Positions 1-64,000 of a stretch of DNA of 64,000 nt are shown one piece after another. The DNA is taken from the NCBI RefSeq assembly GCF_900113255.1, contig NZ_FOOR01000005.1, positions 186,001 to 250,000 on the forward strand. The letters are read 5' to 3'. Each line of letters begins with the position of its first letter. Position 1 is the stretch's first letter. Position numbers and translations under genes: made by a program. Under the pieces are notes generated by a model. The model saw only the letters and a list, made by a program, of their open reading frames with translations, searched no databases and was not told the origin of the DNA. Origin of the DNA: Novosphingobium sp. CF614. Lineage in GTDB: Bacteria; Pseudomonadota; Alphaproteobacteria; Sphingomonadales; Sphingomonadaceae.

Positions 1-2
1 TC

Positions 3-1679
3 CTGGCGATGGGTGCCTGGCGGATCGCGCAAGTCGGCGTGCTGACGCGCCGTGCCGCCGCGATCGAGACCCTAGGCGCGGCGACGGTGCTTTGCACCGA
101 CAAGACCGGAACGCTGACCTGCAATCGCATGACCGTGGCTGAACTCTGGCTGCCTTCGCAGGAAACCCCCCGTTTTGCGGACGCGCCGCGCGATTCGCGG
201 TTTCGCCCACTGCTCGAAACCGGTGCGTTGGCGAGCGCGCCGGTCCCGTCCGATCCGATGGAAGTGGCATTCCATGCCGCCGCCACCGATACCGGACCGC
301 CGCCACAGCAAGGCCTGCAGCTTCTACGCACGCATGGGCTGCGCCCCGATCTGCTGGCGATGTCCAACGTCTGGTGTGCCGGAGGCGATGAGAACGCGCT
401 GACTATCGCAGCCAAGGGCGCGCCCGAGGCGATTGCGCGGCTCTGCCGTCTGGACGAGACGCAGCGTGCAGCGCTCGACGAGGCCGCGCAGCGCATGGCG
501 GCGCGGGGCATGCGCGTGCTCGGCGTGGCTTCGGCGGTGACGGATCGGGATGGCCTTGACAAGGCCCACGAGGAGCACGTCTTCGTGCTGCTTGGACTCG
601 TCGGCCTCACTGATCCGCTGCGCGCGGGTGTCGCGGAGGCGATCACGCGGTGCCGCTCGGCAGGCATCCGCGTGGTGATGATTACGGGCGATTATGCGGC
701 GACGGCAAAGGCGATCGCCGAAGCGGCCGGGCTTCGCGCAGACAGGATCATGACCGGCGAAGAACTGGCGGCACTGTCGGACGTGGACTTCGCCGCGCGG
801 GTCGGAACTATCGACGTGTTCGCCCGGACCATGCCCGAACAGAAGCTGCGCATCGTCAACGCGCTCCAGGCAGCAGGGGAGGTGGTGGCGATGACGGGGG
901 ACGGGGTCAACGACGCGCCCGCGCTCAAGGCCGCCCATATCGGCATCGCCATGGGCAGGCGCGGAACCGATGTCGCCCGCGAGGCATCGGCCATTGTCCT
1001 GGTCGAGGACGATTTCGGTGCGATCGTCGATGCCGTTCGCCTGGGCCGGCGCATCTACGACAACATCCGCAAGGCGGTTGGCTTCATCTTCGGCGTGCAC
1101 GTGCCGATCGCCGCGCTGGCGATCATGCCGCTGGTGCTCGGCTTGCCGCTGGTCCTGGGTCCGATCCAGATCGCGTTGCTCGAAATGATTATCGATCCGG
1201 TCTGCGCGTTGGTGTTCGAGGCGGAGCGCGAGGAAAGCCGACTGATGCGGCGTCCGCCGCGCGATCCGGCGCAGCGGCTGTTCTCACTGGATGTGATCCG
1301 CCGCGGGGCTGCGCAAGGTGCGCTGGCCGCGGCAGTGCTGATCGCGCTCTATCTGGCCGCCGCCCGCTATGGCCTGCCGGCAGCGGAACTGCGCACCTTG
1401 ACATTCTTCGCGCTGGTATCGGCAATCCTCGCGCTGGTGCTGGCCAATCGCTCGTTCAGCACCTCGCTGGGCCATGCGCTGCTGCGCGGAAATCGGGTGT
1501 TTCGCTATGTGCTGGGATTCATCGCGGCGGGCAGTGTCACCATTCTGACCGTCCCGGCGATCCGTCGGATACTCGGCTTCGCACCGCTCGACTGGCTCGA
1601 GCTGGGGCTGGTGGTGCTGACGGGCGCCGGCCTGCTCGTGTTGCTGGAGTTTACCAAAGGTCGGGCCGTGGCAGGATAG
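3..1679 (+). CDS. P-type cation-transporting ATPase, C-terminal part (5' end outside window)
   Basis: The visible 558 residues hold the cytoplasmic and C-terminal membrane parts of a P-type ATPase, which pumps cations across the inner membrane using ATP. The phosphorylation motif DKTGTLT lies near residue 31-37 of the fragment. The P-domain signatures MITGDY and MTGDGVNDAPALK follow, and then several hydrophobic segments forming the C-terminal bundle. The overall pattern (COG0474-like, P2/P3 type) suggests a Ca2+, Mg2+ or H+ pump rather than a heavy-metal CPx pump, but the ion-binding helix before the DKTGT motif is outside the window, so the substrate cannot be read. The reading frame is open from base 3; the ATG at 9 is internal. 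It converges with the phosphoribosyltransferase downstream. Confidence 0.93.
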   Translation: MAMGAWRIAQVGVLTRRAAAIETLGAATVLCTDKTGTLTCNRMTVAELWLPSQETPRFADAPRDSRFRPLLETGALASAPVPSDPMEVAFHAAATDTGPPPQQGLQLLRTHGLRPDLLAMSNVWCAGGDENALTIAAKGAPEAIARLCRLDETQRAALDEAAQRMAARGMRVLGVASAVTDRDGLDKAHEEHVFVLLGLVGLTDPLRAGVAEAITRCRSAGIRVVMITGDYAATAKAIAEAAGLRADRIMTGEELAALSDVDFAARVGTIDVFARTMPEQKLRIVNALQAAGEVVAMTGDGVNDAPALKAAHIGIAMGRRGTDVAREASAIVLVEDDFGAIVDAVRLGRRIYDNIRKAVGFIFGVHVPIAALAIMPLVLGLPLVLGPIQIALLEMIIDPVCALVFEAEREESRLMRRPPRDPAQRLFSLDVIRRGAAQGALAAAVLIALYLAAARYGLPAAELRTLTFFALVSAILALVLANRSFSTSLGHALLRGNRVFRYVLGFIAAGSVTILTVPAIRRILGFAPLDWLELGLVVLTGAGLLVLLEFTKGRAVAG

Positions 1680-1761
1680 CCTGCCGATATCGCGGCGTCA
1701 TTCCTGGAGGATGCGCTGAAGTAGCGGCGGATCCCGCTCTATTCGTTCTTTGTTTTCCGGA

Positions 1762-1802
1762 TTTTGCGAGTCGTCGGGGGATTCCACCGACGACTCGCAA
1801 AA
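1762..1802. terminator. Perfect 16-bp inverted repeat between convergent genes
   Basis: Arms at 1762-1777 and 1787-1802 are exact reverse complements (TTTTGCGAGTCGTCGG) with a 9-nt loop. It lies between two converging genes, where a bidirectional terminator is expected. The T-run precedes and the A-run follows the stem, so it is not a textbook intrinsic terminator; it may act as a transcript-end stabiliser. Confidence 0.6.
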
Positions 1803-1806
1803 TGGT

Positions 1807-2493
1807 CTACGGGGTCTGGACTTCGCCCAGGCCGGGCTTTTGCCAGTGCCTGGCTTCATCAAGAAGATGGATGACTTCCGTGTCCTCTGTCTGACTGAAA
1901 TCGCGGTAGTGCATGCCGACAGCATGGAACGGAGTGGGCGAGAGAAGGCATATGACGCGGTCGCACAGCGGACGAAGCTGGGACAGGACGTCTGCCGGCG
2001 CCAGCGGCACCGCGAGCACGATCCGGGCCGGCCGCGCCCTTGCGAGCCCCTGCAGGGCCGCGCGCACGGTACTTCCGGTGGCGATCCCGTCGTCGACCAC
2101 GATCACGTCGCGTCCATTCAAGGATACGGCGGGGCCGGTGCGGTAGAGCACGCGGCGGCGTTCGATCTCCGCAAGCTGCAGCGCGATCTGCCTGTCGATG
2201 TAGTCGCGGCTGGCGCCGACCATTCGGGCCATGTCCTCGTCGATCACGACTTGCGGCGAGGCACCGTCGACCAGTGCGCCGATCCCGTACTCTTCATGGC
2301 CCGGCGCGCCGATCTTGCGGACCATCAATATGTCGAGCGGCGCGCCAAGCGCCCTGGCGACCTCGAAGCCGACGGGCACGCCGCCGCGCGGCAACGCCAG
2401 CACGACGGGGTTTTCCAGATCGAGTGCCTGCACCGCTTGCGCCAGTCTCCGTCCGGCTTCCCGGCGGTCGACAAAGCCTGCTCGGCCGGTCAT
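1807..2493 (-). CDS. Phosphoribosyltransferase family protein (COG1926-like)
   Basis: 228 residues. The PRPP-binding signature VIVVDDGIATGST lies in the middle, preceded by LALPRGGVPVGFEVA and the MVRKIG segment. These are hallmarks of the predicted phosphoribosyltransferases often linked to dienelactone-hydrolase-like or erythromycin-esterase-like domains. The base or other acceptor is unknown. The start at 2493 is chosen because its ATG overlaps the stop of the upstream hydrolase stub (ATGA), which indicates former translational coupling; a longer in-frame start at 2523 would overlap more. Since its partner is truncated, expression may now depend on a new promoter. Confidence 0.85.
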   Translation of the reverse strand: MTGRAGFVDRREAGRRLAQAVQALDLENPVVLALPRGGVPVGFEVARALGAPLDILMVRKIGAPGHEEYGIGALVDGASPQVVIDEDMARMVGASRDYIDRQIALQLAEIERRRVLYRTGPAVSLNGRDVIVVDDGIATGSTVRAALQGLARARPARIVLAVPLAPADVLSQLRPLCDRVICLLSPTPFHAVGMHYRDFSQTEDTEVIHLLDEARHWQKPGLGEVQTP

Positions 2494-2650
2494 TTTATGT
2501 CTCCCAGATGGCGAAGGAACCACGCGCTGGCGGGCGCGAAGACCTGGCTCAGCGTGCCCGGTTCCTCAAACACATGCCCTGCGCCGGGGACGATCGTCAT
2601 GTGCCGTTCGCAGTGCATGGCATCGGCGGCGGCGGCATTGACGATGATTC
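2490..2650 (-). pseudogene. 3' remnant of an alpha/beta (dienelactone-type) hydrolase
   Basis: The last ~45 codons encode a recognisable C-terminus of a dienelactone-hydrolase-like protein: HMTIVPGAGHVFEEPG contains the catalytic His segment, followed by the final helix ending WFLRHLGDIK. Upstream of about 2650 the frame stays open but the sequence no longer resembles the family, and no nucleophile (GxSxG) or Asp segment is present. The N-terminal two thirds have therefore been lost. It shares an ATGA junction with the phosphoribosyltransferase gene, the usual arrangement for this gene pair. The exact breakpoint is uncertain. Confidence 0.7.
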
Positions 2651-2834
2651 GCCTCTTGTGGGCATTTGCATTGATCCAGTTATTCACGCACTTTTGGTAT
2701 TTTAGGAACTTTTCCCCGGCTACGCCACGATCGTTGGGCAGTCGGTTCTGATCGATCAGGTGCCGACTAGGCATGGCGTGGCAACAGTGATACCTCGCCC
2801 TCTGGGAATCGGCGTTTGCCGGTTTCTGATCGAT
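2651..2834. other. Gene-free junction between hydrolase stub and riboswitch
   Basis: This stretch has lower GC than its neighbours and I recognise no gene in it. It holds the breakpoint of the truncated hydrolase. The sequence GATCGATC occurs twice, near 2747 and 2828. A promoter for the cobalamin-riboswitch transcript should lie here, but I could not identify convincing -35/-10 boxes. Confidence 0.35.
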
Positions 2835-2835
2835 C

Positions 2836-3050
2836 GCGCCGGTGCCCTGAATGGGGCTTAATCGGGAATGCGGTGCGGAGGGTTTTCTTCCAAATCCGCG
2901 GCTGTCCCTGCAACTGTAAGCGGATAGCGCGATGCACACGGCTCCTTCTTGAAGGGGCAGCCACTGGGCCGGACGCTAAATCATGCGAGGCCTGGGAAGG
3001 CGTGCATCAAGCTGTGACCCGCGAGCCAGGAGACCTGCCGGCGTCTGGTC
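2836..3050 (+). promoter_or_regulatory. Cobalamin riboswitch 1 (upstream of Ni/Co permease)
   Basis: The conserved AdoCbl-riboswitch blocks are in order: GGTGCC near 2841, the GGGCTTAATCGGGAATGCGGTG region, the core CTGTCCCTGCAACTGTAAG near 2903-2921, and the B12 box GCGAGCCAGGAGACCTGCCG at 3021-3040. It lies about 180 bp before the Ni/Co transporter start, so high cobalamin should repress cobalt uptake. Further similarity to the second copy (to about 3115) suggests that a longer leader was duplicated along with the aptamer. Confidence 0.95.
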
Positions 3051-3168
3051 GCTCTTGCCCGGTCCAGGGGATGGCCGCGGCACGGTGAACTCCGTCTGAG
3101 CGACGAACGAGCGGCTGGGGCCGCATCGGAGACGTGCGTCGGCCGCCCACGGCGAACGGCCGCCGCGC

Positions 3169-3191
3169 GTACCGGCCGTTCGCGAACGGTA
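3169..3191. promoter_or_regulatory. Palindromic hairpin before the permease start
   Basis: CCGTTCGCGAACGG (3176-3189) is a perfect palindrome, extended by GTACCG...CGGTAC. It lies between the riboswitch and the GTG start at 3231. It could be part of the expression platform, but no U-run follows. Confidence 0.4.
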
Positions 3192-3230
3192 CGCCCCGGC
3201 TACGTCGCAGGACGCCGGAGGGACTATTTT

Positions 3231-4298
3231 GTGATCGAGACCATCTTTTCCGGCGTCGCGGTTGCCGCGCCGGCTTCGCGGTCGTTGCGCCGACGGATTA
3301 GCGCTCTGTTCGCGGGATTGATCGCCGCGAATATTGCTGCCTGGATCTGGGCGTATGGTCTTTTTCACGCGCAGCCCCTGATGTTGGCCACCGCTTTGCT
3401 TGCCTGGGGGCTTGGTCTGCGTCACGCGGTCGATGCCGATCATATTGCCGCCATCGACAACGTGACCCGCAAGCTGATGCAGAATGGCCAGCGCCCGGTT
3501 TCGGTCGGTTTCTGGTTTGCGACCGGGCATTCGGGGATCATTGCCATAGCGTCGATCACCATCGCGCTGACGACCAGCGCGTTGTCGCGCTTCGATGCCT
3601 TCAAGGACCTGGGCGGCGTGGTGGCGACCATGATTTCCGCACTCTTCCTTTTCGCCATCGCGGGCATGAACCTCGTCATCCTGCGCTCGGTCTGGCGAAC
3701 TTTCGCCCATGTTCGAGCGGGCGGCGACTATGTGGAAGACGAACTTGATCTGCTGATGGGGTCGCGCGGCCTGCTGGCCAGGCTGTTCAGGCCGATATTC
3801 CGTCTCGTGAACAAGAGCTGGCATATGGCTCCGCTGGGGTTTCTGTTCGGGCTTGGATTCGATACCGCTACCGAAGTCGCCATTCTGGGCATGTCCGCCA
3901 GCCAGGCCGCTGACGGCCTGTCGATCGGAACAATCCTGGTCCTGCCTGCGCTGTTCGCGGCCGGCATGGCGCTGATCGATACGGCGGACGGCGTGGTGAT
4001 GCTGGGCGCTTACGAATGGGCCTTCGTGAAGCCGATCCGCAAGCTCTATTACAACATTACCATCACCCTGATCTCGGCGATCGTGGCCATCATCATTGGC
4101 GGAATCGAGGCAATGGTCCTGATCGGCGACACGCTTGGGCTGGCAGGGTGGCCGTGGAGCCTTGCCGCGAAACTGGGAGAAAACTTCAACAGCCTGGGCT
4201 TCGCCATCATCGGGCTTTTCGTGCTCTGCTGGTTTGCCAGCTTCGCGATCTATCGCTGGAAGCGCTTCGATGAGATCGAAATATCCGTTGCTGCCTGA
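3231..4298 (+). CDS. Nickel/cobalt permease, HoxN/NiCoT family
   Basis: 355 residues with multiple hydrophobic segments. The family signature in the second helix, RHAVDADHIAAIDN (H-x4-DH), is near residues 63-76. The other NiCoT signatures, FGLGFDTATE and LFAAGMALIDTADG, follow in the second half. The protein imports Co2+ or Ni2+ across the inner membrane. Position behind a cobalamin riboswitch and before the cob operon argues that cobalt for corrin synthesis is the physiological substrate. The GTG start at 3231 is used because it gives a full-length protein and the next ATG (Met 51 or so) would delete the first membrane segment. Confidence 0.95.
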   Translation: MIETIFSGVAVAAPASRSLRRRISALFAGLIAANIAAWIWAYGLFHAQPLMLATALLAWGLGLRHAVDADHIAAIDNVTRKLMQNGQRPVSVGFWFATGHSGIIAIASITIALTTSALSRFDAFKDLGGVVATMISALFLFAIAGMNLVILRSVWRTFAHVRAGGDYVEDELDLLMGSRGLLARLFRPIFRLVNKSWHMAPLGFLFGLGFDTATEVAILGMSASQAADGLSIGTILVLPALFAAGMALIDTADGVVMLGAYEWAFVKPIRKLYYNITITLISAIVAIIIGGIEAMVLIGDTLGLAGWPWSLAAKLGENFNSLGFAIIGLFVLCWFASFAIYRWKRFDEIEISVAA

Positions 4299-4490
4299 AA
4301 TTTCTGTCGGCCTGGATTGCTTGGGCGGCTTCGCCACCTCGCAACGACGAAGGGAGAAAGCGACGAAGGGGCAGATGGGTCTCGCCCGCCACCGGTGCGA
4401 TGGGGACGGAGCAACAACACCAATTGGCTTGGCTTCGATTTTCGGCTAGGGCCGGCGCCGAAGGGTGGTCGATGCCGTCCTTCGATGATC

Positions 4491-4706
4491 GCGCCGGTGC
4501 CCCGCCAGGGGCTTAATCGGGAATGCGGTGCGGAAGCTTGCTTCCAAATCCGTGGCTGTCCCTGCAACTGTAAGCGGATAGTGCGATGCACATGCTCCTG
4601 AGTGCGGGAGCAGCCACTGGACAAGGCATGTGTGCCGGGCACACGTGCAAGTCTGGGAAGGCGTGCATCAAGCTGTGACCCGCGAGCCAGGAGACCTGCC
4701 GGCGCA
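4491..4706 (+). promoter_or_regulatory. Cobalamin riboswitch 2 (upstream of cobW-cobN operon)
   Basis: A second AdoCbl riboswitch closely matching the first: GGGGCTTAATCGGGAATGCG near 4507, core CTGTCCCTGCAACTGTAAG near 4555-4573, and B12 box GCGAGCCAGGAGACCTGCC at 4682-4700. The downstream leader (CCAGGGGATGG, CGTCTGAGCGACGAA) also matches copy 1. It lies ~190 bp before cobW and should control the whole cob operon by feedback from adenosylcobalamin. The loop after P-x differs (CTTGCTTCC versus TTTTCTTCC). Confidence 0.95.
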
Positions 4707-4898
4707 CCGGTCGCTCTTGCCTGATCCAGGGGATGGTCACGGCACGGTAACTCTCCGTCTGAGCGACGAAGCTGTGCGGCTGGGGCTGCACGGTCGCGTG
4801 GTCACGGGTGCATTGTCGCGCCCGCCCGTCGTCTCGCGCCGACCGGACATGTCCGGCAAGCCCCCGCTTTTCTCGCTCCGGCGCGCGGGGAAGTTGCC

Positions 4899-5954
4899 AT
4901 GTCCGAACTGTCCAAGGTGCCGGTCACCATCGTTACCGGCTTTCTGGGCGCGGGGAAAACCACGCTCATCAGCCACCTGATCCGCAATGCGGGCGGCCGC
5001 AGGCTGGCGGTGGTGGTCAACGAATTCGGCACCCTGGGCGTGGACGGCGACATTCTCCAGTCCTGCGCCGTTTCCGCCAATTCTTCCATTCATGGGTGCC
5101 CGGCGGAAAACATCGTCGAGCTGGCCAACGGCTGCATCTGCTGCACCGTGGCGGACGATTTCATCCCCACCGTGGAGAAACTGCTCGCACTCGATCCGCG
5201 CCCGGATCACATCCTGATCGAGACGTCGGGCCTGGCACTTCCCAAGCCGCTGCTCAAGGCGTTCGACTGGCCGGCCATCCGCAGCCGGATCACGGTGGAC
5301 GGTGTGCTGGCTCTTGCCGATGCCGAGGCCGTGGCCGCCGGTCGATTTGCGCCCGATGTCGCCGCGCTGGATGCCCAACGCGCCGCCGATCCGAGCGTCG
5401 ACCATGAAGCACCGCTGTCGGAGGTGTTCGAGGACCAGCTTGCCTGCGCCGACATGGTTTTGCTTACCAAGGTCGATCTGGCCGGGCCTGAAGGCGCCGC
5501 GGCCGCGCGCGCCCTGATCCTGGCCAAAGCACCGCGCCCTGTTCCGGTGATCGAACTCGCCGAGGGCGTGATCGATCCGCGTGTGATCCTCGGCCTCGGC
5601 GCCGCTGCCGAAGACGATGTCGCCGCGCGCCCATCGCATCATGATGGTGAGGACGATCACGAGCATGGGGATTTCGACAGCACCGTCATCGCGCTGGGCG
5701 CGATCGCCGAGCCGGCGGATCTGGTGGCGCGGATCGAAACGCTGGCGCGCGATCACGATATCCTGCGGGTGAAAGGCTATGCCGCCGTTGCGGACAAGCC
5801 GATGCGGCTGCTGGTGCAGGCGGTGGGCGCACGGGTGCGCTATCAATACGATCGCCCATGGCGACCCGGTGAAGCGCGGTGCACCACGCTCGTCGTCATT
5901 GCCGAGCATGATCGTGTCGACGCCGAAACCATTCGCGGCGTGCTCGCGAACTGA
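4899..5954 (+). CDS. cobW: CobW family GTP-dependent metal chaperone
   Basis: 351 residues of the COG0523 GTPase family, thought to deliver cobalt to the cobaltochelatase. The Walker A motif GFLGAGKTTL is near residue 13-22, the CxCC metal site NGCICCTV near residue 83-90, and a His/acid-rich loop (SHHDGEDDHEHG) near residue 248. The C-terminal CobW_C region carries the usual YAAVADKP and VGARV-like elements. It is the first gene after riboswitch 2, with cobN starting 10 bp downstream, as in other alphaproteobacterial cob operons. ATG 4899 gives the canonical N-terminus immediately before the P-loop. Confidence 0.96.
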   Translation: MSELSKVPVTIVTGFLGAGKTTLISHLIRNAGGRRLAVVVNEFGTLGVDGDILQSCAVSANSSIHGCPAENIVELANGCICCTVADDFIPTVEKLLALDPRPDHILIETSGLALPKPLLKAFDWPAIRSRITVDGVLALADAEAVAAGRFAPDVAALDAQRAADPSVDHEAPLSEVFEDQLACADMVLLTKVDLAGPEGAAAARALILAKAPRPVPVIELAEGVIDPRVILGLGAAAEDDVAARPSHHDGEDDHEHGDFDSTVIALGAIAEPADLVARIETLARDHDILRVKGYAAVADKPMRLLVQAVGARVRYQYDRPWRPGEARCTTLVVIAEHDRVDAETIRGVLAN

Positions 5955-5963
5955 ACCCGCACG

Positions 5964-8900
5964 ATGCACGTCATCTTCCGCGAAACCCACGGGATGGAGG
6001 AAAATGCCGTCCCGCAGGATCTGGGGCAGCAGCCTGCGGATCTTGTGGTGCTGTCCTTTTCGGACAGCGATCTGGGAGCATTCGCGGCCGCATGGCACGG
6101 CGCGCGCGCGGCTCGGGAGGACATGCCCTCGCTCAGGCTCGCCAACCTGTCGGCGCTCATGCACCCACTGTCGGTCGATACTTATGTCGAGCGGACCCTA
6201 TCCGGTGCCAGGGCGGTCCTGGTCCGGCTGATCGGCGGGACCCCCTATTGGAGCTACGGGCTGCAACAGGTCGAGGCGCTGGCCCGCGAACGGCATGTCG
6301 CGCTGGCCGTCCTGCCGGGTGACGGTCGGCCCGATGAGCGCCTGGATGCGGTATCGACCTTGCCCGTGCCGGTCCTGCGAAAGCTTGCGCGGCTGTGCGA
6401 TACCGGCGGCGAACGCGCGGCACGGGCAGCGCTTGCCGAACTGGCGCGGGCGGCGCGGCTGGGCGATATGCCCGTACCGACCAGCGAGCCCTTGCCGGAG
6501 GCGGGTGGCTGGCATTCCGAGCATGGTGTCGTCTGCCCGGAAGCCTTCGCGCGCGATTTGGGCCGGCCCCTGGTATTGCTGGTATTCTATCGCTCCTACC
6601 TGACCGCGCAGGATCTGGATCCCTTCGCTGCCCTCCATGCCGCGTTCGAGCGGCGGGGTTTCGATACGTTATCGATTTTCGTCCCGTCACTGAAGGCGCC
6701 GCAGATACGCAGTCAGGTCGATCAGTGGGTTCGCGGTCTGGCCCCGGTCGCCATCGTCAACGCCACCGCCTTCTCCGCCCGCGGCGAGGGGATCGATACG
6801 CCGCTCGACGGCGCTGGCGTGCCCGTGTTCCAGTTGGCGCTCGCCACATCGGGCCGCGCCGCCTGGGCGGCCGCATCGCGGGGGCTCTCGCCTGCCGATC
6901 TCGCGATGCATGTCGTGCTGCCCGAACTGGATGGCCGCATCTTCGCCGGGGTCGCCAGCTTCAAGGAGGCAGGGATGCGCGATCATGCGCTGGAATTTTC
7001 CCGCAGCCTCCATCGCGCTGATCCGCACCGGATCGAGGCGATCGTCACCCATGTGGCTGGCTGGATCGCGCTGGCTCGAAAGCCTGCCGGCGATCGGCGC
7101 GTGGCCCTTGTCCTCTCCACTTATCCCGGCAAGGCCTACCAGATGGCCCATGCCGTTGGGCTCGACACTTTTGCTTCCGCCGAGGCGATACTGGCTGACC
7201 TCGCGCAAGCGGGGTATACGGTGGCTCCCCGCGCGGATTTGCCGGCCGCACTCCGGTGCGAGCACTTGTACTGGCCGGTAGCCGATTATCGCAGGGCGCT
7301 GGCCGCCTTGCCGGAGGCCCTGCGTACCGATCTTGTCGCTGCCTGGGGGGATCCGGAAAGCGATCCGGCAGTGCGGGACGACGCATTCCGCTTTCCCGCC
7401 ATCACGGCCGGCAATGCCATCGTGGCCTTGCAGCCTGAGCGGGGTATCAGCGCCAGCCGCGCGGAGGATTATCACGACCTCTCGCGCTGTCCGCGCCATT
7501 CCTATGTCGCTTTCTATCTGTGGCTGCGCGAGCAGGGCGTGAACGCATTGGTTCATATCGGAGCGCACGGCACGCTGGAGTGGCTGCCGGGCAAGGCGGT
7601 CGCCCTGTCGGATGCATGTTGGCCGGAGGCGCTGGTGGGCGCCATGCCGGTGATCTACCCCTTCATCGTCAATGATCCGGGTGAGGCAGCGCAGGCCAAG
7701 CGCCGCATCGGTGCGGTCACGATCGGCCACGTTCCGCCGCCCCTGACGCAGAGCGGCAGCGGCGCGGGCCTCGCCCGGATCGAGGCGCTGCTCGACGAAT
7801 TTTCCAATGCCGACGGACTTGACCCGGCCCGCCGCGATCGGCTGCAAACCTCCATTCGCGAGGAAGCGCGCGCGCTTGGTCTGGAAGCCGAACTGGGCCT
7901 GGACAGCGCGACCACATTGGTCGAGGCGATCACGCGCATCGACCGTTTCGTTTGCGACGTGAAGGCAAGCCAGTTCGGCGATGGGCTGCATGTCTTTGGC
8001 CGGAACGAGCACGGCGCGGCGGAACGGGCCGGGTTGCTGGCGGCGCTGGACGGGAAGCGCGTGGCGCCCGGGCCTTCCGGCTCACCCTATCGCGGGCGCA
8101 GCGATGTGCTGCCGACCGGACGCAACCTCTACACGATCGACCCGCGCGCGGTGCCGACCCGTGCCGCCCATGCGCAAGGAGTCTGTCTCGCGGAGGAACT
8201 GATCCGGCGACACTTGCAGGATCATGGCGACTATCCGCGCGGGGTGCTGGTCGACCTCTGGGGCTCGGCGACCATGCGCACGGCGGGCGAGGAATTCGCG
8301 ATGGCGCTGCATCTGCTGGGCGTCAAACCGCTGTGGGACACGGCCTGCGAACGGGTGACGGGGATCGAGATCCTGCCGCTCGCCCTGCTGGATCGACCGC
8401 GCATCGACGTGACTTTGCGCGTTTCCGGACTGTTCCGCGACGCCTTTCCGACGTTGCCGGCGCTGTTCGGGCAGGCGGTGCGGGCGCTGGGTGCGCGAGA
8501 CGAAACGGCGGACTGGAATCCCTTCGCGGGCAGGGCGGTTACGCCGCGTGTCTATGGCCCGCGACCGGGCTGCTATGGCCTGGCTCTCGGCGATACGGCC
8601 GAGGTCTATACCGATGATGCGCGGCGCGGAGCCGGAGAAGCCTGGCTGGCGGCATCGGACCATGCGCTGGACACGATCTTCGATCCGGCCGCCGTCGCTG
8701 ACCCCGAAGGCCTGCGCCAGCGCGTGGCGGCGGCCGATGCCTTCGTCCACCTTCAGGATCTGCCCGAAACCGATCTGCTGCTGGCCGCCGACTATGCCGC
8801 GCACGAGGCCGGCTTTGCGGCCGCCAAGATGCTCGCGGGCGGTGTGGCGGCGCTCTATCACCTCGATAATCGCGATCCGGCCGGCCCTGTTGCACGTACG

Positions 8901-9254
8901 CTTGCGGAAGAGATCGCCCGCGTCGTTCGCGCCCGTGCCGCGCATCCGGGCTGGGTTGCCGGCATGATGCGCCACGGCTTTCGCGGGGCTGCCGAACTGG
9001 CGGCCACGCTCGATCACATGGGCATGTTCGCGCATCTATCGGGCAGCGTGCCATCGCATCTGTTCGATCTCTATCACGATGCCACGCTGGGCCAGGCGGA
9101 GGTCCGCGCGTTTCTGGAACGCGAGAACCCCGATGCACTGGCGGCGATGGAAAGCTGCTTCGCCGCGCTTCACGCAGCCGGGCTGTGGCGGACGCGGCGC
9201 AATTCGATCCTCGCCGACCTGCCCATCCACTCCAGCGGGAAAGACGGTGCATGA
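5964..9254 (+). CDS. cobN: Cobaltochelatase large subunit CobN
   Basis: 1096 residues. CobN is the large subunit of the ATP-dependent CobNST complex that inserts Co2+ into hydrogenobyrinic acid a,c-diamide in the aerobic pathway. Recognisable blocks include HIGAHGTLEWLPGKAVALS, FGDGLHVFGRNE and the late LFDLYHDATLG region. It is homologous to the Mg-chelatase H subunit. The length is at the short end for the family (many are 1,200-1,270 residues). The partners cobS and cobT are not in this window. It overlaps cobG by 4 bp (ATGA), so the two are translationally coupled. Confidence 0.97.
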   Translation: MHVIFRETHGMEENAVPQDLGQQPADLVVLSFSDSDLGAFAAAWHGARAAREDMPSLRLANLSALMHPLSVDTYVERTLSGARAVLVRLIGGTPYWSYGLQQVEALARERHVALAVLPGDGRPDERLDAVSTLPVPVLRKLARLCDTGGERAARAALAELARAARLGDMPVPTSEPLPEAGGWHSEHGVVCPEAFARDLGRPLVLLVFYRSYLTAQDLDPFAALHAAFERRGFDTLSIFVPSLKAPQIRSQVDQWVRGLAPVAIVNATAFSARGEGIDTPLDGAGVPVFQLALATSGRAAWAAASRGLSPADLAMHVVLPELDGRIFAGVASFKEAGMRDHALEFSRSLHRADPHRIEAIVTHVAGWIALARKPAGDRRVALVLSTYPGKAYQMAHAVGLDTFASAEAILADLAQAGYTVAPRADLPAALRCEHLYWPVADYRRALAALPEALRTDLVAAWGDPESDPAVRDDAFRFPAITAGNAIVALQPERGISASRAEDYHDLSRCPRHSYVAFYLWLREQGVNALVHIGAHGTLEWLPGKAVALSDACWPEALVGAMPVIYPFIVNDPGEAAQAKRRIGAVTIGHVPPPLTQSGSGAGLARIEALLDEFSNADGLDPARRDRLQTSIREEARALGLEAELGLDSATTLVEAITRIDRFVCDVKASQFGDGLHVFGRNEHGAAERAGLLAALDGKRVAPGPSGSPYRGRSDVLPTGRNLYTIDPRAVPTRAAHAQGVCLAEELIRRHLQDHGDYPRGVLVDLWGSATMRTAGEEFAMALHLLGVKPLWDTACERVTGIEILPLALLDRPRIDVTLRVSGLFRDAFPTLPALFGQAVRALGARDETADWNPFAGRAVTPRVYGPRPGCYGLALGDTAEVYTDDARRGAGEAWLAASDHALDTIFDPAAVADPEGLRQRVAAADAFVHLQDLPETDLLLAADYAAHEAGFAAAKMLAGGVAALYHLDNRDPAGPVARTLAEEIARVVRARAAHPGWVAGMMRHGFRGAAELAATLDHMGMFAHLSGSVPSHLFDLYHDATLGQAEVRAFLERENPDALAAMESCFAALHAAGLWRTRRNSILADLPIHSSGKDGA

Positions 9255-10381
9255 GCGGATTTGCAGCAAAGGGTTGGTGTCCCGATGCGTGGCACCCGAT
9301 GATGGCGGGTGACGGCCTGTTGGTCCGGGTGAAACCACGGCTTGGCCGCCTGACGCGCGAGCAGGTGCTGGGCCTGTGCGATGCCGCCGTGACGCACGGC
9401 AATGGCCTGATCGACATGACCCGCCGCGCCAACCTCCAGATACGTGGTGTGCGTGAGAATGGCTGGCAGGCGATGCTGGACCGGCTTCTGGCCTTGAATC
9501 TGGTGAATGCCGATCCCGTCGTCGAAACGCGGCGCAATATTCTGGTCGCCCCGGACTGGCGATACGGCGACGACAGCCACCGCATCGCCAGCGAATTGCA
9601 GCAACGGTTGGATGAACTGCCCGATCTGCCTGGCAAGGTCGGATTTGTCATTGATGCCGGACAGGCCTCCACCCTCCGGGGTGAGGCAGGTGATTTTCGT
9701 ATCGAGCGGGGCGAGGGGGGCTCTCTCATCCTGCGCGCCGATGGTCGTCCTGCCGGCGTCGCGGTCGCGGCGGGCCAGGAAGCGGACGCGCTGATCGCGC
9801 TCGCCAACTGGTTCGCGATGAGTGGCGGCGCGGATGTCGGGCGCATGGTCCGGCACGGGATTGCCCTTCCCGATTGGGCCCACGGCGATCACCTGCTCGC
9901 ACCGTCCACGGCCAGGATCGCGCCGGGCCGGCACGATCTGGGCATGGTCTATGGCCTGCCGTTCGGCCGGATAGAGGCATCGATGCTGGCCGGGATGATG
10001 GAGAGCCTATCCACCTGGGCCGTGCGGATCACGCCCTGGCGGCTGCTGTTGCTCGAAGGCGCGCCTGCGGAGCGCATCGAGGGTCTGCTCAGCGACATCG
10101 AGGATCCACTGCTGCGTGCGGAAGCCTGCCCCGGCGCACCTTGTTGTCCCCAGGCTACGGTCGAAACCCGCGAACTTGCCCGGCGCCTTGCCGCGCATGT
10201 CGGGGGATGGCTGCATGTCTCCGGCTGCGCCAAGGGCTGTGCCCACCCGCGCGCCGCCGATGTCACGCTGACCGGCCGGAATGGCCGGTTCGATCTTTCG
10301 CTGAATGCGCCCGCCGGCGGGCCCTCGATTCGCTCTGCCCTGGGTCCGGCCGAGATTCTCGCCCATTTCGGAGCCGCCTGA
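9251..10381 (+). CDS. cobG: Precorrin-3B synthase CobG
   Basis: 376 residues related to nitrite/sulfite reductases. CobG is the O2-dependent enzyme that hydroxylates precorrin-3A at C20 and forms the gamma-lactone, so its presence marks the aerobic route. The [4Fe-4S] ligands are visible near the C-terminus: ACPGAPCCPQA followed ~40 residues later by CAKGC. The N-terminal ferredoxin-like half-domain (GDGLLVRVKP...TRRANLQIRG) is intact. The start at 9251 (ATGA overlap with cobN) is preferred over a longer frame opening at 9185 that has no family similarity. Confidence 0.96.
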   Translation: MSGFAAKGWCPDAWHPMMAGDGLLVRVKPRLGRLTREQVLGLCDAAVTHGNGLIDMTRRANLQIRGVRENGWQAMLDRLLALNLVNADPVVETRRNILVAPDWRYGDDSHRIASELQQRLDELPDLPGKVGFVIDAGQASTLRGEAGDFRIERGEGGSLILRADGRPAGVAVAAGQEADALIALANWFAMSGGADVGRMVRHGIALPDWAHGDHLLAPSTARIAPGRHDLGMVYGLPFGRIEASMLAGMMESLSTWAVRITPWRLLLLEGAPAERIEGLLSDIEDPLLRAEACPGAPCCPQATVETRELARRLAAHVGGWLHVSGCAKGCAHPRAADVTLTGRNGRFDLSLNAPAGGPSIRSALGPAEILAHFGAA

Positions 10382-11010
10382 TGCCCCATGTCTATGAAAC
10401 CGATGGCGCGGCCATCTATCGCCAGTCCTTCGCAACGATCCGCGCCGAAGCCGATCTTGCTCGCTTTTCGGTCGATGAGGAACCGGTGGCGGTGCGCATG
10501 ATCCATGCCGCCGGGATGGTGGAACTGGCGGCGCATATCCGCTTCTCGCCCGGTTTCGTGGAAACGGCACGCGGGGCGCTGGGGGAGGGCGCCCCGATCC
10601 TCTGCGATGCCCGCATGGTGTCGGAAGGGATCACCCGCGCGCGCCTGCCGGCCGCAAATCCGATCGTCTGCACCCTGAACGATACCCGAGTGCCGGACCT
10701 GGCGCGTACGATGGGCAACACCCGTTCCGCCGCCGCGCTGGAACTGTGGCGGCCCCATTTGGCCGGGGCGATCGTCGCGATCGGCAACGCGCCGACCGCG
10801 CTCTTCCATCTGTTCGAGATGCTGGAAGATCCTGATTGCCCGCGCCCGGCGGCGATCATCGGCTGTCCGGTCGGCTTCGTCGGCGCGGCCGAATCCAAGG
10901 CCGCGCTGTGGGCAGCGCCGCCGGTGCCCTGCTGTATCGTGGAGGGGCGACTGGGCGGCAGCGCGATCACGGTCGCCGCGATCAATGCCTTGGCGAGCCG
11001 CGCCGAATGA
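10381..11010 (+). CDS. cobH: Precorrin-8X methylmutase CobH
   Basis: 209 residues. The enzyme moves the C11 methyl group to C12, converting precorrin-8X to hydrogenobyrinic acid. Family markers are the catalytic-His region VRMIHAAGMVE near residue 38-48, CDARMVSEGI, and PVGFVGAAESK near the C-terminus. Its ATG shares one base with the cobG stop (TGATG), and its own stop overlaps cobI by 4 bp, so it lies in the middle of a coupled operon. Confidence 0.97.
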   Translation: MPHVYETDGAAIYRQSFATIRAEADLARFSVDEEPVAVRMIHAAGMVELAAHIRFSPGFVETARGALGEGAPILCDARMVSEGITRARLPAANPIVCTLNDTRVPDLARTMGNTRSAAALELWRPHLAGAIVAIGNAPTALFHLFEMLEDPDCPRPAAIIGCPVGFVGAAESKAALWAAPPVPCCIVEGRLGGSAITVAAINALASRAE

Positions 11011-11756
11011 GCGTGACGTTGACTATGCTCGGGCCTTGCGGAACGATCCACGGCGTGGGGCTTGGCCCCGGCGCGCCCGATCTGCTGAGCGTGCGCGCCG
11101 ACCGGCTGGTGCGCGGCGCCCGTCATGTCGCCTATTTTCGTAAGGCTGGGCGGCCGGGACAGGCGCGCCGCATTGCCGAAGGCATGCTGCGCGCCGACGC
11201 GGTCGAAATCCCCATGGAATATCCGGTAACGACCGAGATTCCGGTGTCCGATCCGCGCTACAACGCCTGCCTCTCCGCCTTTTACGCCGAGTGCACGGAG
11301 CGATTGAGCGAACTGGCGCGCGCTGGCGAGGACGTCGTCGTCCTGTGCGAAGGCGATCCGTTTTTCTACGGTTCGTTCATGCATCTTCATGCCCGTCTGG
11401 CGGGCGTGGTTCCGGTGGCGGTGGTGCCGGGCATCACCGGCATGGCTGGAGCCTGGAACGCAACGGGCGTTCCCATCACCTGGGGTGACGACGTGCTGAC
11501 GGTGGCGATGGCAACCCTTTCCGAGCAGGAACTGGTGCGGCGCATCCGCGATACCGATGCCCTGGTGGTGATGAAGATCGGGCGCAACCTGCCCAAACTG
11601 CGCCGCGCGGTGGCGGCAGCGGGGCGCGAAGACGCAGCCTGGCTGGTTGAACATGCCGCCATGCCGGGCCAGCGCGTGACCCGACTGGCCGAGGCGGAGA
11701 GCGTGACACCCTATTTCTCGATCCTGTTGATCCATGGCCAGGGTCGCAGGCCATGA
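11007..11756 (+). CDS. cobI: Precorrin-2 C20-methyltransferase CobI
   Basis: 249 residues of the tetrapyrrole (SUMT-like) methyltransferase family; it adds the C20 methyl to precorrin-2 using SAM. Motifs are [15 protein letters not shown] near the N-terminus, VVVLCEGDPFFYGSF near residue 110 and VVPGITGMAGAW near residue 140. The start at 11007 is set by the 4-bp overlap with cobH and places the glycine-rich loop at residues 17-23, slightly later than usual because of a short N-terminal extension. Confidence 0.96.
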   Translation: MSVTLTMLGPCGTIHGVGLGPGAPDLLSVRADRLVRGARHVAYFRKAGRPGQARRIAEGMLRADAVEIPMEYPVTTEIPVSDPRYNACLSAFYAECTERLSELARAGEDVVVLCEGDPFFYGSFMHLHARLAGVVPVAVVPGITGMAGAWNATGVPITWGDDVLTVAMATLSEQELVRRIRDTDALVVMKIGRNLPKLRRAVAAAGREDAAWLVEHAAMPGQRVTRLAEAESVTPYFSILLIHGQGRRP

Positions 11757-12529
11757 GCGCCCGGCAGGACAGGGGCTGGATCGCCATCGCCGGTCTGGGG
11801 CCCGGGGACGAGGCCATGGTCACGCCTGAAGTCACTGCCGCGCTTGACGCGGCGAGCGACGTGATCGGTTATATCCCTTATGTCGCCCGTGTCGCCCCGC
11901 GTGAGGGACTGGTGCTGCACCCGTCCGACAACCGTGTTGAACTGGACCGGGCTGCTGCTGCGCTCGAACTGGCGGCACAGGGGCGGCGCGTGGTGGTGGT
12001 CTCGTCCGGCGATCCCGGCGTCTTCGCCATGGCCGCCGCCGTCTTCGAAGCGCTGGAGGCTGGACCAGCCCATTGGCGCGATCTCGACATCAGGGTGCTG
12101 CCTGGCATTACCGCCATGCTGGCCGCCAGCGCGCGGGCAGGGGCGCCCTTGGGGCATGACTTCTGCGCCATCAACCTGTCGGACAATCTCAAGCCCTGGT
12201 CGCTGATCGAAAAGCGGGTGCGACTGGCGGCGGAGGCCGACTTTGCAATGGCCTTCTACAACCCGAGGTCAAAGGCCCGGCCGGAGGGTTTCGAACGCGT
12301 GCTGGACCTGCTGCGCGCGGCGTGCGGCGATCAACGCCCGATCCTGTTCGCTCGCGCCGTGGCGACGCCGGAAGAGCAATTGCGGATCGTGCCGTTGGGG
12401 CAAGCCCGCGCCGATATGGCCGACATGCGCACCATGGTCATCGTCGGATCGAGCCTTACCCGCGTGATCGAACGGGCGGCCGGCCCGATCCTCTATACGC
12501 CGCGTTCGGCATCCGGGCCGGCATCATGA
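11753..12529 (+). CDS. cobJ: Precorrin-3B C17-methyltransferase CobJ
   Basis: 258 residues. CobJ methylates C17 and drives the ring contraction that makes precorrin-4. SAM-MT motifs are IAGLGPGDEAMVTPE at the N-terminus, VVVSSGDPGVFAMAA near residue 82 and VLPGITAMLAASARAGAPLGHDF near residue 115 (split here at the motif core). NPRSKARPEGF is typical of CobJ/CbiH. The 3' end overlaps the antisense cobK gene by 37 bp. Confidence 0.96.
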   Translation: MSARQDRGWIAIAGLGPGDEAMVTPEVTAALDAASDVIGYIPYVARVAPREGLVLHPSDNRVELDRAAAALELAAQGRRVVVVSSGDPGVFAMAAAVFEALEAGPAHWRDLDIRVLPGITAMLAASARAGAPLGHDFCAINLSDNLKPWSLIEKRVRLAAEADFAMAFYNPRSKARPEGFERVLDLLRAACGDQRPILFARAVATPEEQLRIVPLGQARADMADMRTMVIVGSSLTRVIERAAGPILYTPRSASGPAS

Positions 12530-13254
12530 CCAAGCCATGCGAACACGTCTTCGGGGCGATAGACCTCCATCCGATCTGGAATGGCGGGGCGGTCTATCAT
12601 CAACATTGGCAGGCCGAGTTGCCGCGCTGCGAGCAGTTTGGCCTCAGCGCCTTGCCCGCCGGCGTTCTTGCACACCACCAGGTCGATGGCGTGACGCTGC
12701 ATCAGGGTGCTGTCCCCCATGACGGTGAAGGGACCACGATCGACGATCAGGCTATGACGCGGCAAAGCCGGCAGGCGTTCCGGGGTGTCCACGAAGCGCA
12801 GCAGGTAGTGGTGCTGCGGCTGGGCGGCGAAGGCTTCCACATGCATCCGTCCCAGCGCCAGCATGACGCGGCGTGCCGGCCCGCACAGCGCGGCGACCGC
12901 ACTCTCGATGTCCGGAACGCGGGTCCAGCGGTCTTCCGAGGCCGGTTCCCAGGCTGGACGGGTCAGCGCCACATGCGGCACTCCGGCCAGTCGGGCTGCG
13001 TCCACGGCATGGGCGCTCATCGTCGCGGCAAAGGGATGTGTAGCGTCGACCAGATGGGTCACGCGATGTTGGCGCAGATAGTCGGCCAATCCCGTAACGC
13101 CGCCGAAGCCACCGACACGGACCGGCACCGGCTGGGCGCGCGGCGTCGCCGTGCGGCCGGCGTAGCTGAGCGTCGTCGCAATGCCGCGGGCCGCAAGCAG
13201 CCGGGCGAGGGCGCTCGCCTCGGTGGTGCCGCCCAGCAGGAGGACATTCGGCAT
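12493..13254 (-). CDS. cobK: Precorrin-6A reductase CobK
   Basis: 253 residues with the NADPH-binding start VLLLGGTTEASALARLL and the family segments VDATHPFAATMSAHA and VMLALGRMHVEAFA. It reduces precorrin-6A to dihydroprecorrin-6A (precorrin-6B). It is the only cob gene here on the minus strand: its 3' end overlaps cobJ by 37 bp and its ATG overlaps the cobL ATG by 2 bp. The promoter must therefore lie inside cobL. The frame stays open far upstream (to 14163) only as antisense shadow; MPNVLLLGG marks the true start. Confidence 0.95.
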   Translation of the reverse strand: MPNVLLLGGTTEASALARLLAARGIATTLSYAGRTATPRAQPVPVRVGGFGGVTGLADYLRQHRVTHLVDATHPFAATMSAHAVDAARLAGVPHVALTRPAWEPASEDRWTRVPDIESAVAALCGPARRVMLALGRMHVEAFAAQPQHHYLLRFVDTPERLPALPRHSLIVDRGPFTVMGDSTLMQRHAIDLVVCKNAGGQGAEAKLLAARQLGLPMLMIDRPAIPDRMEVYRPEDVFAWLGHDAGPDAERGV

Positions 13255-14488
13255 GGCTGATACGGCTCCCCGGTTTCGGCACATGCCGTGGTTGACGATA
13301 ATCGGCATCGGTGAGGACGGGGCGGATGGCCTCGGCCCCGCTGCGCGCGCGGCACTGGCCGAGGCGGAACTGGTCATGGGATCGGCCCGGCACCTCTCGC
13401 TGCTGCCCGCGATTAGCTGCCCCCCCGTTAATTGTCCAATTCTCGAATGGCCAGTGCCCTTTGCCGATGGGATCGCGCGCCTGATGGACCATCGCGGGCG
13501 GCGCGTGGTGATGCTGGCTTCGGGAGATCCCTTCTGGTTCGGCGCGGGCACCCGCGTGACGCAATATCTTGATCCGGGCGAGTGGGCGGCGCATCCTGCG
13601 CCATCGACTTTCGGGCTGGCCGCCGCGCGACTGGGCTGGCCGGTCCAGGAGACATCCTGCCTTGGGCTGCATGCCGCGCCGCTGGAACGGCTGAGGCCCC
13701 ATCTCGTGCCGGGGCGGCGCGTGCTGGCACTGCTGCGTGATGGCGAAGCGGTGGCCGCGCTCGCGCGATATCTGAAGCGGGAGGGCTTCGGTCCCTCGAT
13801 TCTCCATGTGCTGGAAGCGTTGGGCGGCCCGCGCGAACGGATACGGTGCGTACCCGCTGATACACTGTCATTGGCCGACATCGTCCATCCGGTAGCGGTC
13901 GGAATCGACTGCGCCGGGCAAGGCAAGCCATTGCCCCTCACCGCAGGGCTACCGGACGACTGGTTCGCCTCCGACGGGCAGATCACCAAACGCCCGGTTC
14001 GCGCGCTCACGCTGTCGGCGCTCGGCCCGCGTCCGGGCGAGTTGTTGTGGGATATCGGCGCCGGGTCAGGGTCGGTCGGGATCGAATGGCTGCTGGCCCA
14101 TCCGGCGAACCGGGCCTGCGCGGTCGAGGCCGATCCGGCACGCGCCGAGCGTGCCCGGGTCAACGCTCAGGCGCTTGGCGTGGACTGGCTGAAGGTCATT
14201 GTCGGGATCGCGCCGGATGTCTTGCCGGACGCGCCCTTGCCGAATGCCGTATTCGTCGGCGGCGGACTGTCGGACGCATTGCTGGACAGGCTTTGGTCGT
14301 GCCTGCCCGGCGGAACGCGGCTGGTCGCCAACGCGGTGACGCTGGAATCGGAAGCGCTGCTCACCCGGTGGCATGGCCAAAAGGGCGGCAGTCTCCTGCG
14401 CATCGAACTCTCCGATGCCGCGCCGCTCGGAAACCGGCACGGCTGGCGGGCACGCTATCCCGTGGTGCAATGGAGCACGGCGCTGTGA
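13253..14488 (+). CDS. cobL: Precorrin-6Y C5,15-methyltransferase (decarboxylating) CobL
   Basis: 411 residues, a fusion of CbiE-like (C5 methylation) and CbiT-like (C15 methylation and decarboxylation) halves. The N-terminal SUMT-like domain has LTIIGIGEDGADGL and VVMLASGDPFWFGAG. The C-terminal class I domain has LWDIGAGSGSVGIEW near residue 265, then VEADPARAERARVN. The ATG at 13253 overlaps the cobK start; an alternative ATG at 13283 sits directly before the first strand and is equally plausible. Confidence 0.96.
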   Translation: MADTAPRFRHMPWLTIIGIGEDGADGLGPAARAALAEAELVMGSARHLSLLPAISCPPVNCPILEWPVPFADGIARLMDHRGRRVVMLASGDPFWFGAGTRVTQYLDPGEWAAHPAPSTFGLAAARLGWPVQETSCLGLHAAPLERLRPHLVPGRRVLALLRDGEAVAALARYLKREGFGPSILHVLEALGGPRERIRCVPADTLSLADIVHPVAVGIDCAGQGKPLPLTAGLPDDWFASDGQITKRPVRALTLSALGPRPGELLWDIGAGSGSVGIEWLLAHPANRACAVEADPARAERARVNAQALGVDWLKVIVGIAPDVLPDAPLPNAVFVGGGLSDALLDRLWSCLPGGTRLVANAVTLESEALLTRWHGQKGGSLLRIELSDAAPLGNRHGWRARYPVVQWSTAL

Positions 14489-14865
14489 TCGTCGCGGGCT
14501 TCGGCTTTCGGGTGGGCGTCAGCCTGTCGTCGCTGCGGGGCGCCCTCGCCTTGGCGCAACACGGACGACCTCCGGTCACGCATCTTGCCACGGCGCAGGA
14601 CAAGCTCACGGCGCTGGTCCCGCTCGCCGAAGCATTGGGCCTGCCGCTGGCGGGCGTGGTGCCTGAGGCATTGCTCGCCGTTTCGACCCCCACGCGTTCC
14701 ATCGTCAGCTTGGCCGCGCGCGATGTCGGCAGCGTCGCGGAAGCATCCGCCCTGGCGGCGGCTGGCGCGGGCGGGCGTCTGCTCGGGCCGCGCCATGTCT
14801 CCCCCGATCGCATGGCGACTTGCGCCATCGCTATCAGTGCTCACCTCCAGGGAACCCCGACATGA
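14470..14865 (+). CDS. cobE: CobE / CbiG C-terminal domain protein
   Basis: 131 residues, equal to the C-terminal domain of CbiG, a small protein conserved in aerobic cob operons and thought to assist the steps around precorrin-4/5. Seen: [20 protein letters not shown] at the N-terminus, [12 protein letters not shown] in the middle, and [12 protein letters not shown]...[20 protein letters not shown] late. The ATG at 14470 lies inside the 3' end of cobL (19-bp overlap). The frame is open further upstream without family similarity. Confidence 0.9.
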
Positions 14866-15647
14866 CCGTCCATTTCATCGGCGCCGGCCCCGGCGCGCCC
14901 GATCTTCTGACCCTGCGCGGGCGCGACCTGATCGCGGGTAGCCCGGTGTGCCTTTATGCCGGGTCGCTGATCCCGGCGGCAGTGCTCGATCACTGTCCGC
15001 CCGGCGCCCGGACCGTCAACACCGCGCCGCTGGAGCTGGATGAGATCATCGCCGAAATGGCCGCGGCCCATGCTGCCGGGCAGGACGTGGCGCGGCTTCA
15101 TTCGGGTGATCTTTCGGTGTGGTCGGCGATGGGCGAACAACTGCGCCGGCTGCGCGCGATGGACATTCCCTTCACGATCACGCCCGGCGTTCCCGCCTTC
15201 GCTGCGGCCGCCGCAGCGCTGGAGGCGGAACTGACCCTGCCCGAACTGACGCAATCGCTGGTGCTCACCCGTACACCGGGCCGCGCAAGCACCATGCCGC
15301 CTGCCGAAAGCCTCACGAACTTTGCCGTTACCGGCGCGACGCTCGCGATTCACCTCTCGATCCACAACCTCGCGCGCGTGGTGGCGGATCTGACCCCGGC
15401 CTACGGGGCGGATTGCCCTGTCGCTGTGATCTGGCGGGCAAGCTGGTCCGATCAGCGGGTCGTTCGCGCCACGCTCGAGACCATCGAGCGGGCCGTTGCG
15501 GACAGCATGGAGCGCACTGCCCTGATCCTTGTCGGGCGCGTGCTGGCGGTGCAGGATTTCGCCGAAAGCAGCCTCTACGCTCCTGGCTATGACCGCCGCT
15601 TCCGGCCCCAGGATGCCTCGTCTCGCTTTTCGGCAGCACCCGAATGA
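14862..15647 (+). CDS. cobM: Precorrin-4 C11-methyltransferase CobM
   Basis: 261 residues of the SUMT-like family. It transfers a methyl group to C11 of precorrin-4, giving precorrin-5. Visible are [18 protein letters not shown] at the N-terminus, [18 protein letters not shown] near residue 80 and [14 protein letters not shown] near residue 107. The start at 14862 overlaps the cobE stop by 4 bp and is preferred to an upstream in-frame ATG at 14820. The stop overlaps cobB by 4 bp. Confidence 0.96.
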
Positions 15648-16972
15648 GCGTGCCGGGCCTGATGATCGCCGCTCCCGCCTCGGGGACTGGCAAGACCACC
15701 ATGATGCTGGGCCTGCTCCGCGCGCTGAGCGAGGACGGGTTGACGGTGCAGCCGTTCAAAAGCGGGCCGGACTATATCGACCCTGCCTTTCACCGGGCCG
15801 CCTGCGGCCGGGCTTCGTTCAATCTCGATAGCTGGGCGATGGAAGGCGGACTGCTTGATGCTATCGCGGCCGAGGCGGCGGGGGCGGACATGGTGCTCGC
15901 CGAAGGGTCGATGGGGCTGTACGACGGCGTTGCCGGCATCGGCGCCTCGGGCAATGGCGCCAGTGCCGACATGGCTCGCCGCATGGGCTGGCCGGTGGTG
16001 CTCGTGCTGGATGTGTCCGGGCAGGCGCAGTCCGCCGCCGCCACCGCACTGGGGTTCAGAAGCCTCGATCCGCAGCTGCCGTTCGCGGGGGTGATCCTCA
16101 ACCGCGTGGCCAGTCCGCGCCATGAACGGCTGGTACGCCAGGGGCTGGAGGCGGCCGGTATCCCGGTGCTGGGCGCCCTGTCCAGGCGGGGCGACCTGAC
16201 CCTGCCCGAACGTCATCTGGGACTGGTGCAGGCGCTGGAACATCCGGACCTCGACCGGGCGATTGCCGACTATGCCGCGTTCCTGCGCGCCCACGCCGAT
16301 CTCGATGCGATCCGCGGCGCGGCCGGCGGGAGCGAGGCAGCGCCGCAGGGCGATGGCAGACTGCCGCTTCCCCCAGCCCAGCGCATCGCCATCGCCCGCG
16401 ATGCCGCCTTTTCCTTCGTCTATCCGCATCTGCTCGAAGGCTGGCGCCGCGCCGGGGCGGAGATATTGCCGTTTTCTCCGTTGGTCGATGAAGCGCCTGC
16501 CGCGCACGCGGATCTGGTCTGGCTTCCCGGCGGTTATCCCGAACTCCACGCTGGCACCATCGCCGCCGCGACGAACTTCCTGTCCGGCCTGCGCCGCCAT
16601 GCCGAGACGCGGCCCGTGCACGGCGAATGCGGCGGCTATATGGTGCTGGGCGAGGGGCTGATCGACAAGAGCGGTGAGCGGCACCGCATGGCCGGCCTGC
16701 TTGGCCTGGTCACCAGCCATGCCCGGCGCCGGATGCACCTTGGCTATCGTCTTGCCGAGTTGCTGGTGCCGGTATCGGGCCTTGCGGCCGGGACAAGGCT
16801 GCGCGGCCACGAGTTCCACTATTCGACCATCGTCGAGCAGAACGATCCGCCGCTTGCCCGCGTGACCGATGCGGACGGGGCAGGGGTCGCTGAAACCGGA
16901 TCGCATCGCGGCCATGTGACCGGAACCTATTTCCACATGATCGCGCCCGTTTCGCGCGGAGCGGGTCGATGA
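15644..16972 (+). CDS. cobB: Hydrogenobyrinate a,c-diamide synthase CobB
   Basis: 442 residues. It amidates the a and c carboxylates of hydrogenobyrinic acid with glutamine and ATP. The P-loop [12 protein letters not shown] is at residues ~7-18. The C-terminal class I glutamine amidotransferase domain has the nucleophile segment [13 protein letters not shown] (Cys ~329) and the late HEFHYS motif. In the aerobic pathway its product is the substrate of CobNST. It is coupled by 4-bp overlaps to both cobM and cobF. Confidence 0.96.
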
Positions 16973-17733
16973 TCGACCTCCACCTCATCGGCATAGGGAC
17001 CGGCAACCCCGATCACCTGACGGCCGAGGCGGTTCGGGCAATGAACGATGCCGATCTCATCCTGCTGCCGCGCAAGGGCCGCGCCAAGTCCGACCTGATC
17101 GACCTGCGGTGCGCCATCTGTGCGGCGGTGCTGAGCGGCCCGGCCCGGATCGTCGAATTCGACCTGCCCGTTCGTGATGCGGATGCGGTCTATCTGGATG
17201 CCGTCAACGACTGGCACGAGGCCATCGCCGCCGCATGGGCCGCGCAGATCGCCCTGCATCTGCCCGATGGCGGCAGGCTGGCGCTGCTGGTCTGGGGCGA
17301 TCCCTCGCTTTACGACAGCAGCTTGCGGATCGCCGGACGGCTGAAGCGCGGAGGCATGCGCATTCGGGTCCGGGCCGTGCCGGGCATCACCAGTATCCAG
17401 GCGCTGACTGCCGCCCATGCCGTGCCGTTGAACCGGCTGGCCGGGCCGGTGACCATCACCACCGGGCGGATGCTGCGCGCGCATGGCTGGCCGGAAGGCG
17501 CGGATACGGTCGTCGTCATGCTCGACAGCGGCTGCGCCTTCGAAGTGCTGGAGCCGGGGCGCACGACCATCTGGTGGGGTGCTTATCTGGGCATGGCGCA
17601 GGAAGCGCTGGAACGGGGCCCTCTGGCCGAAACCGGTCCCAGGATCGCCGCGCGCCGGGCCGAACTGCGCGCGCGCCATGGCTGGATCATGGATGTCTAT
17701 CTCATGCGGCGGGAGAAAATCGATGGAAACTGA
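16969..17733 (+). CDS. cobF: Precorrin-6A synthase (deacetylating) CobF
   Basis: 254 residues, SUMT-like methyltransferase specific to the aerobic route; it methylates C1 of precorrin-5 with loss of acetate. Markers: LIGIGTGNPDHLTAEAVRAM, LLPRKGRAKSDLIDLR, LLVWGDPSLYDSSLRIAGRL and RAVPGITSIQALTAAH. The start at 16969 overlaps cobB, and the 3' end overlaps cobO by 11 bp. Confidence 0.95.
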   Translation: MIDLHLIGIGTGNPDHLTAEAVRAMNDADLILLPRKGRAKSDLIDLRCAICAAVLSGPARIVEFDLPVRDADAVYLDAVNDWHEAIAAAWAAQIALHLPDGGRLALLVWGDPSLYDSSLRIAGRLKRGGMRIRVRAVPGITSIQALTAAHAVPLNRLAGPVTITTGRMLRAHGWPEGADTVVVMLDSGCAFEVLEPGRTTIWWGAYLGMAQEALERGPLAETGPRIAARRAELRARHGWIMDVYLMRREKIDGN

Positions 17734-18349
17734 CAGCGAAGGGAAAACGGCGGTCGGCGACGCTCGCCATGCCGAGAAGATGCGCAAGAAACAGGCTGCT
17801 CAGGCCAAGATCATGGCGAACAAGACCCGCGAGCAGGGCCTGCTGATCGTCCACACCGGCAAAGGCAAGGGCAAGACCAGCGCGGCGCTCGGCATGGTGA
17901 TACGTGCGATCGGCCATGGCATGAAAGTGGGCGTGGTCCAATTCGTCAAGGGCGCCATGACGACCGGCGAGAAGACCGTATTCGACGCCTTTCCCGGCAA
18001 TGTCGAATTCAAGCCGATGGGTGAAGGCTTCACCTGGGACACGCAGGATCGCGCGCGCGATATCGCGGCGGCGCGCGCGGCACTGGATGAAGTCAGGCGC
18101 ATGATCGCGGATCCGGCCTACCACATGGTGCTGGCCGATGAACTGAATATCGCCCTGCGCTATGGGTATCTGCCGCTCGACGAAGTTCTCGCGGTGCTGA
18201 CCGGGCGCGATGAGATGAAGCACGTCATCGTCACCGGCCGCAACGCGCCCGAGGCGCTGATCGAGGCGGCCGACCTTGTCACCGAGATGACCATGGTGAA
18301 GCACCCCTTCCGCTCCGGGGTCAAGGCGCAGAAGGGAATCGAGTTCTGA
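17723..18349 (+). CDS. cobO: Corrinoid adenosyltransferase CobO (CobA/BtuR type)
   Basis: 208 residues. It transfers the adenosyl group of ATP to cob(I)yrinic acid a,c-diamide. The P-loop HTGKGKGKTSAALGM is near residues 44-58, QFVKGAMTTGE near 75, and the VLADELNIALRYGYL segment near 140. A lysine/arginine-rich N-terminal helix (residues 17-37) precedes it, as in other BtuR proteins. The ATG at 17723 lies inside cobF; the longer open frame upstream is not part of the family. Confidence 0.96.
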   Translation: METDSEGKTAVGDARHAEKMRKKQAAQAKIMANKTREQGLLIVHTGKGKGKTSAALGMVIRAIGHGMKVGVVQFVKGAMTTGEKTVFDAFPGNVEFKPMGEGFTWDTQDRARDIAAARAALDEVRRMIADPAYHMVLADELNIALRYGYLPLDEVLAVLTGRDEMKHVIVTGRNAPEALIEAADLVTEMTMVKHPFRSGVKAQKGIEF

Positions 18350-18993
18350 GCGAGGCACCCCCTCGGTTCGACGCGGCATTCGCGGCGGGTTTCGCGCGGT
18401 TGCTGCGCTGGCGCCGCGATGTGCGGCATTTCGATCGCCGCGCCGTGGCGGAGGAGGACATGCGGGCGCTGCTGGCCTGTGCGTCGTTCGCGCCTTCGGT
18501 CGGCAATGCGCAGCCCTGGCGCTTCGTGCGTCTGCGATCGCCGGGTATCCGCGATGCGCTCGCGGCCCATGTCGATGCCCAGAGCGCGCATGCGGCGGAG
18601 CGCTACGCCGCGCAGGTGCGATACGATCACTATGTCTCGCTCAAGCTGCACGGTTTGCGCGAGGCTCCCGAACTGCTGGCGGTGTTTTGCGACGACCGGC
18701 CCGAGGCGGGACATGGCCTTGGCATCGCCACCATGCCCGAAATGCTGCGCTATTCCTGCGTGTTGGCGATCCACAACTTGTGGCTGGCCGCGCGGCTGCG
18801 CGGCATCGGGCTGGGCTGGGTGTCGATCCTCGATCCGCAGACGGTTCACGCGCTGCTGGAGGTGCCCGCCGATTGGTCGCTGATCGCGCTGCTGTGCATC
18901 GGCTACCCGGCCGAAGAATTCGACACGCCCGAACTGGAACGGCGCGGTTGGCAGTCCCGCGAGCCGTGGCGCGACCGGGTATTCGAACGATGA
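18346..18993 (+). CDS. bluB: 5,6-dimethylbenzimidazole synthase BluB
   Basis: About 200-215 residues of the nitroreductase-like BluB family, which cleaves reduced FMN with O2 to make DMB, the lower ligand of B12. The flavin-binding start WRRDVRHFD, FAPSVGNAQPWRFV, and GIGLGWVSILDP are characteristic. The start is uncertain. Family similarity extends upstream (FDAAFAAGFARLLRW), so I place it at a CTG that overlaps the cobO stop; TTG 18400 is the first common start codon but would remove conserved residues. No ATG is available upstream. Confidence 0.88.
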   Translation: MSEAPPRFDAAFAAGFARLLRWRRDVRHFDRRAVAEEDMRALLACASFAPSVGNAQPWRFVRLRSPGIRDALAAHVDAQSAHAAERYAAQVRYDHYVSLKLHGLREAPELLAVFCDDRPEAGHGLGIATMPEMLRYSCVLAIHNLWLAARLRGIGLGWVSILDPQTVHALLEVPADWSLIALLCIGYPAEEFDTPELERRGWQSREPWRDRVFER

Positions 18994-19018
18994 CCCCCTA
19001 TCGAAGGACCGGAAGACC

Positions 19019-19426
19019 ATGCTGAAACAAGTGGAGGATGGCCCCGCCATCGTCGCCTGCAATACCTGCCGCCACAGCACGGACGCGCGGGAGGATGCCG
19101 CCGGGATACGCGGCGGCGCGCGCATGGTGGCGGCGTTGCGCTCGGTCCGGGAAAGCGATCCTCGCTATGCCGGAATCGCCGTGCAGGAAATGCCCTGCCT
19201 GTTCGCCTGCACCGACTTCTGCACCATTCACCTCCGTGCGCCCGGCAAGGTCGGCTATGTGCTGGGCCGCTTCGTGCCGGACGATGAAGCCGCCGCCGCG
19301 ATTCTCGAATATGCCGTCCACTATGCCGCCAGCGAGCATGGCCGGGTGCCGTTCAAGCAGTGGCCACAAGGCGTGAAGGGCCATTTCATCACTCGCACCC
19401 CGCCGCCGGGCTATGTCGCCGAATGA
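19019..19426 (+). CDS. DUF1636 family protein, last gene of cob operon
   Basis: 135 residues. The N-terminal VACNTCRHS and the CLFACTDFCTIHLRAPGKVGY segment give a set of conserved cysteines typical of DUF1636 proteins, which accompany cobalamin and cobalt genes in proteobacteria. The fold is often thioredoxin-like, so a metal or Fe-S role is possible, but function is not established. A GGAAG site precedes the ATG. It closes the riboswitch-2 operon; the downstream gene converges. Confidence 0.85.
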   Translation: MLKQVEDGPAIVACNTCRHSTDAREDAAGIRGGARMVAALRSVRESDPRYAGIAVQEMPCLFACTDFCTIHLRAPGKVGYVLGRFVPDDEAAAAILEYAVHYAASEHGRVPFKQWPQGVKGHFITRTPPPGYVAE

Positions 19427-19543
19427 GCCGGTTTGCCGTGAAGCTCGCCCATGCGCGGCGGGCCAGCCCGACCGATCGGCCTTGGTAAAGATCGATAGGG
19501 CTGTGGCGCCCGACCTGCGCCGCCCGGTACGCCATTGCCCCGT

Positions 19544-20833
19544 TCAGTCTTTGAGAAGTTCGAGAAGCTTGGCCGTCTTGATCGTGGCGAAGGTCGAGAA
19601 AGCGTCGGATATGGCATAGGGCAGGATGATCCGTTCCCCCACTTTCATGGCCCCGCACGAATAGACGACATTGGGAACGTACCCTTGCCGTTCCGCGATT
19701 TCCGGTTGGACGAGCGGTTCGCGCGAGCGTCCGATCACGCGCGACGGATCCTCCTTGTCCAGCAGGACCGCGCCGATCGAATAGTGGCGCACCGGGCCGA
19801 CGCCGTGGGTGAAGAGAAGCCAGCCTTCGTCAAGCTCTATGGGCGAGCCGCAATTGCCGATCTGGACAAATTCCCACGGATATTTCGGCTTCACGATGAC
19901 CTGGCCCAGCCCCCAATCGTGAAGCGTGTCGGAGGTGATGAGGTGAAGGCTTTCATTGTCATGGCGCGCGATCATCGCATAGCGCCCGCCGATCTTGCGC
20001 GGAAACAGCGCCATGCCCTTGTTGCGCGCCGCCGCGCCTTTGAGGGGGGTCAGGCGGAACGAGAGGAAATCCCTGGTTTCGAGCAGTTCCGAACGGATGC
20101 CCTGGCCGCTGTAGGCGGTGTAGGTCGCGTAATACGTGGTTTGGCCCTCGTCGCTGAATGCCACGAAGCGGGCATCCTCGATGCCGTTCGCCTGCATGTC
20201 GGTGATGGGAAAGATCACCCGCTCGGCAATATCGCCATCGGGATCGAAGGTGAGTTCCAGGTGATCGCCCAGGCGGGCAGTCACCTCCGGCGTGCTGGCA
20301 AGCCGCGCGGGAGGATCAATGAAGACCGTTCCGTCGACAGTCAGGACTCCTGACCGAAAGGTCAGCGACGAGATGTGGCCTTCGCCAATCGCGCGCAGGC
20401 TGAGAATGAAGCGGCTGCAATCCTTGGCCAATCCCGACTGGTCCGGGTGTGGCACGATGCTCGGGTTGAACAGGGCGGCGGCCTCGAAACTATATTCATG
20501 GAGGAAATAGGCGCCGACAAGCTGGCGCTGCTCCTTCGAAAAGGTTGCGTGGCTGGCAAAGACATCCTCCATTTCCGCTGCGCGCCGTTCGAAGATGGCC
20601 GGCAGGTTTCGGTGCCGGTCGTCGAAGTTCCGCAGCGTTGCGGCGAGCAGTTGCAGCGTTTCGTCCTTGCCAAGGGCCAGGACGCGATCGACGATATGAT
20701 TGGCCCGGGTCTTGTCGACGGGAGTGAGGTCCCTGGGTTCGACGGCGGGTCGAAACGAGCGAACGACGACGCGCGATGGATCGGGCCGCAGGTGGAGCGC
20801 CTGGCGGTTGAAGAAAGGTGCGGGCGGTGCCAT
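19544..20833 (-). CDS. GH130 family beta-mannoside phosphorylase-like protein
   Basis: 429 residues. The five-bladed propeller fold of family GH130 is indicated by the catalytic-Asp motif ANGIEDARFV near the centre, together with FNPSIVPHPDQS, RHDNESLHLITSD and GNCGSPIELDEGWLLFTHGV. Family members phosphorolyse or hydrolyse beta-1,2- or beta-1,4-mannosides. The partner gene upstream is a glycosyltransferase whose stop lies 5 bp before this ATG, so the two form a synthesis/turnover pair for an unidentified mannose-containing glycan. In-frame ATGs at 20845 and 20857 would overlap the partner and are alternatives. Confidence 0.87.
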   Translation of the reverse strand: MAPPAPFFNRQALHLRPDPSRVVVRSFRPAVEPRDLTPVDKTRANHIVDRVLALGKDETLQLLAATLRNFDDRHRNLPAIFERRAAEMEDVFASHATFSKEQRQLVGAYFLHEYSFEAAALFNPSIVPHPDQSGLAKDCSRFILSLRAIGEGHISSLTFRSGVLTVDGTVFIDPPARLASTPEVTARLGDHLELTFDPDGDIAERVIFPITDMQANGIEDARFVAFSDEGQTTYYATYTAYSGQGIRSELLETRDFLSFRLTPLKGAAARNKGMALFPRKIGGRYAMIARHDNESLHLITSDTLHDWGLGQVIVKPKYPWEFVQIGNCGSPIELDEGWLLFTHGVGPVRHYSIGAVLLDKEDPSRVIGRSREPLVQPEIAERQGYVPNVVYSCGAMKVGERIILPYAISDAFSTFATIKTAKLLELLKD

Positions 20834-20837
20834 GTCG

Positions 20838-23168
20838 TCAACCATCGACGGCTGCAATCGGCAGGGGCATGACCCCCTGCACGGCCCGCATCAGGGTCGA
20901 GCGGTCCGCACCTTTCAGTTGCTTCATGTCGGCCAGCCCAAGCAGGTAGGACAGCGTCGATTCCGCCCCCCGGTTTTCATTGGCCCGATCGGGATGGAGC
21001 CCGTCGCGGCAGCTTCCGGTCGCCACGTCGACAAGTTCGACGGCCAGGTCGTTCGCGCCGAGAAACCAGTCGAAGGCACGCTCCGCCTCTGCCTGCCACG
21101 GAAACTCGGGGTCGATGTCCCGTGCCGCCGCGCAGGCGGCGATCGTTGCACAGGCTTCCAGCGGTTGTTGATCGAAAGGCTGGGGCATGCTGCGGGGCGC
21201 CTGCAGGAAACCATGCGAACCTATGGGCCGGAAATGCCCCTGCGGCGCTATCTGCATCGCGATGAGCCAGCGCAGACTGCGCAGTCCGGCGTCAACGAGA
21301 TGAAGCGCGTCCGTCGCGGCCCCCGTGACGATCAGGGCTTGGGGCAGCCGCGCATTGTCGTAGCTCAGCGCATCCTCGAACCATGTCCATTTGGGGGTTT
21401 CGTTTGCCCGCAGCAGTTCTTCCAGGCGGCCGGCGAGTCGAACCCGCATCCGCGCAGCCGCGTGATCTTCCGGATGGGTCGTGCAATAGGGTGCCAGGCC
21501 TAGCAAGGTGAACGCCCATGCGCGCGGCGATGTGAAGGCCGCCACGCCTTCCAGCGCTTCGCTGAAGAGCCCTTTCGCCCAGCGCGCGCATCCCGGCGCG
21601 CTGGCATGCGCGCTATAGGTGCCGAGCGCCCACAGCGTGCGGCCGTGGCTATCCTCGGATCCCGCGGGCTCCAGCCATTGCCGGTTGAACCCCATGAAGT
21701 TGCGAAAGCGCCGGTTATCGGGATTCCAGCCATGCTGGATAAAGGCCGCGAATGTCGATGATAGTCGGTCTGCCAGCGATGCGTCGGGTCCCCCGGCCAG
21801 GCTGCAGCACAGCAGCAGCGCGCGCGCGTTGTCGTCGATGCAATAGCCGTGATCGCGGTCCGGTATGGCATGAACCGCATGCTGGAACATGCCGGTATCG
21901 TCACACATGGCGGTGAAATGCTCGAGCGCCATGGCCGGGAACGCGGGATGGAGCAGCGCGCGCGCAGTCCTCGGCGCGAAAGCGGAGATCTCCGGCCCCT
22001 TGCGGTTCGCAATCCCGCCCTCTCGGCAGGCACTGCGAAAGCTCGCGGCGTAGCGAAGCGCCGTATTGGCCCATGTCATCGGCCGGCTGGCGGCATAGGC
22101 TTTGCGGCCCATCGCCAGACGTTGCGTCTCGTCGCCCAGCAGGGCCGCGATGGCCGGTCCAAAGCCGGCGGGATTGTCGAACGGGACCAGCACGCCCGAC
22201 CCGTCGGCCAGCAGTTCGGCGGCATGCCAATAGGGCGTGGAGACGACCGGGCGGCCGACGCCGTGCGAATAGGCTAAAGTGCCCGATGTCATTTGCGACG
22301 CCACCAGATAGGGCGTGGCATAGACATCGCACATGGCGATGTGTTCCAGCAGTTCGGGACGATCGACGAAGCGGTTGATGAAGACGACGTGATCGTCGAG
22401 CCCAAGCTCACGAACCCGGTCCACCAGACTGTCGCGATATCGCTCTCCCTCTTCGGCGCGCAATATCGGGTGGGTCGCCCCCATCACCACGTACACGATG
22501 TCGGGGGATCGCTTGACGATTTCCGGCATTGCCTCGATTATCGTCTCGATGCCCTTGTTCGGGCTTATGAGCCCGAAAGTCAGGATGACCTTGCGTCCGG
22601 CAAAGCCCAGTCGTTCCTTCGCGTCCCGCGATGACGTGAGCGGAACATCGGGAATCCCGTGACCGATGACATCGATCCGGTCCGGGTTGGCACCATAGGT
22701 TTCGATCAGTATCTCACGGGCTTTGCGGGCCATGACGATCACGCGAGCGGATGCTGCGATTATGGTCTCCATGACCCGGCGCTGCGCCGGATTCGGCCGG
22801 TCGAGCACGGTGTGCAACGTGGTGACGAGCGGAGCGTCGAGTTTCGCGATCAGGTCGAGGACGAGAGCGCCAGCATCACCGCCAAAGATACCATACTCAT
22901 GCTGCAGGCAGACAAGGTCGAATCCTTCGCGGTTGATGAAATCGGCGCCGGCCAGATAGTCGCCAGCTTCCTCCTGCCGGATCGTCTTTCCGACGATCTC
23001 GGGAAAGGCGTGGTTTCCACCCGGTTCGCGCATCGCGACGATCGACGTCTCGGCGATCTCGTCGAGGGCACCAACCGCGAGTTCCAGGTCGGTGGTGAAG
23101 GTGGCTATGCCGCAGCGGCGCGGCAGGGCATTGCCGACAAAGGCAACCCGAAGCGCGGGTGTGTGCAA
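20838..23168 (-). CDS. Bifunctional-looking glycosyltransferase (GT4 domain plus C-terminal hairpin domain)
   Basis: 776 residues. Residues 1-400 are a GT4-type glycosyltransferase: RRCGIATFTTDLELA, LQHEYGIFGGDAG, FGLISPNKGIETIIEAMP, and the acceptor/nucleotide region YSHGVGRPVVSTPYWHAAEL. Residues ~410-776 (HFTAMCDDTGMFQHAVHAIPDRDHGYCIDDNARAL, given here in outline) resemble alpha/alpha six-hairpin carbohydrate domains. This fusion is found next to GH130 genes in several bacteria. The start is a TTG at 23168; an ATG at 23173 is out of frame. The small ORF just upstream ends 6 bp before it. Confidence 0.85.
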   Translation of the reverse strand: MHTPALRVAFVGNALPRRCGIATFTTDLELAVGALDEIAETSIVAMREPGGNHAFPEIVGKTIRQEEAGDYLAGADFINREGFDLVCLQHEYGIFGGDAGALVLDLIAKLDAPLVTTLHTVLDRPNPAQRRVMETIIAASARVIVMARKAREILIETYGANPDRIDVIGHGIPDVPLTSSRDAKERLGFAGRKVILTFGLISPNKGIETIIEAMPEIVKRSPDIVYVVMGATHPILRAEEGERYRDSLVDRVRELGLDDHVVFINRFVDRPELLEHIAMCDVYATPYLVASQMTSGTLAYSHGVGRPVVSTPYWHAAELLADGSGVLVPFDNPAGFGPAIAALLGDETQRLAMGRKAYAASRPMTWANTALRYAASFRSACREGGIANRKGPEISAFAPRTARALLHPAFPAMALEHFTAMCDDTGMFQHAVHAIPDRDHGYCIDDNARALLLCCSLAGGPDASLADRLSSTFAAFIQHGWNPDNRRFRNFMGFNRQWLEPAGSEDSHGRTLWALGTYSAHASAPGCARWAKGLFSEALEGVAAFTSPRAWAFTLLGLAPYCTTHPEDHAAARMRVRLAGRLEELLRANETPKWTWFEDALSYDNARLPQALIVTGAATDALHLVDAGLRSLRWLIAMQIAPQGHFRPIGSHGFLQAPRSMPQPFDQQPLEACATIAACAAARDIDPEFPWQAEAERAFDWFLGANDLAVELVDVATGSCRDGLHPDRANENRGAESTLSYLLGLADMKQLKGADRSTLMRAVQGVMPLPIAAVDG

Positions 23169-23174
23169 GCCATC

Positions 23175-23309
23175 TCAGTGCTTCCCTTTCGATTGGGCGA
23201 TCATTTCCACCGCGGATGTTTCCTGGACGGCAAATGCCGGGCGCGCCTCTGGCTTAGCCGCCTGGGGCTGGCGAAGTTCGCGATTGCCGTGTTCCTGCGT
23301 CTTGGTCAT
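23175..23309 (-). CDS. Small hypothetical protein upstream of glycosyltransferase
   Basis: A 44-residue frame (MTKTQEHGNRELRQ start) with many Gln, Glu, Lys and Ala residues and no recognisable domain. It ends in AAAGGGAAGCACTGA, where AAGGGAAG can also serve as ribosome site for the TTG-started glycosyltransferase. Coupling to that gene is its main support; it may simply be leader sequence. An in-frame ATG at 23324 gives five more residues. Confidence 0.35.
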   Translation of the reverse strand: MTKTQEHGNRELRQPQAAKPEARPAFAVQETSAVEMIAQSKGKH

Positions 23310-24254
23310 TTCAGATGGTTCCATCCTGGTTGTTCGGGATCGAAGGGTCGGCAAAAGGCCGTGGGCGGGAAGAGGCAATCGGCCCGCTGCCGCATTCCGC
23401 GGGGGCTGAGGAGTGGGAACGGCAAGCGAAAGGTCCCAGGCATCGGCCGATAATTTCGATCTTGCGCTCGCATCTTTCGATATTCAATGGATCGATCATG
23501 ACGGAATAGCACAGTGGGCCGGTCATTTGGTTATAATCAATTCGTTGATTAACATGAGTTATATACTCATATCAAACGAACGAAATAATTGTTCCCAGGA
23601 AAAATCATAATTATCATGGATTGTTCCGAAAAATGTCTTTAGCATATATCTAAAGAATTTTCGCATGATTTATGGATAAATGCTGTAATTTAATCGCTCG
23701 CGGTGGAGCGACCTTTGCGGTAAATCGGTCAAGCTTTTGCACCGGAGCTGCGATGTTACCGGCAAGCCCATGGACATCATAGGCAATCGCAACGCTGTCG
23801 GTACGAACCGAGGCCGGGGAAGGGCGATGCGCGACGATCGCTTTCCTACCTTGCACTGGGGCTTCGCTGGCAGACCGACTACATCGTCCACCTGGACTCG
23901 AACTCGCCAAGGTCGATCCACTTCAAGGCGACCATTGCCCTGCGGGACGGCGAGAAGGTGGAAAAGTCATCGGTCCGTTTTGGGGTCCGTTTTGGGGTCC
24001 GTTTGGGCAGAAAGTTCGGACATCCCCTTTGGACGGTGCACGTTTCCGCCAACGCCACGGCCAAGCCGCGTCACCGCTCGCGAGAAGCCGAGTGATGCCG
24101 CGATGTCCTCACCGGCCTGTTCCTGCCCCGGAGACTTGCTCTATCCACCGTACCCCCACTGGCGGTGAAATCCGGCACGCGTAGCCGTGCTTGCCAGCCA
24201 TCGTTCGTCCGCCTAATGCCACTGCGTCAGCCCGATCACAGACGGACCCGTCGC
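23310..24254. other. Gene-poor, partly AT-rich gap with short repeats
   Basis: I see no convincing gene. The section 23,525-23,730 is strikingly AT-rich against its surroundings and holds the inverted repeat ATGAGT-TATAT-ACTCAT (23554-23570), a candidate operator or promoter region for the minus-strand glycan operon. Around 23,830-24,010 weakly protein-like fragments in several frames suggest an eroded gene, which I cannot name. The 12-bp tandem repeat at 23972 lies here. A promoter for lolC should lie in the last 100 bp. Confidence 0.5.
23972..24007 (+). repeat. Three tandem copies of a 12-bp unit (GGTCCGTTTTGG)
   Basis: Units begin at 23972, 23984 and 23996; the first two are identical and the third differs near its end. 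A 12-bp period keeps any reading frame and would encode a four-residue repeat (KRTP on the minus strand). Origin unknown; slippage expansion is likely. Confidence 0.85.
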
Positions 24255-25496
24255 TTGATCCTATCCCCTTTCGAATGGACAATCGCCAAGCGCTACATGC
24301 TCCCCGGCAAGGGCGAGCGGTTTATCGCGATGGTTGCCGGGATCAGCCTGATCGCGGTGATGCTCGGCGTCGCGGCGCTGGTGATCGTGATGAGCGTGAT
24401 GAACGGTTTTCGCGCCGAGCTCTTCGACAAGATCGTGGGGCTCAACGGCCACGCGATCATCCAGGCCTATGGCGGGCGGCTTGACGATTGGCAGGGTGTT
24501 CTCAAGGACGTCAGGGGCACTCCAGGTGTGGTGCGGGCCTCGCCGCTGATCGAGCAGCCGTTGCTCGCCAGCTTCAACGGGCGGGTCGAGGCGATCCTGG
24601 TACGCGGCAATACCGGCGAGGATATCGGCCGGCTCAAGGACAAGATCCAGGCGGGCAATCTTGCTGAATTGCGGACGGGCGACGACAACGTCGCGATCGG
24701 ATCGCAGCTGGCGCAGAACCTGGGCGCGCAAGTGGGCGACGTGATTACCGTGATAAACCCGCAGGGGCGCGCCACGCCGTTCGGCACGGTGCCACGCCAG
24801 ATCGCCTACCGCATCGCCGCGATCTTCGAGATCGGCGTCTACGACTACGACAACGCTTTCGTCGTCATGCCGATCCCCAATGCGCAGACACTGCTGCTCA
24901 CCGGCGATTCGATCGGCATGATCGAGATAACCACCAACGATCCCGACCGCGTCGGCCAGATCCTTGCCCCGCTCCAGCGCAAGCTGGCCGGCCGCGCCAT
25001 CGTTACCGACTGGAAGACCATCAACGCCTCGCTGTTCGAAGCGCTGGCGGTGGAGCGCGTGGCGATGTTCGTGGTGCTTTCGATCATCGTCCTGGTCGCG
25101 GTGTTCAACATCCTTTCCTCGCTCATCATGCTGGTGCGCGCCAAGACGCGTGACATCGCGATCCTGCGAACCATGGGCGCGACGCGGTCCTCGCTGCTCA
25201 AGGTCTTCGTCACCACCGGCTTCTGCATCGGCGCGCTGGGGACGGGCGCGGGCGTGATCCTGGGCTTCATCTTCCTCTACTTCCGCCAACCGATCGTGCA
25301 TGCGGTGGAAATCGTGACCGGGCAGAACCTGTGGGACCCCTCGATCCGCTTCCTTACCGAGCTGCCCGCGCGCTCCGATCCCGTGGAAATCACCGTGATT
25401 TGCGTGATGGCGCTGCTGCTGAGTTTCCTTGCTACGCTCTATCCGGCCTTCAGGGCGGCGAGCACCGATCCCGTGCAGGTGCTGCGCTATGAATGA
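24255..25496 (+). CDS. lolC: Lipoprotein-releasing system permease LolC/LolE
   Basis: 413 residues of the ABC permease that extracts outer-membrane lipoproteins from the inner membrane with LolD. The typical start [20 protein letters not shown], a first membrane segment ([23 protein letters not shown]), a large periplasmic domain (to ~residue 270), and three C-terminal membrane segments ([19 protein letters not shown] and after) match LolC/E. The TTG at 24255 is chosen because it starts exactly at the conserved N-terminus; the frame is open to 24165 without similarity. A single LolC/E subunit, likely as a homodimer, is usual in this group. It overlaps lolD by 8 bp. Confidence 0.95.
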
Positions 25497-26175
25497 TCCC
25501 GCCAGGCAACCGGTCGTCCGGATCGAGAAGCTTACGCGCAGCTTCGAGCAGGGCGGCGTAACCATCGAGGTTCTGCGCGGCGTCGATCTTGTCATCCGGC
25601 CGGGTGAGATCGTCGGGCTGCTCGGCCCCTCGGGTTCGGGTAAATCGACGATGCTGCAGGCGCTGGGGCTGCTTGAAGGCGGCTTCGGCGGCAGGATCGA
25701 GATCGCCGGAATCGACGCGTCCCGCCTCGGCAAGAACGAGCGTGCGGCGGTGCGGCGCGATCATATCGGTTTCGTCTACCAGTTTCACCACTTGTTGCCG
25801 GACTTCAGCGCGATCGAGAACGTGGTGCTGCCCCAGCTCATCACCGGCAAGCCGCGCGCCGAATGCGAGGAGCGGGCGAAGGAACTGTTGAGCGCGCTGG
25901 GTCTGGCGCAGCGGCTGGAACACCGGCCGAGCAAGCTTTCGGGCGGCGAGCAGCAGCGCGTCGCCGTCGCCCGTGCACTGGCCAATCGGCCACGGCTGGT
26001 GTTGGCCGATGAGCCCACCGGCAACCTTGACGAGGCGACTGCCGACAAGGTCTTCGCCCAGTTCCTCCAACTGGTGCGCGGGGAAGGCAGCGCGGCGCTG
26101 GTGGCGACTCACAACGAGCGGCTGGCAACCGCGATGGACCGCGTGGTGCGGCTTCACGACGGGGTTCTGGCATAG
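25489..26175 (+). CDS. lolD: Lipoprotein-releasing ABC ATPase LolD
   Basis: 228 residues. All ABC ATPase motifs are present: Walker [13 protein letters not shown] near residue 44, Q-loop [16 protein letters not shown], signature [16 protein letters not shown] near residue 145, Walker [13 protein letters not shown] and the H-loop [17 protein letters not shown] is typical of LolD and related MacB-type ATPases. It begins inside the 3' end of lolC, so the two are coupled. Confidence 0.96.
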
Positions 26176-26263
26176 CCGGCCGGCTCCCGGAACCCGCGTT
26201 GAATTCGCGGCTTCTAGTCCCACATCGAATGTGCTGCGTTGAACGCAGGGAAAGGACCGCGTG

Positions 26264-26548
26264 ATGAACGATATCCCGTCCACCATCCATGACGGCGGAG
26301 GCTTCCCCACGGGATTCGGCTGGAACGATTCGGCCGAGTTGCACAAGTGCGAGGATGGCGGCGGACTGTTCCACCGTTTCAAGACGATCCGGCGCGGCAC
26401 GGTGGCGGATCTGATCCAGTTCGTGATGGGTCTGCCCGAAGACAGGCAACCGGACTACGCGATCCAGAAGGATGGTGACCACAGGCTGACGATCGGCGAG
26501 ATCCGCAATCTTGCCCGCCGCGCCGATTTCCCCAGGAACGACGGCTGA
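26264..26548 (+). CDS. Conserved-looking small protein of unknown function
   Basis: 94 residues, acidic, no signal peptide or membrane segment (FPTGFGWNDSAELHKC, GLFHRFKTIRRGTVADLI). A GGGAAAGG ribosome site stands 8 bp before the ATG; a GTG three bases upstream is an alternative. Codon use is that of its neighbours, so it is probably a real gene, but I do not recognise the family. It follows lolD by 88 bp. Confidence 0.6.
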   Translation: MNDIPSTIHDGGGFPTGFGWNDSAELHKCEDGGGLFHRFKTIRRGTVADLIQFVMGLPEDRQPDYAIQKDGDHRLTIGEIRNLARRADFPRNDG

Positions 26549-26742
26549 TACCGCGCCATCGCGGATTTTCCGTCAGCTTCGACGGGCGACGGGGAAATCA
26601 GCCTTGAAACCAGCCGTGCCGGTCGGGACGGACAAGGGGCGCGTCTATCGCGCCAAAGTGCTTCCCGCGCTTGTCCTGGCTCGTTCCATTGATGGAATTA
26701 TTGCAACAACTTGCCGGCAAACTCTCGCGCGGCAAATAAAGA

Positions 26743-27132
26743 TCAGTGTGCCAAGCCGTGGCGCAACTGGTAGCGACCGTTACGGTAATCCTCGAAGATT
26801 TGCGAAAGCGAGGGATGGTCGACCGGACCGCCGTCAGCATCGGCCATCAAGTTCTGCTGGCTGACATAAGCGACGTAGCTGGAATCCTCGTTCTCGGCCA
26901 GGAGGTGGTAATAGGGCTGTTCACGCAAAGGACGCACTTCGATCGGAATGGACTGATACCATTCCTCGCTATTGGCGAAGACCGGATCGATATCGAAGAC
27001 GACACCGCGAAAGTCGTGATGCTTGTGGCGTACCACATCACCGATCGCGAAACGCGCCCACGTCTGCCGCGGAGCGTCAATGACGCGCCCGGCCTGAGGG
27101 GAAAAGTAGGACGCTCGGTTCATGGCCATCAT
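26743..27132 (-). CDS. hspQ: Heat shock protein HspQ (hemimethylated DNA-binding/YccV family)
   Basis: About 129 residues. The core RFAIGDVVRHKHHDFRGVVFDIDP followed by YYHLLAENEDSSYVAYVSQQNL (described here in two parts) is the HspQ/YccV fold, a small beta-barrel protein linked in E. coli to Lon specificity and to DnaA control. Start choices at 27123, 27129 and 27132 are all possible; 27132 is given. Its promoter region faces the tRNA-Ser gene, which is divergent. Confidence 0.9.
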   Translation of the reverse strand: MMAMNRASYFSPQAGRVIDAPRQTWARFAIGDVVRHKHHDFRGVVFDIDPVFANSEEWYQSIPIEVRPLREQPYYHLLAENEDSSYVAYVSQQNLMADADGGPVDHPSLSQIFEDYRNGRYQLRHGLAH

Positions 27133-27279
27133 ATAGGTTTTGCGCGGATGCGAGACAAGCATGGCCATCGACCGATCCCCGCTTTTCCAAAACGGGGGCT
27201 TGGCAAGCGTGGTCAACTGGGCTACCGGCGCGCTTCGTTTGACCCGGCGGGTTTTGTCCGTTGCATCACGATCTCTTGC

Positions 27280-27369
<90 letters not shown>

Positions 27370-27382
27370 CGGACTGGTCCAC

Positions 27383-27417
27383 GGGGGTCCATAGCGGACC
27401 CCCGATATCGACTTTTT
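27383..27417 (+). terminator. Intrinsic terminator after tRNA-Ser
   Basis: A perfect 8-bp stem, GGGGGTCC (27383-27390) and GGACCCCC (27396-27403), with loop ATAGC, is followed after nine bases by TTTTT. It would end the tRNA transcript before the integrase. Confidence 0.7.
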
Positions 27418-27503
27418 CCTCCTGATTACCAATGTTTAGCTGACCGGTTCGGCCTCGGCCGTCCGTGCCCGTCCATGGCCTTCCGGTGATTCGGAAGTGC
27501 CAG

Positions 27504-27536
27504 AACGAGGTATCGGCGGTCGAAAAACGAGGTATC
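27504..27536 (+). repeat. Paired direct repeat AACGAGGTATC before the integrase
   Basis: AACGAGGTATC occurs at 27504-27514 and 27526-27536, spaced 22 bp start to start (two helical turns), just before the integrase ATG. This spacing and place fit integrase arm-type sites or an autoregulatory operator. No function is shown. Confidence 0.5.
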
Positions 27537-27550
27537 TCAGGAGACCGGAA

Positions 27551-28891
27551 ATGCTCACCGATGTTAAAGTCCGCACGGCAAAACCGCGCCCGAAATCGTA
27601 CAAGCTCTTCGATGCCAACAGGCTGTTTGTGCTCGTCGCGCCGAGTGGCGGCAAACTTTGGCGCTGGAACTACAACTATGACGGCAAGAACAAGACGATG
27701 GCCTTCGGAGCCTACCCTCTCGTTTCGCTGGCGGATGCGCGTGCGAAACGCGACGAGGCCTACACGACCCTTTGCGAAGGGCACGATCCCGCTGTCGCGA
27801 AGAAGCTCAGGATCGAGGAGAATATCGAGGCGGGGCGACAGACGTTCGAGCGTATCGCCCGCGAATGGCATGAGAACGCCAAGGCGCAGTGGGCCAAGGT
27901 CCATGCCGCGGACATCATCCGCAGCCTCGAGCGGGATGTCTTCCCGACAATCGGCGCCCTGCCCATTGCGCAACTGACGCCGCCGCTAGTGCTGGGTGTG
28001 CTGCGGGAGGTCGAGGCCCGCGGCTCGATCGAGACCGCCAAGCGCATCCGGCAGCGAATCTCGGCTGTCTTCGTCTACGGCATCGCCAAGGGGATCGTTC
28101 AGATTGATCCGGCCGAGAAGCTTGGCAAGGTCCTGAAGCCGCTGCGCAAAGGCCGCCAGCCCGCCATCACCGACCTTGTCCCCTTGCGGAAGATGATCAT
28201 CGCGGCCGAGGAAGACTATGCCCGGCCGATCACCCGGCTGGCGTTGCGCCTGTTGGCGCTCACAGCTGTGCGGCCGAGCGAACTGCGCGGAGCGCGCTGG
28301 GATGAGTTCGAGGATCTCAACGGCAAGCTGCCGCTGTGGCGCATCCCGGCTTCGCGCATGAAGGGCGACCTTGACCGGAAGGACGAACTGAACGGTGATC
28401 ATCTCGTGCCGATCACTCCACAGGCGCTGGCAGTACTGAGGGCGCTGTGGCCGCTGACTGGCGAGGGCAATCTGCTGTTCCCCAGCAACCGGCATGGCCA
28501 TCGATCGATGAGCGAGAATGCGATCGGCTACCTGCTCAACCGCGCCGGCTATCATGGTCACCATGTCCCCCACGGCTTTCGAGCGGCCTTCTCGACCATC
28601 ATGAACGAATGGGCCGAACGCGAGGGCAAGGAGCATGACCGCAAGGTCATCGACCTCATGCTCGCGCACGTCCCAACGGGTAAGGTCGAAGGTGCGTATA
28701 ACCGGGCGGCATACATGCCCCGGCGACGCGAGCTGGCGACGATTTGGGCGGACATGCTGAGCGAAGGACTGCCCGACCCGACAGCCCTCATCGAACGTCC
28801 GTCGAAAGCGATCGGCGAGCATTCGCGGCGGCGCTTGCCCGACCCGGTCGACTCGGACTTTCGTTTCCCGAAGTGGCGGCGGGCTGCCTGA
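27551..28891 (+). CDS. Tyrosine-type site-specific integrase (DUF4102/P4 type)
   Basis: 446 residues. The N-terminal arm-binding domain of the P4-integrase type (LTDVKVRTAKPRPKSYKLFD, ...YPLVSLADARAKRDEA) is followed by a core-binding SAM-like domain and the catalytic domain. Catalytic residues visible are the first Arg in LTAVRPSELRGARWDE, the HGFRAAF box (H-x-x-R) and the Tyr in the VEGAYNRAAY segment near residue 392. Such integrases target tRNA 3' ends, which fits the tRNA-Ser gene 180 bp upstream. The ATG at 27551 gives the canonical N-terminus; the frame is open to 27497. It marks the left end of the mobile region. Confidence 0.95.
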   Translation: MLTDVKVRTAKPRPKSYKLFDANRLFVLVAPSGGKLWRWNYNYDGKNKTMAFGAYPLVSLADARAKRDEAYTTLCEGHDPAVAKKLRIEENIEAGRQTFERIAREWHENAKAQWAKVHAADIIRSLERDVFPTIGALPIAQLTPPLVLGVLREVEARGSIETAKRIRQRISAVFVYGIAKGIVQIDPAEKLGKVLKPLRKGRQPAITDLVPLRKMIIAAEEDYARPITRLALRLLALTAVRPSELRGARWDEFEDLNGKLPLWRIPASRMKGDLDRKDELNGDHLVPITPQALAVLRALWPLTGEGNLLFPSNRHGHRSMSENAIGYLLNRAGYHGHHVPHGFRAAFSTIMNEWAEREGKEHDRKVIDLMLAHVPTGKVEGAYNRAAYMPRRRELATIWADMLSEGLPDPTALIERPSKAIGEHSRRRLPDPVDSDFRFPKWRRAA

Positions 28892-28897
28892 CCGACA

Positions 28898-31038
28898 TCA
28901 GCCGATGTGTCGGCGACCACCCGGATAGTTGAGCAGCTCGCGCAGCTGGTCGCCCGTGCGAAAGACTGTGCGAGCGCTCTCGACTGTAACCGCGTCGATC
29001 TCCGCAAGCGGTACGAACGACGTCGAGAGTGAACTCTTGCCCGGCCGCCAGGGGATGGTCGCGCCTGCCCTGATCCAGGAAGGAATGCCGTCGGCGAACA
29101 CGGCCTCGTCGAGAAACAGGTTGGGGCCAGGAAACCCTCCATCGGTCCCGGCCTGTTCGGCTTCATAGGCGCGCGTGAACGCGAAATTGGCCTGCAACTG
29201 GGGCACGATGTCGAATACCCGTCGCACCTTGCGCGCTTCCGCAACAGCGGTGTCCCGGTCAGTCCGGCCATTCGCCAGGTCGTCGATGATTGCCGTCAGC
29301 GCATCTTCCTGCGCGATGATCCCGCGATTGCTGCCCTTCGCGCGGAGGCCGACCGCGATCACTGCGCGCAATCCCGGTCCGCCAGCGCGCGTATCGACAG
29401 CCGTCGCCTCACTGTAGAGCGTCCAGCAGCGTTCGATGAAGCGCCAGATCTTGTCGCTGCGGACATTCTCGACATTGCTGTAGGCGACCGCGCCATCGTT
29501 CATGACGAGGGTGGGAAAGCCGCCACTGCTGTTCTTCGACACGATCCGCTGGAAGGCGTACAGCCGCGCGATCGGACGACGTGCCAGCGGATGAGCGGGA
29601 TCGAATCCACCCTTGTCGATCCGGGATATTTGATCGCCTTGCCAACTTTGAGGCTGAGGCGTGCACGCGTCGATCCCACAAACAGGACGCGGGTTTCCTC
29701 CTCCTCGTCTTCGACTGACTTGAATTCCCTATCGTCGGACGCAAGCAGCAAAACGCTATCGGCTTCGCGGCCCTTGCTCGCATGAATGGTGCCGATCACC
29801 GGTCCGGGCAGGCCGAACTCGGCTGTTGCAAGCTCGACTGGCGCACTGCGGCGAGCGAGCGCGCGGCGAAGCCGCGCCATCTCCAGCGATCCGTCCGCAC
29901 TCCCGCCGAGGCGGACCAGCTTCGCCCAAGCCTCATCAGGGCCATAGCCAGGTGGCGAGCCGTGTTCGACGCGAGACGCCCACCGCCCCATGAACTCGTC
30001 GCGCGCCATGAAAGTCTGCAACCAGTCGTGGAAGCAGATGGCAAGCCATGGCGGAAGGTTGCCACCATAGCCGGACAGCCTGAGGCTGTGGGGTATTTGG
30101 CAGAATTGCGACGTCAGCAGTGCCTCGGGCCGCGTGCGGAACAGCACGAGCGAGCCTGCGGCGAGGGTATCGAGCCCAAGCTCGGTAGGCTTCAGGTCGT
30201 CTCCATCCGCATAATTTGCGATGCTTTGCCGGATCCGGGCGAACAGACCGTCACCATCGCCTCGTCCCCCGAGCACGGCCGTGCGAACCTCGGAGAAGAT
30301 CGACCGTAGACCCTTGGCCGAGGTGCGGTGAATGGTGTCGAGCGCGGCAGCGTCGAAGCGATAGGCGGGATTGGAGCGCAATCGCTCGAGCAACTCCTCT
30401 GGCTTCTTTGAGGCCGAGCAATCCTCGTCCTCCGAAAAGCCGTAAATTGCTTGGGCCTCGTCGGCGAAAACCGTCACACCACAAGAGGAGTCGAGCCGAG
30501 AAATGATTGCCTCAACGAGATCAGCACGCTGACCTACCAGATCCTGGGCCTCATCAACGATCAGATGTTCGACGTTCCGAAGATAATCGATGACGTCGTC
30601 ATCGCCTTCGACGAGAGCGAGTACTCGCCCGATATTCTCCTCGTAGCTGCCCGTTAGGCTCGCCGTGGCATCATAGCCGGAATGGATGGCCCATGCATGC
30701 GCATCGACGGTGGCCACCTTCACCGCAAAGGCGGCATCGCCGATATAGCTGTGAAGACGGGCCCGGATCTCCGCAATCGCTGTCCGGGTGAAGCTGATCA
30801 TCCATGTCTGCGACGGACGAACATCTTCTGCGAGAACAAGGTGGCCAAGGCGAGCGCAGGCAACAGCCGTTTTCCCGGTCCCCGGCCCTGCATCAACAAT
30901 CAGTCGACTGCTTACCGCGGAAAGGATGACGGCTTTCTGCGACGGATCCCAGTCTCCGGGTGGCGTGGCGGTCGCCGTCAGCATCAATGCGGACTCTTCG
31001 TCGTCCGGGACCGAATCGGTTTCAAGTATTCCCCCCAA
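28898..31038 (-). pseudogene. UvrD-like SF1 helicase, interrupted by a frameshift
   Basis: Two overlapping minus-strand frames (31038-29500 and 29542-28898) together give ~710 residues of a UvrD/Rep-like helicase. Motifs in the first part: Walker A DAGPGTGKTAVA, Walker B LIVDEAQDLVGQRADL, QAIYGF, motif V TIHASKGREADSVLL and motif VI RVLFVGSTRARLSLKV. The sequence then changes frame: restoring one base in the GGG run near 29623-29625 joins it to GGFDPAHPLARRPIARLYAFQRIV and the C-terminal part. Helicases of this size often accompany restriction or other defence genes, and this one lies 195 bp behind the restriction endonuclease. It may be inactive, or the shift may be a sequence error. Confidence 0.85.
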
Positions 31039-31233
31039 GGCGAAGCTCCCCGGTCAAACGTGGGCGCATGACGGGCTACCGGTCAATCAGCTAATCTTCC
31101 CGGGCATCATATCGGACTGAATTCGTGCAGATATCCTTGCACTTTCCAAGATTGCCGTGCCGGGGCAATGGCTTTCCGGAAGACCGCTCCCTCCGTCGAT
31201 GATCAAGAGCTGCAGGGTCTATGGCCGAATAGA

Positions 31234-32451
31234 TCAGATGTCCTGCCGGGCGCGCACGACGGACAGGAAGCCGGCGACGTCCATCAGCCAGGATTGCTGG
31301 GTCAGTCGGTAGGTGCCGTGCAACCGGCGTGGCACCACCAGTTGAAGCCGTTTGGTCTGCATCTCGTCGGTCTGGTTCTCGGAAATGCCGGGTTCCAGCG
31401 TCAACAGATGCTTTTCTTCAATCCGGATGGCTTCGGACAGAACCTGACGCCAGCGATCTTTGAGGGTGGACTTTGCGCCCAGCATCGTCAGCCGTTCCAC
31501 GGGGAACGCCATATCGCGATATTCATCCTGTCCAGGGAATAGGAAATCGGGCTTGTTGCGGTTCTCTGTCTCGGCCCCACGCACATATCGGATGTTCTGT
31601 GCGCCGAACACCGCTTCCAGATGGTTCTCCAACGCCTGGCCGGCCCGGGCCTTGCGTCGGTTCTGCACGCTGAGTGAGAAGGACAAGAAGCCGTCAACGT
31701 CCGCGCCGTCAGACGCGTGGAAGCCACCGCCGATCCGTTCGGCGACGATCCGGCGCTCGAGCCTGCGGAACAGTTGCTCCTCCCGGTCCATCCACTCGAT
31801 CAGCGCGCGGTCGGGGTCATCGGCGGCCGAAACCTCGGGCAAGGACGTGCGCGCCAGCTCGGAAAACACGCGCGTTGTCGGGAAAACCAGCCCGAACCGC
31901 TCGATCAGGCCGTCGAGCCGATCCGCTTCCGGCTCTTCGGGCTCGATTCCAAGTTCGTCGAGAATGTAGCGCGCCGCGAAATCGAGCTCGGCATTGTGGG
32001 TCTCGTCGATCTCCTGGAAGGTGAAGCCGAACTCGGACTGCTCCTCCAGACCGAACAACCAGGTGAGCTGGTTCTGAAGAGTCCCCGCCGGGGTGATGAT
32101 AACTAGGATCGATCCGTCGCGCTGAAGCGCGAGAAACAGCATGTCACCCGGCTGCATGAGCTCTGTGACGACATTCCCGGAATAGTAGAGATGATATTCG
32201 GCCGCTCGCGGCTTGCCCTTGCGCACGTTCGACCAACTCATGAAGCCGTCTTCGGAAAGGGCTTCCTGCTCGCCGGAAATCCAGATGAACCGGGTCGGAA
32301 TCCCGCGCCGGTCCTCGTCGCCCAGCAGGCGCCGCAGCGGACGGGTGCCCTGAAACTCATGCTGGTTCGATTTCTCGGTGATCGTTTCCACCAGCGTCAG
32401 CCGCTTGGCGACAACACCGGTGAAAAGATCTGACAGCAATCCCCGACGCAT
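31234..32451 (-). CDS. Type II restriction endonuclease, EcoRII C-terminal family
   Basis: 405 residues. The C-terminal ~180 residues are an EcoRII-type nuclease domain: RRKARAGQALENHLEAVF, RGAETENRNKPDFLFPG (PD of the PD-(E/D)xK fold), LGAKSTLKDRWRQVL (the K), then HLLTLEPGIS and LQLVVPRRLH. The N-terminal half corresponds to the effector or DNA-recognition part of EcoRII-like enzymes. With the Dcm-like methylase next door, cutting at CCWGG-type sites is expected but not proven. Its ATG immediately follows the vsr stop codon. Confidence 0.93.
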   Translation of the reverse strand: MRRGLLSDLFTGVVAKRLTLVETITEKSNQHEFQGTRPLRRLLGDEDRRGIPTRFIWISGEQEALSEDGFMSWSNVRKGKPRAAEYHLYYSGNVVTELMQPGDMLFLALQRDGSILVIITPAGTLQNQLTWLFGLEEQSEFGFTFQEIDETHNAELDFAARYILDELGIEPEEPEADRLDGLIERFGLVFPTTRVFSELARTSLPEVSAADDPDRALIEWMDREEQLFRRLERRIVAERIGGGFHASDGADVDGFLSFSLSVQNRRKARAGQALENHLEAVFGAQNIRYVRGAETENRNKPDFLFPGQDEYRDMAFPVERLTMLGAKSTLKDRWRQVLSEAIRIEEKHLLTLEPGISENQTDEMQTKRLQLVVPRRLHGTYRLTQQSWLMDVAGFLSVVRARQDI

Positions 32452-32904
32452 TTACTCTCCCCTTATCTCGATTCGCTGCCGGTCCGACCTGAGCCAGTCT
32501 GCGCAGGCGGAGATCACATTCTCAAGGGGAAGGCGGGTTCGTCCTTTGAGTGCACATTCCCAGACGATCGCCAGCCGCCAATCTGCTTCCATTAATGCTG
32601 CCTCCGAGCGAGCATCGACCACACGGTTGCGGCCGATCTTTGCCTGCCAGAACTCCGGGCGCGTCGAGGGCCATTTGAACAGATGGCAGTCGTGCCCGTG
32701 CCAGAAGCAACCGTGGGCGAAGACGACAGCCCGGTAGCGCGGCAACACGATATCCGGCTTGCCAGGTAGCACCCGGTCATGCAGCCGGAACCGGAAGCCG
32801 CTTGCGTGCAGACCCTTGCGAAGCAGCAACTCGGGCTTCGTGTTCGTCCCCCGGATCCCTGCCATCATTCGGCTGCGCACGTCAGCCGATACGATGTCAG
32901 CCAT
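32452..32904 (-). CDS. vsr: Very short patch repair endonuclease Vsr
   Basis: 150 residues. The family start SADVRSRMMAGIRGTNTKPE, the catalytic core GKPDIVLPRYRAVVFAHGCFWHGH, and CHLFKWPSTRPEFWQAKI with zinc-binding residues (CFWHGHDCH) are all present. It nicks T:G mismatches made by deamination of 5-methylcytosine, protecting the host from mutations caused by the linked methylase. The start at 32904 overlaps the methylase 3' end by 8 bp; the longer open frame is methylase antisense frame. Confidence 0.96.
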   Translation of the reverse strand: MADIVSADVRSRMMAGIRGTNTKPELLLRKGLHASGFRFRLHDRVLPGKPDIVLPRYRAVVFAHGCFWHGHDCHLFKWPSTRPEFWQAKIGRNRVVDARSEAALMEADWRLAIVWECALKGRTRLPLENVISACADWLRSDRQRIEIRGE

Positions 32905-34153
32905 GGGCGAGGATCGGTTCCCGGTCGGGACGGGTGACGGTAACAGGTGCCGTGTCAGGACGGCTCGTTGCACTGGAGAGCGCAGATTCGATGTGCGGCT
33001 TCATCGCCTGCGCGAGGAATTCGACTACCGGCACGACGACGGCGTTGCCGAACTGACGGTAGGCCTGTGTATCGGACACCGGGATTTTCCAACGTCGATC
33101 GCCGCGGTCGAAGCCCATCAGACGCGCACATTCCAGCGGCGTCAGCCGCCGGGGCCGTTTGCCGGGCTGGGCAACCAGCACCTCGGACCCGTCCTTGTAG
33201 TAGCGTGCGGACAGGGTACGCGTCACATCGTCGGGTCCGAACAGGCTATAGCCGAAGCCGTTGCCCTTCGAAGTATGTTTGGCCTTGTAAGCCTGCAGAT
33301 ACTCCCACAGCCGCTCGGTCAGGGTGTATTTGGGATCGACCTCGTCATGCGGCTGGAGGATGCTGCCCAGCTTCGGCCCGCCAGTCGGCAGTTTTAGCCC
33401 CTTCAGATCGAATGCGGTCGGTTCGCGGAAGCCGACGATGAAGATCCGCTCGCGCTTCTGGGGCACCCAGTGCTCCGAGCTGATTACCCGCGTCTGGACA
33501 TGATAGCCCAGCTCATTCTCCAGCACGTTCAGAATCGTGGCGAAGGTGCGCCCCTTGTCATGGCTTTCAAGATTCTTGACGTTCTCCAGCACGAACGCTG
33601 CAGGCCGATGGTGGGCGATGATCTGCGCCGTGTCGAAAAACAGCGTCCCCTGCGTGTCGCACAGAAAGCCGTGCGGGCGGCCGAGCGCATTCTTCTTCGA
33701 CACGCCGGCGATCGAGAAGGGCTGGCACGGGAATCCCCCAAGCAGGATATCATGTTCGGGAATCCGGCAAGGATCCTCGGCATAGTCTCGAATGTCGCCG
33801 GCGAGCGGATGGTTATCGCGGAAGTTCAGCGCATAGGTCTTCTGGGCGTTCTCGTCCCACTCCGAGGTGAAGACGCAATGACCGCCGATCCCCTGAAAGC
33901 CGATGCGCAGTCCGCCGATACCGGCGAACAGATCGATGAAGCGGAACGACACCGGACGAGGCCCTTCCGATGCCGAACGTGCGGCATCCTTCAAAACGCG
34001 CAGCGCCAGAGGAGATGGCCGGCCCGTACCATTGGCGTAGCGGGCGACCGTCCGGTCTGATACGGAAAGCAAGGTCGCCGCTTCGGACTGCGTCAGCCCA
34101 GCGCGATCGCAAAGCCGGTTGAATTCATTCTGCTTCGCTGCCCGTCTTTGCAC
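32897..34153 (-). CDS. DNA (cytosine-5-)-methyltransferase, Dcm/M.EcoRII-like
   Basis: 418 residues. An N-terminal helix-turn-helix (LTQSEAATLLSVSDRTVARYA, residues 20-40) is followed by the m5C methylase motifs: I FIDLFAGIGGLRIGF (~72-86), IV GGFPCQPFSIAG with catalytic Cys ~143, VI ENVKNLESHD, VIII QKRERIFIVGF, IX RTLSARYYKDGSE and X FGNAVVVPVV. The GVSKKNALGRPHGF stretch after PCQ is typical of Dcm and M.EcoRII, so CCWGG is the probable site. The HTH may let the enzyme regulate its own promoter. It is the first gene of the methylase-vsr-nuclease operon. Confidence 0.95.
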   Translation of the reverse strand: MQRRAAKQNEFNRLCDRAGLTQSEAATLLSVSDRTVARYANGTGRPSPLALRVLKDAARSASEGPRPVSFRFIDLFAGIGGLRIGFQGIGGHCVFTSEWDENAQKTYALNFRDNHPLAGDIRDYAEDPCRIPEHDILLGGFPCQPFSIAGVSKKNALGRPHGFLCDTQGTLFFDTAQIIAHHRPAAFVLENVKNLESHDKGRTFATILNVLENELGYHVQTRVISSEHWVPQKRERIFIVGFREPTAFDLKGLKLPTGGPKLGSILQPHDEVDPKYTLTERLWEYLQAYKAKHTSKGNGFGYSLFGPDDVTRTLSARYYKDGSEVLVAQPGKRPRRLTPLECARLMGFDRGDRRWKIPVSDTQAYRQFGNAVVVPVVEFLAQAMKPHIESALSSATSRPDTAPVTVTRPDREPILAHG

Positions 34154-34379
34154 GTTTTGCCCCTCGCTGTGTCGATTTCGGCCACCTTGGCAGAATGATT
34201 CCCAGCGGGCAAGTTTGTTCTTCAGATGTTCCGCGGTTTAGAAATCGTCTCTCCGACCGCGACAGTTGCCCCGCTTCGGCAAGCGCGTTCGGACACGAGG
34301 GCCGGTCGCGACGGGATGCGCTTGCAATTGTGAAATTGAAGGGTTGCTAAGAGCTGGCTTACCCACGAGAATCTAGCTC
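34154..34379. promoter_or_regulatory. Divergent promoter region between methylase and MNT-HEPN gene
   Basis: A 226-bp gap between genes reading outward. It includes the AT-richer block ATTGTGAAATTGAAGGGTTG (34328-34347). Regulation of the methylase by its own HTH domain would act here. No clear promoter boxes could be assigned. Confidence 0.4.
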
Positions 34380-35300
34380 GTGAAGAGCGGCATCGACCAT
34401 CTGCCCTCGGTCCAGCAAAGTGAACTGGGTCGAGTGACGCAATTGCTGATGGGCGAGTTTGCCGAAGCGACGGCGCGCGCGAACCAGCCGTGGAAGAAGA
34501 ACGGGCGCATCCTCAAGGTCATCCTGTTCGGCAGTTACGCCCGGGACGATTGGGTCGACGAACCCGAGAATGGCTACCAGTCCGACTACGACCTGTTGAT
34601 CATCGTCAGCCATCCCGATCTTACCGACATTGCCGACTATTGGTACGTCGCCGAGGACAAGATACTGCGCGATACCGCGATCGCGCGGCCCGTGAACATC
34701 ATCGTCCATACCCTGCAGGAGGTGAACCAGGCGTTGAGCCGTGGTGAATATTTCTGGGTCGATATCGCCCGTGACGGCATCGAACTCTACGAACTGCCTG
34801 GCGGCGCACTTGCCACGCCTCAGCCACTGACACCTGCCGATGCGTTTGAGATGGCAAGCGCTTACTTCTCAAAGCAGCTTCCAGCGGTCGATCGCTGGTT
34901 AAAGCTTGCAGACGTCTCAATAGCGGAGGGAGCTGCGGATGCCGAATGGGCGCGAAACGCAGCTTTTAACCTCCACCAAGCGACGGAAACCGCCTACGCC
35001 TGCTTCCTGCTGGTCCGCACCCTGTATTTTCCGCGCTCGCACAACATCAAGTTCCTGCGCTCGCTCGCCGAGGACAGCGAACCGCGCCTGATCGAAGCAT
35101 GGCCGCGCGCCACCCGGATTGACCGCCGCCGCTTCGAGCTGCTGAAGCGCGCCTATGTCGAGGCCCGCTATTCGGCGAGCTACGAGATCGGCAACGACGA
35201 CCTCGATGCTCTGGCACAGTCCATTCGCACCCTTCGCGACATGATCGAGGCCGTTTCGCTCGAACGTATCGAAACGCTCCGGACCGACGCCGGCCTCTAA
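34380..35300 (+). CDS. Fused nucleotidyltransferase (MNT)-HEPN protein
   Basis: 306 residues. Residues ~45-125 hold a minimal nucleotidyltransferase: ILKVILFGSYARDDW, then SDYDLLIIV (GS...DxD catalytic pattern). Residues ~155-300 form a helical HEPN domain (EWARNAAFNLHQATETAYACF; EARYSASYEI). In two-gene MNT/HEPN toxin-antitoxin systems, MNT AMPylates the HEPN RNase to silence it; here both are in one chain, as in some aminoglycoside-nucleotidyltransferase-like proteins. The start is a GTG at 34380. It sits between the restriction block and the conjugation operon, where a stabilising module would be expected. Confidence 0.85.
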   Translation: MKSGIDHLPSVQQSELGRVTQLLMGEFAEATARANQPWKKNGRILKVILFGSYARDDWVDEPENGYQSDYDLLIIVSHPDLTDIADYWYVAEDKILRDTAIARPVNIIVHTLQEVNQALSRGEYFWVDIARDGIELYELPGGALATPQPLTPADAFEMASAYFSKQLPAVDRWLKLADVSIAEGAADAEWARNAAFNLHQATETAYACFLLVRTLYFPRSHNIKFLRSLAEDSEPRLIEAWPRATRIDRRRFELLKRAYVEARYSASYEIGNDDLDALAQSIRTLRDMIEAVSLERIETLRTDAGL

Positions 35301-35331
35301 CCGGCGGACGACGCCTGCCGGATAGCTTCCG

Positions 35332-35352
35332 GTTCCGGCATTTGACCGGAAC
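35332..35352 (+). terminator. Short stem-loop after MNT-HEPN gene
   Basis: GTTCCGG (35332-35338) pairs with CCGGAAC (35346-35352), loop 7 nt. It lies 30 bp behind the stop and before traG. No U-run follows, so termination is only suggested. The 160-bp gap shows no gene and no trace of a relaxase. Confidence 0.35.
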
Positions 35353-35461
35353 GGACCGAGGCGAGCCCATCTGCGCCCATCAGCGCCGTTTCGTTTTTCG
35401 AGCCCCTCGCCGAGTCTGAATCCGCCCGAGCCGGTCCAGTCCGGCGGGCGGGAGCCTCGAC

Positions 35462-37486
35462 GTGACACCCACCAAATTGCTCATCGGCCAGATCCTTGTC
35501 GTCTTCGCGATCGTGATCGCGGGGGTCTGGTCCGCGACGCAGTGGGCGGCGGCGATGCTAGCCTACCAGCCCGAACTGGGATTGCCCTGGTTCCGGCTCG
35601 GCACCGTGCCAATTTACCACCCCTGGGCGCTGTTCGGCTGGTGGTATCACTATGATGCCTATGCCCCCATCGTCTTCGACAAGGCGGGCATGCTCGCCGG
35701 CGCCAGTGGCTTCGTGGGCTGTGCGGCGGCGATCTTCGGTTCGTTGTGGCGCGCGCGCCAGTCGAGCAACGTCACCACCTATGGTTCCGCCCGCTGGGCA
35801 AGCCCCCGCGAGATCGAGCGCGCAGGACTGCACCGCGACGCGGGCGTCATGCTCGGCACGCTCGCTGGCCGCTATCTACGCCATGACGGCCCCGAACACA
35901 TTATGGCGTTCGCGCCAACGCGATCGGGCAAGGGCGTGGGCCTCGTCGTTCCGACATTGCTGTCCTGGACCGGCTCGACCGTCGTGCACGATATCAAGGG
36001 CGAGAACTGGACGCTGACCGCCGGATGGCGCGCGCGTTTCTCGCACTGCCTGCTCTTCAATCCCACCGACGCCGCGTCGGCGCATTATAATCCGCTGATC
36101 GAGGTTCGACGCGGTATCGACGAGGTGCGCGACGTCCAGAACATCGCCGACATCCTGGTCGATCCCGAAGGCGCGCTCGAACGCCGCAATCATTGGGAAA
36201 AAACCAGCCATTCGCTGTTGGTCGGCGCGATCCTCCACATTCTCTATGCCGAGGAGGAGAAGACGCTCGCGCGGGTCGCGACCTTCCTGTCCGATCCGCA
36301 GCGCAGTTTCGTCACCACGCTTCGCCGGATGATGACCACCAATCATCTCGGCGACGACAAGAATCCAAGGGTCCATCCCGTCGTCGCGTCCGCTGCGCGC
36401 GAGTTGCTCAACAAGAGCGAAAATGAACGCTCGGGTGTGCTGTCGACCGCGATGTCCTTCCTCGGTCTCTATCGCGATCCGACCGTCGCGGAGGTCACCT
36501 CGCGGTGCGACTGGCGAATCGCCGACCTGATCGAGGCCGAGCGCCCCTTGTCGCTCTACCTCGTCATCCCGCCATCGGACATCAGCCGCACCAAGCCGCT
36601 GATCCGGCTCGTGCTCAACCAGATCGGCCGCCGCTTGACCGAGCGGCTGGACCAGCCCGGCACATCCTCGCGTCGGCACCAACTTCTAATGATGCTCGAC
36701 GAGTTCCCGGCACTCGGGCGTCTCGATTTCTTCGAGACGAGTCTCGCCTTCATGGCCGGCTACGGCATCCGCGCCTTCCTGATCGCCCAGAGCCTCAACC
36801 AGATCGAGAAGGCATATGGCGAGCACAACGCCATTCTCGATAATTGCCATGTCCGCGTCGCCTTCGCGACCAATGACGAGCGCACGGCCAAGCGCATTTC
36901 CGACGCGCTAGGTACCGCGACCGAGCAGCGCGCCATGCGCAACTATGCCGGGCACCGGCTCGCACCCTGGCTCGCGCACGTCATGGTCAGCCGCCAGGAA
37001 ACCGCCCGCCAGCTCCTGACGCCGGGCGAGGTGATGCAGCTTTCGCCCGACGAGGAACTCGTGCTCGTGTCCGGGCTCGCGCCGATCCGGGCGCGCAAGC
37101 TGCGCTATTTCCGCGACCGCAACTTCGCCGCGCGCGTGGCTGCCGCACCCAAACTGGCGTCGGGCCAGTACGCCGATCGGCCGAAGTCGCGCGGCGATGA
37201 CTGGTCCAACCAGGTGCGCAGCACCGACGACCGCCTGCAACAGGCGGAGGACGCCGCGGGCGGCGAGGACGATGGTGGCATGCAGCAGCAACGCCATCCC
37301 GGCCTTTCCGAACAGGTCTCCAAGTCAACCGACGCCGCCGAAACGCGCGATCCCCAGATCGCGCCCGACGATGATGATGTCGCTGCCGACAAGCGCGCCA
37401 TGGACCAGGCACAAGGGCAGAACGCCGTCGTCCGGGGGCATGTCATCAACGAGGGCGCGAAGCGCGACCTCATACCGGATTTCTGA
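35462..37486 (+). CDS. traG: Conjugal transfer coupling protein TraG/VirD4
   Basis: 674 residues. This type IV coupling protein links the DNA-relaxase complex to the mating channel. It has N-terminal membrane segments (residues ~5-30 and ~80-95), Walker A FAPTRSGKGVGLVVPTLL near residue 148, and Walker B LLMMLDEFPALGRLDF near residue 405. A Q/D-rich polar tail starts near residue 575. The start is a GTG at 35462 that gives the usual MTPTKLLIGQ N-terminus. It heads a long operon; the RHH gene starts 7 bp after its stop. Confidence 0.95.
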   Translation: MTPTKLLIGQILVVFAIVIAGVWSATQWAAAMLAYQPELGLPWFRLGTVPIYHPWALFGWWYHYDAYAPIVFDKAGMLAGASGFVGCAAAIFGSLWRARQSSNVTTYGSARWASPREIERAGLHRDAGVMLGTLAGRYLRHDGPEHIMAFAPTRSGKGVGLVVPTLLSWTGSTVVHDIKGENWTLTAGWRARFSHCLLFNPTDAASAHYNPLIEVRRGIDEVRDVQNIADILVDPEGALERRNHWEKTSHSLLVGAILHILYAEEEKTLARVATFLSDPQRSFVTTLRRMMTTNHLGDDKNPRVHPVVASAARELLNKSENERSGVLSTAMSFLGLYRDPTVAEVTSRCDWRIADLIEAERPLSLYLVIPPSDISRTKPLIRLVLNQIGRRLTERLDQPGTSSRRHQLLMMLDEFPALGRLDFFETSLAFMAGYGIRAFLIAQSLNQIEKAYGEHNAILDNCHVRVAFATNDERTAKRISDALGTATEQRAMRNYAGHRLAPWLAHVMVSRQETARQLLTPGEVMQLSPDEELVLVSGLAPIRARKLRYFRDRNFAARVAAAPKLASGQYADRPKSRGDDWSNQVRSTDDRLQQAEDAAGGEDDGGMQQQRHPGLSEQVSKSTDAAETRDPQIAPDDDDVAADKRAMDQAQGQNAVVRGHVINEGAKRDLIPDF

Positions 37487-37493
37487 GGCCGCG

Positions 37494-37898
37494 ATGAAGA
37501 TCCGCCAGAACCTCTATATCGACCGCGAACTCAGCGACGCGCTGGAAGCGCTCGCCGTCGGTCCGCGCGGCAACAAGAGCCACCTCGTCAACGACGCGCT
37601 GAAGGACTGGCTGGCGCGCCGGGGAACCAAAGAGGTCGATGACCTTCTGAAGGTTCGCCTCGACCGTCTGACACGCGAACTCGCCGGCGCGCGGCGCGAC
37701 ATCGACGTGCTGCTCGAAAGCCTTTCGCTGTTCGTCCGCTACCAGTTGATGGTGACGGCGCCGCTGCCTGAAGCCGATGCCGCAGCCCGCGCGATCGGCC
37801 GCGACCGGTTCGAGGCGTTCGTCTCGCAGGTCGGCCGCCACCTCGCCGGCGGCACCCGCACGCTGGCGCCCGCCGAACCCGACGGAGCCGCATCATGA
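37494..37898 (+). CDS. Ribbon-helix-helix (CopG-type) regulator in trb operon
   Basis: 134 residues. The N-terminal MKIRQNLYIDRELSDALEAL fits an RHH DNA-binding fold, followed by a helical part. A CopG-family gene stands between traG and trbB in many sphingomonad and rhizobial Trb elements and is assumed to control the operon. The ATG at 37494 is preferred over a longer frame overlapping traG. The stop overlaps trbB by 4 bp. Confidence 0.88.
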   Translation: MKIRQNLYIDRELSDALEALAVGPRGNKSHLVNDALKDWLARRGTKEVDDLLKVRLDRLTRELAGARRDIDVLLESLSLFVRYQLMVTAPLPEADAAARAIGRDRFEAFVSQVGRHLAGGTRTLAPAEPDGAAS

Positions 37899-38896
37899 TG
37901 TCTCCCCAGACGACAAGCGTCTCGGCGGAACGCCGCCGCGCCATGCTGCGTACCGCGATGGGGCCGGCAATTGCCGCCGCGCTCGCCGACCCGCGGGTGA
38001 TCGAGATCATGGTCAATCCCGACGGTGCGCTGCGCGTCGATATCCTCGGCGAAGGCCGTGTCGATACCGACGTGAAGCTCGATGCACCGCAGGTCGAGCG
38101 GATCATCCGGCTGGTGGCGTCCCATGTCCGGTCCGAGGTGCACGGCGACAAGCCTATCGTGTCGGCCGAACTGCCGCCGCTCGGCTCCGGCGCGGGGGAG
38201 CGGTTCGAGGGAATCCTGCCCCCCGTTTCGACCGCACCGTGCTTTTCGGTCCGCAAGCCCGCGGCACGCATCTACACGCTGATGGATTATGTGACCGACG
38301 GCATCATGTCGGCGGAGGCCGCGCGCCTCCTCAGCCTGGCAGTCGTCGATCGCCGCAACATCCTCGTCGCCGGCGGAACCAGTTCGGGCAAGACCACGCT
38401 CGCCAACGCGCTGCTCGCCGAGATGGCCCATCTCGACGAACGGGTGATCCTGATCGAGGACACCCGTGAGTTGCAATCGCCGGCGCGCGACACGGTTGCG
38501 CTCAGGACCCGGGCCGGCGCCGTCACCATGGGCGATCTCGTTCGCTCGACCCTGCGCCTTCGGCCCGATCGCATCATCGTCGGCGAGGTGCGCGGCGGCG
38601 AGGCGCTCGACATGCTCAAGGCCTGGAACACCGGCCATCCCGGCGGGATCGCGACCGTCCACGCCAACAGCGCCGCGTCCGCGCTCTACCGGATCGAACA
38701 GCTCATCCAGGAAGCCGTGGTCACCGTGCCGCGCCGCCTGGTCGCCGACGCGATCGACATGATCGTCTTCATCGCCGGACGCGGCACCGCGCGGCGCATC
38801 GAGACGATCGCCCGCGTCGCCGGGCTCGACGCAGCTGGCGACTACGCCGTCGTCGACCTCACTCCAACACTAACCCCTGACCATGAAGGAGACTGA
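37895..38896 (+). CDS. trbB: Conjugal transfer ATPase TrbB (VirB11-like)
   Basis: 333 residues, hexameric secretion ATPase of the VirB11/PulE family on the cytoplasmic side of the mating pore. Walker A AGGTSSGKTTLANALL near residue 155, the Asp box LIEDTRELQ, Walker B-like region RIIVGEVRGGEALDML and the His box TGHPGGIATVHANS are present. First of the trb structural genes; coupled to the RHH gene by ATGA. Confidence 0.96.
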   Translation: MMSPQTTSVSAERRRAMLRTAMGPAIAAALADPRVIEIMVNPDGALRVDILGEGRVDTDVKLDAPQVERIIRLVASHVRSEVHGDKPIVSAELPPLGSGAGERFEGILPPVSTAPCFSVRKPAARIYTLMDYVTDGIMSAEAARLLSLAVVDRRNILVAGGTSSGKTTLANALLAEMAHLDERVILIEDTRELQSPARDTVALRTRAGAVTMGDLVRSTLRLRPDRIIVGEVRGGEALDMLKAWNTGHPGGIATVHANSAASALYRIEQLIQEAVVTVPRRLVADAIDMIVFIAGRGTARRIETIARVAGLDAAGDYAVVDLTPTLTPDHEGD

Positions 38897-38898
38897 CC

Positions 38899-39234
38899 AT
38901 GAACACGTTTCGAATCCCCTACCGCGACCGCTTCTCCGTCACCGGGCTGATGCTCGGCCTGTCGATCACCATGACCAGCCGCGCCTATGCGAGCGGCGCG
39001 GGCATGCCCTGGGAGCAACCGCTCCAGCAGGTACTGGAGTCGGTCCAGGGACCGGTCGCCAAGATCGTCGCGGTGCTGATCATCATTTCCACAGGGCTGG
39101 CGCTCGCGTTCGGCGAGACCGCCGGGGGTTTTCGCAAGCTCATCCAGATCATCTTCGGCCTGTCGATCGCGTTCGCGGCCTCGAGTTTCTTCCTGTCCTT
39201 CTTCAGCTTCGGCGGCGGGGCGCTCGTCGCGTGA
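38899..39234 (+). CDS. trbC: Conjugal transfer pilin TrbC (VirB2-like)
   Basis: 111 residues. A leader with membrane segment (LMLGLSITMTSRAYAS) ends in a likely signal-peptidase site near residue 32-34. Two further hydrophobic helices follow (IVAVLIIISTGLALAF and IIFGLSIAFAASSFFL), as in the cyclic TrbC/VirB2 pilins. It starts 2 bp after trbB and overlaps trbD by 4 bp. Confidence 0.93.
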   Translation: MNTFRIPYRDRFSVTGLMLGLSITMTSRAYASGAGMPWEQPLQQVLESVQGPVAKIVAVLIIISTGLALAFGETAGGFRKLIQIIFGLSIAFAASSFFLSFFSFGGGALVA

Positions 39235-39491
39235 GCCATATCGAGGGATTCGAGGCGCCGATCCACGCCAGCCTGGGGCAAGCCATCCTGCTCGGTGGCG
39301 CGCCCCGCGGCATCGCGATCGTCAACGGCACGATCGCTGCTGCGGTCGGGCTCGGCTTGCAGCAATGGCTGGTCGGGATCGCGATCTGGGCGATCGGCCA
39401 CAGCATCGCAGTGTTCGCGGCCCGCCGCGACCCCGACTTCGTGCCCGTGCTGCTCCGCCATCTGCGCCAGAAAGGATATCTGGCATGCTGA
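39231..39491 (+). CDS. trbD: Conjugal transfer protein TrbD (VirB3-like)
   Basis: 86 residues. It shows the VirB3 pattern: a short polar start (GFEAPIHASLGQAILLGG), two hydrophobic segments and a polar C-terminus (DPDFVPVLLRHLRQKGYL). The GTG start at 39231 overlaps the trbC stop (GTGA). The open frame extends further upstream without similarity. The 3' end overlaps trbE by 7 bp. Confidence 0.92.
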   Translation: MSHIEGFEAPIHASLGQAILLGGAPRGIAIVNGTIAAAVGLGLQQWLVGIAIWAIGHSIAVFAARRDPDFVPVLLRHLRQKGYLAC

Positions 39492-41923
39492 ACCTCGCGG
39501 AATATCGGTCGCGTGCCGACCGGTTCGCCGACCATCTACCATGGGCAGCTCTGGTCGCACCCGGCGTCATCCTCAACAAGGACGGCAGCTTCCAGCGCAG
39601 CTTCGCCTTTCGCGGTCCCGATCTCGAAAGCGCGACCGAGGCCGAACTGGTGTCGGCCTGCGCCCGGGCGAACAATGTACTGAAACGGCTCGGCTCGGGC
39701 TGGGCCTTGTTCTTCGAGGCCGAACGGCGCGACGCGCTCGGCTATCCCGATGGCGCCTTTCCCGACGCGGCGTCCTGGCTCGTCGAGCAGGAACGGCGCG
39801 CCGGCTTCGAAGCCGAGGGCCAGCATTTCGAGAGTATCTATCACGGCACGCTGGTCTGGCTACCGCCCGCCGACAGCAGCGACGCGGCGGGACGGACGCT
39901 GGTCGAGCGGCCTGACGACGCGAAAGGCCGGGACTGGCACGCCAGCCTCGCCGGCTTCATCGCCGAGACCGATCGCGTGCTCGATCTCCTGTCGGGCTTC
40001 ATGCCCGAGGTGCGGCCCTTAAGCGACGCCGAGACGCTGACCTATCTCCACGGCACCGTTTCCAGCCGTCGTCACCCGGTCGCCGTGCCGGAAACACCAA
40101 TCTATCTCGATGCGCTGCTCGCCGACACGCCGCTGGTCGGCGGGCTGGAGCCCATGCTCGGAGCGAGCCATCTGCGCACGCTGACGGTGCTGGGATTCCC
40201 GAACCTCAGCCGGCCGGGTATCCTCGACGCGCTCAACCATCAGGATTTCGGCTACCGCTGGGTCACGCGCTTCATCGCGCTCGACAAGACCGATGCGACC
40301 AAGGCGCTGACCAAGATCCGCCGGCAATGGTTCAACAAGCGCAAGTCGATCACCGCGCTGCTGCGCGAGGTGATGTACAACCAGCCCGTCCAGCTTCTCG
40401 ACAGCGATGCCGACAACAAGGTGGTCGATGCCGATCTCGCTCTGCAGGCGCTCGGTGGCGATCACGTCGCCTTCGGCTATCTGACCACGACGATCACGGT
40501 GTCGGACGCCGATCGTGCCCGCGCTGAGGACAAGGTCCGCGCGGTCGAGCGGATCGTCAACGGCCTCGGGTTCACAGCCAAGCGCGAAGGCGTCAACGCG
40601 ATCGAGGCGTGGCTGTCGTCGCTGCCCGGCCAGGCCTACGCTAATGTGCGCCAGCCGCTGGTTCACACCCTCAACCTCGCCCATCTCATGCCGCTGTCCT
40701 CGGTCTGGGCAGGCCCGACGGAAAACCGGCATCTCGGCGGGCCGCCGCTGCTCTACGCCCAGACCAGCGGATCGACGCCGTTTCGCCTCTCGACCCATGT
40801 CGGCGATGTCGGCCATATGCTCGTCGTCGGCCCGACTGGTGCTGGCAAGTCGGTGCTGCTGGCGCTGATCGCGTTGCAGTTCCGGCGCTATGCCGGCTCC
40901 CAGCTCTATATCTTCGACAAGGGCTATTCGGCGCGCGCGGCGGTGCTGGCGATGGGCGGCGCGCATCATGCCCTCGGTCTCGGCGCGGACAGCGGCGACA
41001 CCCTGGCGTTCCAGCCGCTGCGCCGAATCGACGATGCCGGCGAGCGGAGCTGGGCGGCGGAATGGATCGCGGCGCTGCTGGCGCACGAGAAGGTCATCGT
41101 TACCCCCGAGGTGAAGGACGCCGTCTGGTCGGCGCTCGGCAGTCTCGCGTCGGCACCTCCCGAGGAGCGCACGCTGACCGGGCTCGCCATGCTGCTCCAA
41201 TCGAATGCGCTGCGCACCGCGCTCACCGCCTATACCCTCGACGGCCCCTATGGCCGGCTCCTCGACGCGGCGGAACAGCATCTCGCTCTCGCCGACGTCC
41301 AGTGCTTCGAGACCGAGTCGCTCATGGGACAGGCCGGCGTCGTCGCCCCGGTGTTGACCTACCTGTTCCACTGCCTCGAGGAGCGCTTCGACGGGCGACC
41401 GACATTGCTGGTGCTCGACGAGGCATGGATCTTCCTCGACCATCCGCTCTTCGCCGCGCGCATCCGCGAATGGCTGAAGACGCTGCGCAAGAAAAACGTC
41501 GCGGTGCTGTTCGCGACACAGAGCCTGGCGGACATCGCCGACAGCAGCATCGCGCCGGCCATCATCGAAAGCTGCCCGCAGCGCATATTGCTGCCCAACG
41601 ACCGCGCGATCGAACCGCAGTCGCGCACCGCCTATGAGCGGTTCGGCCTCAACGACCGGCAGATCGAGCTGGTCAGCCGCGCCACACCCAAGCGGCATTA
41701 TTATCTGCAATCCGCACGCGGCAACCGCCTGTTCGAACTGGGCCTTGGGCCGATCGCGCTGGCACTATGCGGCGCCTCCGATCCCGCGACCCAGGCACGC
41801 ATCGACGCGCTACTGGCCGAGCACGGCCCCGAGGATTTCGCGGCGCGCTTCCTTGAAGGAGCCGGCCTCGATTGGGCCGCCGGCCTCCTCCCCGACTTTC
41901 CTGTCCCCCAAGCCAAGGAGTAA
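39485..41923 (+). CDS. trbE: Conjugal transfer ATPase TrbE (VirB4-like)
   Basis: 812 residues, the largest ATPase of the channel. Seen are the N-terminal domain (MLNLAEYRSRADRFADHLPW), Walker A VVGPTGAGKSVLLALI near residue 448, Walker B LLVLDEAWIFLDHPLF near residue 640, and VLFATQSLADIADSSI. The ATG at 39485 matches TrbE N-termini; a longer frame to 39365 runs through trbD. Confidence 0.96.
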   Translation: MLNLAEYRSRADRFADHLPWAALVAPGVILNKDGSFQRSFAFRGPDLESATEAELVSACARANNVLKRLGSGWALFFEAERRDALGYPDGAFPDAASWLVEQERRAGFEAEGQHFESIYHGTLVWLPPADSSDAAGRTLVERPDDAKGRDWHASLAGFIAETDRVLDLLSGFMPEVRPLSDAETLTYLHGTVSSRRHPVAVPETPIYLDALLADTPLVGGLEPMLGASHLRTLTVLGFPNLSRPGILDALNHQDFGYRWVTRFIALDKTDATKALTKIRRQWFNKRKSITALLREVMYNQPVQLLDSDADNKVVDADLALQALGGDHVAFGYLTTTITVSDADRARAEDKVRAVERIVNGLGFTAKREGVNAIEAWLSSLPGQAYANVRQPLVHTLNLAHLMPLSSVWAGPTENRHLGGPPLLYAQTSGSTPFRLSTHVGDVGHMLVVGPTGAGKSVLLALIALQFRRYAGSQLYIFDKGYSARAAVLAMGGAHHALGLGADSGDTLAFQPLRRIDDAGERSWAAEWIAALLAHEKVIVTPEVKDAVWSALGSLASAPPEERTLTGLAMLLQSNALRTALTAYTLDGPYGRLLDAAEQHLALADVQCFETESLMGQAGVVAPVLTYLFHCLEERFDGRPTLLVLDEAWIFLDHPLFAARIREWLKTLRKKNVAVLFATQSLADIADSSIAPAIIESCPQRILLPNDRAIEPQSRTAYERFGLNDRQIELVSRATPKRHYYLQSARGNRLFELGLGPIALALCGASDPATQARIDALLAEHGPEDFAARFLEGAGLDWAAGLLPDFPVPQAKE

Positions 41924-41929
41924 AATGTG

Positions 41930-42676
41930 ATGCGTATCCCAATCCGCAAATATCTGGTCGCGACCGCGCTCGGGGCCGGCGCTGTCGGTTCGCTGGCCTG
42001 TGCATTGATCGTGCCGAGCGCGCCCGCCCACGCCCAGTTCACCGTGTTCGATCCGAGCAACTACAGCCAGAACCTGCTCACCGCCGCGCGAACCCTCCAG
42101 CAGATCAACAATCAGATCCAGTCGCTCCAGAACGAAGCGCAGATGCTGACCAACCAGGCGAAGAACCTGACTCGCATCGATTTCCCCCAGCTTCAGCAAC
42201 TCACCCAGAACCTGCGAGCGATCGACCGGCTGATGGCACAGGCCCAGGGGATCGATTTCCGGATCGACGGCCTCGACCAGCAGTTCAGCCGCCTGTTTCC
42301 GAACGACTTCAACCAGGCACTGACCACCAACCAGCGCGTGATCGATGCGAAGGCGCGGCTCGATGCCGCAATGGCCGGGTACCGGCAGACGATGGGCGTC
42401 CAGTCCCAGGTGGTCGCGAACGTCCAGGCCGACGCAAATGCGATGAGTGGCATCGTTGCGCAGAGCCAGGGAGCACAAGGTTCGCTCCAGGCGCAACAGG
42501 CGACCAACCAGTTGCTCGCGCTGACCGCCAAGCAGCAGTTCCAGATCCAGAACCTGATGGCGGCCCAATACCGCGCCGAAGCCATGGAATCGGCGCGCCG
42601 CGCCCAGGCCGAGGCCGAGGGACGTGCCGCCACGACGAAGTTCCTCGGTACCGGCTCCGCCTACACACCCCAGTAG
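41930..42676 (+). CDS. trbJ: Conjugal transfer protein TrbJ (VirB5-like)
   Basis: 248 residues. A signal peptide (hydrophobic residues ~10-30 ending SAPAHAQ) is followed by FTVFDPSNYSQNLLTAARTL and long Gln-rich helices, as expected for the minor pilus subunit TrbJ/VirB5. An AAGGAG ribosome site precedes the ATG at 41930; a GTG three bases upstream is in frame too. Confidence 0.94.
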   Translation: MRIPIRKYLVATALGAGAVGSLACALIVPSAPAHAQFTVFDPSNYSQNLLTAARTLQQINNQIQSLQNEAQMLTNQAKNLTRIDFPQLQQLTQNLRAIDRLMAQAQGIDFRIDGLDQQFSRLFPNDFNQALTTNQRVIDAKARLDAAMAGYRQTMGVQSQVVANVQADANAMSGIVAQSQGAQGSLQAQQATNQLLALTAKQQFQIQNLMAAQYRAEAMESARRAQAEAEGRAATTKFLGTGSAYTPQ

Positions 42677-42692
42677 TCGGACGCCGGCCAGG

Positions 42693-42760
42693 CGGCGGCG
42701 GTTTCGCCTCCCGCCGCCGTCGCCGCGGGGCGCGTGATGCTCCCCCTGCGCGCCCCGCGG
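42693..42760 (+). promoter_or_regulatory. Two strong hairpins in the trbJ-trbL gap (trbK position)
   Basis: A 9-bp stem (CGGCGGCGG 42693-42701 with CCGCCGCCG 42711-42719) is followed at once by a perfect 12-bp stem (CCGCGGGGCGCG 42723-42734 with CGCGCCCCGCGG 42749-42760). They fill the 107-bp gap where trbK normally lies. They may attenuate or process the trb transcript. Confidence 0.7.
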
Positions 42761-42783
42761 CACCCTCTTGATGGAAGAGTGAA

Positions 42784-44088
42784 GTGAACGACCTCAGCGT
42801 CATCGACCGGTTCATGCAGGCCTTCATCCGCTATATCGACAGCGGGTTCGGGCTGCTGGGCGGCGACGTCCACTTCCTGACCGCGACCCTGATCGGCATC
42901 GACATCACGCTGGCTGGCCTGTTCTGGGCAATGGGCGGCGAAGACAATGTCATCGGCCGCTTCCTCAAGAAGATCCTCTACATCGGCGCGTTCGCGTTCA
43001 TCCTGAACAGCTTCTCGACCCTTGCCGACATCATCTTCAAGTCCTTCGCGCAGGCCGGGCTGACCGCCGGGGGCGGAACCCTGTCGGCGGACGATCTGCT
43101 CAAGCCCGGCCGCGTCGCCTCGACCGGATTCTCGGCCGCGTGGCCGCTGCTCCAGCAGGCGTCGAGCATGATGGGGTTCGTCAGCTTCTTCGAGAATTTC
43201 CTGACGATCGCGGTGCTGCTGTTCGCCTGGGTGATCGTCATCCTCGCCTTCTTCATCCTCGCCGTGCAGATGTTCGTGACGATTATCGAGTTCAAATTGA
43301 CCTCGCTGGCCGGCTTCATCCTCGTGCCCTTCGCGCTCTGGAATCGCACCAGCTTCCTGGCCGAACGCGTGCTCGGCAACGTCGTCTCGTCGGGTATCAA
43401 GGTCATGGTGCTCGCCGTGATCGTCGGCATCGGCTCCAATTTCTTCGCCGAGTTCACGACCTCGATGCAGGGACAGGAACCCGATCTCGGCGCCGCGATG
43501 AGCCTGACGCTCGGCGCGCTCGCGCTGTTCGGCCTCGGCATTTTCGGTCCCGGCATCGCTTCGGGCCTCGTCGCCGGCGCGCCGCAGCTCGGTGCCGGCG
43601 CCGCGCTCGGTACAGCCGTCGGCGCAGCGGGCGTTACCATGCTTGCCGGCGGCGCTACGATCGGCGCGGCCCGTGCGGTCGGCGGTGCTGCGCTCGGTGC
43701 GATCCGGGCCGGCACGACCATGGGTTCGGCGGCTTCGGCCTCCTACCAGCTCGGCCAGACGGCGGCCGGATCGTCGAGCGTCGGCGCTGGCATCGGCGGC
43801 ATGGCGCAGGCGGCCGGCAATACAGTTCGCCAGAAGGCCTCGGCAGCGCTGGGCTTGTCGGAAGCCGCCGAGCGCGGCCGCGACGCCGCCTGGTCCGCTC
43901 TCAATGGCGGCGCCGGTTCTACCGGATCAGCTCCGGACGCCGGCAGCGATGGCGCACCGTCCTGGGCACGCTCGCTGCGCCGCCAGCAGGACGCCCGTCA
44001 CCACCGCCATGTCGCCATGCAGACGCTGAAGGAAGGCGATCGCGGCGGCGCCTCCGCCACCCCCGACATCAAGGAAAGGGAAGATTGA
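42784..44088 (+). CDS. trbL: Conjugal transfer protein TrbL (VirB6-like)
   Basis: 434 residues, polytopic inner-membrane channel component. Five or more hydrophobic segments lie between residues 20 and 265 (for example FLTATLIGIDITLAGLFWAM and LLFAWVIVILAFFILAVQMF). An Ala/Gly-rich stretch follows to residue ~345, then a polar tail (ARSLRRQQDARHHRH). The GTG start at 42784 lies 8 bp behind GATGGAAG. Confidence 0.94.
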   Translation: MNDLSVIDRFMQAFIRYIDSGFGLLGGDVHFLTATLIGIDITLAGLFWAMGGEDNVIGRFLKKILYIGAFAFILNSFSTLADIIFKSFAQAGLTAGGGTLSADDLLKPGRVASTGFSAAWPLLQQASSMMGFVSFFENFLTIAVLLFAWVIVILAFFILAVQMFVTIIEFKLTSLAGFILVPFALWNRTSFLAERVLGNVVSSGIKVMVLAVIVGIGSNFFAEFTTSMQGQEPDLGAAMSLTLGALALFGLGIFGPGIASGLVAGAPQLGAGAALGTAVGAAGVTMLAGGATIGAARAVGGAALGAIRAGTTMGSAASASYQLGQTAAGSSSVGAGIGGMAQAAGNTVRQKASAALGLSEAAERGRDAAWSALNGGAGSTGSAPDAGSDGAPSWARSLRRQQDARHHRHVAMQTLKEGDRGGASATPDIKERED

Positions 44089-44091
44089 GCC

Positions 44092-44118
44092 ATGATCTTC
44101 AAGCCCCATGATCTTTAA
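44092..44118 (+). CDS. Eight-codon mini-ORF overlapping the trbF start
   Basis: The trbF start region is duplicated: CATGATCTTCAAGCCC is followed directly by CATGATCTTTAAACGC (16-bp period). The first ATG (44092) encodes MIFKPHDL and stops inside trbF. The ribosome site AAGGAAAGGGAAG (44071-44083) is well spaced for this ATG rather than for trbF at 44108. It may couple or limit trbF translation, or be a recent duplication. Confidence 0.4.
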   Translation: MIFKPHDL

Positions 44119-44908
44119 ACGCGCTGTCCAGCGCTACGCGCAAACGCCCGAGCCCGAGACGCCCTATCAACGCGCCGGCCAGGTCTGGGACGACCGCATC
44201 GGCTCGGCCCGCGTCCAGGCCCGCAACTGGCGATTGATGGCGTTCGGCACGCTGTCGCTGTCGACCGCCATGTCGGGTGCGCTCATCTGGCAATCGCTGC
44301 AAAGCCGGGTCACGCCTTATGTCGTCGAGGTCGATCGCCTCGGCGAGGCCCGGGCGGTGACCGAGGCCGAAGCGGGCTATCACCCGACTGATCCCCAGAT
44401 CGCGTGGCATCTGGCGAAGTTCATCGAGAATGTCCGCGGGGTCTCGCTCGACCCGGTGTTGATGCGCCGCGATTGGCTGTCCGCCTATGACTTCACCACC
44501 ACGCGGGGGAGCCAGTTCCTCGGCGACTATGCCCGTGCTGCTGACCCCTTCGCCAAAATCGGCGAGCGCACCGTGTCCGTCCAGGTGACCAGCGTCGTCC
44601 GGGCATCGGATCGCTCGTTCCAGGTGAAATGGACCGAGGCGGCCTATGAGCGAGGGAGCGAGGCAGGTTCCTCCCACTGGACCGGCATCCTGACGATCCT
44701 GACGAAGCCGCCGGCATCGACCGACACGCTCCGGAAGAACCCGCTCGGCATCTATATCGACGCAATCGACTGGAGTCGCGAACTCGAGCCTGCGGCATCG
44801 GCAACTCCCGCGCGCACCAAGCAGCCGCCGAGCAACGTGCCGCTCGGCTCGCCGCTCGACCCGAACCTTGCCGCTCAACCGACCGTCAATACGGAGACCC
44901 AGCCATGA
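44108..44908 (+). CDS. trbF: Conjugal transfer protein TrbF (VirB8-like)
   Basis: 266 residues. The short cytoplasmic N-terminus (MIFKRAVQRYAQTPEPETPY) is followed by one membrane segment (LMAFGTLSLSTAMSGALIW) and the periplasmic VirB8 domain (VTPYVVEVDRLGEARAV; FQVKWTEAAYERG). The C-terminus is Pro/Thr-rich. The start at 44108 reads through the second copy of a duplicated start region. The stop overlaps trbG by 4 bp. Confidence 0.94.
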   Translation: MIFKRAVQRYAQTPEPETPYQRAGQVWDDRIGSARVQARNWRLMAFGTLSLSTAMSGALIWQSLQSRVTPYVVEVDRLGEARAVTEAEAGYHPTDPQIAWHLAKFIENVRGVSLDPVLMRRDWLSAYDFTTTRGSQFLGDYARAADPFAKIGERTVSVQVTSVVRASDRSFQVKWTEAAYERGSEAGSSHWTGILTILTKPPASTDTLRKNPLGIYIDAIDWSRELEPAASATPARTKQPPSNVPLGSPLDPNLAAQPTVNTETQP

Positions 44909-45747
44909 CTAGAACTCTCGCAGCCGCCGCGCTGCTGGCGCCTTGCCTGATCCTTGCTGCCCAACCCGCAGAGGCGACCACACACAAGACGACGCCGGTC
45001 GCCGCGGCCAACCGCGCGGCGACAATCGAACCCGTCGCGCAGGGCTTCATAAACGCCGCGCAGGTCTATCCGTTTGCCGACGGCGCCATCTACCATGTCA
45101 TCACCGCGCCCGAGCGGGTGACCGACATCGCGCTGCAACCGGGTGAGACGCTGGTGGCAGTGGCCAGTGGCGACACGGTGCGCTGGGTGATCGGCGATAC
45201 CACCAGCGGGTCCGGCGCGGAGAAGCGGACCCATATATTGGTGAAGCCATTCACGGCCGGCCTGTCCACCAATCTTGTGATCACGACCGACCGGCGCAGC
45301 TATCATATCGCGCTGACCAGCCTGACGAAGACGGCGATGGCGGCGCTCTCCTGGACCTATCCCCAGGACGCGCTGATCGCATTGAAGCGCGCCGCCGTAG
45401 CGACCGAGGCGGCGGCTCCGGTCGCGGCCGGGATCGAGGTCGAGCAACTCCATTTCAACTATGCCGTATCGGGCGATCGACCGGCCTGGCGGCCGTTTCG
45501 TGCTTTCGACGACGGCCGCCAGACCTTCATCGAGTTCCCGGCGACGCTGGCTGTCGGCGAGGCGCCGCCGATCTTCCTGGTGGACGGGAAAGGCGAGGCC
45601 CAACTCGTCAACTATCGCGTGAAGGGCCGCTTCTATGTCGTCGATCGCATCTTTGACGTCGCCGAGCTTCGCCTTGGGACAAAGCACCAGCAGGTCGTTC
45701 GCATCAGCCGGGTGGCGGACGGCGCGCCCATGCGGAGGGGATCATGA
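44905..45747 (+). CDS. trbG: Conjugal transfer protein TrbG (VirB9-like)
   Basis: 280 residues. A signal peptide ends near AQPAEA (residue ~25). The VirB9 domain shows YPFADGAIYHVITAPERVTDIALQPGE (outlined) and later LHFNYAVSGDRPAWRPFRAFDDG, with DGKGEAQLVNYRVKGRFYVVDR near the end. It forms the outer-membrane part of the channel with TrbI and TrbH-like partners. No trbH was found. It overlaps trbI by 4 bp. Confidence 0.95.
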   Translation: MTRTLAAAALLAPCLILAAQPAEATTHKTTPVAAANRAATIEPVAQGFINAAQVYPFADGAIYHVITAPERVTDIALQPGETLVAVASGDTVRWVIGDTTSGSGAEKRTHILVKPFTAGLSTNLVITTDRRSYHIALTSLTKTAMAALSWTYPQDALIALKRAAVATEAAAPVAAGIEVEQLHFNYAVSGDRPAWRPFRAFDDGRQTFIEFPATLAVGEAPPIFLVDGKGEAQLVNYRVKGRFYVVDRIFDVAELRLGTKHQQVVRISRVADGAPMRRGS

Positions 45748-46964
45748 CCGTCGAGGCGGCAGCCAACCCGGCACCCGAGGCCCCCGCCACACCGGGCAAG
45801 GTCGACCCGGAAACGCTCGCGCTTCGCGCCCAACCGGCGCGCGCGATCCGTTTCAAGCGGGGCGCCGTGGTGGCGATCGCAGCACTCGGCTCCGTCAGCC
45901 TGATCGCGACAGCCTGGGTCGCGCTACGGCCGTCCGCGCTGCACCTCGCTGGACAAACCGACGACCAGACAGTCGCGGCGAAAGCACCGACCGATACGCT
46001 GAGCGGACTGCCGGGGAGCTATGGCGACGTGCCGAAGCTCGGACCGCCTCTGCCGGGCGATCTCGGCCGGCCGATCCTCGATCATCAGCGTGCCATGGGC
46101 ATCGCGCCGGTGGGCGGCGAAACCGAGCGCGCGGAACAAGCCGCTGCGACCGAACGCGATCGACGCGCGGCGGAGCTGAAGGCGGCGCGCGAGTCGGGAT
46201 TGCTGGTGCAATCCGGCGATCGCACCGATCCAACCCGCGGCACCGATGCGACGCCACCCTCGCCACCGGTCGCAGCCACCGAGGCGTCGCGGCTCGCAAT
46301 CGATCCTGATCGCGATCCCAATGCTCAGCAACGCAAAGTCGACTTCGTCGCTGCGCGCGACACCGGCGGCGACGTAAACGAGCATCGGTTGAGCCCGCCG
46401 GCGTCGCCGAACATGTTGTCCGCTGGCAGTGTCATCGCGGCGAGCCTGATCACCGGACTCAGGTCAGACTTGCCCGGTCTCGTCACCGCTCAGGTGACAG
46501 AACGGGTGTTCGACAGCGCGACGGGCACGATTCTTCTCATACCCCAAGGTGCGCGGCTGATCGGCAGCTACGACAGCGTGGTCGCCTTCGGCCAGAAGCG
46601 CGCGCTGGTCGTGTGGCAGCGCATCATCTTGCCGGACGGCAGCTCGATCCGGCTCGACAACGTGCCCGCAACGGATCCGTCGGGCTATGCGGGGCTTGCC
46701 GATAAAGTCGATTTCCACACCTGGGCGCTGCTCAAGGGCGTCGCGATCTCAACCCTGCTGGGCGTCGGCGCGAACGTGACTTTTTCTGGGGAGAGCGATC
46801 TCGTCCAGGCGATCCGGGAATCCACCCAGCAGAACGTGTCGCGTGCAGGTGATCAGATCACCTCTCGCAATCTTCAAATCCAACCGACCATCACGATCCG
46901 GCCCGGTGCCCCGGTCCGGCTCGTCGTCCATCGCGATCTCATCCTGGCTCGCTGGACGGAATAG
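45744..46964 (+). CDS. trbI: Conjugal transfer protein TrbI (VirB10-like)
   Basis: 406 residues. An N-terminal cytoplasmic part, a membrane segment (AVVAIAALGSVSLIATAWVAL, residues ~37-57), a Pro/Asp-rich linker and the C-terminal VirB10 domain (LSAGSVIAASLITGLRSDLPGLV, IPQGARLIGSYDS, LPDGSSIRLDNVP) are visible. TrbI spans the envelope and links inner and outer channel rings. Confidence 0.96.
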   Translation: MTVEAAANPAPEAPATPGKVDPETLALRAQPARAIRFKRGAVVAIAALGSVSLIATAWVALRPSALHLAGQTDDQTVAAKAPTDTLSGLPGSYGDVPKLGPPLPGDLGRPILDHQRAMGIAPVGGETERAEQAAATERDRRAAELKAARESGLLVQSGDRTDPTRGTDATPPSPPVAATEASRLAIDPDRDPNAQQRKVDFVAARDTGGDVNEHRLSPPASPNMLSAGSVIAASLITGLRSDLPGLVTAQVTERVFDSATGTILLIPQGARLIGSYDSVVAFGQKRALVVWQRIILPDGSSIRLDNVPATDPSGYAGLADKVDFHTWALLKGVAISTLLGVGANVTFSGESDLVQAIRESTQQNVSRAGDQITSRNLQIQPTITIRPGAPVRLVVHRDLILARWTE

Positions 46965-46974
46965 GAGGAAAGTC

Positions 46975-47193
46975 ATGCCAGAATTGAAACTGGGCAGATT
47001 GCCGGACAGGACTCCGATCAAGCTGGCGATCACCGTTACGCCCGATCTTCACCATATGCTGCAGCAATATGCCGCGCTTTATGCCGAAGCCTACGGCCGC
47101 GAAGAATCCGTCACCGAACTCGTTCCTGCGATGCTGGCGGCTTTCCTCGAGAGCGATCGCAGTTTCGTTCGCAGCCGCTCTACCGGAAAATGA
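46975..47193 (+). CDS. DUF2274 family small protein
   Basis: 72 residues (LPDRTPIKLAITVTPDLHHML start region) matching the DUF2274 proteins that close trb operons in alphaproteobacterial integrative elements. Possibly RHH-like. An AGGAGG site lies 6 bp before the ATG, just behind trbI. Function unknown. Confidence 0.85.
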   Translation: MPELKLGRLPDRTPIKLAITVTPDLHHMLQQYAALYAEAYGREESVTELVPAMLAAFLESDRSFVRSRSTGK

Positions 47194-47411
47194 GCGCCGA
47201 GACTGAGATCCCGGATCGCTTCGTCAAGCTCGACGAGGTCAAGCGCCGCGTCGGTCTCGGCAAGTCGATGATCTACCGGCTGATCCAGGAAGGGAAGTTC
47301 CCCGCGCCGTACAAGCTGTCGCCGTTCGCGTCGCGGTGGAGCGACCGGGAGATCGTGGCCTGGGTCAACGATGTGAAAGACGGCTTCGAGGGGAAGAAGC
47401 GGAAGGTCTGA
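47190..47411 (+). CDS. AlpA family DNA-binding regulator
   Basis: 73 residues: FVKLDEVKRRVGLGKSMIYRLIQEGKFP is a winged-helix/HTH of the AlpA/MerR-like excisionase type, and RWSDREIVAWVNDV the usual end. Such proteins act as excisionases or activators of integrase genes in integrated elements. It overlaps the DUF2274 gene by 4 bp and is the last gene of the transfer operon. Confidence 0.9.
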   Translation: MSAETEIPDRFVKLDEVKRRVGLGKSMIYRLIQEGKFPAPYKLSPFASRWSDREIVAWVNDVKDGFEGKKRKV

Positions 47412-48245
47412 CCGCCGAGTTCGAAGGAGTGGCCCTCATTCGAATGCCAATAGCAATTGTATGAAATTCCGGTCGTCTCGTGCCTCGCCGATCGCGACGT
47501 ACCGCGCCACTCTCAAAACTGCCATCGTCGGCTTACGACCAGAGCCGGCTATTCAAGTTTGGCCAGGAGAGCAGGGCCAAGCTTCTCCGCGGGGTCTGTC
47601 TGGACCAGTCGGCAGGCTATCGCTTATGTGAACACTGCGGAAATGCGCTGGCGCGTACGCTTGAGCGAGATGCTAGCTGAGCCCGATCGAAGCGGAGGCG
47701 CCAGCCACCTCCTCCTGCGCCACCACATGGTCGAGATAGCCGAGACCAAGGCCGCCATCTGCCTCATCGACGGCGATGCCATGCAGGCCAAGCTCGCCCA
47801 TGGGCATTACCGTCATGCCCGACTGTTTTTACCGCCAAGGATGTCGTTCGTCCGCGCATGGCCAGATTGAGCCCCGCCGTAATGTCGGCCTTATCCTGCG
47901 CCACGTACTCAGGCGCCTATCTAGTAGAGAGAGCCGGGCACTCACACTCGAGGACATGACCCGGGAACGTGCGAAAGCACCGGACACATCTCCCCAGAAA
48001 TAAGCCTGTTGAACGGATTTCGGTACGTTGATGCTAAAAATCTTAGCGGCTTTTTCGGAACCCTTCAACGAAGCTGAATATCTCACAGATATCGCCGCAA
48101 GTAGATCGCCAAACCATGCAATAGGGTAGCAACCTAATTTCTCCGGGTAACTAGACAGAAGGCCTATCACCGACCACACTCTTCGCCGACGAATCGAATA
48201 GATGTCGGGCGGCACCGTCAAACCGAATAATCGAGGAAAGACACT
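47412..48245. other. 834-bp gap without convincing gene
   Basis: An open frame at 47457-47870 reads a protein-like segment (MVEIAETKAAICLIDGDAM) that may be the remnant of a lost gene, but I recognise no family and see no proper ribosome site. In related elements parA, rep or mobilisation genes often lie near this boundary. The last 240 bp are less GC-rich and should contain the promoter for the following six-gene block; GAGGAAAG precedes its first ATG. Confidence 0.45.
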
Positions 48246-48878
48246 ATGATCTCTGACGATTTCTCGATCGCGTCCAGCGTTGTGCGCGGCAAGCAGATCA
48301 TCGATATCGTGACTGGGTTGCTTACGATCATCGACAATGACGAGGCGGCCAATGCCAAAGCGCTTGCGGCGGGCAAGATCCACGAGATCGGCCGCGAGTT
48401 CGAACAGGCGCGCAAGGCTTATGCTGCCGCCCAGGGCCTGCCCGAAGCCGCGGTCCGCAGCGCCATCGTCGACCTGAAGACCGGCGAAGCCTGTCGGGCA
48501 CTTGGGAGCATCAAGCATTTCATCGAAGCCCATCGGGATTTCCGTTTCGCTGATATCAGCGGCCGTCCGTTGTCGGCTGCAACGATCCTGGGCGATGCCT
48601 ATCGGATGACGGGCAATGGCAAGGCTGCCATAGACGCCTATCGGGAAGCGCTCGAGCTCGTGCCGGGCGACAGCCATTCGGCCGCCCATCTGGCGCGACT
48701 CTATTTGACCGACAATGCGCCCGAGGAGGCGATCACACTGAGTGAACGGTTCCTCGACGCAGAGGAGATGTCTGCGTTGCAGTCGACGACACGCCTGCTC
48801 GCCAACGATCCTAACAAGCTTCCGGCTCTGGGTGGTCTCGTGAGCAGCATGACCCGCAAATTCTCGGATGTGCGCTAG
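48246..48878 (+). CDS. TPR-like protein, first gene of unassigned block
   Basis: 210 residues, mainly helical, no signal peptide. Residues ~115-150 (AATILGDAYRMTGNGKAAIDAYREALELVPGD, described in outline) form a good tetratricopeptide unit, and weaker units may lie at residues 36-62 and 145-170. TPR proteins serve as scaffolds. A strong GAGGAAAG ribosome site precedes the ATG. The next gene starts 12 bp downstream. I cannot assign a specific function. Confidence 0.75.
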   Translation: MISDDFSIASSVVRGKQIIDIVTGLLTIIDNDEAANAKALAAGKIHEIGREFEQARKAYAAAQGLPEAAVRSAIVDLKTGEACRALGSIKHFIEAHRDFRFADISGRPLSAATILGDAYRMTGNGKAAIDAYREALELVPGDSHSAAHLARLYLTDNAPEEAITLSERFLDAEEMSALQSTTRLLANDPNKLPALGGLVSSMTRKFSDVR

Positions 48879-48890
48879 ATCCGGCAGGTG

Positions 48891-50024
48891 ATGGATGTCG
48901 GAGCCTTTCTGAGGTTTCATCGGCTTGAGCCCGACGCCCTCCTGTCCGGGCTCGCGAAACAGGTGGCGGAGCGGGCCGACGACGTCATCCTGCTTGCCGG
49001 CTCCTTGTCGGAAGGGCTCGGCAATCACAGATCGGATATCGACATCTATCGCGTGATCTCGTGCGAACTTTCCACCCAAGACCCCGTGGAGATTCTCGAT
49101 CTGGGGCCCGTCGCAGCGGACGTCGAGACCGTTTCGCAAAGCCGTGTGCGCACATTGCTTGCGCGCCTCGATGCCACCGACAGCGACCAGACTTCCGATC
49201 CGCGTGATGCTGTCGCCGCCTTTTCAGACGGAGACATAAAGCTGCTGCACCAGATGCGCATCGGCACGACGTTGTTGGGAGAAACGGTCTGGAGGCCGTT
49301 GCACAGCGCTATCGACGCTCGGCGCCTCGCTCGCCTGCTGCTTGACCGAGCCGTTGCGTGGTTGGGCGTCTTGCAGATCGATCTGCTGGGCTTTCTGGAG
49401 TCGGGGGATGACGACAGCGCCCGCCCCTTGTTGCGTCAGTTCCGCACACGATTGGGCGCGGCTCTGCTCGCAGCGCTCGGGGAGACCAACCCTGCCGAAA
49501 AATGGCAAATCCGGCTGCTGGAGCGTCAGGCCCAGACTCGACCGGACCTGCGCTTACCCGGGGGCCAGAGTCTGCCGGATCTCATAGCCAAGTGGCGCGC
49601 GATGGATGAGGTCATCGGCAGCGGACGCGCTGGCGATGCGATGCGAGCGCTTCAGAATCTGCGGTTCATCATCGTGCCTTGGGCTCAGCGACGCTTCCAC
49701 GCCGGCCTCGCACTCGGAGAAGATGGCGCGCAGTTGCCCTTGTCACTCATGCCAGCGGACATGACGGGTGATCGGCTACCCCCATTGCGGCTGGACTGTC
49801 AGATCCAGCACGATGCGCAGGGTCTATGGGTCGCGAAGGTCGCGCATGCCGAAATGCTGTACATCAATCCACTCGCGCACGAATTGCTGCTCCACTTCGA
49901 TGGACAGTCCACCCGTGCCGCTGCGGCCGCGCGGCTGGAGGCGATCAGCGACGCGCCCGCGTTCGAAATCGCGCAAAGCATCTCGGATTTTCAAATGGTC
50001 CTTGCGGATCGGGCTTTGATCTAG
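48891..50024 (+). CDS. Nucleotidyltransferase-fold protein with C-terminal PqqD-like domain
   Basis: 377 residues. The N-terminus has a Pol-beta type nucleotidyltransferase signature, LLAGSLSEGLGNHRSDIDIYRV (GS then DxD, residues ~34-55). The middle is helical. The last ~65 residues (MLYINPLAHELLLHFDGQST) resemble PqqD/RRE domains, which bind precursor peptides in RiPP pathways. A GTG three bases upstream is an alternative start. The combination, if correct, is unusual. The similarity of the tail is judged by eye and is not certain. Confidence 0.65.
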   Translation: MDVGAFLRFHRLEPDALLSGLAKQVAERADDVILLAGSLSEGLGNHRSDIDIYRVISCELSTQDPVEILDLGPVAADVETVSQSRVRTLLARLDATDSDQTSDPRDAVAAFSDGDIKLLHQMRIGTTLLGETVWRPLHSAIDARRLARLLLDRAVAWLGVLQIDLLGFLESGDDDSARPLLRQFRTRLGAALLAALGETNPAEKWQIRLLERQAQTRPDLRLPGGQSLPDLIAKWRAMDEVIGSGRAGDAMRALQNLRFIIVPWAQRRFHAGLALGEDGAQLPLSLMPADMTGDRLPPLRLDCQIQHDAQGLWVAKVAHAEMLYINPLAHELLLHFDGQSTRAAAAARLEAISDAPAFEIAQSISDFQMVLADRALI

Positions 50025-50036
50025 GGGCGCAAGATA

Positions 50037-51248
50037 ATGGACATGGTCCCAGGTTTGATCGGCATCGGTGCTCAGCGCATCATATCGTCCGACGCCCACA
50101 TCATCGAGCCGCCCGATCTGTGGACGAGCCGGGTCGATCGACGGCTACGAGACCGAGCTCCGAGGGTGGAGCGGATCGGCGGGAATGACTGGTGGGTCTA
50201 TGACGGCGCTCGCATCGGTTCCGTCAGCGGGCGCCGGCGACGCTCGGGTAGCCTTGTCATGGACGATCGGGATCTCGCGTCACGCGGCGCGGTGCTCACC
50301 CACTCGGTGTTCGAGGATGTCGATCCTGCCGCCTACACGCCCTCGCTCTATCTCGAAGCCAATCGGGCCGACGGGATCGCCGGCGCGGTGATCCGGCCCA
50401 CCCAGGGCATCACCAATTATTGCATCACCGATCCGGAAATGTTCGGCGCGATCTGTCGGGCGTATAATGATTGGATCAGCGATTTCTGCAGCGAGGACCC
50501 GAACAGCCTCAAAGGCATCGCGATGCTCAACTGCTACGATCCCGAAGACGCAGTTCGCGAACTTGTCCGGGCGCGCGCGCTTGGCTTGGTAGGTGGCATG
50601 ATTAGCTGTTACCCGGGCAGCGAACGAAACTACGGCCATCCCTGCTACGACACGCTTTGGGCAGCCGCTGAGGAGTATCGCTTCCCGATTTCTCTGCACG
50701 TCTTGACCAATTTCAACGGCCCCTATGGCGTGCCCTTCGCCGAGGTGAACTACAGCCTGAGGGTTAATGCGGACCATTGGGTGCGCATGTCGCTCGCCGA
50801 CATGATCTTCGCTGGCGTTTTCGAGCGCTATCCGGACCTCATGATCGAAAGCAGCGAACATGAAGGCGGTTGGGTGCCTTATTTTCTTTGGCAAATGGAC
50901 TGGACCTGGGAAAAGCGCATCCGCAAACGGCAGCAGTCGGCGGCCATCGCCCATCCGCCCAGCCATTATTTTCGGCGCAATGTCTATGTATCGATCATTT
51001 ATGACCGGCTCGCGATCGAAGCCCGCGAGACGATCGGGGTCGACCGGTTGATGTGGGGTTCGGATTTCCCGCATGAGCAGTCAACTCAGCCCCATAGCCG
51101 GGCCTTTCTGAGTGATCTGATGCAGGAGGTTCCGTCACCCGATGTCGCGGCGATCCTGTTCGACAATGCCGCGCGGCTGTTCGGATTCGACCCCCGGCTG
51201 GGACTCGAAAAAGATATGATGACCGCCGAACGGCTGACCACGCGATGA
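50037..51248 (+). CDS. Amidohydrolase-family (amidohydrolase 2) metal-dependent hydrolase
   Basis: 403 residues. The TIM-barrel amidohydrolase-2 pattern is clear: ISSDAHIIEPPDLW (HxxE/D near residue 20), SLHVLTNFNGPYG (barrel His), ESSEHEGGWVPYFL and the end motif RLMWGSDFPHEQST with the catalytic Asp. Members hydrolyse or decarboxylate aromatic acids and related compounds. Substrate unknown. It overlaps the kinase-like gene by 4 bp. Confidence 0.88.
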   Translation: MDMVPGLIGIGAQRIISSDAHIIEPPDLWTSRVDRRLRDRAPRVERIGGNDWWVYDGARIGSVSGRRRRSGSLVMDDRDLASRGAVLTHSVFEDVDPAAYTPSLYLEANRADGIAGAVIRPTQGITNYCITDPEMFGAICRAYNDWISDFCSEDPNSLKGIAMLNCYDPEDAVRELVRARALGLVGGMISCYPGSERNYGHPCYDTLWAAAEEYRFPISLHVLTNFNGPYGVPFAEVNYSLRVNADHWVRMSLADMIFAGVFERYPDLMIESSEHEGGWVPYFLWQMDWTWEKRIRKRQQSAAIAHPPSHYFRRNVYVSIIYDRLAIEARETIGVDRLMWGSDFPHEQSTQPHSRAFLSDLMQEVPSPDVAAILFDNAARLFGFDPRLGLEKDMMTAERLTTR

Positions 51249-51904
51249 TGATCAATATTCTGGGGGGCGATGGCTGCGGCAAGACGACTCAAATCGAGCG
51301 CCTCGAGCAGTGGATTTCGAGTGACTGGAAGCTTCCCGTACGCCGCATGGCCAAGCGTGATATCTTCGACGCCGTGCGCGTTCCCGAATGTGATTTCTTC
51401 GGCGTCCCTTATGAGAGCCTCGCGCACAAATATCTTCCGATGATGCGCGACGAAGCGCGCGCATTGTGGCTGATCTATATGAATGCCGTGCTCATTCGCG
51501 CGACCCCGCCGGCCCCGGGCGAGATCGTGCTGCACGACGGCTATTGGCAGAAACATTATGCCACCGAGGCGGCGATGGGGCTCGATCCACAATGGCTGCT
51601 CGACGTCTGTCGGTTTTTCCCCGAGCCTGACCTTACGATCCTGATGGATATAGATCCCCGCGTAGTCGTCGGGCGCGGGCATAGCCACAAACCCTATGAA
51701 TCGGGTTGCGACAAGACGTGCAGCGACGCGGCGTTCATCACGCATCAGGACCGGGTTCGCGGCTATCTGACCGCGATGGCGAAGGACAGGCACTACCCAA
51801 TGCTCGACGCCAATCGGAGTGCCGACACCATCTTCGACGACCTGAAGGAGCGACTGAGCCCGTGGCTCGACCGGCTGGCATTGACCTCGGCCATCGAGCG
51901 CTGA
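51245..51904 (+). CDS. Thymidylate-kinase-like P-loop kinase
   Basis: 219 residues. The P-loop ILGGDGCGKTTQIERLEQW (residues 4-22) and the overall order, with VLHDGYWQK (DR-like motif) and a late VRGYLTAMAK segment, place it in the dTMP kinase-like family. It lacks the standard DRY of housekeeping Tmk and carries an odd Cys-containing LID region (GHSHKPYESGCDKTC), so it probably phosphorylates something other than dTMP. It is embedded in a coupled operon with hydrolases, which is against a housekeeping role. Confidence 0.8.
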   Translation: MMINILGGDGCGKTTQIERLEQWISSDWKLPVRRMAKRDIFDAVRVPECDFFGVPYESLAHKYLPMMRDEARALWLIYMNAVLIRATPPAPGEIVLHDGYWQKHYATEAAMGLDPQWLLDVCRFFPEPDLTILMDIDPRVVVGRGHSHKPYESGCDKTCSDAAFITHQDRVRGYLTAMAKDRHYPMLDANRSADTIFDDLKERLSPWLDRLALTSAIER

Positions 51905-51913
51905 GGAGCCGCT

Positions 51914-52555
51914 GTGGAGCACATAGATATTTATGACGCCAATATGCGCCGGCTTGGTAGCATGGAGCGGATGGCGGCGCACCGTGCCGGTCATTGGCAC
52001 CAGACAGTCCACTTCTGGCTAGTCGACCGCGAACAGGGCGGGCGGCTGTTCTTCCAGCTGCGCGGTCCAGCGGTGCGGGCCAATCCGGATCGCCTGGACG
52101 CGACCGCGGCGGGTCATATGCTCGCGGGGGAGACGTTAAGCGCGGGGTGGCGCGAAGTCCGGGAAGAACTGGGCATCGACATACCACCGATCGTGCATGA
52201 GCTCGGCTTTCGCACCGAAGTCAGCGATATGCCCGATGGCGACGTCAATCGAGAATTCCAAGCGATCTATCTCGCCGAAGCGCCGTCGGGCCCTGAAGGG
52301 TTCGCACCGGATCCCGCCGAGGTCCATGGTGTCTTGGCTATAGGGATAAGTGACCTGCACAATCTGATCGCGAACCGGATCGAGGCGGTGACGGCCTCCG
52401 GCATCATTTTTGCGCAGGGAGACGCAACGTGGCGACCTGAACGGCGACGCGTCACGATGGATGCTCTGGTCCCTCGGTTCCGTAATTACTACGCGAGCGT
52501 GGCGATCATGGCAGAGCGATTGGTGGAAGGGCGGTGGCCATTAGCGATCGGATGA
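51914..52555 (+). CDS. Nudix hydrolase (isopentenyl-diphosphate-isomerase-like subgroup)
   Basis: 213 residues. The Nudix box AGHMLAGETLSAGWREVREELGI lies near residues 56-78 (shown by its key residues G, E and REVREELG). The preceding HWHQTVHFWLVD segment is typical of the IDI-like Nudix subgroup. It probably hydrolyses a nucleoside-diphosphate-linked compound. GTG start at 51914 behind GAGGAG. Confidence 0.87.
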   Translation: MEHIDIYDANMRRLGSMERMAAHRAGHWHQTVHFWLVDREQGGRLFFQLRGPAVRANPDRLDATAAGHMLAGETLSAGWREVREELGIDIPPIVHELGFRTEVSDMPDGDVNREFQAIYLAEAPSGPEGFAPDPAEVHGVLAIGISDLHNLIANRIEAVTASGIIFAQGDATWRPERRRVTMDALVPRFRNYYASVAIMAERLVEGRWPLAIG

Positions 52556-52587
52556 TTGCTGGGGCACGCGACTGAAGGGGCAGGCTC

Positions 52588-54153
52588 ATGGGAAACTTCA
52601 AGACGATGGCGGCGGCGGCAACGCGGCTGGTCCTTCGAGGTCGGATCGCAACTCTCGACGGCGCGGCAACCGTCCACCCGTCGGCCTCTGTCTGCATCTT
52701 GGATGATGTGATCGAAGCGGTCGCGCCCGCCGGACAGGCCCTGCCGGCCGCCTATGCGCAAGCGACCGTGATCGACACCGGCGGGACGATTTTCCCAGGC
52801 CTGATCGACCTGCACAACCATCTCTCCTACAATTTCCTGCCGCTGTGGTCGGCACCGCGCCGCTTCGCCAATCGCAATATCTGGCGCGAGCATGAGCCCA
52901 GCTACAAATATGAAGTAGCCTGGCCCTATGAGCTGATTGCCAAGAATGTACGCGATCCTGATCTGCCACGCAGCGTCGCGCGCTATGTCGAATGCCGAGC
53001 TCTGTTCGGCGGCGTGACGAGCACCCAGGGCCTGAGCTTTTCGTCAACGGGCGGCGCGGGAAACTTCACGGGGCTGGTCCGCAATGTCGAAGCGCCGGGC
53101 GACCCGGCCTTCCCAGCCGCTGATGGGCGGACGATGGATTTCGCGGCCCCCGAGATCGCGAAGACGCTCGTGCCCGCGCTGCAGCAGCCCCGTCCCTTCA
53201 TCTATCATTTGAGCGAGGGAACTGATGGCGACGCGCGTCAGCGCTTTCTCGATCTCGAATATCAGCCCGGGCAATGGGCGATCAACAAGCGACTGATAGC
53301 GATTCATGGCGTCGCTCTATCGTCCGCCGACCAGGGCAGGATGGCGGCCGCGAGAGGCCTGGTCTGGTCACCGCTCAGCAACTTCCTGCTCTATGGACAG
53401 ACCGCCGAGGTGATCGCAGCTCGCGATCAGGGCGTGTCGATCGCACTCGGCTGCGATTGGGCGCCGAGCGGCAGCAAGAATCCGCTCGGCGAGCTCAAGA
53501 TCGCAAGCTTGGTCAACAACCATCTCGGTCGACCGTTCAACGCCGAACAGCTCGTGCGGATGGTCACCACAACGCCGGCAAAGCTACTCGGCTGGGAACA
53601 GCAGGTGGGTTCGATCGAAGCTGGCAAGAAGGCCGATCTCCTCGTTCTGACTGGAGCTGGCGGCGACGCCTACGATCAGCTGATCGGCGCCAGCGAGCGC
53701 GACATCCTCGCGGTGCTTATCGGCGGTCGTCCACGGCTGGGCCGGGTCAGCCTGTTGCGCGTCGATCCTGCGCGTCAGGAGATCGTGCGGATCGGCGGCG
53801 AAGATTATGCCCTGGATCTCACCGAAGCGGGCGGAGGGCCGCTCGCCGGACTCTCGTTCGACACCGCCCAGGCCAAGCTGCGCGATGCGCTGGCGCATCT
53901 GCCCGAGCTTGCCCGGCAGACGGTCGCGAACCACGCCTTGATTGCAGAAGGCGCTTTGGCGAAGCCACTGGCGATCATCGGCGAATATGATGATGCGAAG
54001 GATCGCTTCGGCCTGCTTGCTGCCGAACAGATCGATCCGACGAAATTGCGGCCGATGGCACTCGAACGCGCAACCGAAATCGACGATACGGACTACCGAG
54101 CCCGCCTGCGTCGAAACATAAACCTGCCTGACTTCCTGCGCGCGGCGCTATGA
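52588..54153 (+). CDS. Amidohydrolase (cytosine-deaminase/AtzB-like)
   Basis: 521 residues. It shows the metal-binding HxH in GLIDLHNHLSYN (near residue 70), a second barrel His in LIAIHGVALSSADQ, and LGCDWAPSGSKNPLGELK carrying the catalytic Asp. The composite beta-sandwich is seen at both ends (RGRIATLDG; GSIEAGKKADLLVL). Members deaminate or dechlorinate heterocycles, for example triazines and nucleobase derivatives. A GGGGCAGG site precedes the ATG. Last gene of the block; the next gene converges. Confidence 0.88.
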   Translation: MGNFKTMAAAATRLVLRGRIATLDGAATVHPSASVCILDDVIEAVAPAGQALPAAYAQATVIDTGGTIFPGLIDLHNHLSYNFLPLWSAPRRFANRNIWREHEPSYKYEVAWPYELIAKNVRDPDLPRSVARYVECRALFGGVTSTQGLSFSSTGGAGNFTGLVRNVEAPGDPAFPAADGRTMDFAAPEIAKTLVPALQQPRPFIYHLSEGTDGDARQRFLDLEYQPGQWAINKRLIAIHGVALSSADQGRMAAARGLVWSPLSNFLLYGQTAEVIAARDQGVSIALGCDWAPSGSKNPLGELKIASLVNNHLGRPFNAEQLVRMVTTTPAKLLGWEQQVGSIEAGKKADLLVLTGAGGDAYDQLIGASERDILAVLIGGRPRLGRVSLLRVDPARQEIVRIGGEDYALDLTEAGGGPLAGLSFDTAQAKLRDALAHLPELARQTVANHALIAEGALAKPLAIIGEYDDAKDRFGLLAAEQIDPTKLRPMALERATEIDDTDYRARLRRNINLPDFLRAAL

Positions 54154-54225
54154 CCAGCAACGGGTAGCCGTTGATGTGGCGCCGGGAGAGAATAGGCCGA
54201 CCTTCGTGGAATCGACTAATAGCAG

Positions 54226-55809
54226 TCAACTTGTGCCATTGTCCGAAAGCCAAGTGGGCCAATGTTCCACTTTCATCAGTTCGACCGCTAGCAGGGTCAT
54301 ATCGCGCCACTCGTCCGGTAAAAGCATTTCCCGGGCTCCTGCCGCGTCCTTGAACAACAACGCGTCCAAATCGAGCGATCGGCCTGGCGCACCGACAACC
54401 TTCCCATCAAACAGGCGCCCAAACGCCGCGCCGATCTTGGACCCGGCAGCGAGCGTTTTGGAGTAGCGGTCGAGTCCCTTGGCACCCTTGCGCGGGGCGG
54501 GGATGGGATCAAGAAGCTGCACAATGTCAGTGGAGTTCAACGGGAGCTGGAGGGTAAGGATGTCGAATGCGGAGCCGAAGCCCTTTGCCTGAAAGGCGTC
54601 GTTCAGTACCGATATTGCCGGCAGTCTATCTGCGATCTCCGGAATTGTTTCCGCAACCTTGACCAATGCGTCGAGCTCATTGGTATGGAAGACGCTATCT
54701 AGCATCTTGAGCATTCGAAAGTCTTTCCCGTCGACCATCGTCGCACTCAGTTCACGCGCATCAATGCGCAGGCGATATTCGAACAGAAGCAGAAAAAGAA
54801 TTGCGAGCCTGACCGATCGGGCTCCGTCCACCTTGGATAGACCCTGCGCCGGGCGCCAAACTGATGCCCCTATCCACGGGAATGTGACATCATGAGGTGG
54901 CGCCTTTCCATGGCGGATTGCCGTATATGACTCGTGTGACAGCTGGCTGCAGCGCAAGTTCCAGAACAGGCTCGCGAGTTGGCGCGCCCTTTGGAATATG
55001 GGATCACTGCGCTGCTCGCTGTCAACAAGATCTCGTACAGCACGAACGGGCACCTGGGGCCTACCGGCGATCCTCCTCTTCTGGTCGAAGAACAGTGCGC
55101 CGAGCTTGAAATAGCGTAGTCCATCGACGGTGTTCAGCTTTATTTGGGTGTTTGCATCGATCCATTCGCCGGCCTGTGCCAGGATTGAGTTAAGCGTTTC
55201 TCTCTCACCTGCGGGTATGGCAACCGTGCCATCAACCATGCCACGCGCGAGCGCCTCCCTGAAGCTTGGAGCAACATGCTTGGCGAGAAGACTGGACAGA
55301 CTGTGCTTTGACTTACTGGTTACATTCGGGTCGGTGATGAACAGATAGTCCGCTTGGACACTTGAACAGAGCGCCCAGAATTCGGCGGCCTCGCCAGTAT
55401 AGGCTGACCATGGGATGATAGCCTGGACATGGCTTGGCCATTTGTTTGCTGCGAGAACGCCCGCTGTTAAGCCGGCCGCCTTATGATGCATGCCATTCAC
55501 GGCATGTCTCGGATCGCTGCAGCGTTCCTTGTTGCCACACAGCTTGTAGTCCAGAATAGAGACATCGAACGGACCACCTCGTCCGGACTCTTCACAAGTG
55601 GACTGCCGGTTCAGCGTCAGCGCTCGCATGTCGTCGAGATCGGAGATGACCGTGATTGCCATCCACGATGAGTAGGATTTACTCTCCTCGAGCATCGGCT
55701 CCAGTTCATTCGGCGGCAGCGTGATGGCGCCGTCGTCGAGATCATCGAACAGGAGGACGTCCAGCCGTCCGTCATTCGCGAACGGAGGTGTGAGGAGTTG
55801 GATGCTCAT
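54226..55809 (-). CDS. Large receiver-like protein of unknown function (pair partner 2)
   Basis: 527 residues. The N-terminal ~120 residues resemble a response-regulator receiver: DVLLFDDLDDG (acidic pocket), then FDVSILDYKLCGN where the Asp of ILDYKL would be the phosphorylation site. The remaining 400 residues are mostly helical, with no DNA-binding domain or known effector motif that I recognise. The gene starts inside the 3' end of the kinase-like gene (ATGA), so the two products should be made together. GC and codon use are somewhat lower than in the trb operon, which fits horizontal origin. Confidence 0.65.
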   Translation of the reverse strand: MSIQLLTPPFANDGRLDVLLFDDLDDGAITLPPNELEPMLEESKSYSSWMAITVISDLDDMRALTLNRQSTCEESGRGGPFDVSILDYKLCGNKERCSDPRHAVNGMHHKAAGLTAGVLAANKWPSHVQAIIPWSAYTGEAAEFWALCSSVQADYLFITDPNVTSKSKHSLSSLLAKHVAPSFREALARGMVDGTVAIPAGERETLNSILAQAGEWIDANTQIKLNTVDGLRYFKLGALFFDQKRRIAGRPQVPVRAVRDLVDSEQRSDPIFQRARQLASLFWNLRCSQLSHESYTAIRHGKAPPHDVTFPWIGASVWRPAQGLSKVDGARSVRLAILFLLLFEYRLRIDARELSATMVDGKDFRMLKMLDSVFHTNELDALVKVAETIPEIADRLPAISVLNDAFQAKGFGSAFDILTLQLPLNSTDIVQLLDPIPAPRKGAKGLDRYSKTLAAGSKIGAAFGRLFDGKVVGAPGRSLDLDALLFKDAAGAREMLLPDEWRDMTLLAVELMKVEHWPTWLSDNGTS

Positions 55810-57470
55810 CGGCCGGGTCCTTTCATGAGGGGACGCGATTGCATGATCTTTCGGCTCTCATCAGGGTTCGCGGCCTCGGATCGGGTAAAGATCTCTCCCA
55901 AAACGAGGGACGCAATATACTCGCCCTGCTCAGTGCGAACATCCAGATCCAGCCCCGGAATGTGCTCCAGCAACATAGAGGTTCGCAACAGAAAGCCTGT
56001 CTTTGCCGGCGCTGATTGCGCTTCAGACATAGCGTTGGCAATCTGTATGACCACGGCGTCGCCCTTTTCAAACACGGACAATGCAATCTTCGGTTCAGAT
56101 ACGGCCGAAGCGCTGTGCTCGAGCGCGTTCCTGAACAGCTCCATTATAATGGCTGTCAAAAGGTCAGAGCTGACGTAGCCTGACGGCAATATCCAACCCG
56201 GCTCGGCACGATCGGCCTCACCCGCGACTAGCTTGCCTGACCTCCGGACAGACGCAAGAGCAAGCTCCCACGACCGGGCGATGAGGCCCCGCAGATCGGT
56301 ATCGTCACTCTCCAAGAACTTTTCGCGCAAGACGCCTTGATCCGCGTGGATCTCCGCGAAACGGGTGAGACTGGAAGCGAGGGCTTCAGCAGTGAGCATC
56401 GACTGGAGGTAGCCGACCAGGCGCTGCTTCTGTGTCATCACGATGTCAGGGTCGCCATTGAACTCGACGATGAGATCGTCGACCGAAAGGACCTGCTGGT
56501 CAGCCTCGCCGTGGAAGAGGAAGCGGATCACATGAGAAGTACCGATCGCCGCGATCGCGCTGACCGTCCCATGAAGCATCGCTGCTGCGAATTCCCGCTG
56601 CCGTGTGACAGCTTCGAACGCCGTCTGTGATTCAGCGGCGGACGCTTCCGAAAGCACCCAGCGGGCGTTGGCGAGGAACGCACCTAGTCGCGGGTCGAGG
56701 GAATCGACATTATCGCGAAGCAGGAAGAAAACGCAGCCACCGGGAGTGGCACCGGAGTCGTCGAGCGACACTTCATCAGGTAGGCTGAAATTTGGCCGCA
56801 TGAACGGCAGAAGGACGAGCGAAGAACTGCGCAGCTCGGACCAACTCTCAGGTTGACGTATCTCGCCCAGAATTTTTGCTACGTCGCCGAGTTGCGACGC
56901 TACGTCGCGGTCCGGCGCCTGAAGGTCTGGCTCGCTTAGCGGATAGCCACTCGCCTGGAGCATCCCTTCGTATCTAGAGGTGGATTTGCCGTGCGGATCA
57001 CGGCCGATCGACGCATAGAAATAGCCTGTCGTGCTTTCATAGAGCTGCGGGTGGATCACGATCGGAAAACGGAATCGGATTCGGCGCGGCGTGTCGGCGC
57101 CCAGAGCGCGTTCGATGCACTGTTGATAGGTGCGCTGTAACGCTTCAGCATGCGCCGAAAACATTGTCACGTAGCTGCTGAAAAAAGACGGAGCGGTTAG
57201 CGGTTGCCGCCGGCGATCGGAAATGACGGCCATTTCGACCCCAAGCAGCGAGAAGCCATGAGCATCGGCCAGCGATTGAAAAAGGCTCGCCCACCTGTCT
57301 GCTTCCTTGCGAACCTCGAGCTTGAGGTCGTCAGCCGCAAGCACCTGGCCGGCTGGAATCGCAGTGCAAAGCGGCTCCAGCTTGGGAATCTCGCCCATAG
57401 TCTTCAGCCAGCCGAGCCAATTGCCCACTTCGACGCGCTGCGCTGCTTCCGCCTGCCCGGTCTGAGCCAA
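55806..57470 (-). CDS. GHKL-type histidine-kinase-like protein (pair partner 1)
   Basis: 554 residues, soluble. The C-terminal third looks like a histidine kinase: AAAMLHGTVSAIAAIGTSHVI has a His in an H-box-like helix (near residue 300), LTAIIMELFRNALEHSAS is a good N-box (near residue 460), and KTGFLLRTSMLL may be a degenerate G region. The N-terminal ~250 residues are of unknown type. No membrane segment is seen, so the signal would be cytoplasmic. The start is weak: TTG 57470 is the first possible codon after an upstream stop; ATG at about residue 25 is the alternative. Confidence 0.65.
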   Translation of the reverse strand: MAQTGQAEAAQRVEVGNWLGWLKTMGEIPKLEPLCTAIPAGQVLAADDLKLEVRKEADRWASLFQSLADAHGFSLLGVEMAVISDRRRQPLTAPSFFSSYVTMFSAHAEALQRTYQQCIERALGADTPRRIRFRFPIVIHPQLYESTTGYFYASIGRDPHGKSTSRYEGMLQASGYPLSEPDLQAPDRDVASQLGDVAKILGEIRQPESWSELRSSSLVLLPFMRPNFSLPDEVSLDDSGATPGGCVFFLLRDNVDSLDPRLGAFLANARWVLSEASAAESQTAFEAVTRQREFAAAMLHGTVSAIAAIGTSHVIRFLFHGEADQQVLSVDDLIVEFNGDPDIVMTQKQRLVGYLQSMLTAEALASSLTRFAEIHADQGVLREKFLESDDTDLRGLIARSWELALASVRRSGKLVAGEADRAEPGWILPSGYVSSDLLTAIIMELFRNALEHSASAVSEPKIALSVFEKGDAVVIQIANAMSEAQSAPAKTGFLLRTSMLLEHIPGLDLDVRTEQGEYIASLVLGEIFTRSEAANPDESRKIMQSRPLMKGPGR

Positions 57471-57506
57471 TGTTGATCACCATGTCCACGAACGCCGACG
57501 CCAAAC

Positions 57507-58274
57507 TCAGCGATGATGATCAGTGTCAACGATGTGCGCAAGGACTCGCGTTCGGGCTTGCATGAACTCTTCCGCGAGACGGTCTCTGGGATGAGGAAGC
57601 GCGATCAAGACCTGCTCGCGAACCTGGGCCGGAACGCCGCCAAGGATGATGACGCGATCCGCAAGATATACGGCCTCATCGATGTCGTGCGTAACCAGCA
57701 ACACGCTGAATCCTAGTCGTTCTCGCAGCGCAACCAGTTCATCCTGCAGCGCAAGGCGGTTCTGGAGATCCAACGCTCCGAAAGGCTCATCGAGCATCAG
57801 AAGGTCGGGAGAACCGACGAGCGCCCGGGCCAGAGCGGCTCTTTTTTCCATGCCACCGGACAGCTCGCGCGGCCACGCGTGCTGGGCCGCGGCCAACCCC
57901 ACGAGGTTCAGAACCTCATCGACACGGGCCGGTCCCTCTTTGCGCATCGACTTCGGGAGTCCGAATTCGACATTCTGGCGCACGGTACGCCAAGCCAGCA
58001 AGCGAGCGTCCTGAAAGACAAGACCACGACGAGCGGAGGGACCGCAGACCACCTCATCGCGGCTCAGAATCTGACCTTCGAAGTCCTCGTCAAGTCCAGC
58101 GATCATCCGCAAAAGAGTCGTTTTGCCTGATCCGCTCGGTCCAAGTATCGCGACAATTTCTCGTTCTGCGACCTCCAGGTCAATATTACCGAGGATTTGG
58201 CGACCATTACCCCGTCCGAAGGTCTTGTTCCGCAGATGGACCGCGAGGAGGGGACTTCCGAGCCTTGCGCACAT
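57507..58274 (-). CDS. ABC transporter ATP-binding protein, SsuB/TauB type
   Basis: 255 residues with Walker [20 protein letters not shown]-loop VFQDARLLAWRTVRQNVEFG, signature LSGGMEKRAALARALVGSP, Walker B LLMLDEPFGALD and H-loop LLVTHDIDEAVYLAD. These are typical of the nitrate/sulfonate/taurine importer family. The ATG at 58274 lies directly behind the permease stop; an upstream in-frame start at 58325 would overlap the permease. Confidence 0.93.
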   Translation of the reverse strand: MCARLGSPLLAVHLRNKTFGRGNGRQILGNIDLEVAEREIVAILGPSGSGKTTLLRMIAGLDEDFEGQILSRDEVVCGPSARRGLVFQDARLLAWRTVRQNVEFGLPKSMRKEGPARVDEVLNLVGLAAAQHAWPRELSGGMEKRAALARALVGSPDLLMLDEPFGALDLQNRLALQDELVALRERLGFSVLLVTHDIDEAVYLADRVIILGGVPAQVREQVLIALPHPRDRLAEEFMQARTRVLAHIVDTDHHR

Positions 58275-58275
58275 C

Positions 58276-59097
58276 TTAATTTCCGTCGTAGCTACTCTGC
58301 CAGCGCAAGACGTGGCGCTGCGCATATAGCATCAGCCGGTCGCTCACGGCTCCAAGAAAGCCGATGCAGACCATTCCGGCAATCATGTCGTCGGGTCGCG
58401 AAAAATTTCGAGCGTCGTAAATGAACCATCCGAGCCCCCGATTTGCGGCGATCAGCTCTGCCGCGATAAGGAGAATCCATGACAGGCCAAGCCCGAGGCG
58501 CAGCCCCGTCATGATGGCGGGCATGGCTGCTGGCAGAAGAACGAACCACAGGGTCTCCGAACGGCTCTTTTCGCAGACCCTCGCGACCTCGACGAACCGC
58601 AAATCCACATGCCTGATTCCCGAGACGGTGTTGGTCGTCACAACGAAGAGAACGCCCAAGGCGATCAACCAGATTTTGGATGCTTCCTGGATCCCGAAGA
58701 GAATGATCAGCAGGGGTATCCAGGCCGTCGGGGGAATGGGTGCCAGCACGCTGATCGTCGGCTCTATCGACCGCTGGGCACCGCGGCTGACACCGATCCA
58801 CGACCCTAGCGCGAGACCGCCTGCAGCACCGATGCCGAAGCCGGCAATCAGGCGGCGAAGGCTGGCGAAGATATGTTCGGTGAGCGTTCCGTCGACCGCC
58901 AGGCGCACAAGGTCGGTTGCTACCGCCAAGGGAGTGGCAATCAGGGTCGAAGGTACCCACTCGAGAACAACCGCGGCGTGCCACAGCGCAAGCAGCGCCA
59001 TCGGCAATATCAAGGGGACGAGTGCCTCGAAAGATCGGTCGCGCGAGCGATACACGCGACCAGCGCGACGTTCAATGCGGGCGACCGTGAGGCTCAT
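58276..59097 (-). CDS. ABC transporter permease, SsuC/TauC type
   Basis: 273 residues with about six membrane segments. The EAA-like loop EVARVCEKSRSETLWFVLLPAAMP (outlined) is typical of SsuC permeases, and AAELIAANRGLGWFIYDARNF closes it. The substrate-binding gene ends 4 bp inside this gene. Substrate not readable; sulfonate, taurine, nitrate and thiamine-precursor importers look alike here. Confidence 0.93.
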   Translation of the reverse strand: MSLTVARIERRAGRVYRSRDRSFEALVPLILPMALLALWHAAVVLEWVPSTLIATPLAVATDLVRLAVDGTLTEHIFASLRRLIAGFGIGAAGGLALGSWIGVSRGAQRSIEPTISVLAPIPPTAWIPLLIILFGIQEASKIWLIALGVLFVVTTNTVSGIRHVDLRFVEVARVCEKSRSETLWFVLLPAAMPAIMTGLRLGLGLSWILLIAAELIAANRGLGWFIYDARNFSRPDDMIAGMVCIGFLGAVSDRLMLYAQRHVLRWQSSYDGN

Positions 59098-60044
59098 GGT
59101 CGGATCAGATCTTTCGCGACGTCGACTCGGGTGCGGACAAGCCCCTTTTCAAAAAGAAAATCGGCTTTGCGTTGGATATCCGCGCGCACGTCGGGCGTCA
59201 GGCTGACGTCGAAGCGATGCTTCGGCCACGCCATCTGCACGACCTTGGGATCGAGATTCGCCTGCTTTGCGACAATAGCAATGGCCTCTGCAGGATGGTC
59301 GTGGACCCAACGCTTGGCTCTTTCCAATACGTCGGAAATCGCCTTCGCCATCTCGGGATGTTGATCCTTGAAGCTGCCTCGCATGGCCATGATGGACTGG
59401 ATCATCGCTTGTCCGCCTTGCAGCGTCCGTCCGCGACCGGCGACGATCTCCTGCTCGACCCATGGTGGCCATACGGCCCAGGCATCAACCCGACCACTTT
59501 CGAACGCCGCTTTGCCCTCGGGAGGCGGCATGTCGACCATCGTGAATTGCTTGTCGGTAACTCCGACGGCTGCGGCATCGACCAGCACGCCATATTGCGA
59601 GCTCGTGCCTGCCAATACAGCGATGGTCTTTCCCTTCAGGCCGCCGATGCTCTGAATAGGCGAATTGGCAGGAACAAGGATGTCGACCGGCAGAGTACAG
59701 CCCAGATTTGTGACCCTGACATCAATGCCTGCGGCCTTGCCGATGATGACCGGCGGTTCGGCTTCGAAAATCACGTCGAGCCGTTTGGTCGCAAGCGCTT
59801 CGTTGATCGCGGGCAGCGTCTCGAATTGCGTGAAGGAGGCCTTGGCATGATGCGGCGCAAGCGCTTCGTCGAACCAGCCTTTCTCCTTGGCGACCAGATA
59901 AGGCGTGTAATCGATCGCGATCGAGAATGTGCCCAGGTTGACGGTCGTGGTCTGCGGCGTTGCCGTTTCGTAACCAACGACCCCCGCTATGAGAAGAAGC
60001 AGGGCCGCGACCGCTCCTCCCAAAACTCCTCGTCTGCGAATCAT
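59094..60044 (-). CDS. ABC transporter substrate-binding protein, SsuA/NMT1 type
   Basis: 316 residues. A signal sequence or membrane anchor (VLGGAVAALLLLIAGVVGY) is followed by a periplasmic-binding fold of the SsuA/TauA type: FSIAIDYTPYLVAKEKGWFDEAL, IFEAEPPVIIGKAAGIDV, SIGGLKGKTIAVLAGTSSQYG and WAVWPPWVEQEI. It carries a sulfonate-like compound to the permease. GGAGAG of the ribosome site lies 6-10 bp upstream of the ATG. First gene of the transporter operon. Confidence 0.93.
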   Translation of the reverse strand: MIRRRGVLGGAVAALLLLIAGVVGYETATPQTTTVNLGTFSIAIDYTPYLVAKEKGWFDEALAPHHAKASFTQFETLPAINEALATKRLDVIFEAEPPVIIGKAAGIDVRVTNLGCTLPVDILVPANSPIQSIGGLKGKTIAVLAGTSSQYGVLVDAAAVGVTDKQFTMVDMPPPEGKAAFESGRVDAWAVWPPWVEQEIVAGRGRTLQGGQAMIQSIMAMRGSFKDQHPEMAKAISDVLERAKRWVHDHPAEAIAIVAKQANLDPKVVQMAWPKHRFDVSLTPDVRADIQRKADFLFEKGLVRTRVDVAKDLIRP

Positions 60045-60141
60045 AGATCTCTCCGCCGAACCGATGCCAAATCACCGTGAATCGCTGATAGCCGATTCGA
60101 ATCATCGGGAGCTGACAAAGCCTGACAGCAATTACCGGTGA

Positions 60142-60885
60142 CTACCGGAATGCAGTGAATTCGACGATTCTGAGCTCCGTCACCGCGGCGCCTCGCCACT
60201 GCAAGGGCGTCTGCTTGCGCTGCAATATGCGCGTCTCCATCCCGACCTCTGCTGCGAGCGCTTCGATTCTGCTCACTTCAGCAAAAGTGCTGGTTCCCAG
60301 GATAAGCCGCCCTTCTGGCGCAAGATACTGGCGGCTTTCTTGGATGAATTGCCGCAAGCCGCGATACTCATAATCGAATCCGCAGAGCGATAGATTATCT
60401 TCCTCGGGGTTGGTACCCATGTTGAACGGATGATTCCAGAAGATGAAATCGAACGTCCGGGGCTCGGGAAGGGCACCGTACACGTCTCCGCCAAACACAG
60501 GGATGTCCACGGCATGCTCGGCGAAATTGATGCGGGCGTTTTCAATCGCAGCGGGATTGATATCTGTCGCCGTTACGTTGGCGCCACCTCGTGCTGCCGC
60601 AAGTGCGACGATGCCGGTGCCCGTACCAATGTCCAGCAGCGAACGGCTCTGAACAATCCTAGCGACCTCGATCGCAAACCACTCGCTATCGGTGAAATAC
60701 GCTGGCGAAAACACATCCGGTTGAACCGAGATATCAAGACCGGCGGACGAGCAGCGATACCCTTCTCGATGGGTCGCCATGAGAGCGATCAGTCTGCGAA
60801 CCTCAGACTGCCAGCGAGCCCTGACGAGGGTCGGAACCTCCTGTCCCGGATCGCCGAAACCTTCGTTCTGTGCCGCTTCACCCAT
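60142..60885 (-). CDS. Class I SAM-dependent methyltransferase
   Basis: 247 residues from ATG 60885. Motif I LLDIGTGTGIVALAAARGG, acidic motif VTATDINPAAIENARINF and the post-motif FWNHPFNMG (an N-x-P-F variant of NPPY) place it with the HemK/RlmG-like group, which methylates amide or base nitrogen. The segment SVQPDVFSPAYFTDSEWFA precedes motif I. A longer in-frame start lies at 60942. Target unknown; its place next to ileS may hint at a translation-related target. Confidence 0.82.
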   Translation of the reverse strand: MGEAAQNEGFGDPGQEVPTLVRARWQSEVRRLIALMATHREGYRCSSAGLDISVQPDVFSPAYFTDSEWFAIEVARIVQSRSLLDIGTGTGIVALAAARGGANVTATDINPAAIENARINFAEHAVDIPVFGGDVYGALPEPRTFDFIFWNHPFNMGTNPEEDNLSLCGFDYEYRGLRQFIQESRQYLAPEGRLILGTSTFAEVSRIEALAAEVGMETRILQRKQTPLQWRGAAVTELRIVEFTAFR

Positions 60886-61122
60886 CACATTCCGTTCACT
60901 ACTGCGGATTCGTCCACCCGGCCAATGGTTTTTGAAAGCCACTGGCTAGCTGACAGTGCCAGCCATGAATCGCATTACCGGGAATACGTCACCGAAAAGC
61001 TAGGACCGTCGAACTCTCCGATGCAAGCGCGGTGAGCGCCAAATATTCGATCGCAGGCGCCCGAAGAATTCGCCGGACAGAGCACAGGCTTAGGCTTCCG
61101 GCCCCTGCGTCGAGGCAGGCAT

Positions 61123-63999
61123 TCATCCGGTGTTGCCGCTCCTGATCAATGCTAGCTCGCATTTGACGAGTGAGAATCGCAAGCTGCGCTCGGCAAATTG
61201 CGCGCTGCTGAGGAAACCATCTTCCTCAAACTCACCAATGGATTGCGCCAAAGTCTCGCGCGCGACCATCGCCTCATGCCGCCCCAGCAAGGATCGAATA
61301 CCGACCGGGTCTTTCAGTCCCAGCTGCACTCGGTCCGAAACATGGAAACCTGCGGTCTTGCGTGCTGCCTGAATCGAACGCACGAGGTCTCGCGCCCATC
61401 CTTCTTGCTCTTGGTCCTCGTCAATCGACGTGTCCAGCAAGCATGTGCCGTGCATCCCGAATGGCTGGGCCGGTCGATCCGGCGTCGCGATCAGGCGCAC
61501 AGAAAATTCGGCGCCAGAAAGCGCCTCGCCAGCAACGGTGGCGGTGCCATCCTCGTTCAACCTGAAGCGGCCAGCTGCCGCCTCGGAGACGATAACTTTC
61601 ATCCTCGAGCCAACACGTCGTCCAATCTGCGGATGCACACGCAACTCCACTTCGCCGAGCCCCTGCAGGTCAGGATAAAGCTGGACCGCTCGCACATTGA
61701 CTTCGCTGGATATCAGATCGACGAACGGCGCCAGCGCGTCGCAATTCGGATGGATGATCGTCAGGACCTTGAGCGGCAATCGCACGCGCAGACGAGAGCG
61801 CTCGCGTAGGCTGAGAGCAGCCGAGCAGGCTTCCCGCGCCAGGTCCATTGCCTCAACCAGATCGTTTTCCTGAGGGAAGTCCGGCAAGGATGACCAGAGC
61901 GTAAGGTGGACGGAACGCTCGCCTGTCAGGCTCTTGTATAGCTTTTCCGTGACAAGCGGCAGCAGCGGTGCGGCGATACGACAGGTTTGTACCAGGACGG
62001 AAAACAACGTGTCTAGCGCCGCCTCTTTCGCCGCTTGACCTGCCGAGTTCCAGAATCTTGGCCGGGAGCGCCGGATATACCAGTTCGTCAATATCTCGCA
62101 GAACGCCGTCAGCTCGCGGCAGGCGAGCGGGATATTGAAGCTCGACAGGGCGCAGTCGACCTTTGCAGCAAGCTGTCCACACTTCGCCAGGATATATTGG
62201 TCGAGGGGATCGCCAGCCTTCGCAACCAGCATCGGCGACCGGCCTTCTAGGTTGGCATAGGTTACGAAAAACCCATAGGCATTCACCAGAGGCGCGATGG
62301 TGTCCCGCTGAGCTGCGGCAATGTCTTTTGCGTCCGACGGTACGAGGAGATCACCGCCGCTGATCACTGTCGAGGACATGAGGAACCAGCGCATCACGTC
62401 CGAGCCGTAGGCGTCGAAGACGTCCATGGGGTCCGGATAGTTTTTGAGCCGCTTGGAAAGCTTTCGCCGCTGTTGGTCCAGGACGACACCGTGGCAGACC
62501 GCATTTTTAAATGGGGGCTGGTCGAAGAGCAGCACGCCCAGCACCATCAGGGTATAAAACCAGCCGCGCGTCTGGGCCACATATTCGACAATGAAGTCTG
62601 CCGGAAAGTGCTGCTCGAACCACATCTTATTCTCGAAAGGATAGTGCACGCTTGCAAATGGCATGGAGCCCGAGTCGAACCAGACATCGAACACGTCCTC
62701 TACGCGCCGCATCTGCGCGCGGCCGGTCGGATCATCCGGATTCGGGCGGACGAGGCTATCGATGAAGGGGCGATGGAGGTCGATCACTTTCACGCCGAAG
62801 TCCGCCTCAAGCTCAGCGAGCGAGCCATAAACGTCCGTCCGCGGGTAGTTGGGGTCGTCGCTGATCCAGACCGGCATCGGGGTCCCCCAGAAGCGCGACC
62901 GCGAGATATTCCAGTCCTGAGCCCCCGACAGCCATTTGCCGAAGATGCCATGCTTCACGTGCGAAGGAGCCCATGTGATCTGCTCGTTGTGAGCGACGAG
63001 CTTGTCGCGGAAGTCAGAGACCCGAATATACCAGCTGTCTACGGCGCGGTAGATGAGCGGTTGATCCGTTCGCCAGCAATGCGGGTAACTGTGGACATGA
63101 GTTTCGTTGCGAAAGAGACGGCCCTCATCTTTTAAGTGTCGGATGATCAGCGGGTTGGCATCGAAGACGAGCATGCCCTCATAATCGCGGATCTCGCCCG
63201 TATAGCGGCCGGCCGCGTCAACGGGCACTACCACCTCGATCTCCGCAGCACGGCAGGCACTGAAATCATCCTCGCCGAAGCCAGGCGAAATGTGCACGAT
63301 GCCGGTGCCGTCACCATCGGTCACGAAGTCGGCGACCAGCACCTGAAAAGCATTCCGATGGCCTGAGAAATAGTCGAACGGCGGCCGGTAGCGGAGGCCC
63401 GCAAGGGCGCTGCCCGCATATTCGGCGATAATGTGGGCGCCCTCGAGTTGTTGTGCGTATCGAGCCTCTGCCGACCGGGATAGGAGATAGCGCGCCTCGC
63501 CCTTTTGCACCAGAATATAGGCAATCTCGCGTCCGACCGCGACAGCCAGGTTGCAGGGCACCGTCCAGGGTGTCGTGGTCCAGATCAGCAGCTGCGCATT
63601 CGATAATTCGCCCTGACCCTCACAAAGATCGAAGCCGACCGTCAGCGCCGGATCCGCTCGGTCCCGATAGGAATTGTCGAGTCGCGTCTCGAAGTTGGAC
63701 AATGGCGATTCAACCGCCCAAGAATAGGGCACGACGCGATAGTCGCGATAGACGGTTCCCTTGTCCCAAAGCTTCTTGAAGGCCCACATCGTGCTCTCCA
63801 TGAAGGTGAGGTCGAGCGTTTTATAATCGTTGTCGAAATCTACCCATCGAGCTTGGCGGGTGACATATTCGCGCCACTGCGCCGCGTATTTCATGACCCC
63901 GGCACGCGCCGCCGCATTGAAGCGATCGACCCCGAACGCGAGAATTGCCTTACGCCCGGAAATGCCCAGATCCTGCTCGGCGGCCAGTTCCGCCGGGAG
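61123..63999 (-). CDS. ileS: Isoleucyl-tRNA synthetase, type 2 (KMSKR class), N-terminus outside window
   Basis: 958 residues are visible; the frame is open to the window edge. WRTDQPLIYRAVDSWYIRV, AQDWNISRSRFWGTPMPVW and the catalytic loop KLSKRLKNYPDPMDVFDAYG (KMSKR variant) are typical of the eukaryote-like IleRS-2 type; ordinary bacterial IleRS-1 has KMSKSLGN and a C-terminal zinc site, neither of which is seen. The HIGH motif lies outside. Upstream of the ATG at 63894 the frame still reads IleRS sequence (LGISGRKAILAFGVDRFNAA), so that ATG is internal. IleRS-2 enzymes tolerate mupirocin-like inhibitors. Confidence 0.93.
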   Translation of the reverse strand, partial: LPAELAAEQDLGISGRKAILAFGVDRFNAAARAGVMKYAAQWREYVTRQARWVDFDNDYKTLDLTFMESTMWAFKKLWDKGTVYRDYRVVPYSWAVESPLSNFETRLDNSYRDRADPALTVGFDLCEGQGELSNAQLLIWTTTPWTVPCNLAVAVGREIAYILVQKGEARYLLSRSAEARYAQQLEGAHIIAEYAGSALAGLRYRPPFDYFSGHRNAFQVLVADFVTDGDGTGIVHISPGFGEDDFSACRAAEIEVVVPVDAAGRYTGEIRDYEGMLVFDANPLIIRHLKDEGRLFRNETHVHSYPHCWRTDQPLIYRAVDSWYIRVSDFRDKLVAHNEQITWAPSHVKHGIFGKWLSGAQDWNISRSRFWGTPMPVWISDDPNYPRTDVYGSLAELEADFGVKVIDLHRPFIDSLVRPNPDDPTGRAQMRRVEDVFDVWFDSGSMPFASVHYPFENKMWFEQHFPADFIVEYVAQTRGWFYTLMVLGVLLFDQPPFKNAVCHGVVLDQQRRKLSKRLKNYPDPMDVFDAYGSDVMRWFLMSSTVISGGDLLVPSDAKDIAAAQRDTIAPLVNAYGFFVTYANLEGRSPMLVAKAGDPLDQYILAKCGQLAAKVDCALSSFNIPLACRELTAFCEILTNWYIRRSRPRFWNSAGQAAKEAALDTLFSVLVQTCRIAAPLLPLVTEKLYKSLTGERSVHLTLWSSLPDFPQENDLVEAMDLAREACSAALSLRERSRLRVRLPLKVLTIIHPNCDALAPFVDLISSEVNVRAVQLYPDLQGLGEVELRVHPQIGRRVGSRMKVIVSEAAAGRFRLNEDGTATVAGEALSGAEFSVRLIATPDRPAQPFGMHGTCLLDTSIDEDQEQEGWARDLVRSIQAARKTAGFHVSDRVQLGLKDPVGIRSLLGRHEAMVARETLAQSIGEFEEDGFLSSAQFAERSLRFSLVKCELALIRSGNTG

Positions 64000-64000
64000 A

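What the first reader, a model, noticed from the sequence alone, without database searches (positions are those of the whole stretch)
48246..54153. Six-gene block of unassigned function in the mobile region
Seen: TPR-like protein, nucleotidyltransferase with PqqD-like tail, amidohydrolase-2, dTMP-kinase-like protein, IDI-like Nudix hydrolase and AtzB-like amidohydrolase, all in one direction, with short gaps or 4-bp overlaps, behind a good ribosome site. Known: each family acts on nucleotides, diphosphate-linked compounds or heterocycles. Inference: they form one pathway, either synthesis or modification of a nucleotide-like or peptide-derived small molecule, or a nucleotide-based defence. I know of no described system with this set.
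Basis: partly seen in the sequence, partly recalled or inferred. Interest (0 to 1): 0.78.

Follow-up and report, generated by a model that had tools for sequence, protein, structure and literature searches.

The report
Mobile nucleotide-tagging biosynthesis operon
Six neighbouring genes on a mobile DNA element, found together again in one other bacterium, likely build an unknown small molecule by a predicted route in which a nucleotide tag would be attached, the tagged compound oxidised and the tag removed.

Summary
The six genes are real and lie at the stated coordinates, inside a 38.5-kb integrative conjugative element in a tRNA-Ser gene. Sphingomonas sp. ERG5 carries all six at 56-73% identity; g1-g5 keep their order, g6 is inverted beside them. 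So this is a unit, but a rare one.

Two annotations change. The "amidohydrolase-2" (g3) is closest by sequence and predicted fold to the diiron monooxygenase PtmU3 and keeps six metal-ligand positions; a second-shell acid is replaced by Gln. The nucleotidyltransferase (g2) models as an antibiotic-type adenylyltransferase joined to a PqqD/RRE-like domain.

g3- and g4-type proteins appear on contigs of equal length in three Neisseriales and in metagenomes. g6 also occurs alone.

Best reading: a biosynthetic operon in which a phosphorylated substrate is nucleotidylated, oxidised and released by the Nudix enzyme. Unity is well supported; the chemistry is inferred. No substrate, product or precursor peptide was identified.

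The parts
48246..48878 (+). g1: TPR protein, 210 aa, C-terminus ending LPALGGLVSSMTRKFSDVR; possible scaffold or partner for g2 (inferred)
   Evidence: TPR_12 34.6 bits; 58% identical to the ERG5 protein, 24 of the last 30 alignment columns identical against 95 of the other 184; no plasmid relative
48888..50024 (+). g2: antibiotic-type nucleotidyltransferase with C-terminal PqqD/RRE-like domain, 378 aa
50037..51248 (+). g3: amidohydrolase-related dinuclear oxygenase-like protein, 403 aa (annotated as amidohydrolase-2)
51245..51904 (+). g4: dTMP-kinase-like P-loop kinase of a separate family (GGDGCGKT, DGYWQKH), 219 aa
   Evidence: overlaps g3 by 4 bp
51914..52555 (+). g5: Nudix protein, nearest to IDI/YfcD, with REVREELG box (spacer of 6 residues), 213 aa
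   Evidence: 60% identical in ERG5
52588..54153 (+). g6: metal-dependent amidohydrolase/deaminase-like protein with HxH, H, H, D set, 521 aa
   Evidence: adjacent but inverted in ERG5; stand-alone relatives
27346..27369 (+). attL: 3' end of tRNA-Ser (CGA); exact copy lies at window-equivalent 65836-65859, outside the window

Best explanation
The block is a horizontally mobile gene set that likely makes an unknown small molecule by a predicted nucleotide-handle route, in which a phosphorylated substrate would be nucleotidylated, oxidised while tagged and then released. Proposed order, every step inferred: g4 phosphorylates a small substrate; g2 transfers a nucleoside monophosphate from an NTP onto it, possibly held by g1 or another partner through its RRE-like tail; g3 uses a dinuclear Fe or Mn/Fe centre and O2 to hydroxylate the tagged compound; g5 (Nudix) cleaves the nucleotide off; g6 cuts an amide or deaminates, as a last tailoring step or as self-protection. 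Shown by sequence: the genes, their conservation as a set in ERG5, catalytic motifs, the oxygenase-like ligand set of g3, the two-domain model of g2, and the recurrence of the NTase/kinase pair in other biosynthesis-like clusters.
Against: No substrate, product, transporter or reductase is encoded in the block; AibH2, SfbO and the other candidate AROs were found near Rieske proteins (PMC10811679, passages). The second-shell acid is Gln in 26 of 26 close g3 relatives; PMC7782822 (passages) says an acid there is kept only in binuclear enzymes. g6 occurs without g1-g5. Pairing of NTase and kinase is not strict: no NTase of this family was seen near the kinase in 3 of the 8 plasmid contexts that I read of 9 (Pantoea, which has an NTP_transf_5 gene instead, S. 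cadmiisoli, Paenibacillus), and G098 has an NTase but no match to the kinase. I recognised no oxygenase in the 14 kb read of G1072. Only one other genome with all six was found. Antibiotic-type NTases usually modify hydroxyl groups, not phosphates (general knowledge).
Confidence: 0.38

Rival explanations
1. Peptide or protein tailoring: g2 uses its RRE-like tail to bind a ribosomal peptide (or g1 itself, at its conserved C-terminus) and nucleotidylates it, with g4 and g3 as further tailoring enzymes, comparable to NTase/kinase tailoring in some lasso peptide clusters.
For: RRE-like tail matching TbiB1 bound to a leader peptide; NTase beside a separate PqqD gene in Corynebacterium; in G098 an NTase beside a gene that I read by eye as PqqD-like (Pfam gives no PqqD match) and near a radical SAM/SPASM gene; a 71-aa peptide 82% identical between R. 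leguminosarum and R. rhizoryzae clusters; NTase and kinase tailoring of pseudomycoidin described in PMC8498205 (passages).
Against: No ORF of 18 aa or more, apart from the six genes and shadows of them, is convincingly shared by window and ERG5 (very divergent peptides could be missed). PqqD match below the Pfam cut-off. No protease, cyclase or exporter in the block.
Confidence: 0.22
2. Catabolic or detoxifying operon: an antibiotic- or xenobiotic-type NTase, hydrolases and a Nudix enzyme that inactivate or consume an outside compound.
For: Fold of g2 nearest to aminoglycoside and lincosamide NTases; two amidohydrolase-superfamily enzymes; ERG5 is an MCPA herbicide degrader (PMC3877037, PMC4333656, start of abstracts in the listing).
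Against: NTase and kinase recur with PEP mutase, AsnB, PPS-like, P450 and KASIII genes, which are biosynthetic; no uptake system in the block; the main text of PMC3877037 holds none of five family words searched.
Confidence: 0.15
3. Nucleotide-based anti-phage defence: g2 makes or attaches a nucleotide signal and the others act as effectors or regulators.
For: MNT and Hailong HalB NTases are among structural neighbours of g2; the element carries an EcoRII-type R-M system and an NTase-HEPN fusion; some g6 relatives lie near AbiH, helicase, DptH and R-M genes on plasmids; g4 has a weak match to PADLOC model PDC-M51B (E 0.0014, 16.4 bits).
Against: No strong PADLOC match for any of the six; an oxygenase-like enzyme and a TMK-like kinase are not defence parts known to me; the NTase/kinase pair recurs in biosynthesis-like clusters.
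Confidence: 0.1
4. The unit is g1-g5 only, and g6 is a separately mobile hydrolase (resistance, nucleobase deamination or defence) that landed beside it.
For: g6 relatives at 40-56% identity stand alone in the five plasmid contexts read (Rhizobium twice, Enterobacter, Cupriavidus, Massilia), and beside a cytidine deaminase in G268 with no g1-g5 in 19.5 kb; g6 is inverted in ERG5.
Against: g6 adjoins g1-g5 in both genomes that have them, on different sides, which suggests a functional tie.
Confidence: 0.35

Closest known systems
Amidohydrolase-related dinuclear oxygenases (PtmU3, AibH2, SfbO; DitZ by my reading)
   Different: Gln at the second-shell acid position, with Glu or Asp one residue earlier, in all 26 close relatives; no Rieske gene in the block
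Phosphonate pathways with nucleotidyl activation (Rhizobium and G098 clusters here; PntC, FrbH, PhpF in PMC6697681, passages)
   Same: Logic of nucleotidylating an acidic intermediate; same NTase family, and in Rhizobium the same kinase family
   Different: The window's genome has one match to the PEP mutase family, isocitrate-lyase-like by my reading; the NTase is pol-beta type, not MobA- or cytidylyltransferase-like
Lasso peptide tailoring by HPr-like kinase and NTase (paeninodin, pseudomycoidin; PMC8498205, passages)
   Same: NTase and kinase in one cluster; RRE-type domain
   Different: No lasso B/C genes seen, no precursor peptide found; kinase of a different family
Aminoglycoside nucleotidyltransferases ANT(4''), kanamycin NTase
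   Different: 11-12% identity; extra RRE-like domain; embedded in an enzyme operon

Membership tests
Amidohydrolase-related dinuclear oxygenase (g3) | Six direct metal ligands (D, H, H, E, D, H) | tested here: met
   26 of 26 closest listed relatives; among the other 94 of the 120 listed, all that have letters there (3 partial rows lack the first two). AibH2 ligand list from PMC7782822 passages; positions carried over through the PtmU3 alignment, not by direct alignment to AibH2
Amidohydrolase-related dinuclear oxygenase (g3) | Acidic second-shell residue two positions after the last His | tested here: not met
   Gln348 in 26 of 26 close relatives; Glu in 89 and Gln in 5 of the other 94
Amidohydrolase-related dinuclear oxygenase (g3) | Fold closer to AROs than to mononuclear decarboxylases | tested here: met
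Amidohydrolase-related dinuclear oxygenase (g3) | O2-dependent hydroxylation with a dinuclear metal centre | not testable with these tools
   needs purified protein
PqqD/RRE domain (g2 tail) | PqqD-like sequence and fold at the C-terminus | tested here: met
PqqD/RRE domain (g2 tail) | Binding of a leader peptide | not testable with these tools
   needs purified protein
RiPP cluster | Encoded precursor peptide conserved with the enzymes | tested here: not met
   only the six genes and their frame shadows are convincingly shared with ERG5; a very divergent peptide, or g1 as a carrier, is not excluded
Pol-beta nucleotidyltransferase (g2) | G[ST]...G...SD(I/L/V)D motif and NTase fold | tested here: met
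   motif found by pattern in 7 of 8 loci (ERG5 reads GSLCEELGNHRSDVD, Glu for the second Gly); fold
dTMP kinase (g4) | Curated dTMP kinase score | tested here: not met
   29.9 against 83.25 bits
Isopentenyl-diphosphate isomerase (g5) | Curated IDI score | tested here: not met
   49.8 against 127 bits; hydrolase-type RExxEE box
Known anti-phage system | Match to PADLOC models | tested here: inconclusive
   two weak matches only among eight proteins of the block and its flank: g4 PDC-M51B E 0.0014, g1 C3a230 E 0.021; new systems would be missed
Phosphonate pathway | PEP mutase in the genome | tested here: not met
   own genome: one match, over the family cut-off (47.6 against 31.5 bits) but only positions 57-154 of 240, in a 565-aa frame; I read it as isocitrate lyase

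The most novel reading that the evidence does not exclude
A new class of biosynthesis in which an RRE-fused nucleotidyltransferase hangs the substrate on a nucleotide (or on the g1 protein), a TMK-like kinase and an interchangeable oxygenase work on the tethered intermediate, and a Nudix enzyme cuts it loose; the NTase-RRE/kinase pair would be a portable module shared by phosphonate, actinobacterial and sphingomonad natural-product clusters.
Probability: 0.2. Interest if true: 0.85.

Novelty: new variant of a known kind. Interest (0 to 1): 0.6.

Why it matters
It would add an oxygenase subfamily now labelled amidohydrolase, and a nucleotidyltransferase/kinase marker pair that points to uncharacterised natural-product clusters from sphingomonads to Streptomyces, some of them tied to phosphonates. 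The block is small (six genes, 5.9 kb), so it can be expressed whole in a laboratory strain.

Tried and rejected
Phosphonate pathway in the window's host: set aside because the one PEP mutase family match looks like isocitrate lyase. ERG5 has four matches over the cut-off on other contigs, not examined further.

A separate precursor peptide: none convincingly conserved with ERG5.

"Every NTase cluster has an oxygenase": I recognised none in G1072 in the 14 kb read. "NTase and kinase always pair": fails for Pantoea, S. cadmiisoli, Paenibacillus (the last probably a true dTMP kinase) and G098.

Plasmid searches: g1 no match; g3 402 records, none at 60% identity or more, contexts not read; g5 7 records, only the Thalassospira context read; g6 11 records, five contexts read. 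No gene was shared among the g6 neighbours that I compared from L020, L021 and L022. The TPR-like gene beside the Thalassospira g5-like gene has no detectable similarity to g1.

Frequency: g2 protein 1 of 98 relatives, own genome only; g2 profile 3 of 397 family genomes, own included, one of them a 58-residue match; kinase profile 1 of 385 and 1 of 398 at E 1e-20 and 2 of 396 at E 1e-15, own included (few candidates per genome were scored, and the draws overlap); g6 2 of 298 at E 1e-60, own included. Viral contigs: no relative. Promoter scan at chance level.

Not looked at: plasmid hits H11, H13-H32, H34-H39, H41-H43, H46, H48, H49; loci L013 and L015-L019; the gene neighbourhoods in the Neisseriales genomes, which I could not reach. 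The tail of the G1072 NTase is not recognisable as RRE-like in an alignment of tails or by Pfam.

The names of the families of kin genomes (G098, G268, G1072) are not told by the tool; "sphingomonad" for the window's own family is inferred from ERG5.

Recalled, not from calls: that a Nudix enzyme releases CMP in FR-900098 synthesis (a search for FrbI found no paper); that a kinase relative from Kitasatospora sp. NRRL F-6133 (listed) belongs to a phosphonate collection (search empty); the usual Nudix spacing and amidohydrolase ligand set; DitZ as an ARO. Read by eye: PqqD-like and HPr-kinase-like genes of G098, aminotransferase and formyltransferase of G1072, several genes of R. rhizoryzae. The R. 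leguminosarum HPr-kinase-like protein matches Hpr_kinase_C below its cut-off.
Full report
WHAT IS THERE. They follow the conjugation genes and an AlpA-type regulator (47190-47411) and are followed by two genes on the other strand. Block GC is 62.0%, against 66.7% for the conjugation region and 58.9% for the rest of the window downstream. The region is an integrative element: the 3' end of tRNA-Ser (27346-27369), followed by an integrase gene (27497-28891), has an exact 24-bp copy 38,490 bases downstream, at window-equivalent 65836-65859, with no tRNA gene found there. The block is therefore cargo.

CONSERVATION AS A SET. A scan of one genome per species with two peptide patterns from g2 found one further locus, in Sphingomonas sp. 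ERG5. There g1-g5 keep order and spacing (gaps 5-18 bases), and g6 lies 308 bases upstream of g1, divergent. Identities from tblastn are 58, 56, 73, 68, 60 and 56% for g1 to g6. No other ORF is convincingly shared beyond frame shadows. Because g6 sits on a different side in the two genomes and is still adjacent, a functional tie is likely, but g6 also lives alone (below).

g3 AND g4. Protein searches with g4 (profile of seven) and g3 gave 120 listed rows each. I took by hand the 28 g4 rows with at least 54% identity (own protein left out) and 31 g3 rows. Fourteen lengths of the longest contig are the same in the two sets, including three named organisms that appear in both: Chromobacterium haemolyticum, Chitinolyticbacter albus and Paludibacterium paludis, all Neisseriales. 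Equal length is an inference of the same contig. Two of these contigs are 2375 and 2550 bases long and leave under 1 kb for anything besides the two genes. One NTase relative (P0005) shares its contig length, 6109, with a g3 relative of 75% identity. The other 14 g4 and 17 g3 rows have no partner in the lists; many are on short contigs.

THE NTase/KINASE PAIR ELSEWHERE. tblastn over 72,556 plasmid records: NTase 3 records, kinase 9, all 3 among the 9 (about 1e-8 by chance after collapsing two near-identical records). I read eight of the nine kinase contexts: the NTase lies within 10 kb in five (two R. leguminosarum, R. rhizoryzae, S. durmitorensis, C. glyciniphilum) and was not found in three (Pantoea, S. 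cadmiisoli, Paenibacillus). The R. leguminosarum cluster is annotated with PEP mutase, phosphonopyruvate decarboxylase, AsnB, a cytidylyltransferase and TauD, and has an HPr-kinase-like gene; R. rhizoryzae has the same kinds of gene by my reading of its ORFs. S. durmitorensis has a PPS-like enzyme, a P450 and two KASIII genes. A genome of the window's family, G098, has an NTase with a PqqD-like gene (by eye), radical SAM/SPASM, luciferase-like monooxygenase, PEP mutase and an HMGL-like enzyme, but no match to this kinase family. Together these place the pair in biosynthesis-like gene clusters; that is the main ground for reading the window block as biosynthetic.

g5 AND g6. g5 is nearest to isopentenyl-diphosphate isomerase and YfcD but far below their cut-offs, and carries REVREELG with a six-residue spacer; its ERG5 and Thalassospira relatives have the same spacing. 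g6 keeps the HxH, H, H, D set in 7 of 7 aligned sequences. Eleven plasmid records hold relatives; the five contexts I read (Rhizobium twice, Enterobacter, Cupriavidus, Massilia; 40-56%) lack the other five genes, and some lie near R-M or Abi genes. In G268, of the window's family, a g6 relative sits beside a cytidine deaminase with no g1-g5 in 19.5 kb.

MECHANISM. Putting these together: g4 would make a phosphate ester, g2 would add a nucleoside monophosphate, g3 would oxidise the tagged compound (PtmU3 likewise accepts CoA-ligated substrates, PMC7782822), g5 would remove the tag, and g6 would finish or protect. g1 would be a scaffold or the partner of the RRE-like tail; 24 of its last 30 alignment columns are identical in ERG5, against 95 of the other 184. 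All of this is inferred. That the genes form a unit I hold at about 0.8; that it is biosynthetic at about 0.6; the particular order of steps at 0.25-0.4.

NOVELTY. Searches of open-licence papers for PqqD with thymidylate kinase and NTase, for thymidylate kinase with PEP mutase, and for RRE with NTase and RiPP terms gave listings without a description of this module as far as titles, abstract starts and the passages I opened show. Most subscription papers are not covered. The parts belong to known families; the combination, the g3 subfamily and the recurring NTase/kinase pair appear undescribed.

Noticed in passing
window 27346-65859 (right end beyond the window): A 38.5-kb integrative conjugative element in tRNA-Ser (CGA): integrase 27497-28891, UvrD-like helicase 29500-31038, EcoRII-type nuclease and C5 methylase 31234-34153, T4SS genes from 35462 to about 46964, AlpA 47190-47411.
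   Followed up: yes
window 34380-35300 and L002 14501-15400: NTase-HEPN fusion proteins, 48% identical, one in the window's element and one shortly after the block in ERG5; possibly shared cargo or a defence gene.
   Followed up: partly
window 54226-57470: Two overlapping genes on the minus strand: a 554-aa protein with a weak GHKL ATPase match (below cut-off) and a 527-aa protein without a family match.
   Followed up: no
L036 8936-11529: g6 relative directly downstream of a cytidine deaminase gene in G268, with caspase and CHASE2/cyclase genes on the other side; ERG5 also has caspase and CHASE2 genes near the block.
   Followed up: partly
L020, L021, L022, L023, L025: Stand-alone g6-like amidohydrolases on plasmids, several near AbiH, helicase, Fic, VapC, DptH or R-M genes; could be an uncharacterised defence or resistance gene.
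   Followed up: partly
L026 5713-12874 and L027 6479-10324 (G098): A cluster with NTase, PqqD-like protein (by eye), radical SAM/SPASM, luciferase-like monooxygenase, PEP mutase and HMGL-like enzyme: looks like a phosphonate pathway mixed with peptide-type genes.
   Followed up: partly
L003 10594-10809 and L004 10755-10970: A 71-aa peptide, 82% identical, just before a gene without family match and the NTase gene in Rhizobium phosphonate clusters; candidate precursor peptide.
   Followed up: partly
L024 8662-13083: Thalassospira marina plasmid: TPR-like gene, g5-like Nudix (38-39% identical), methyltransferase, a protein with aminoacyl-tRNA-synthetase-like motifs (read by eye, no Pfam match) and a histidine phosphatase.
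   Followed up: no
window 2823-3056 and 4478-4717: Two cobalamin riboswitches 1.65 kb apart, 103.7 and 100.8 bits.
   Followed up: no
window 57507-60044: ABC transporter set (ATPase, permease, substrate-binding protein; read by eye) resembling sulfonate/nitrate uptake, minus strand, inside the element.
   Followed up: no
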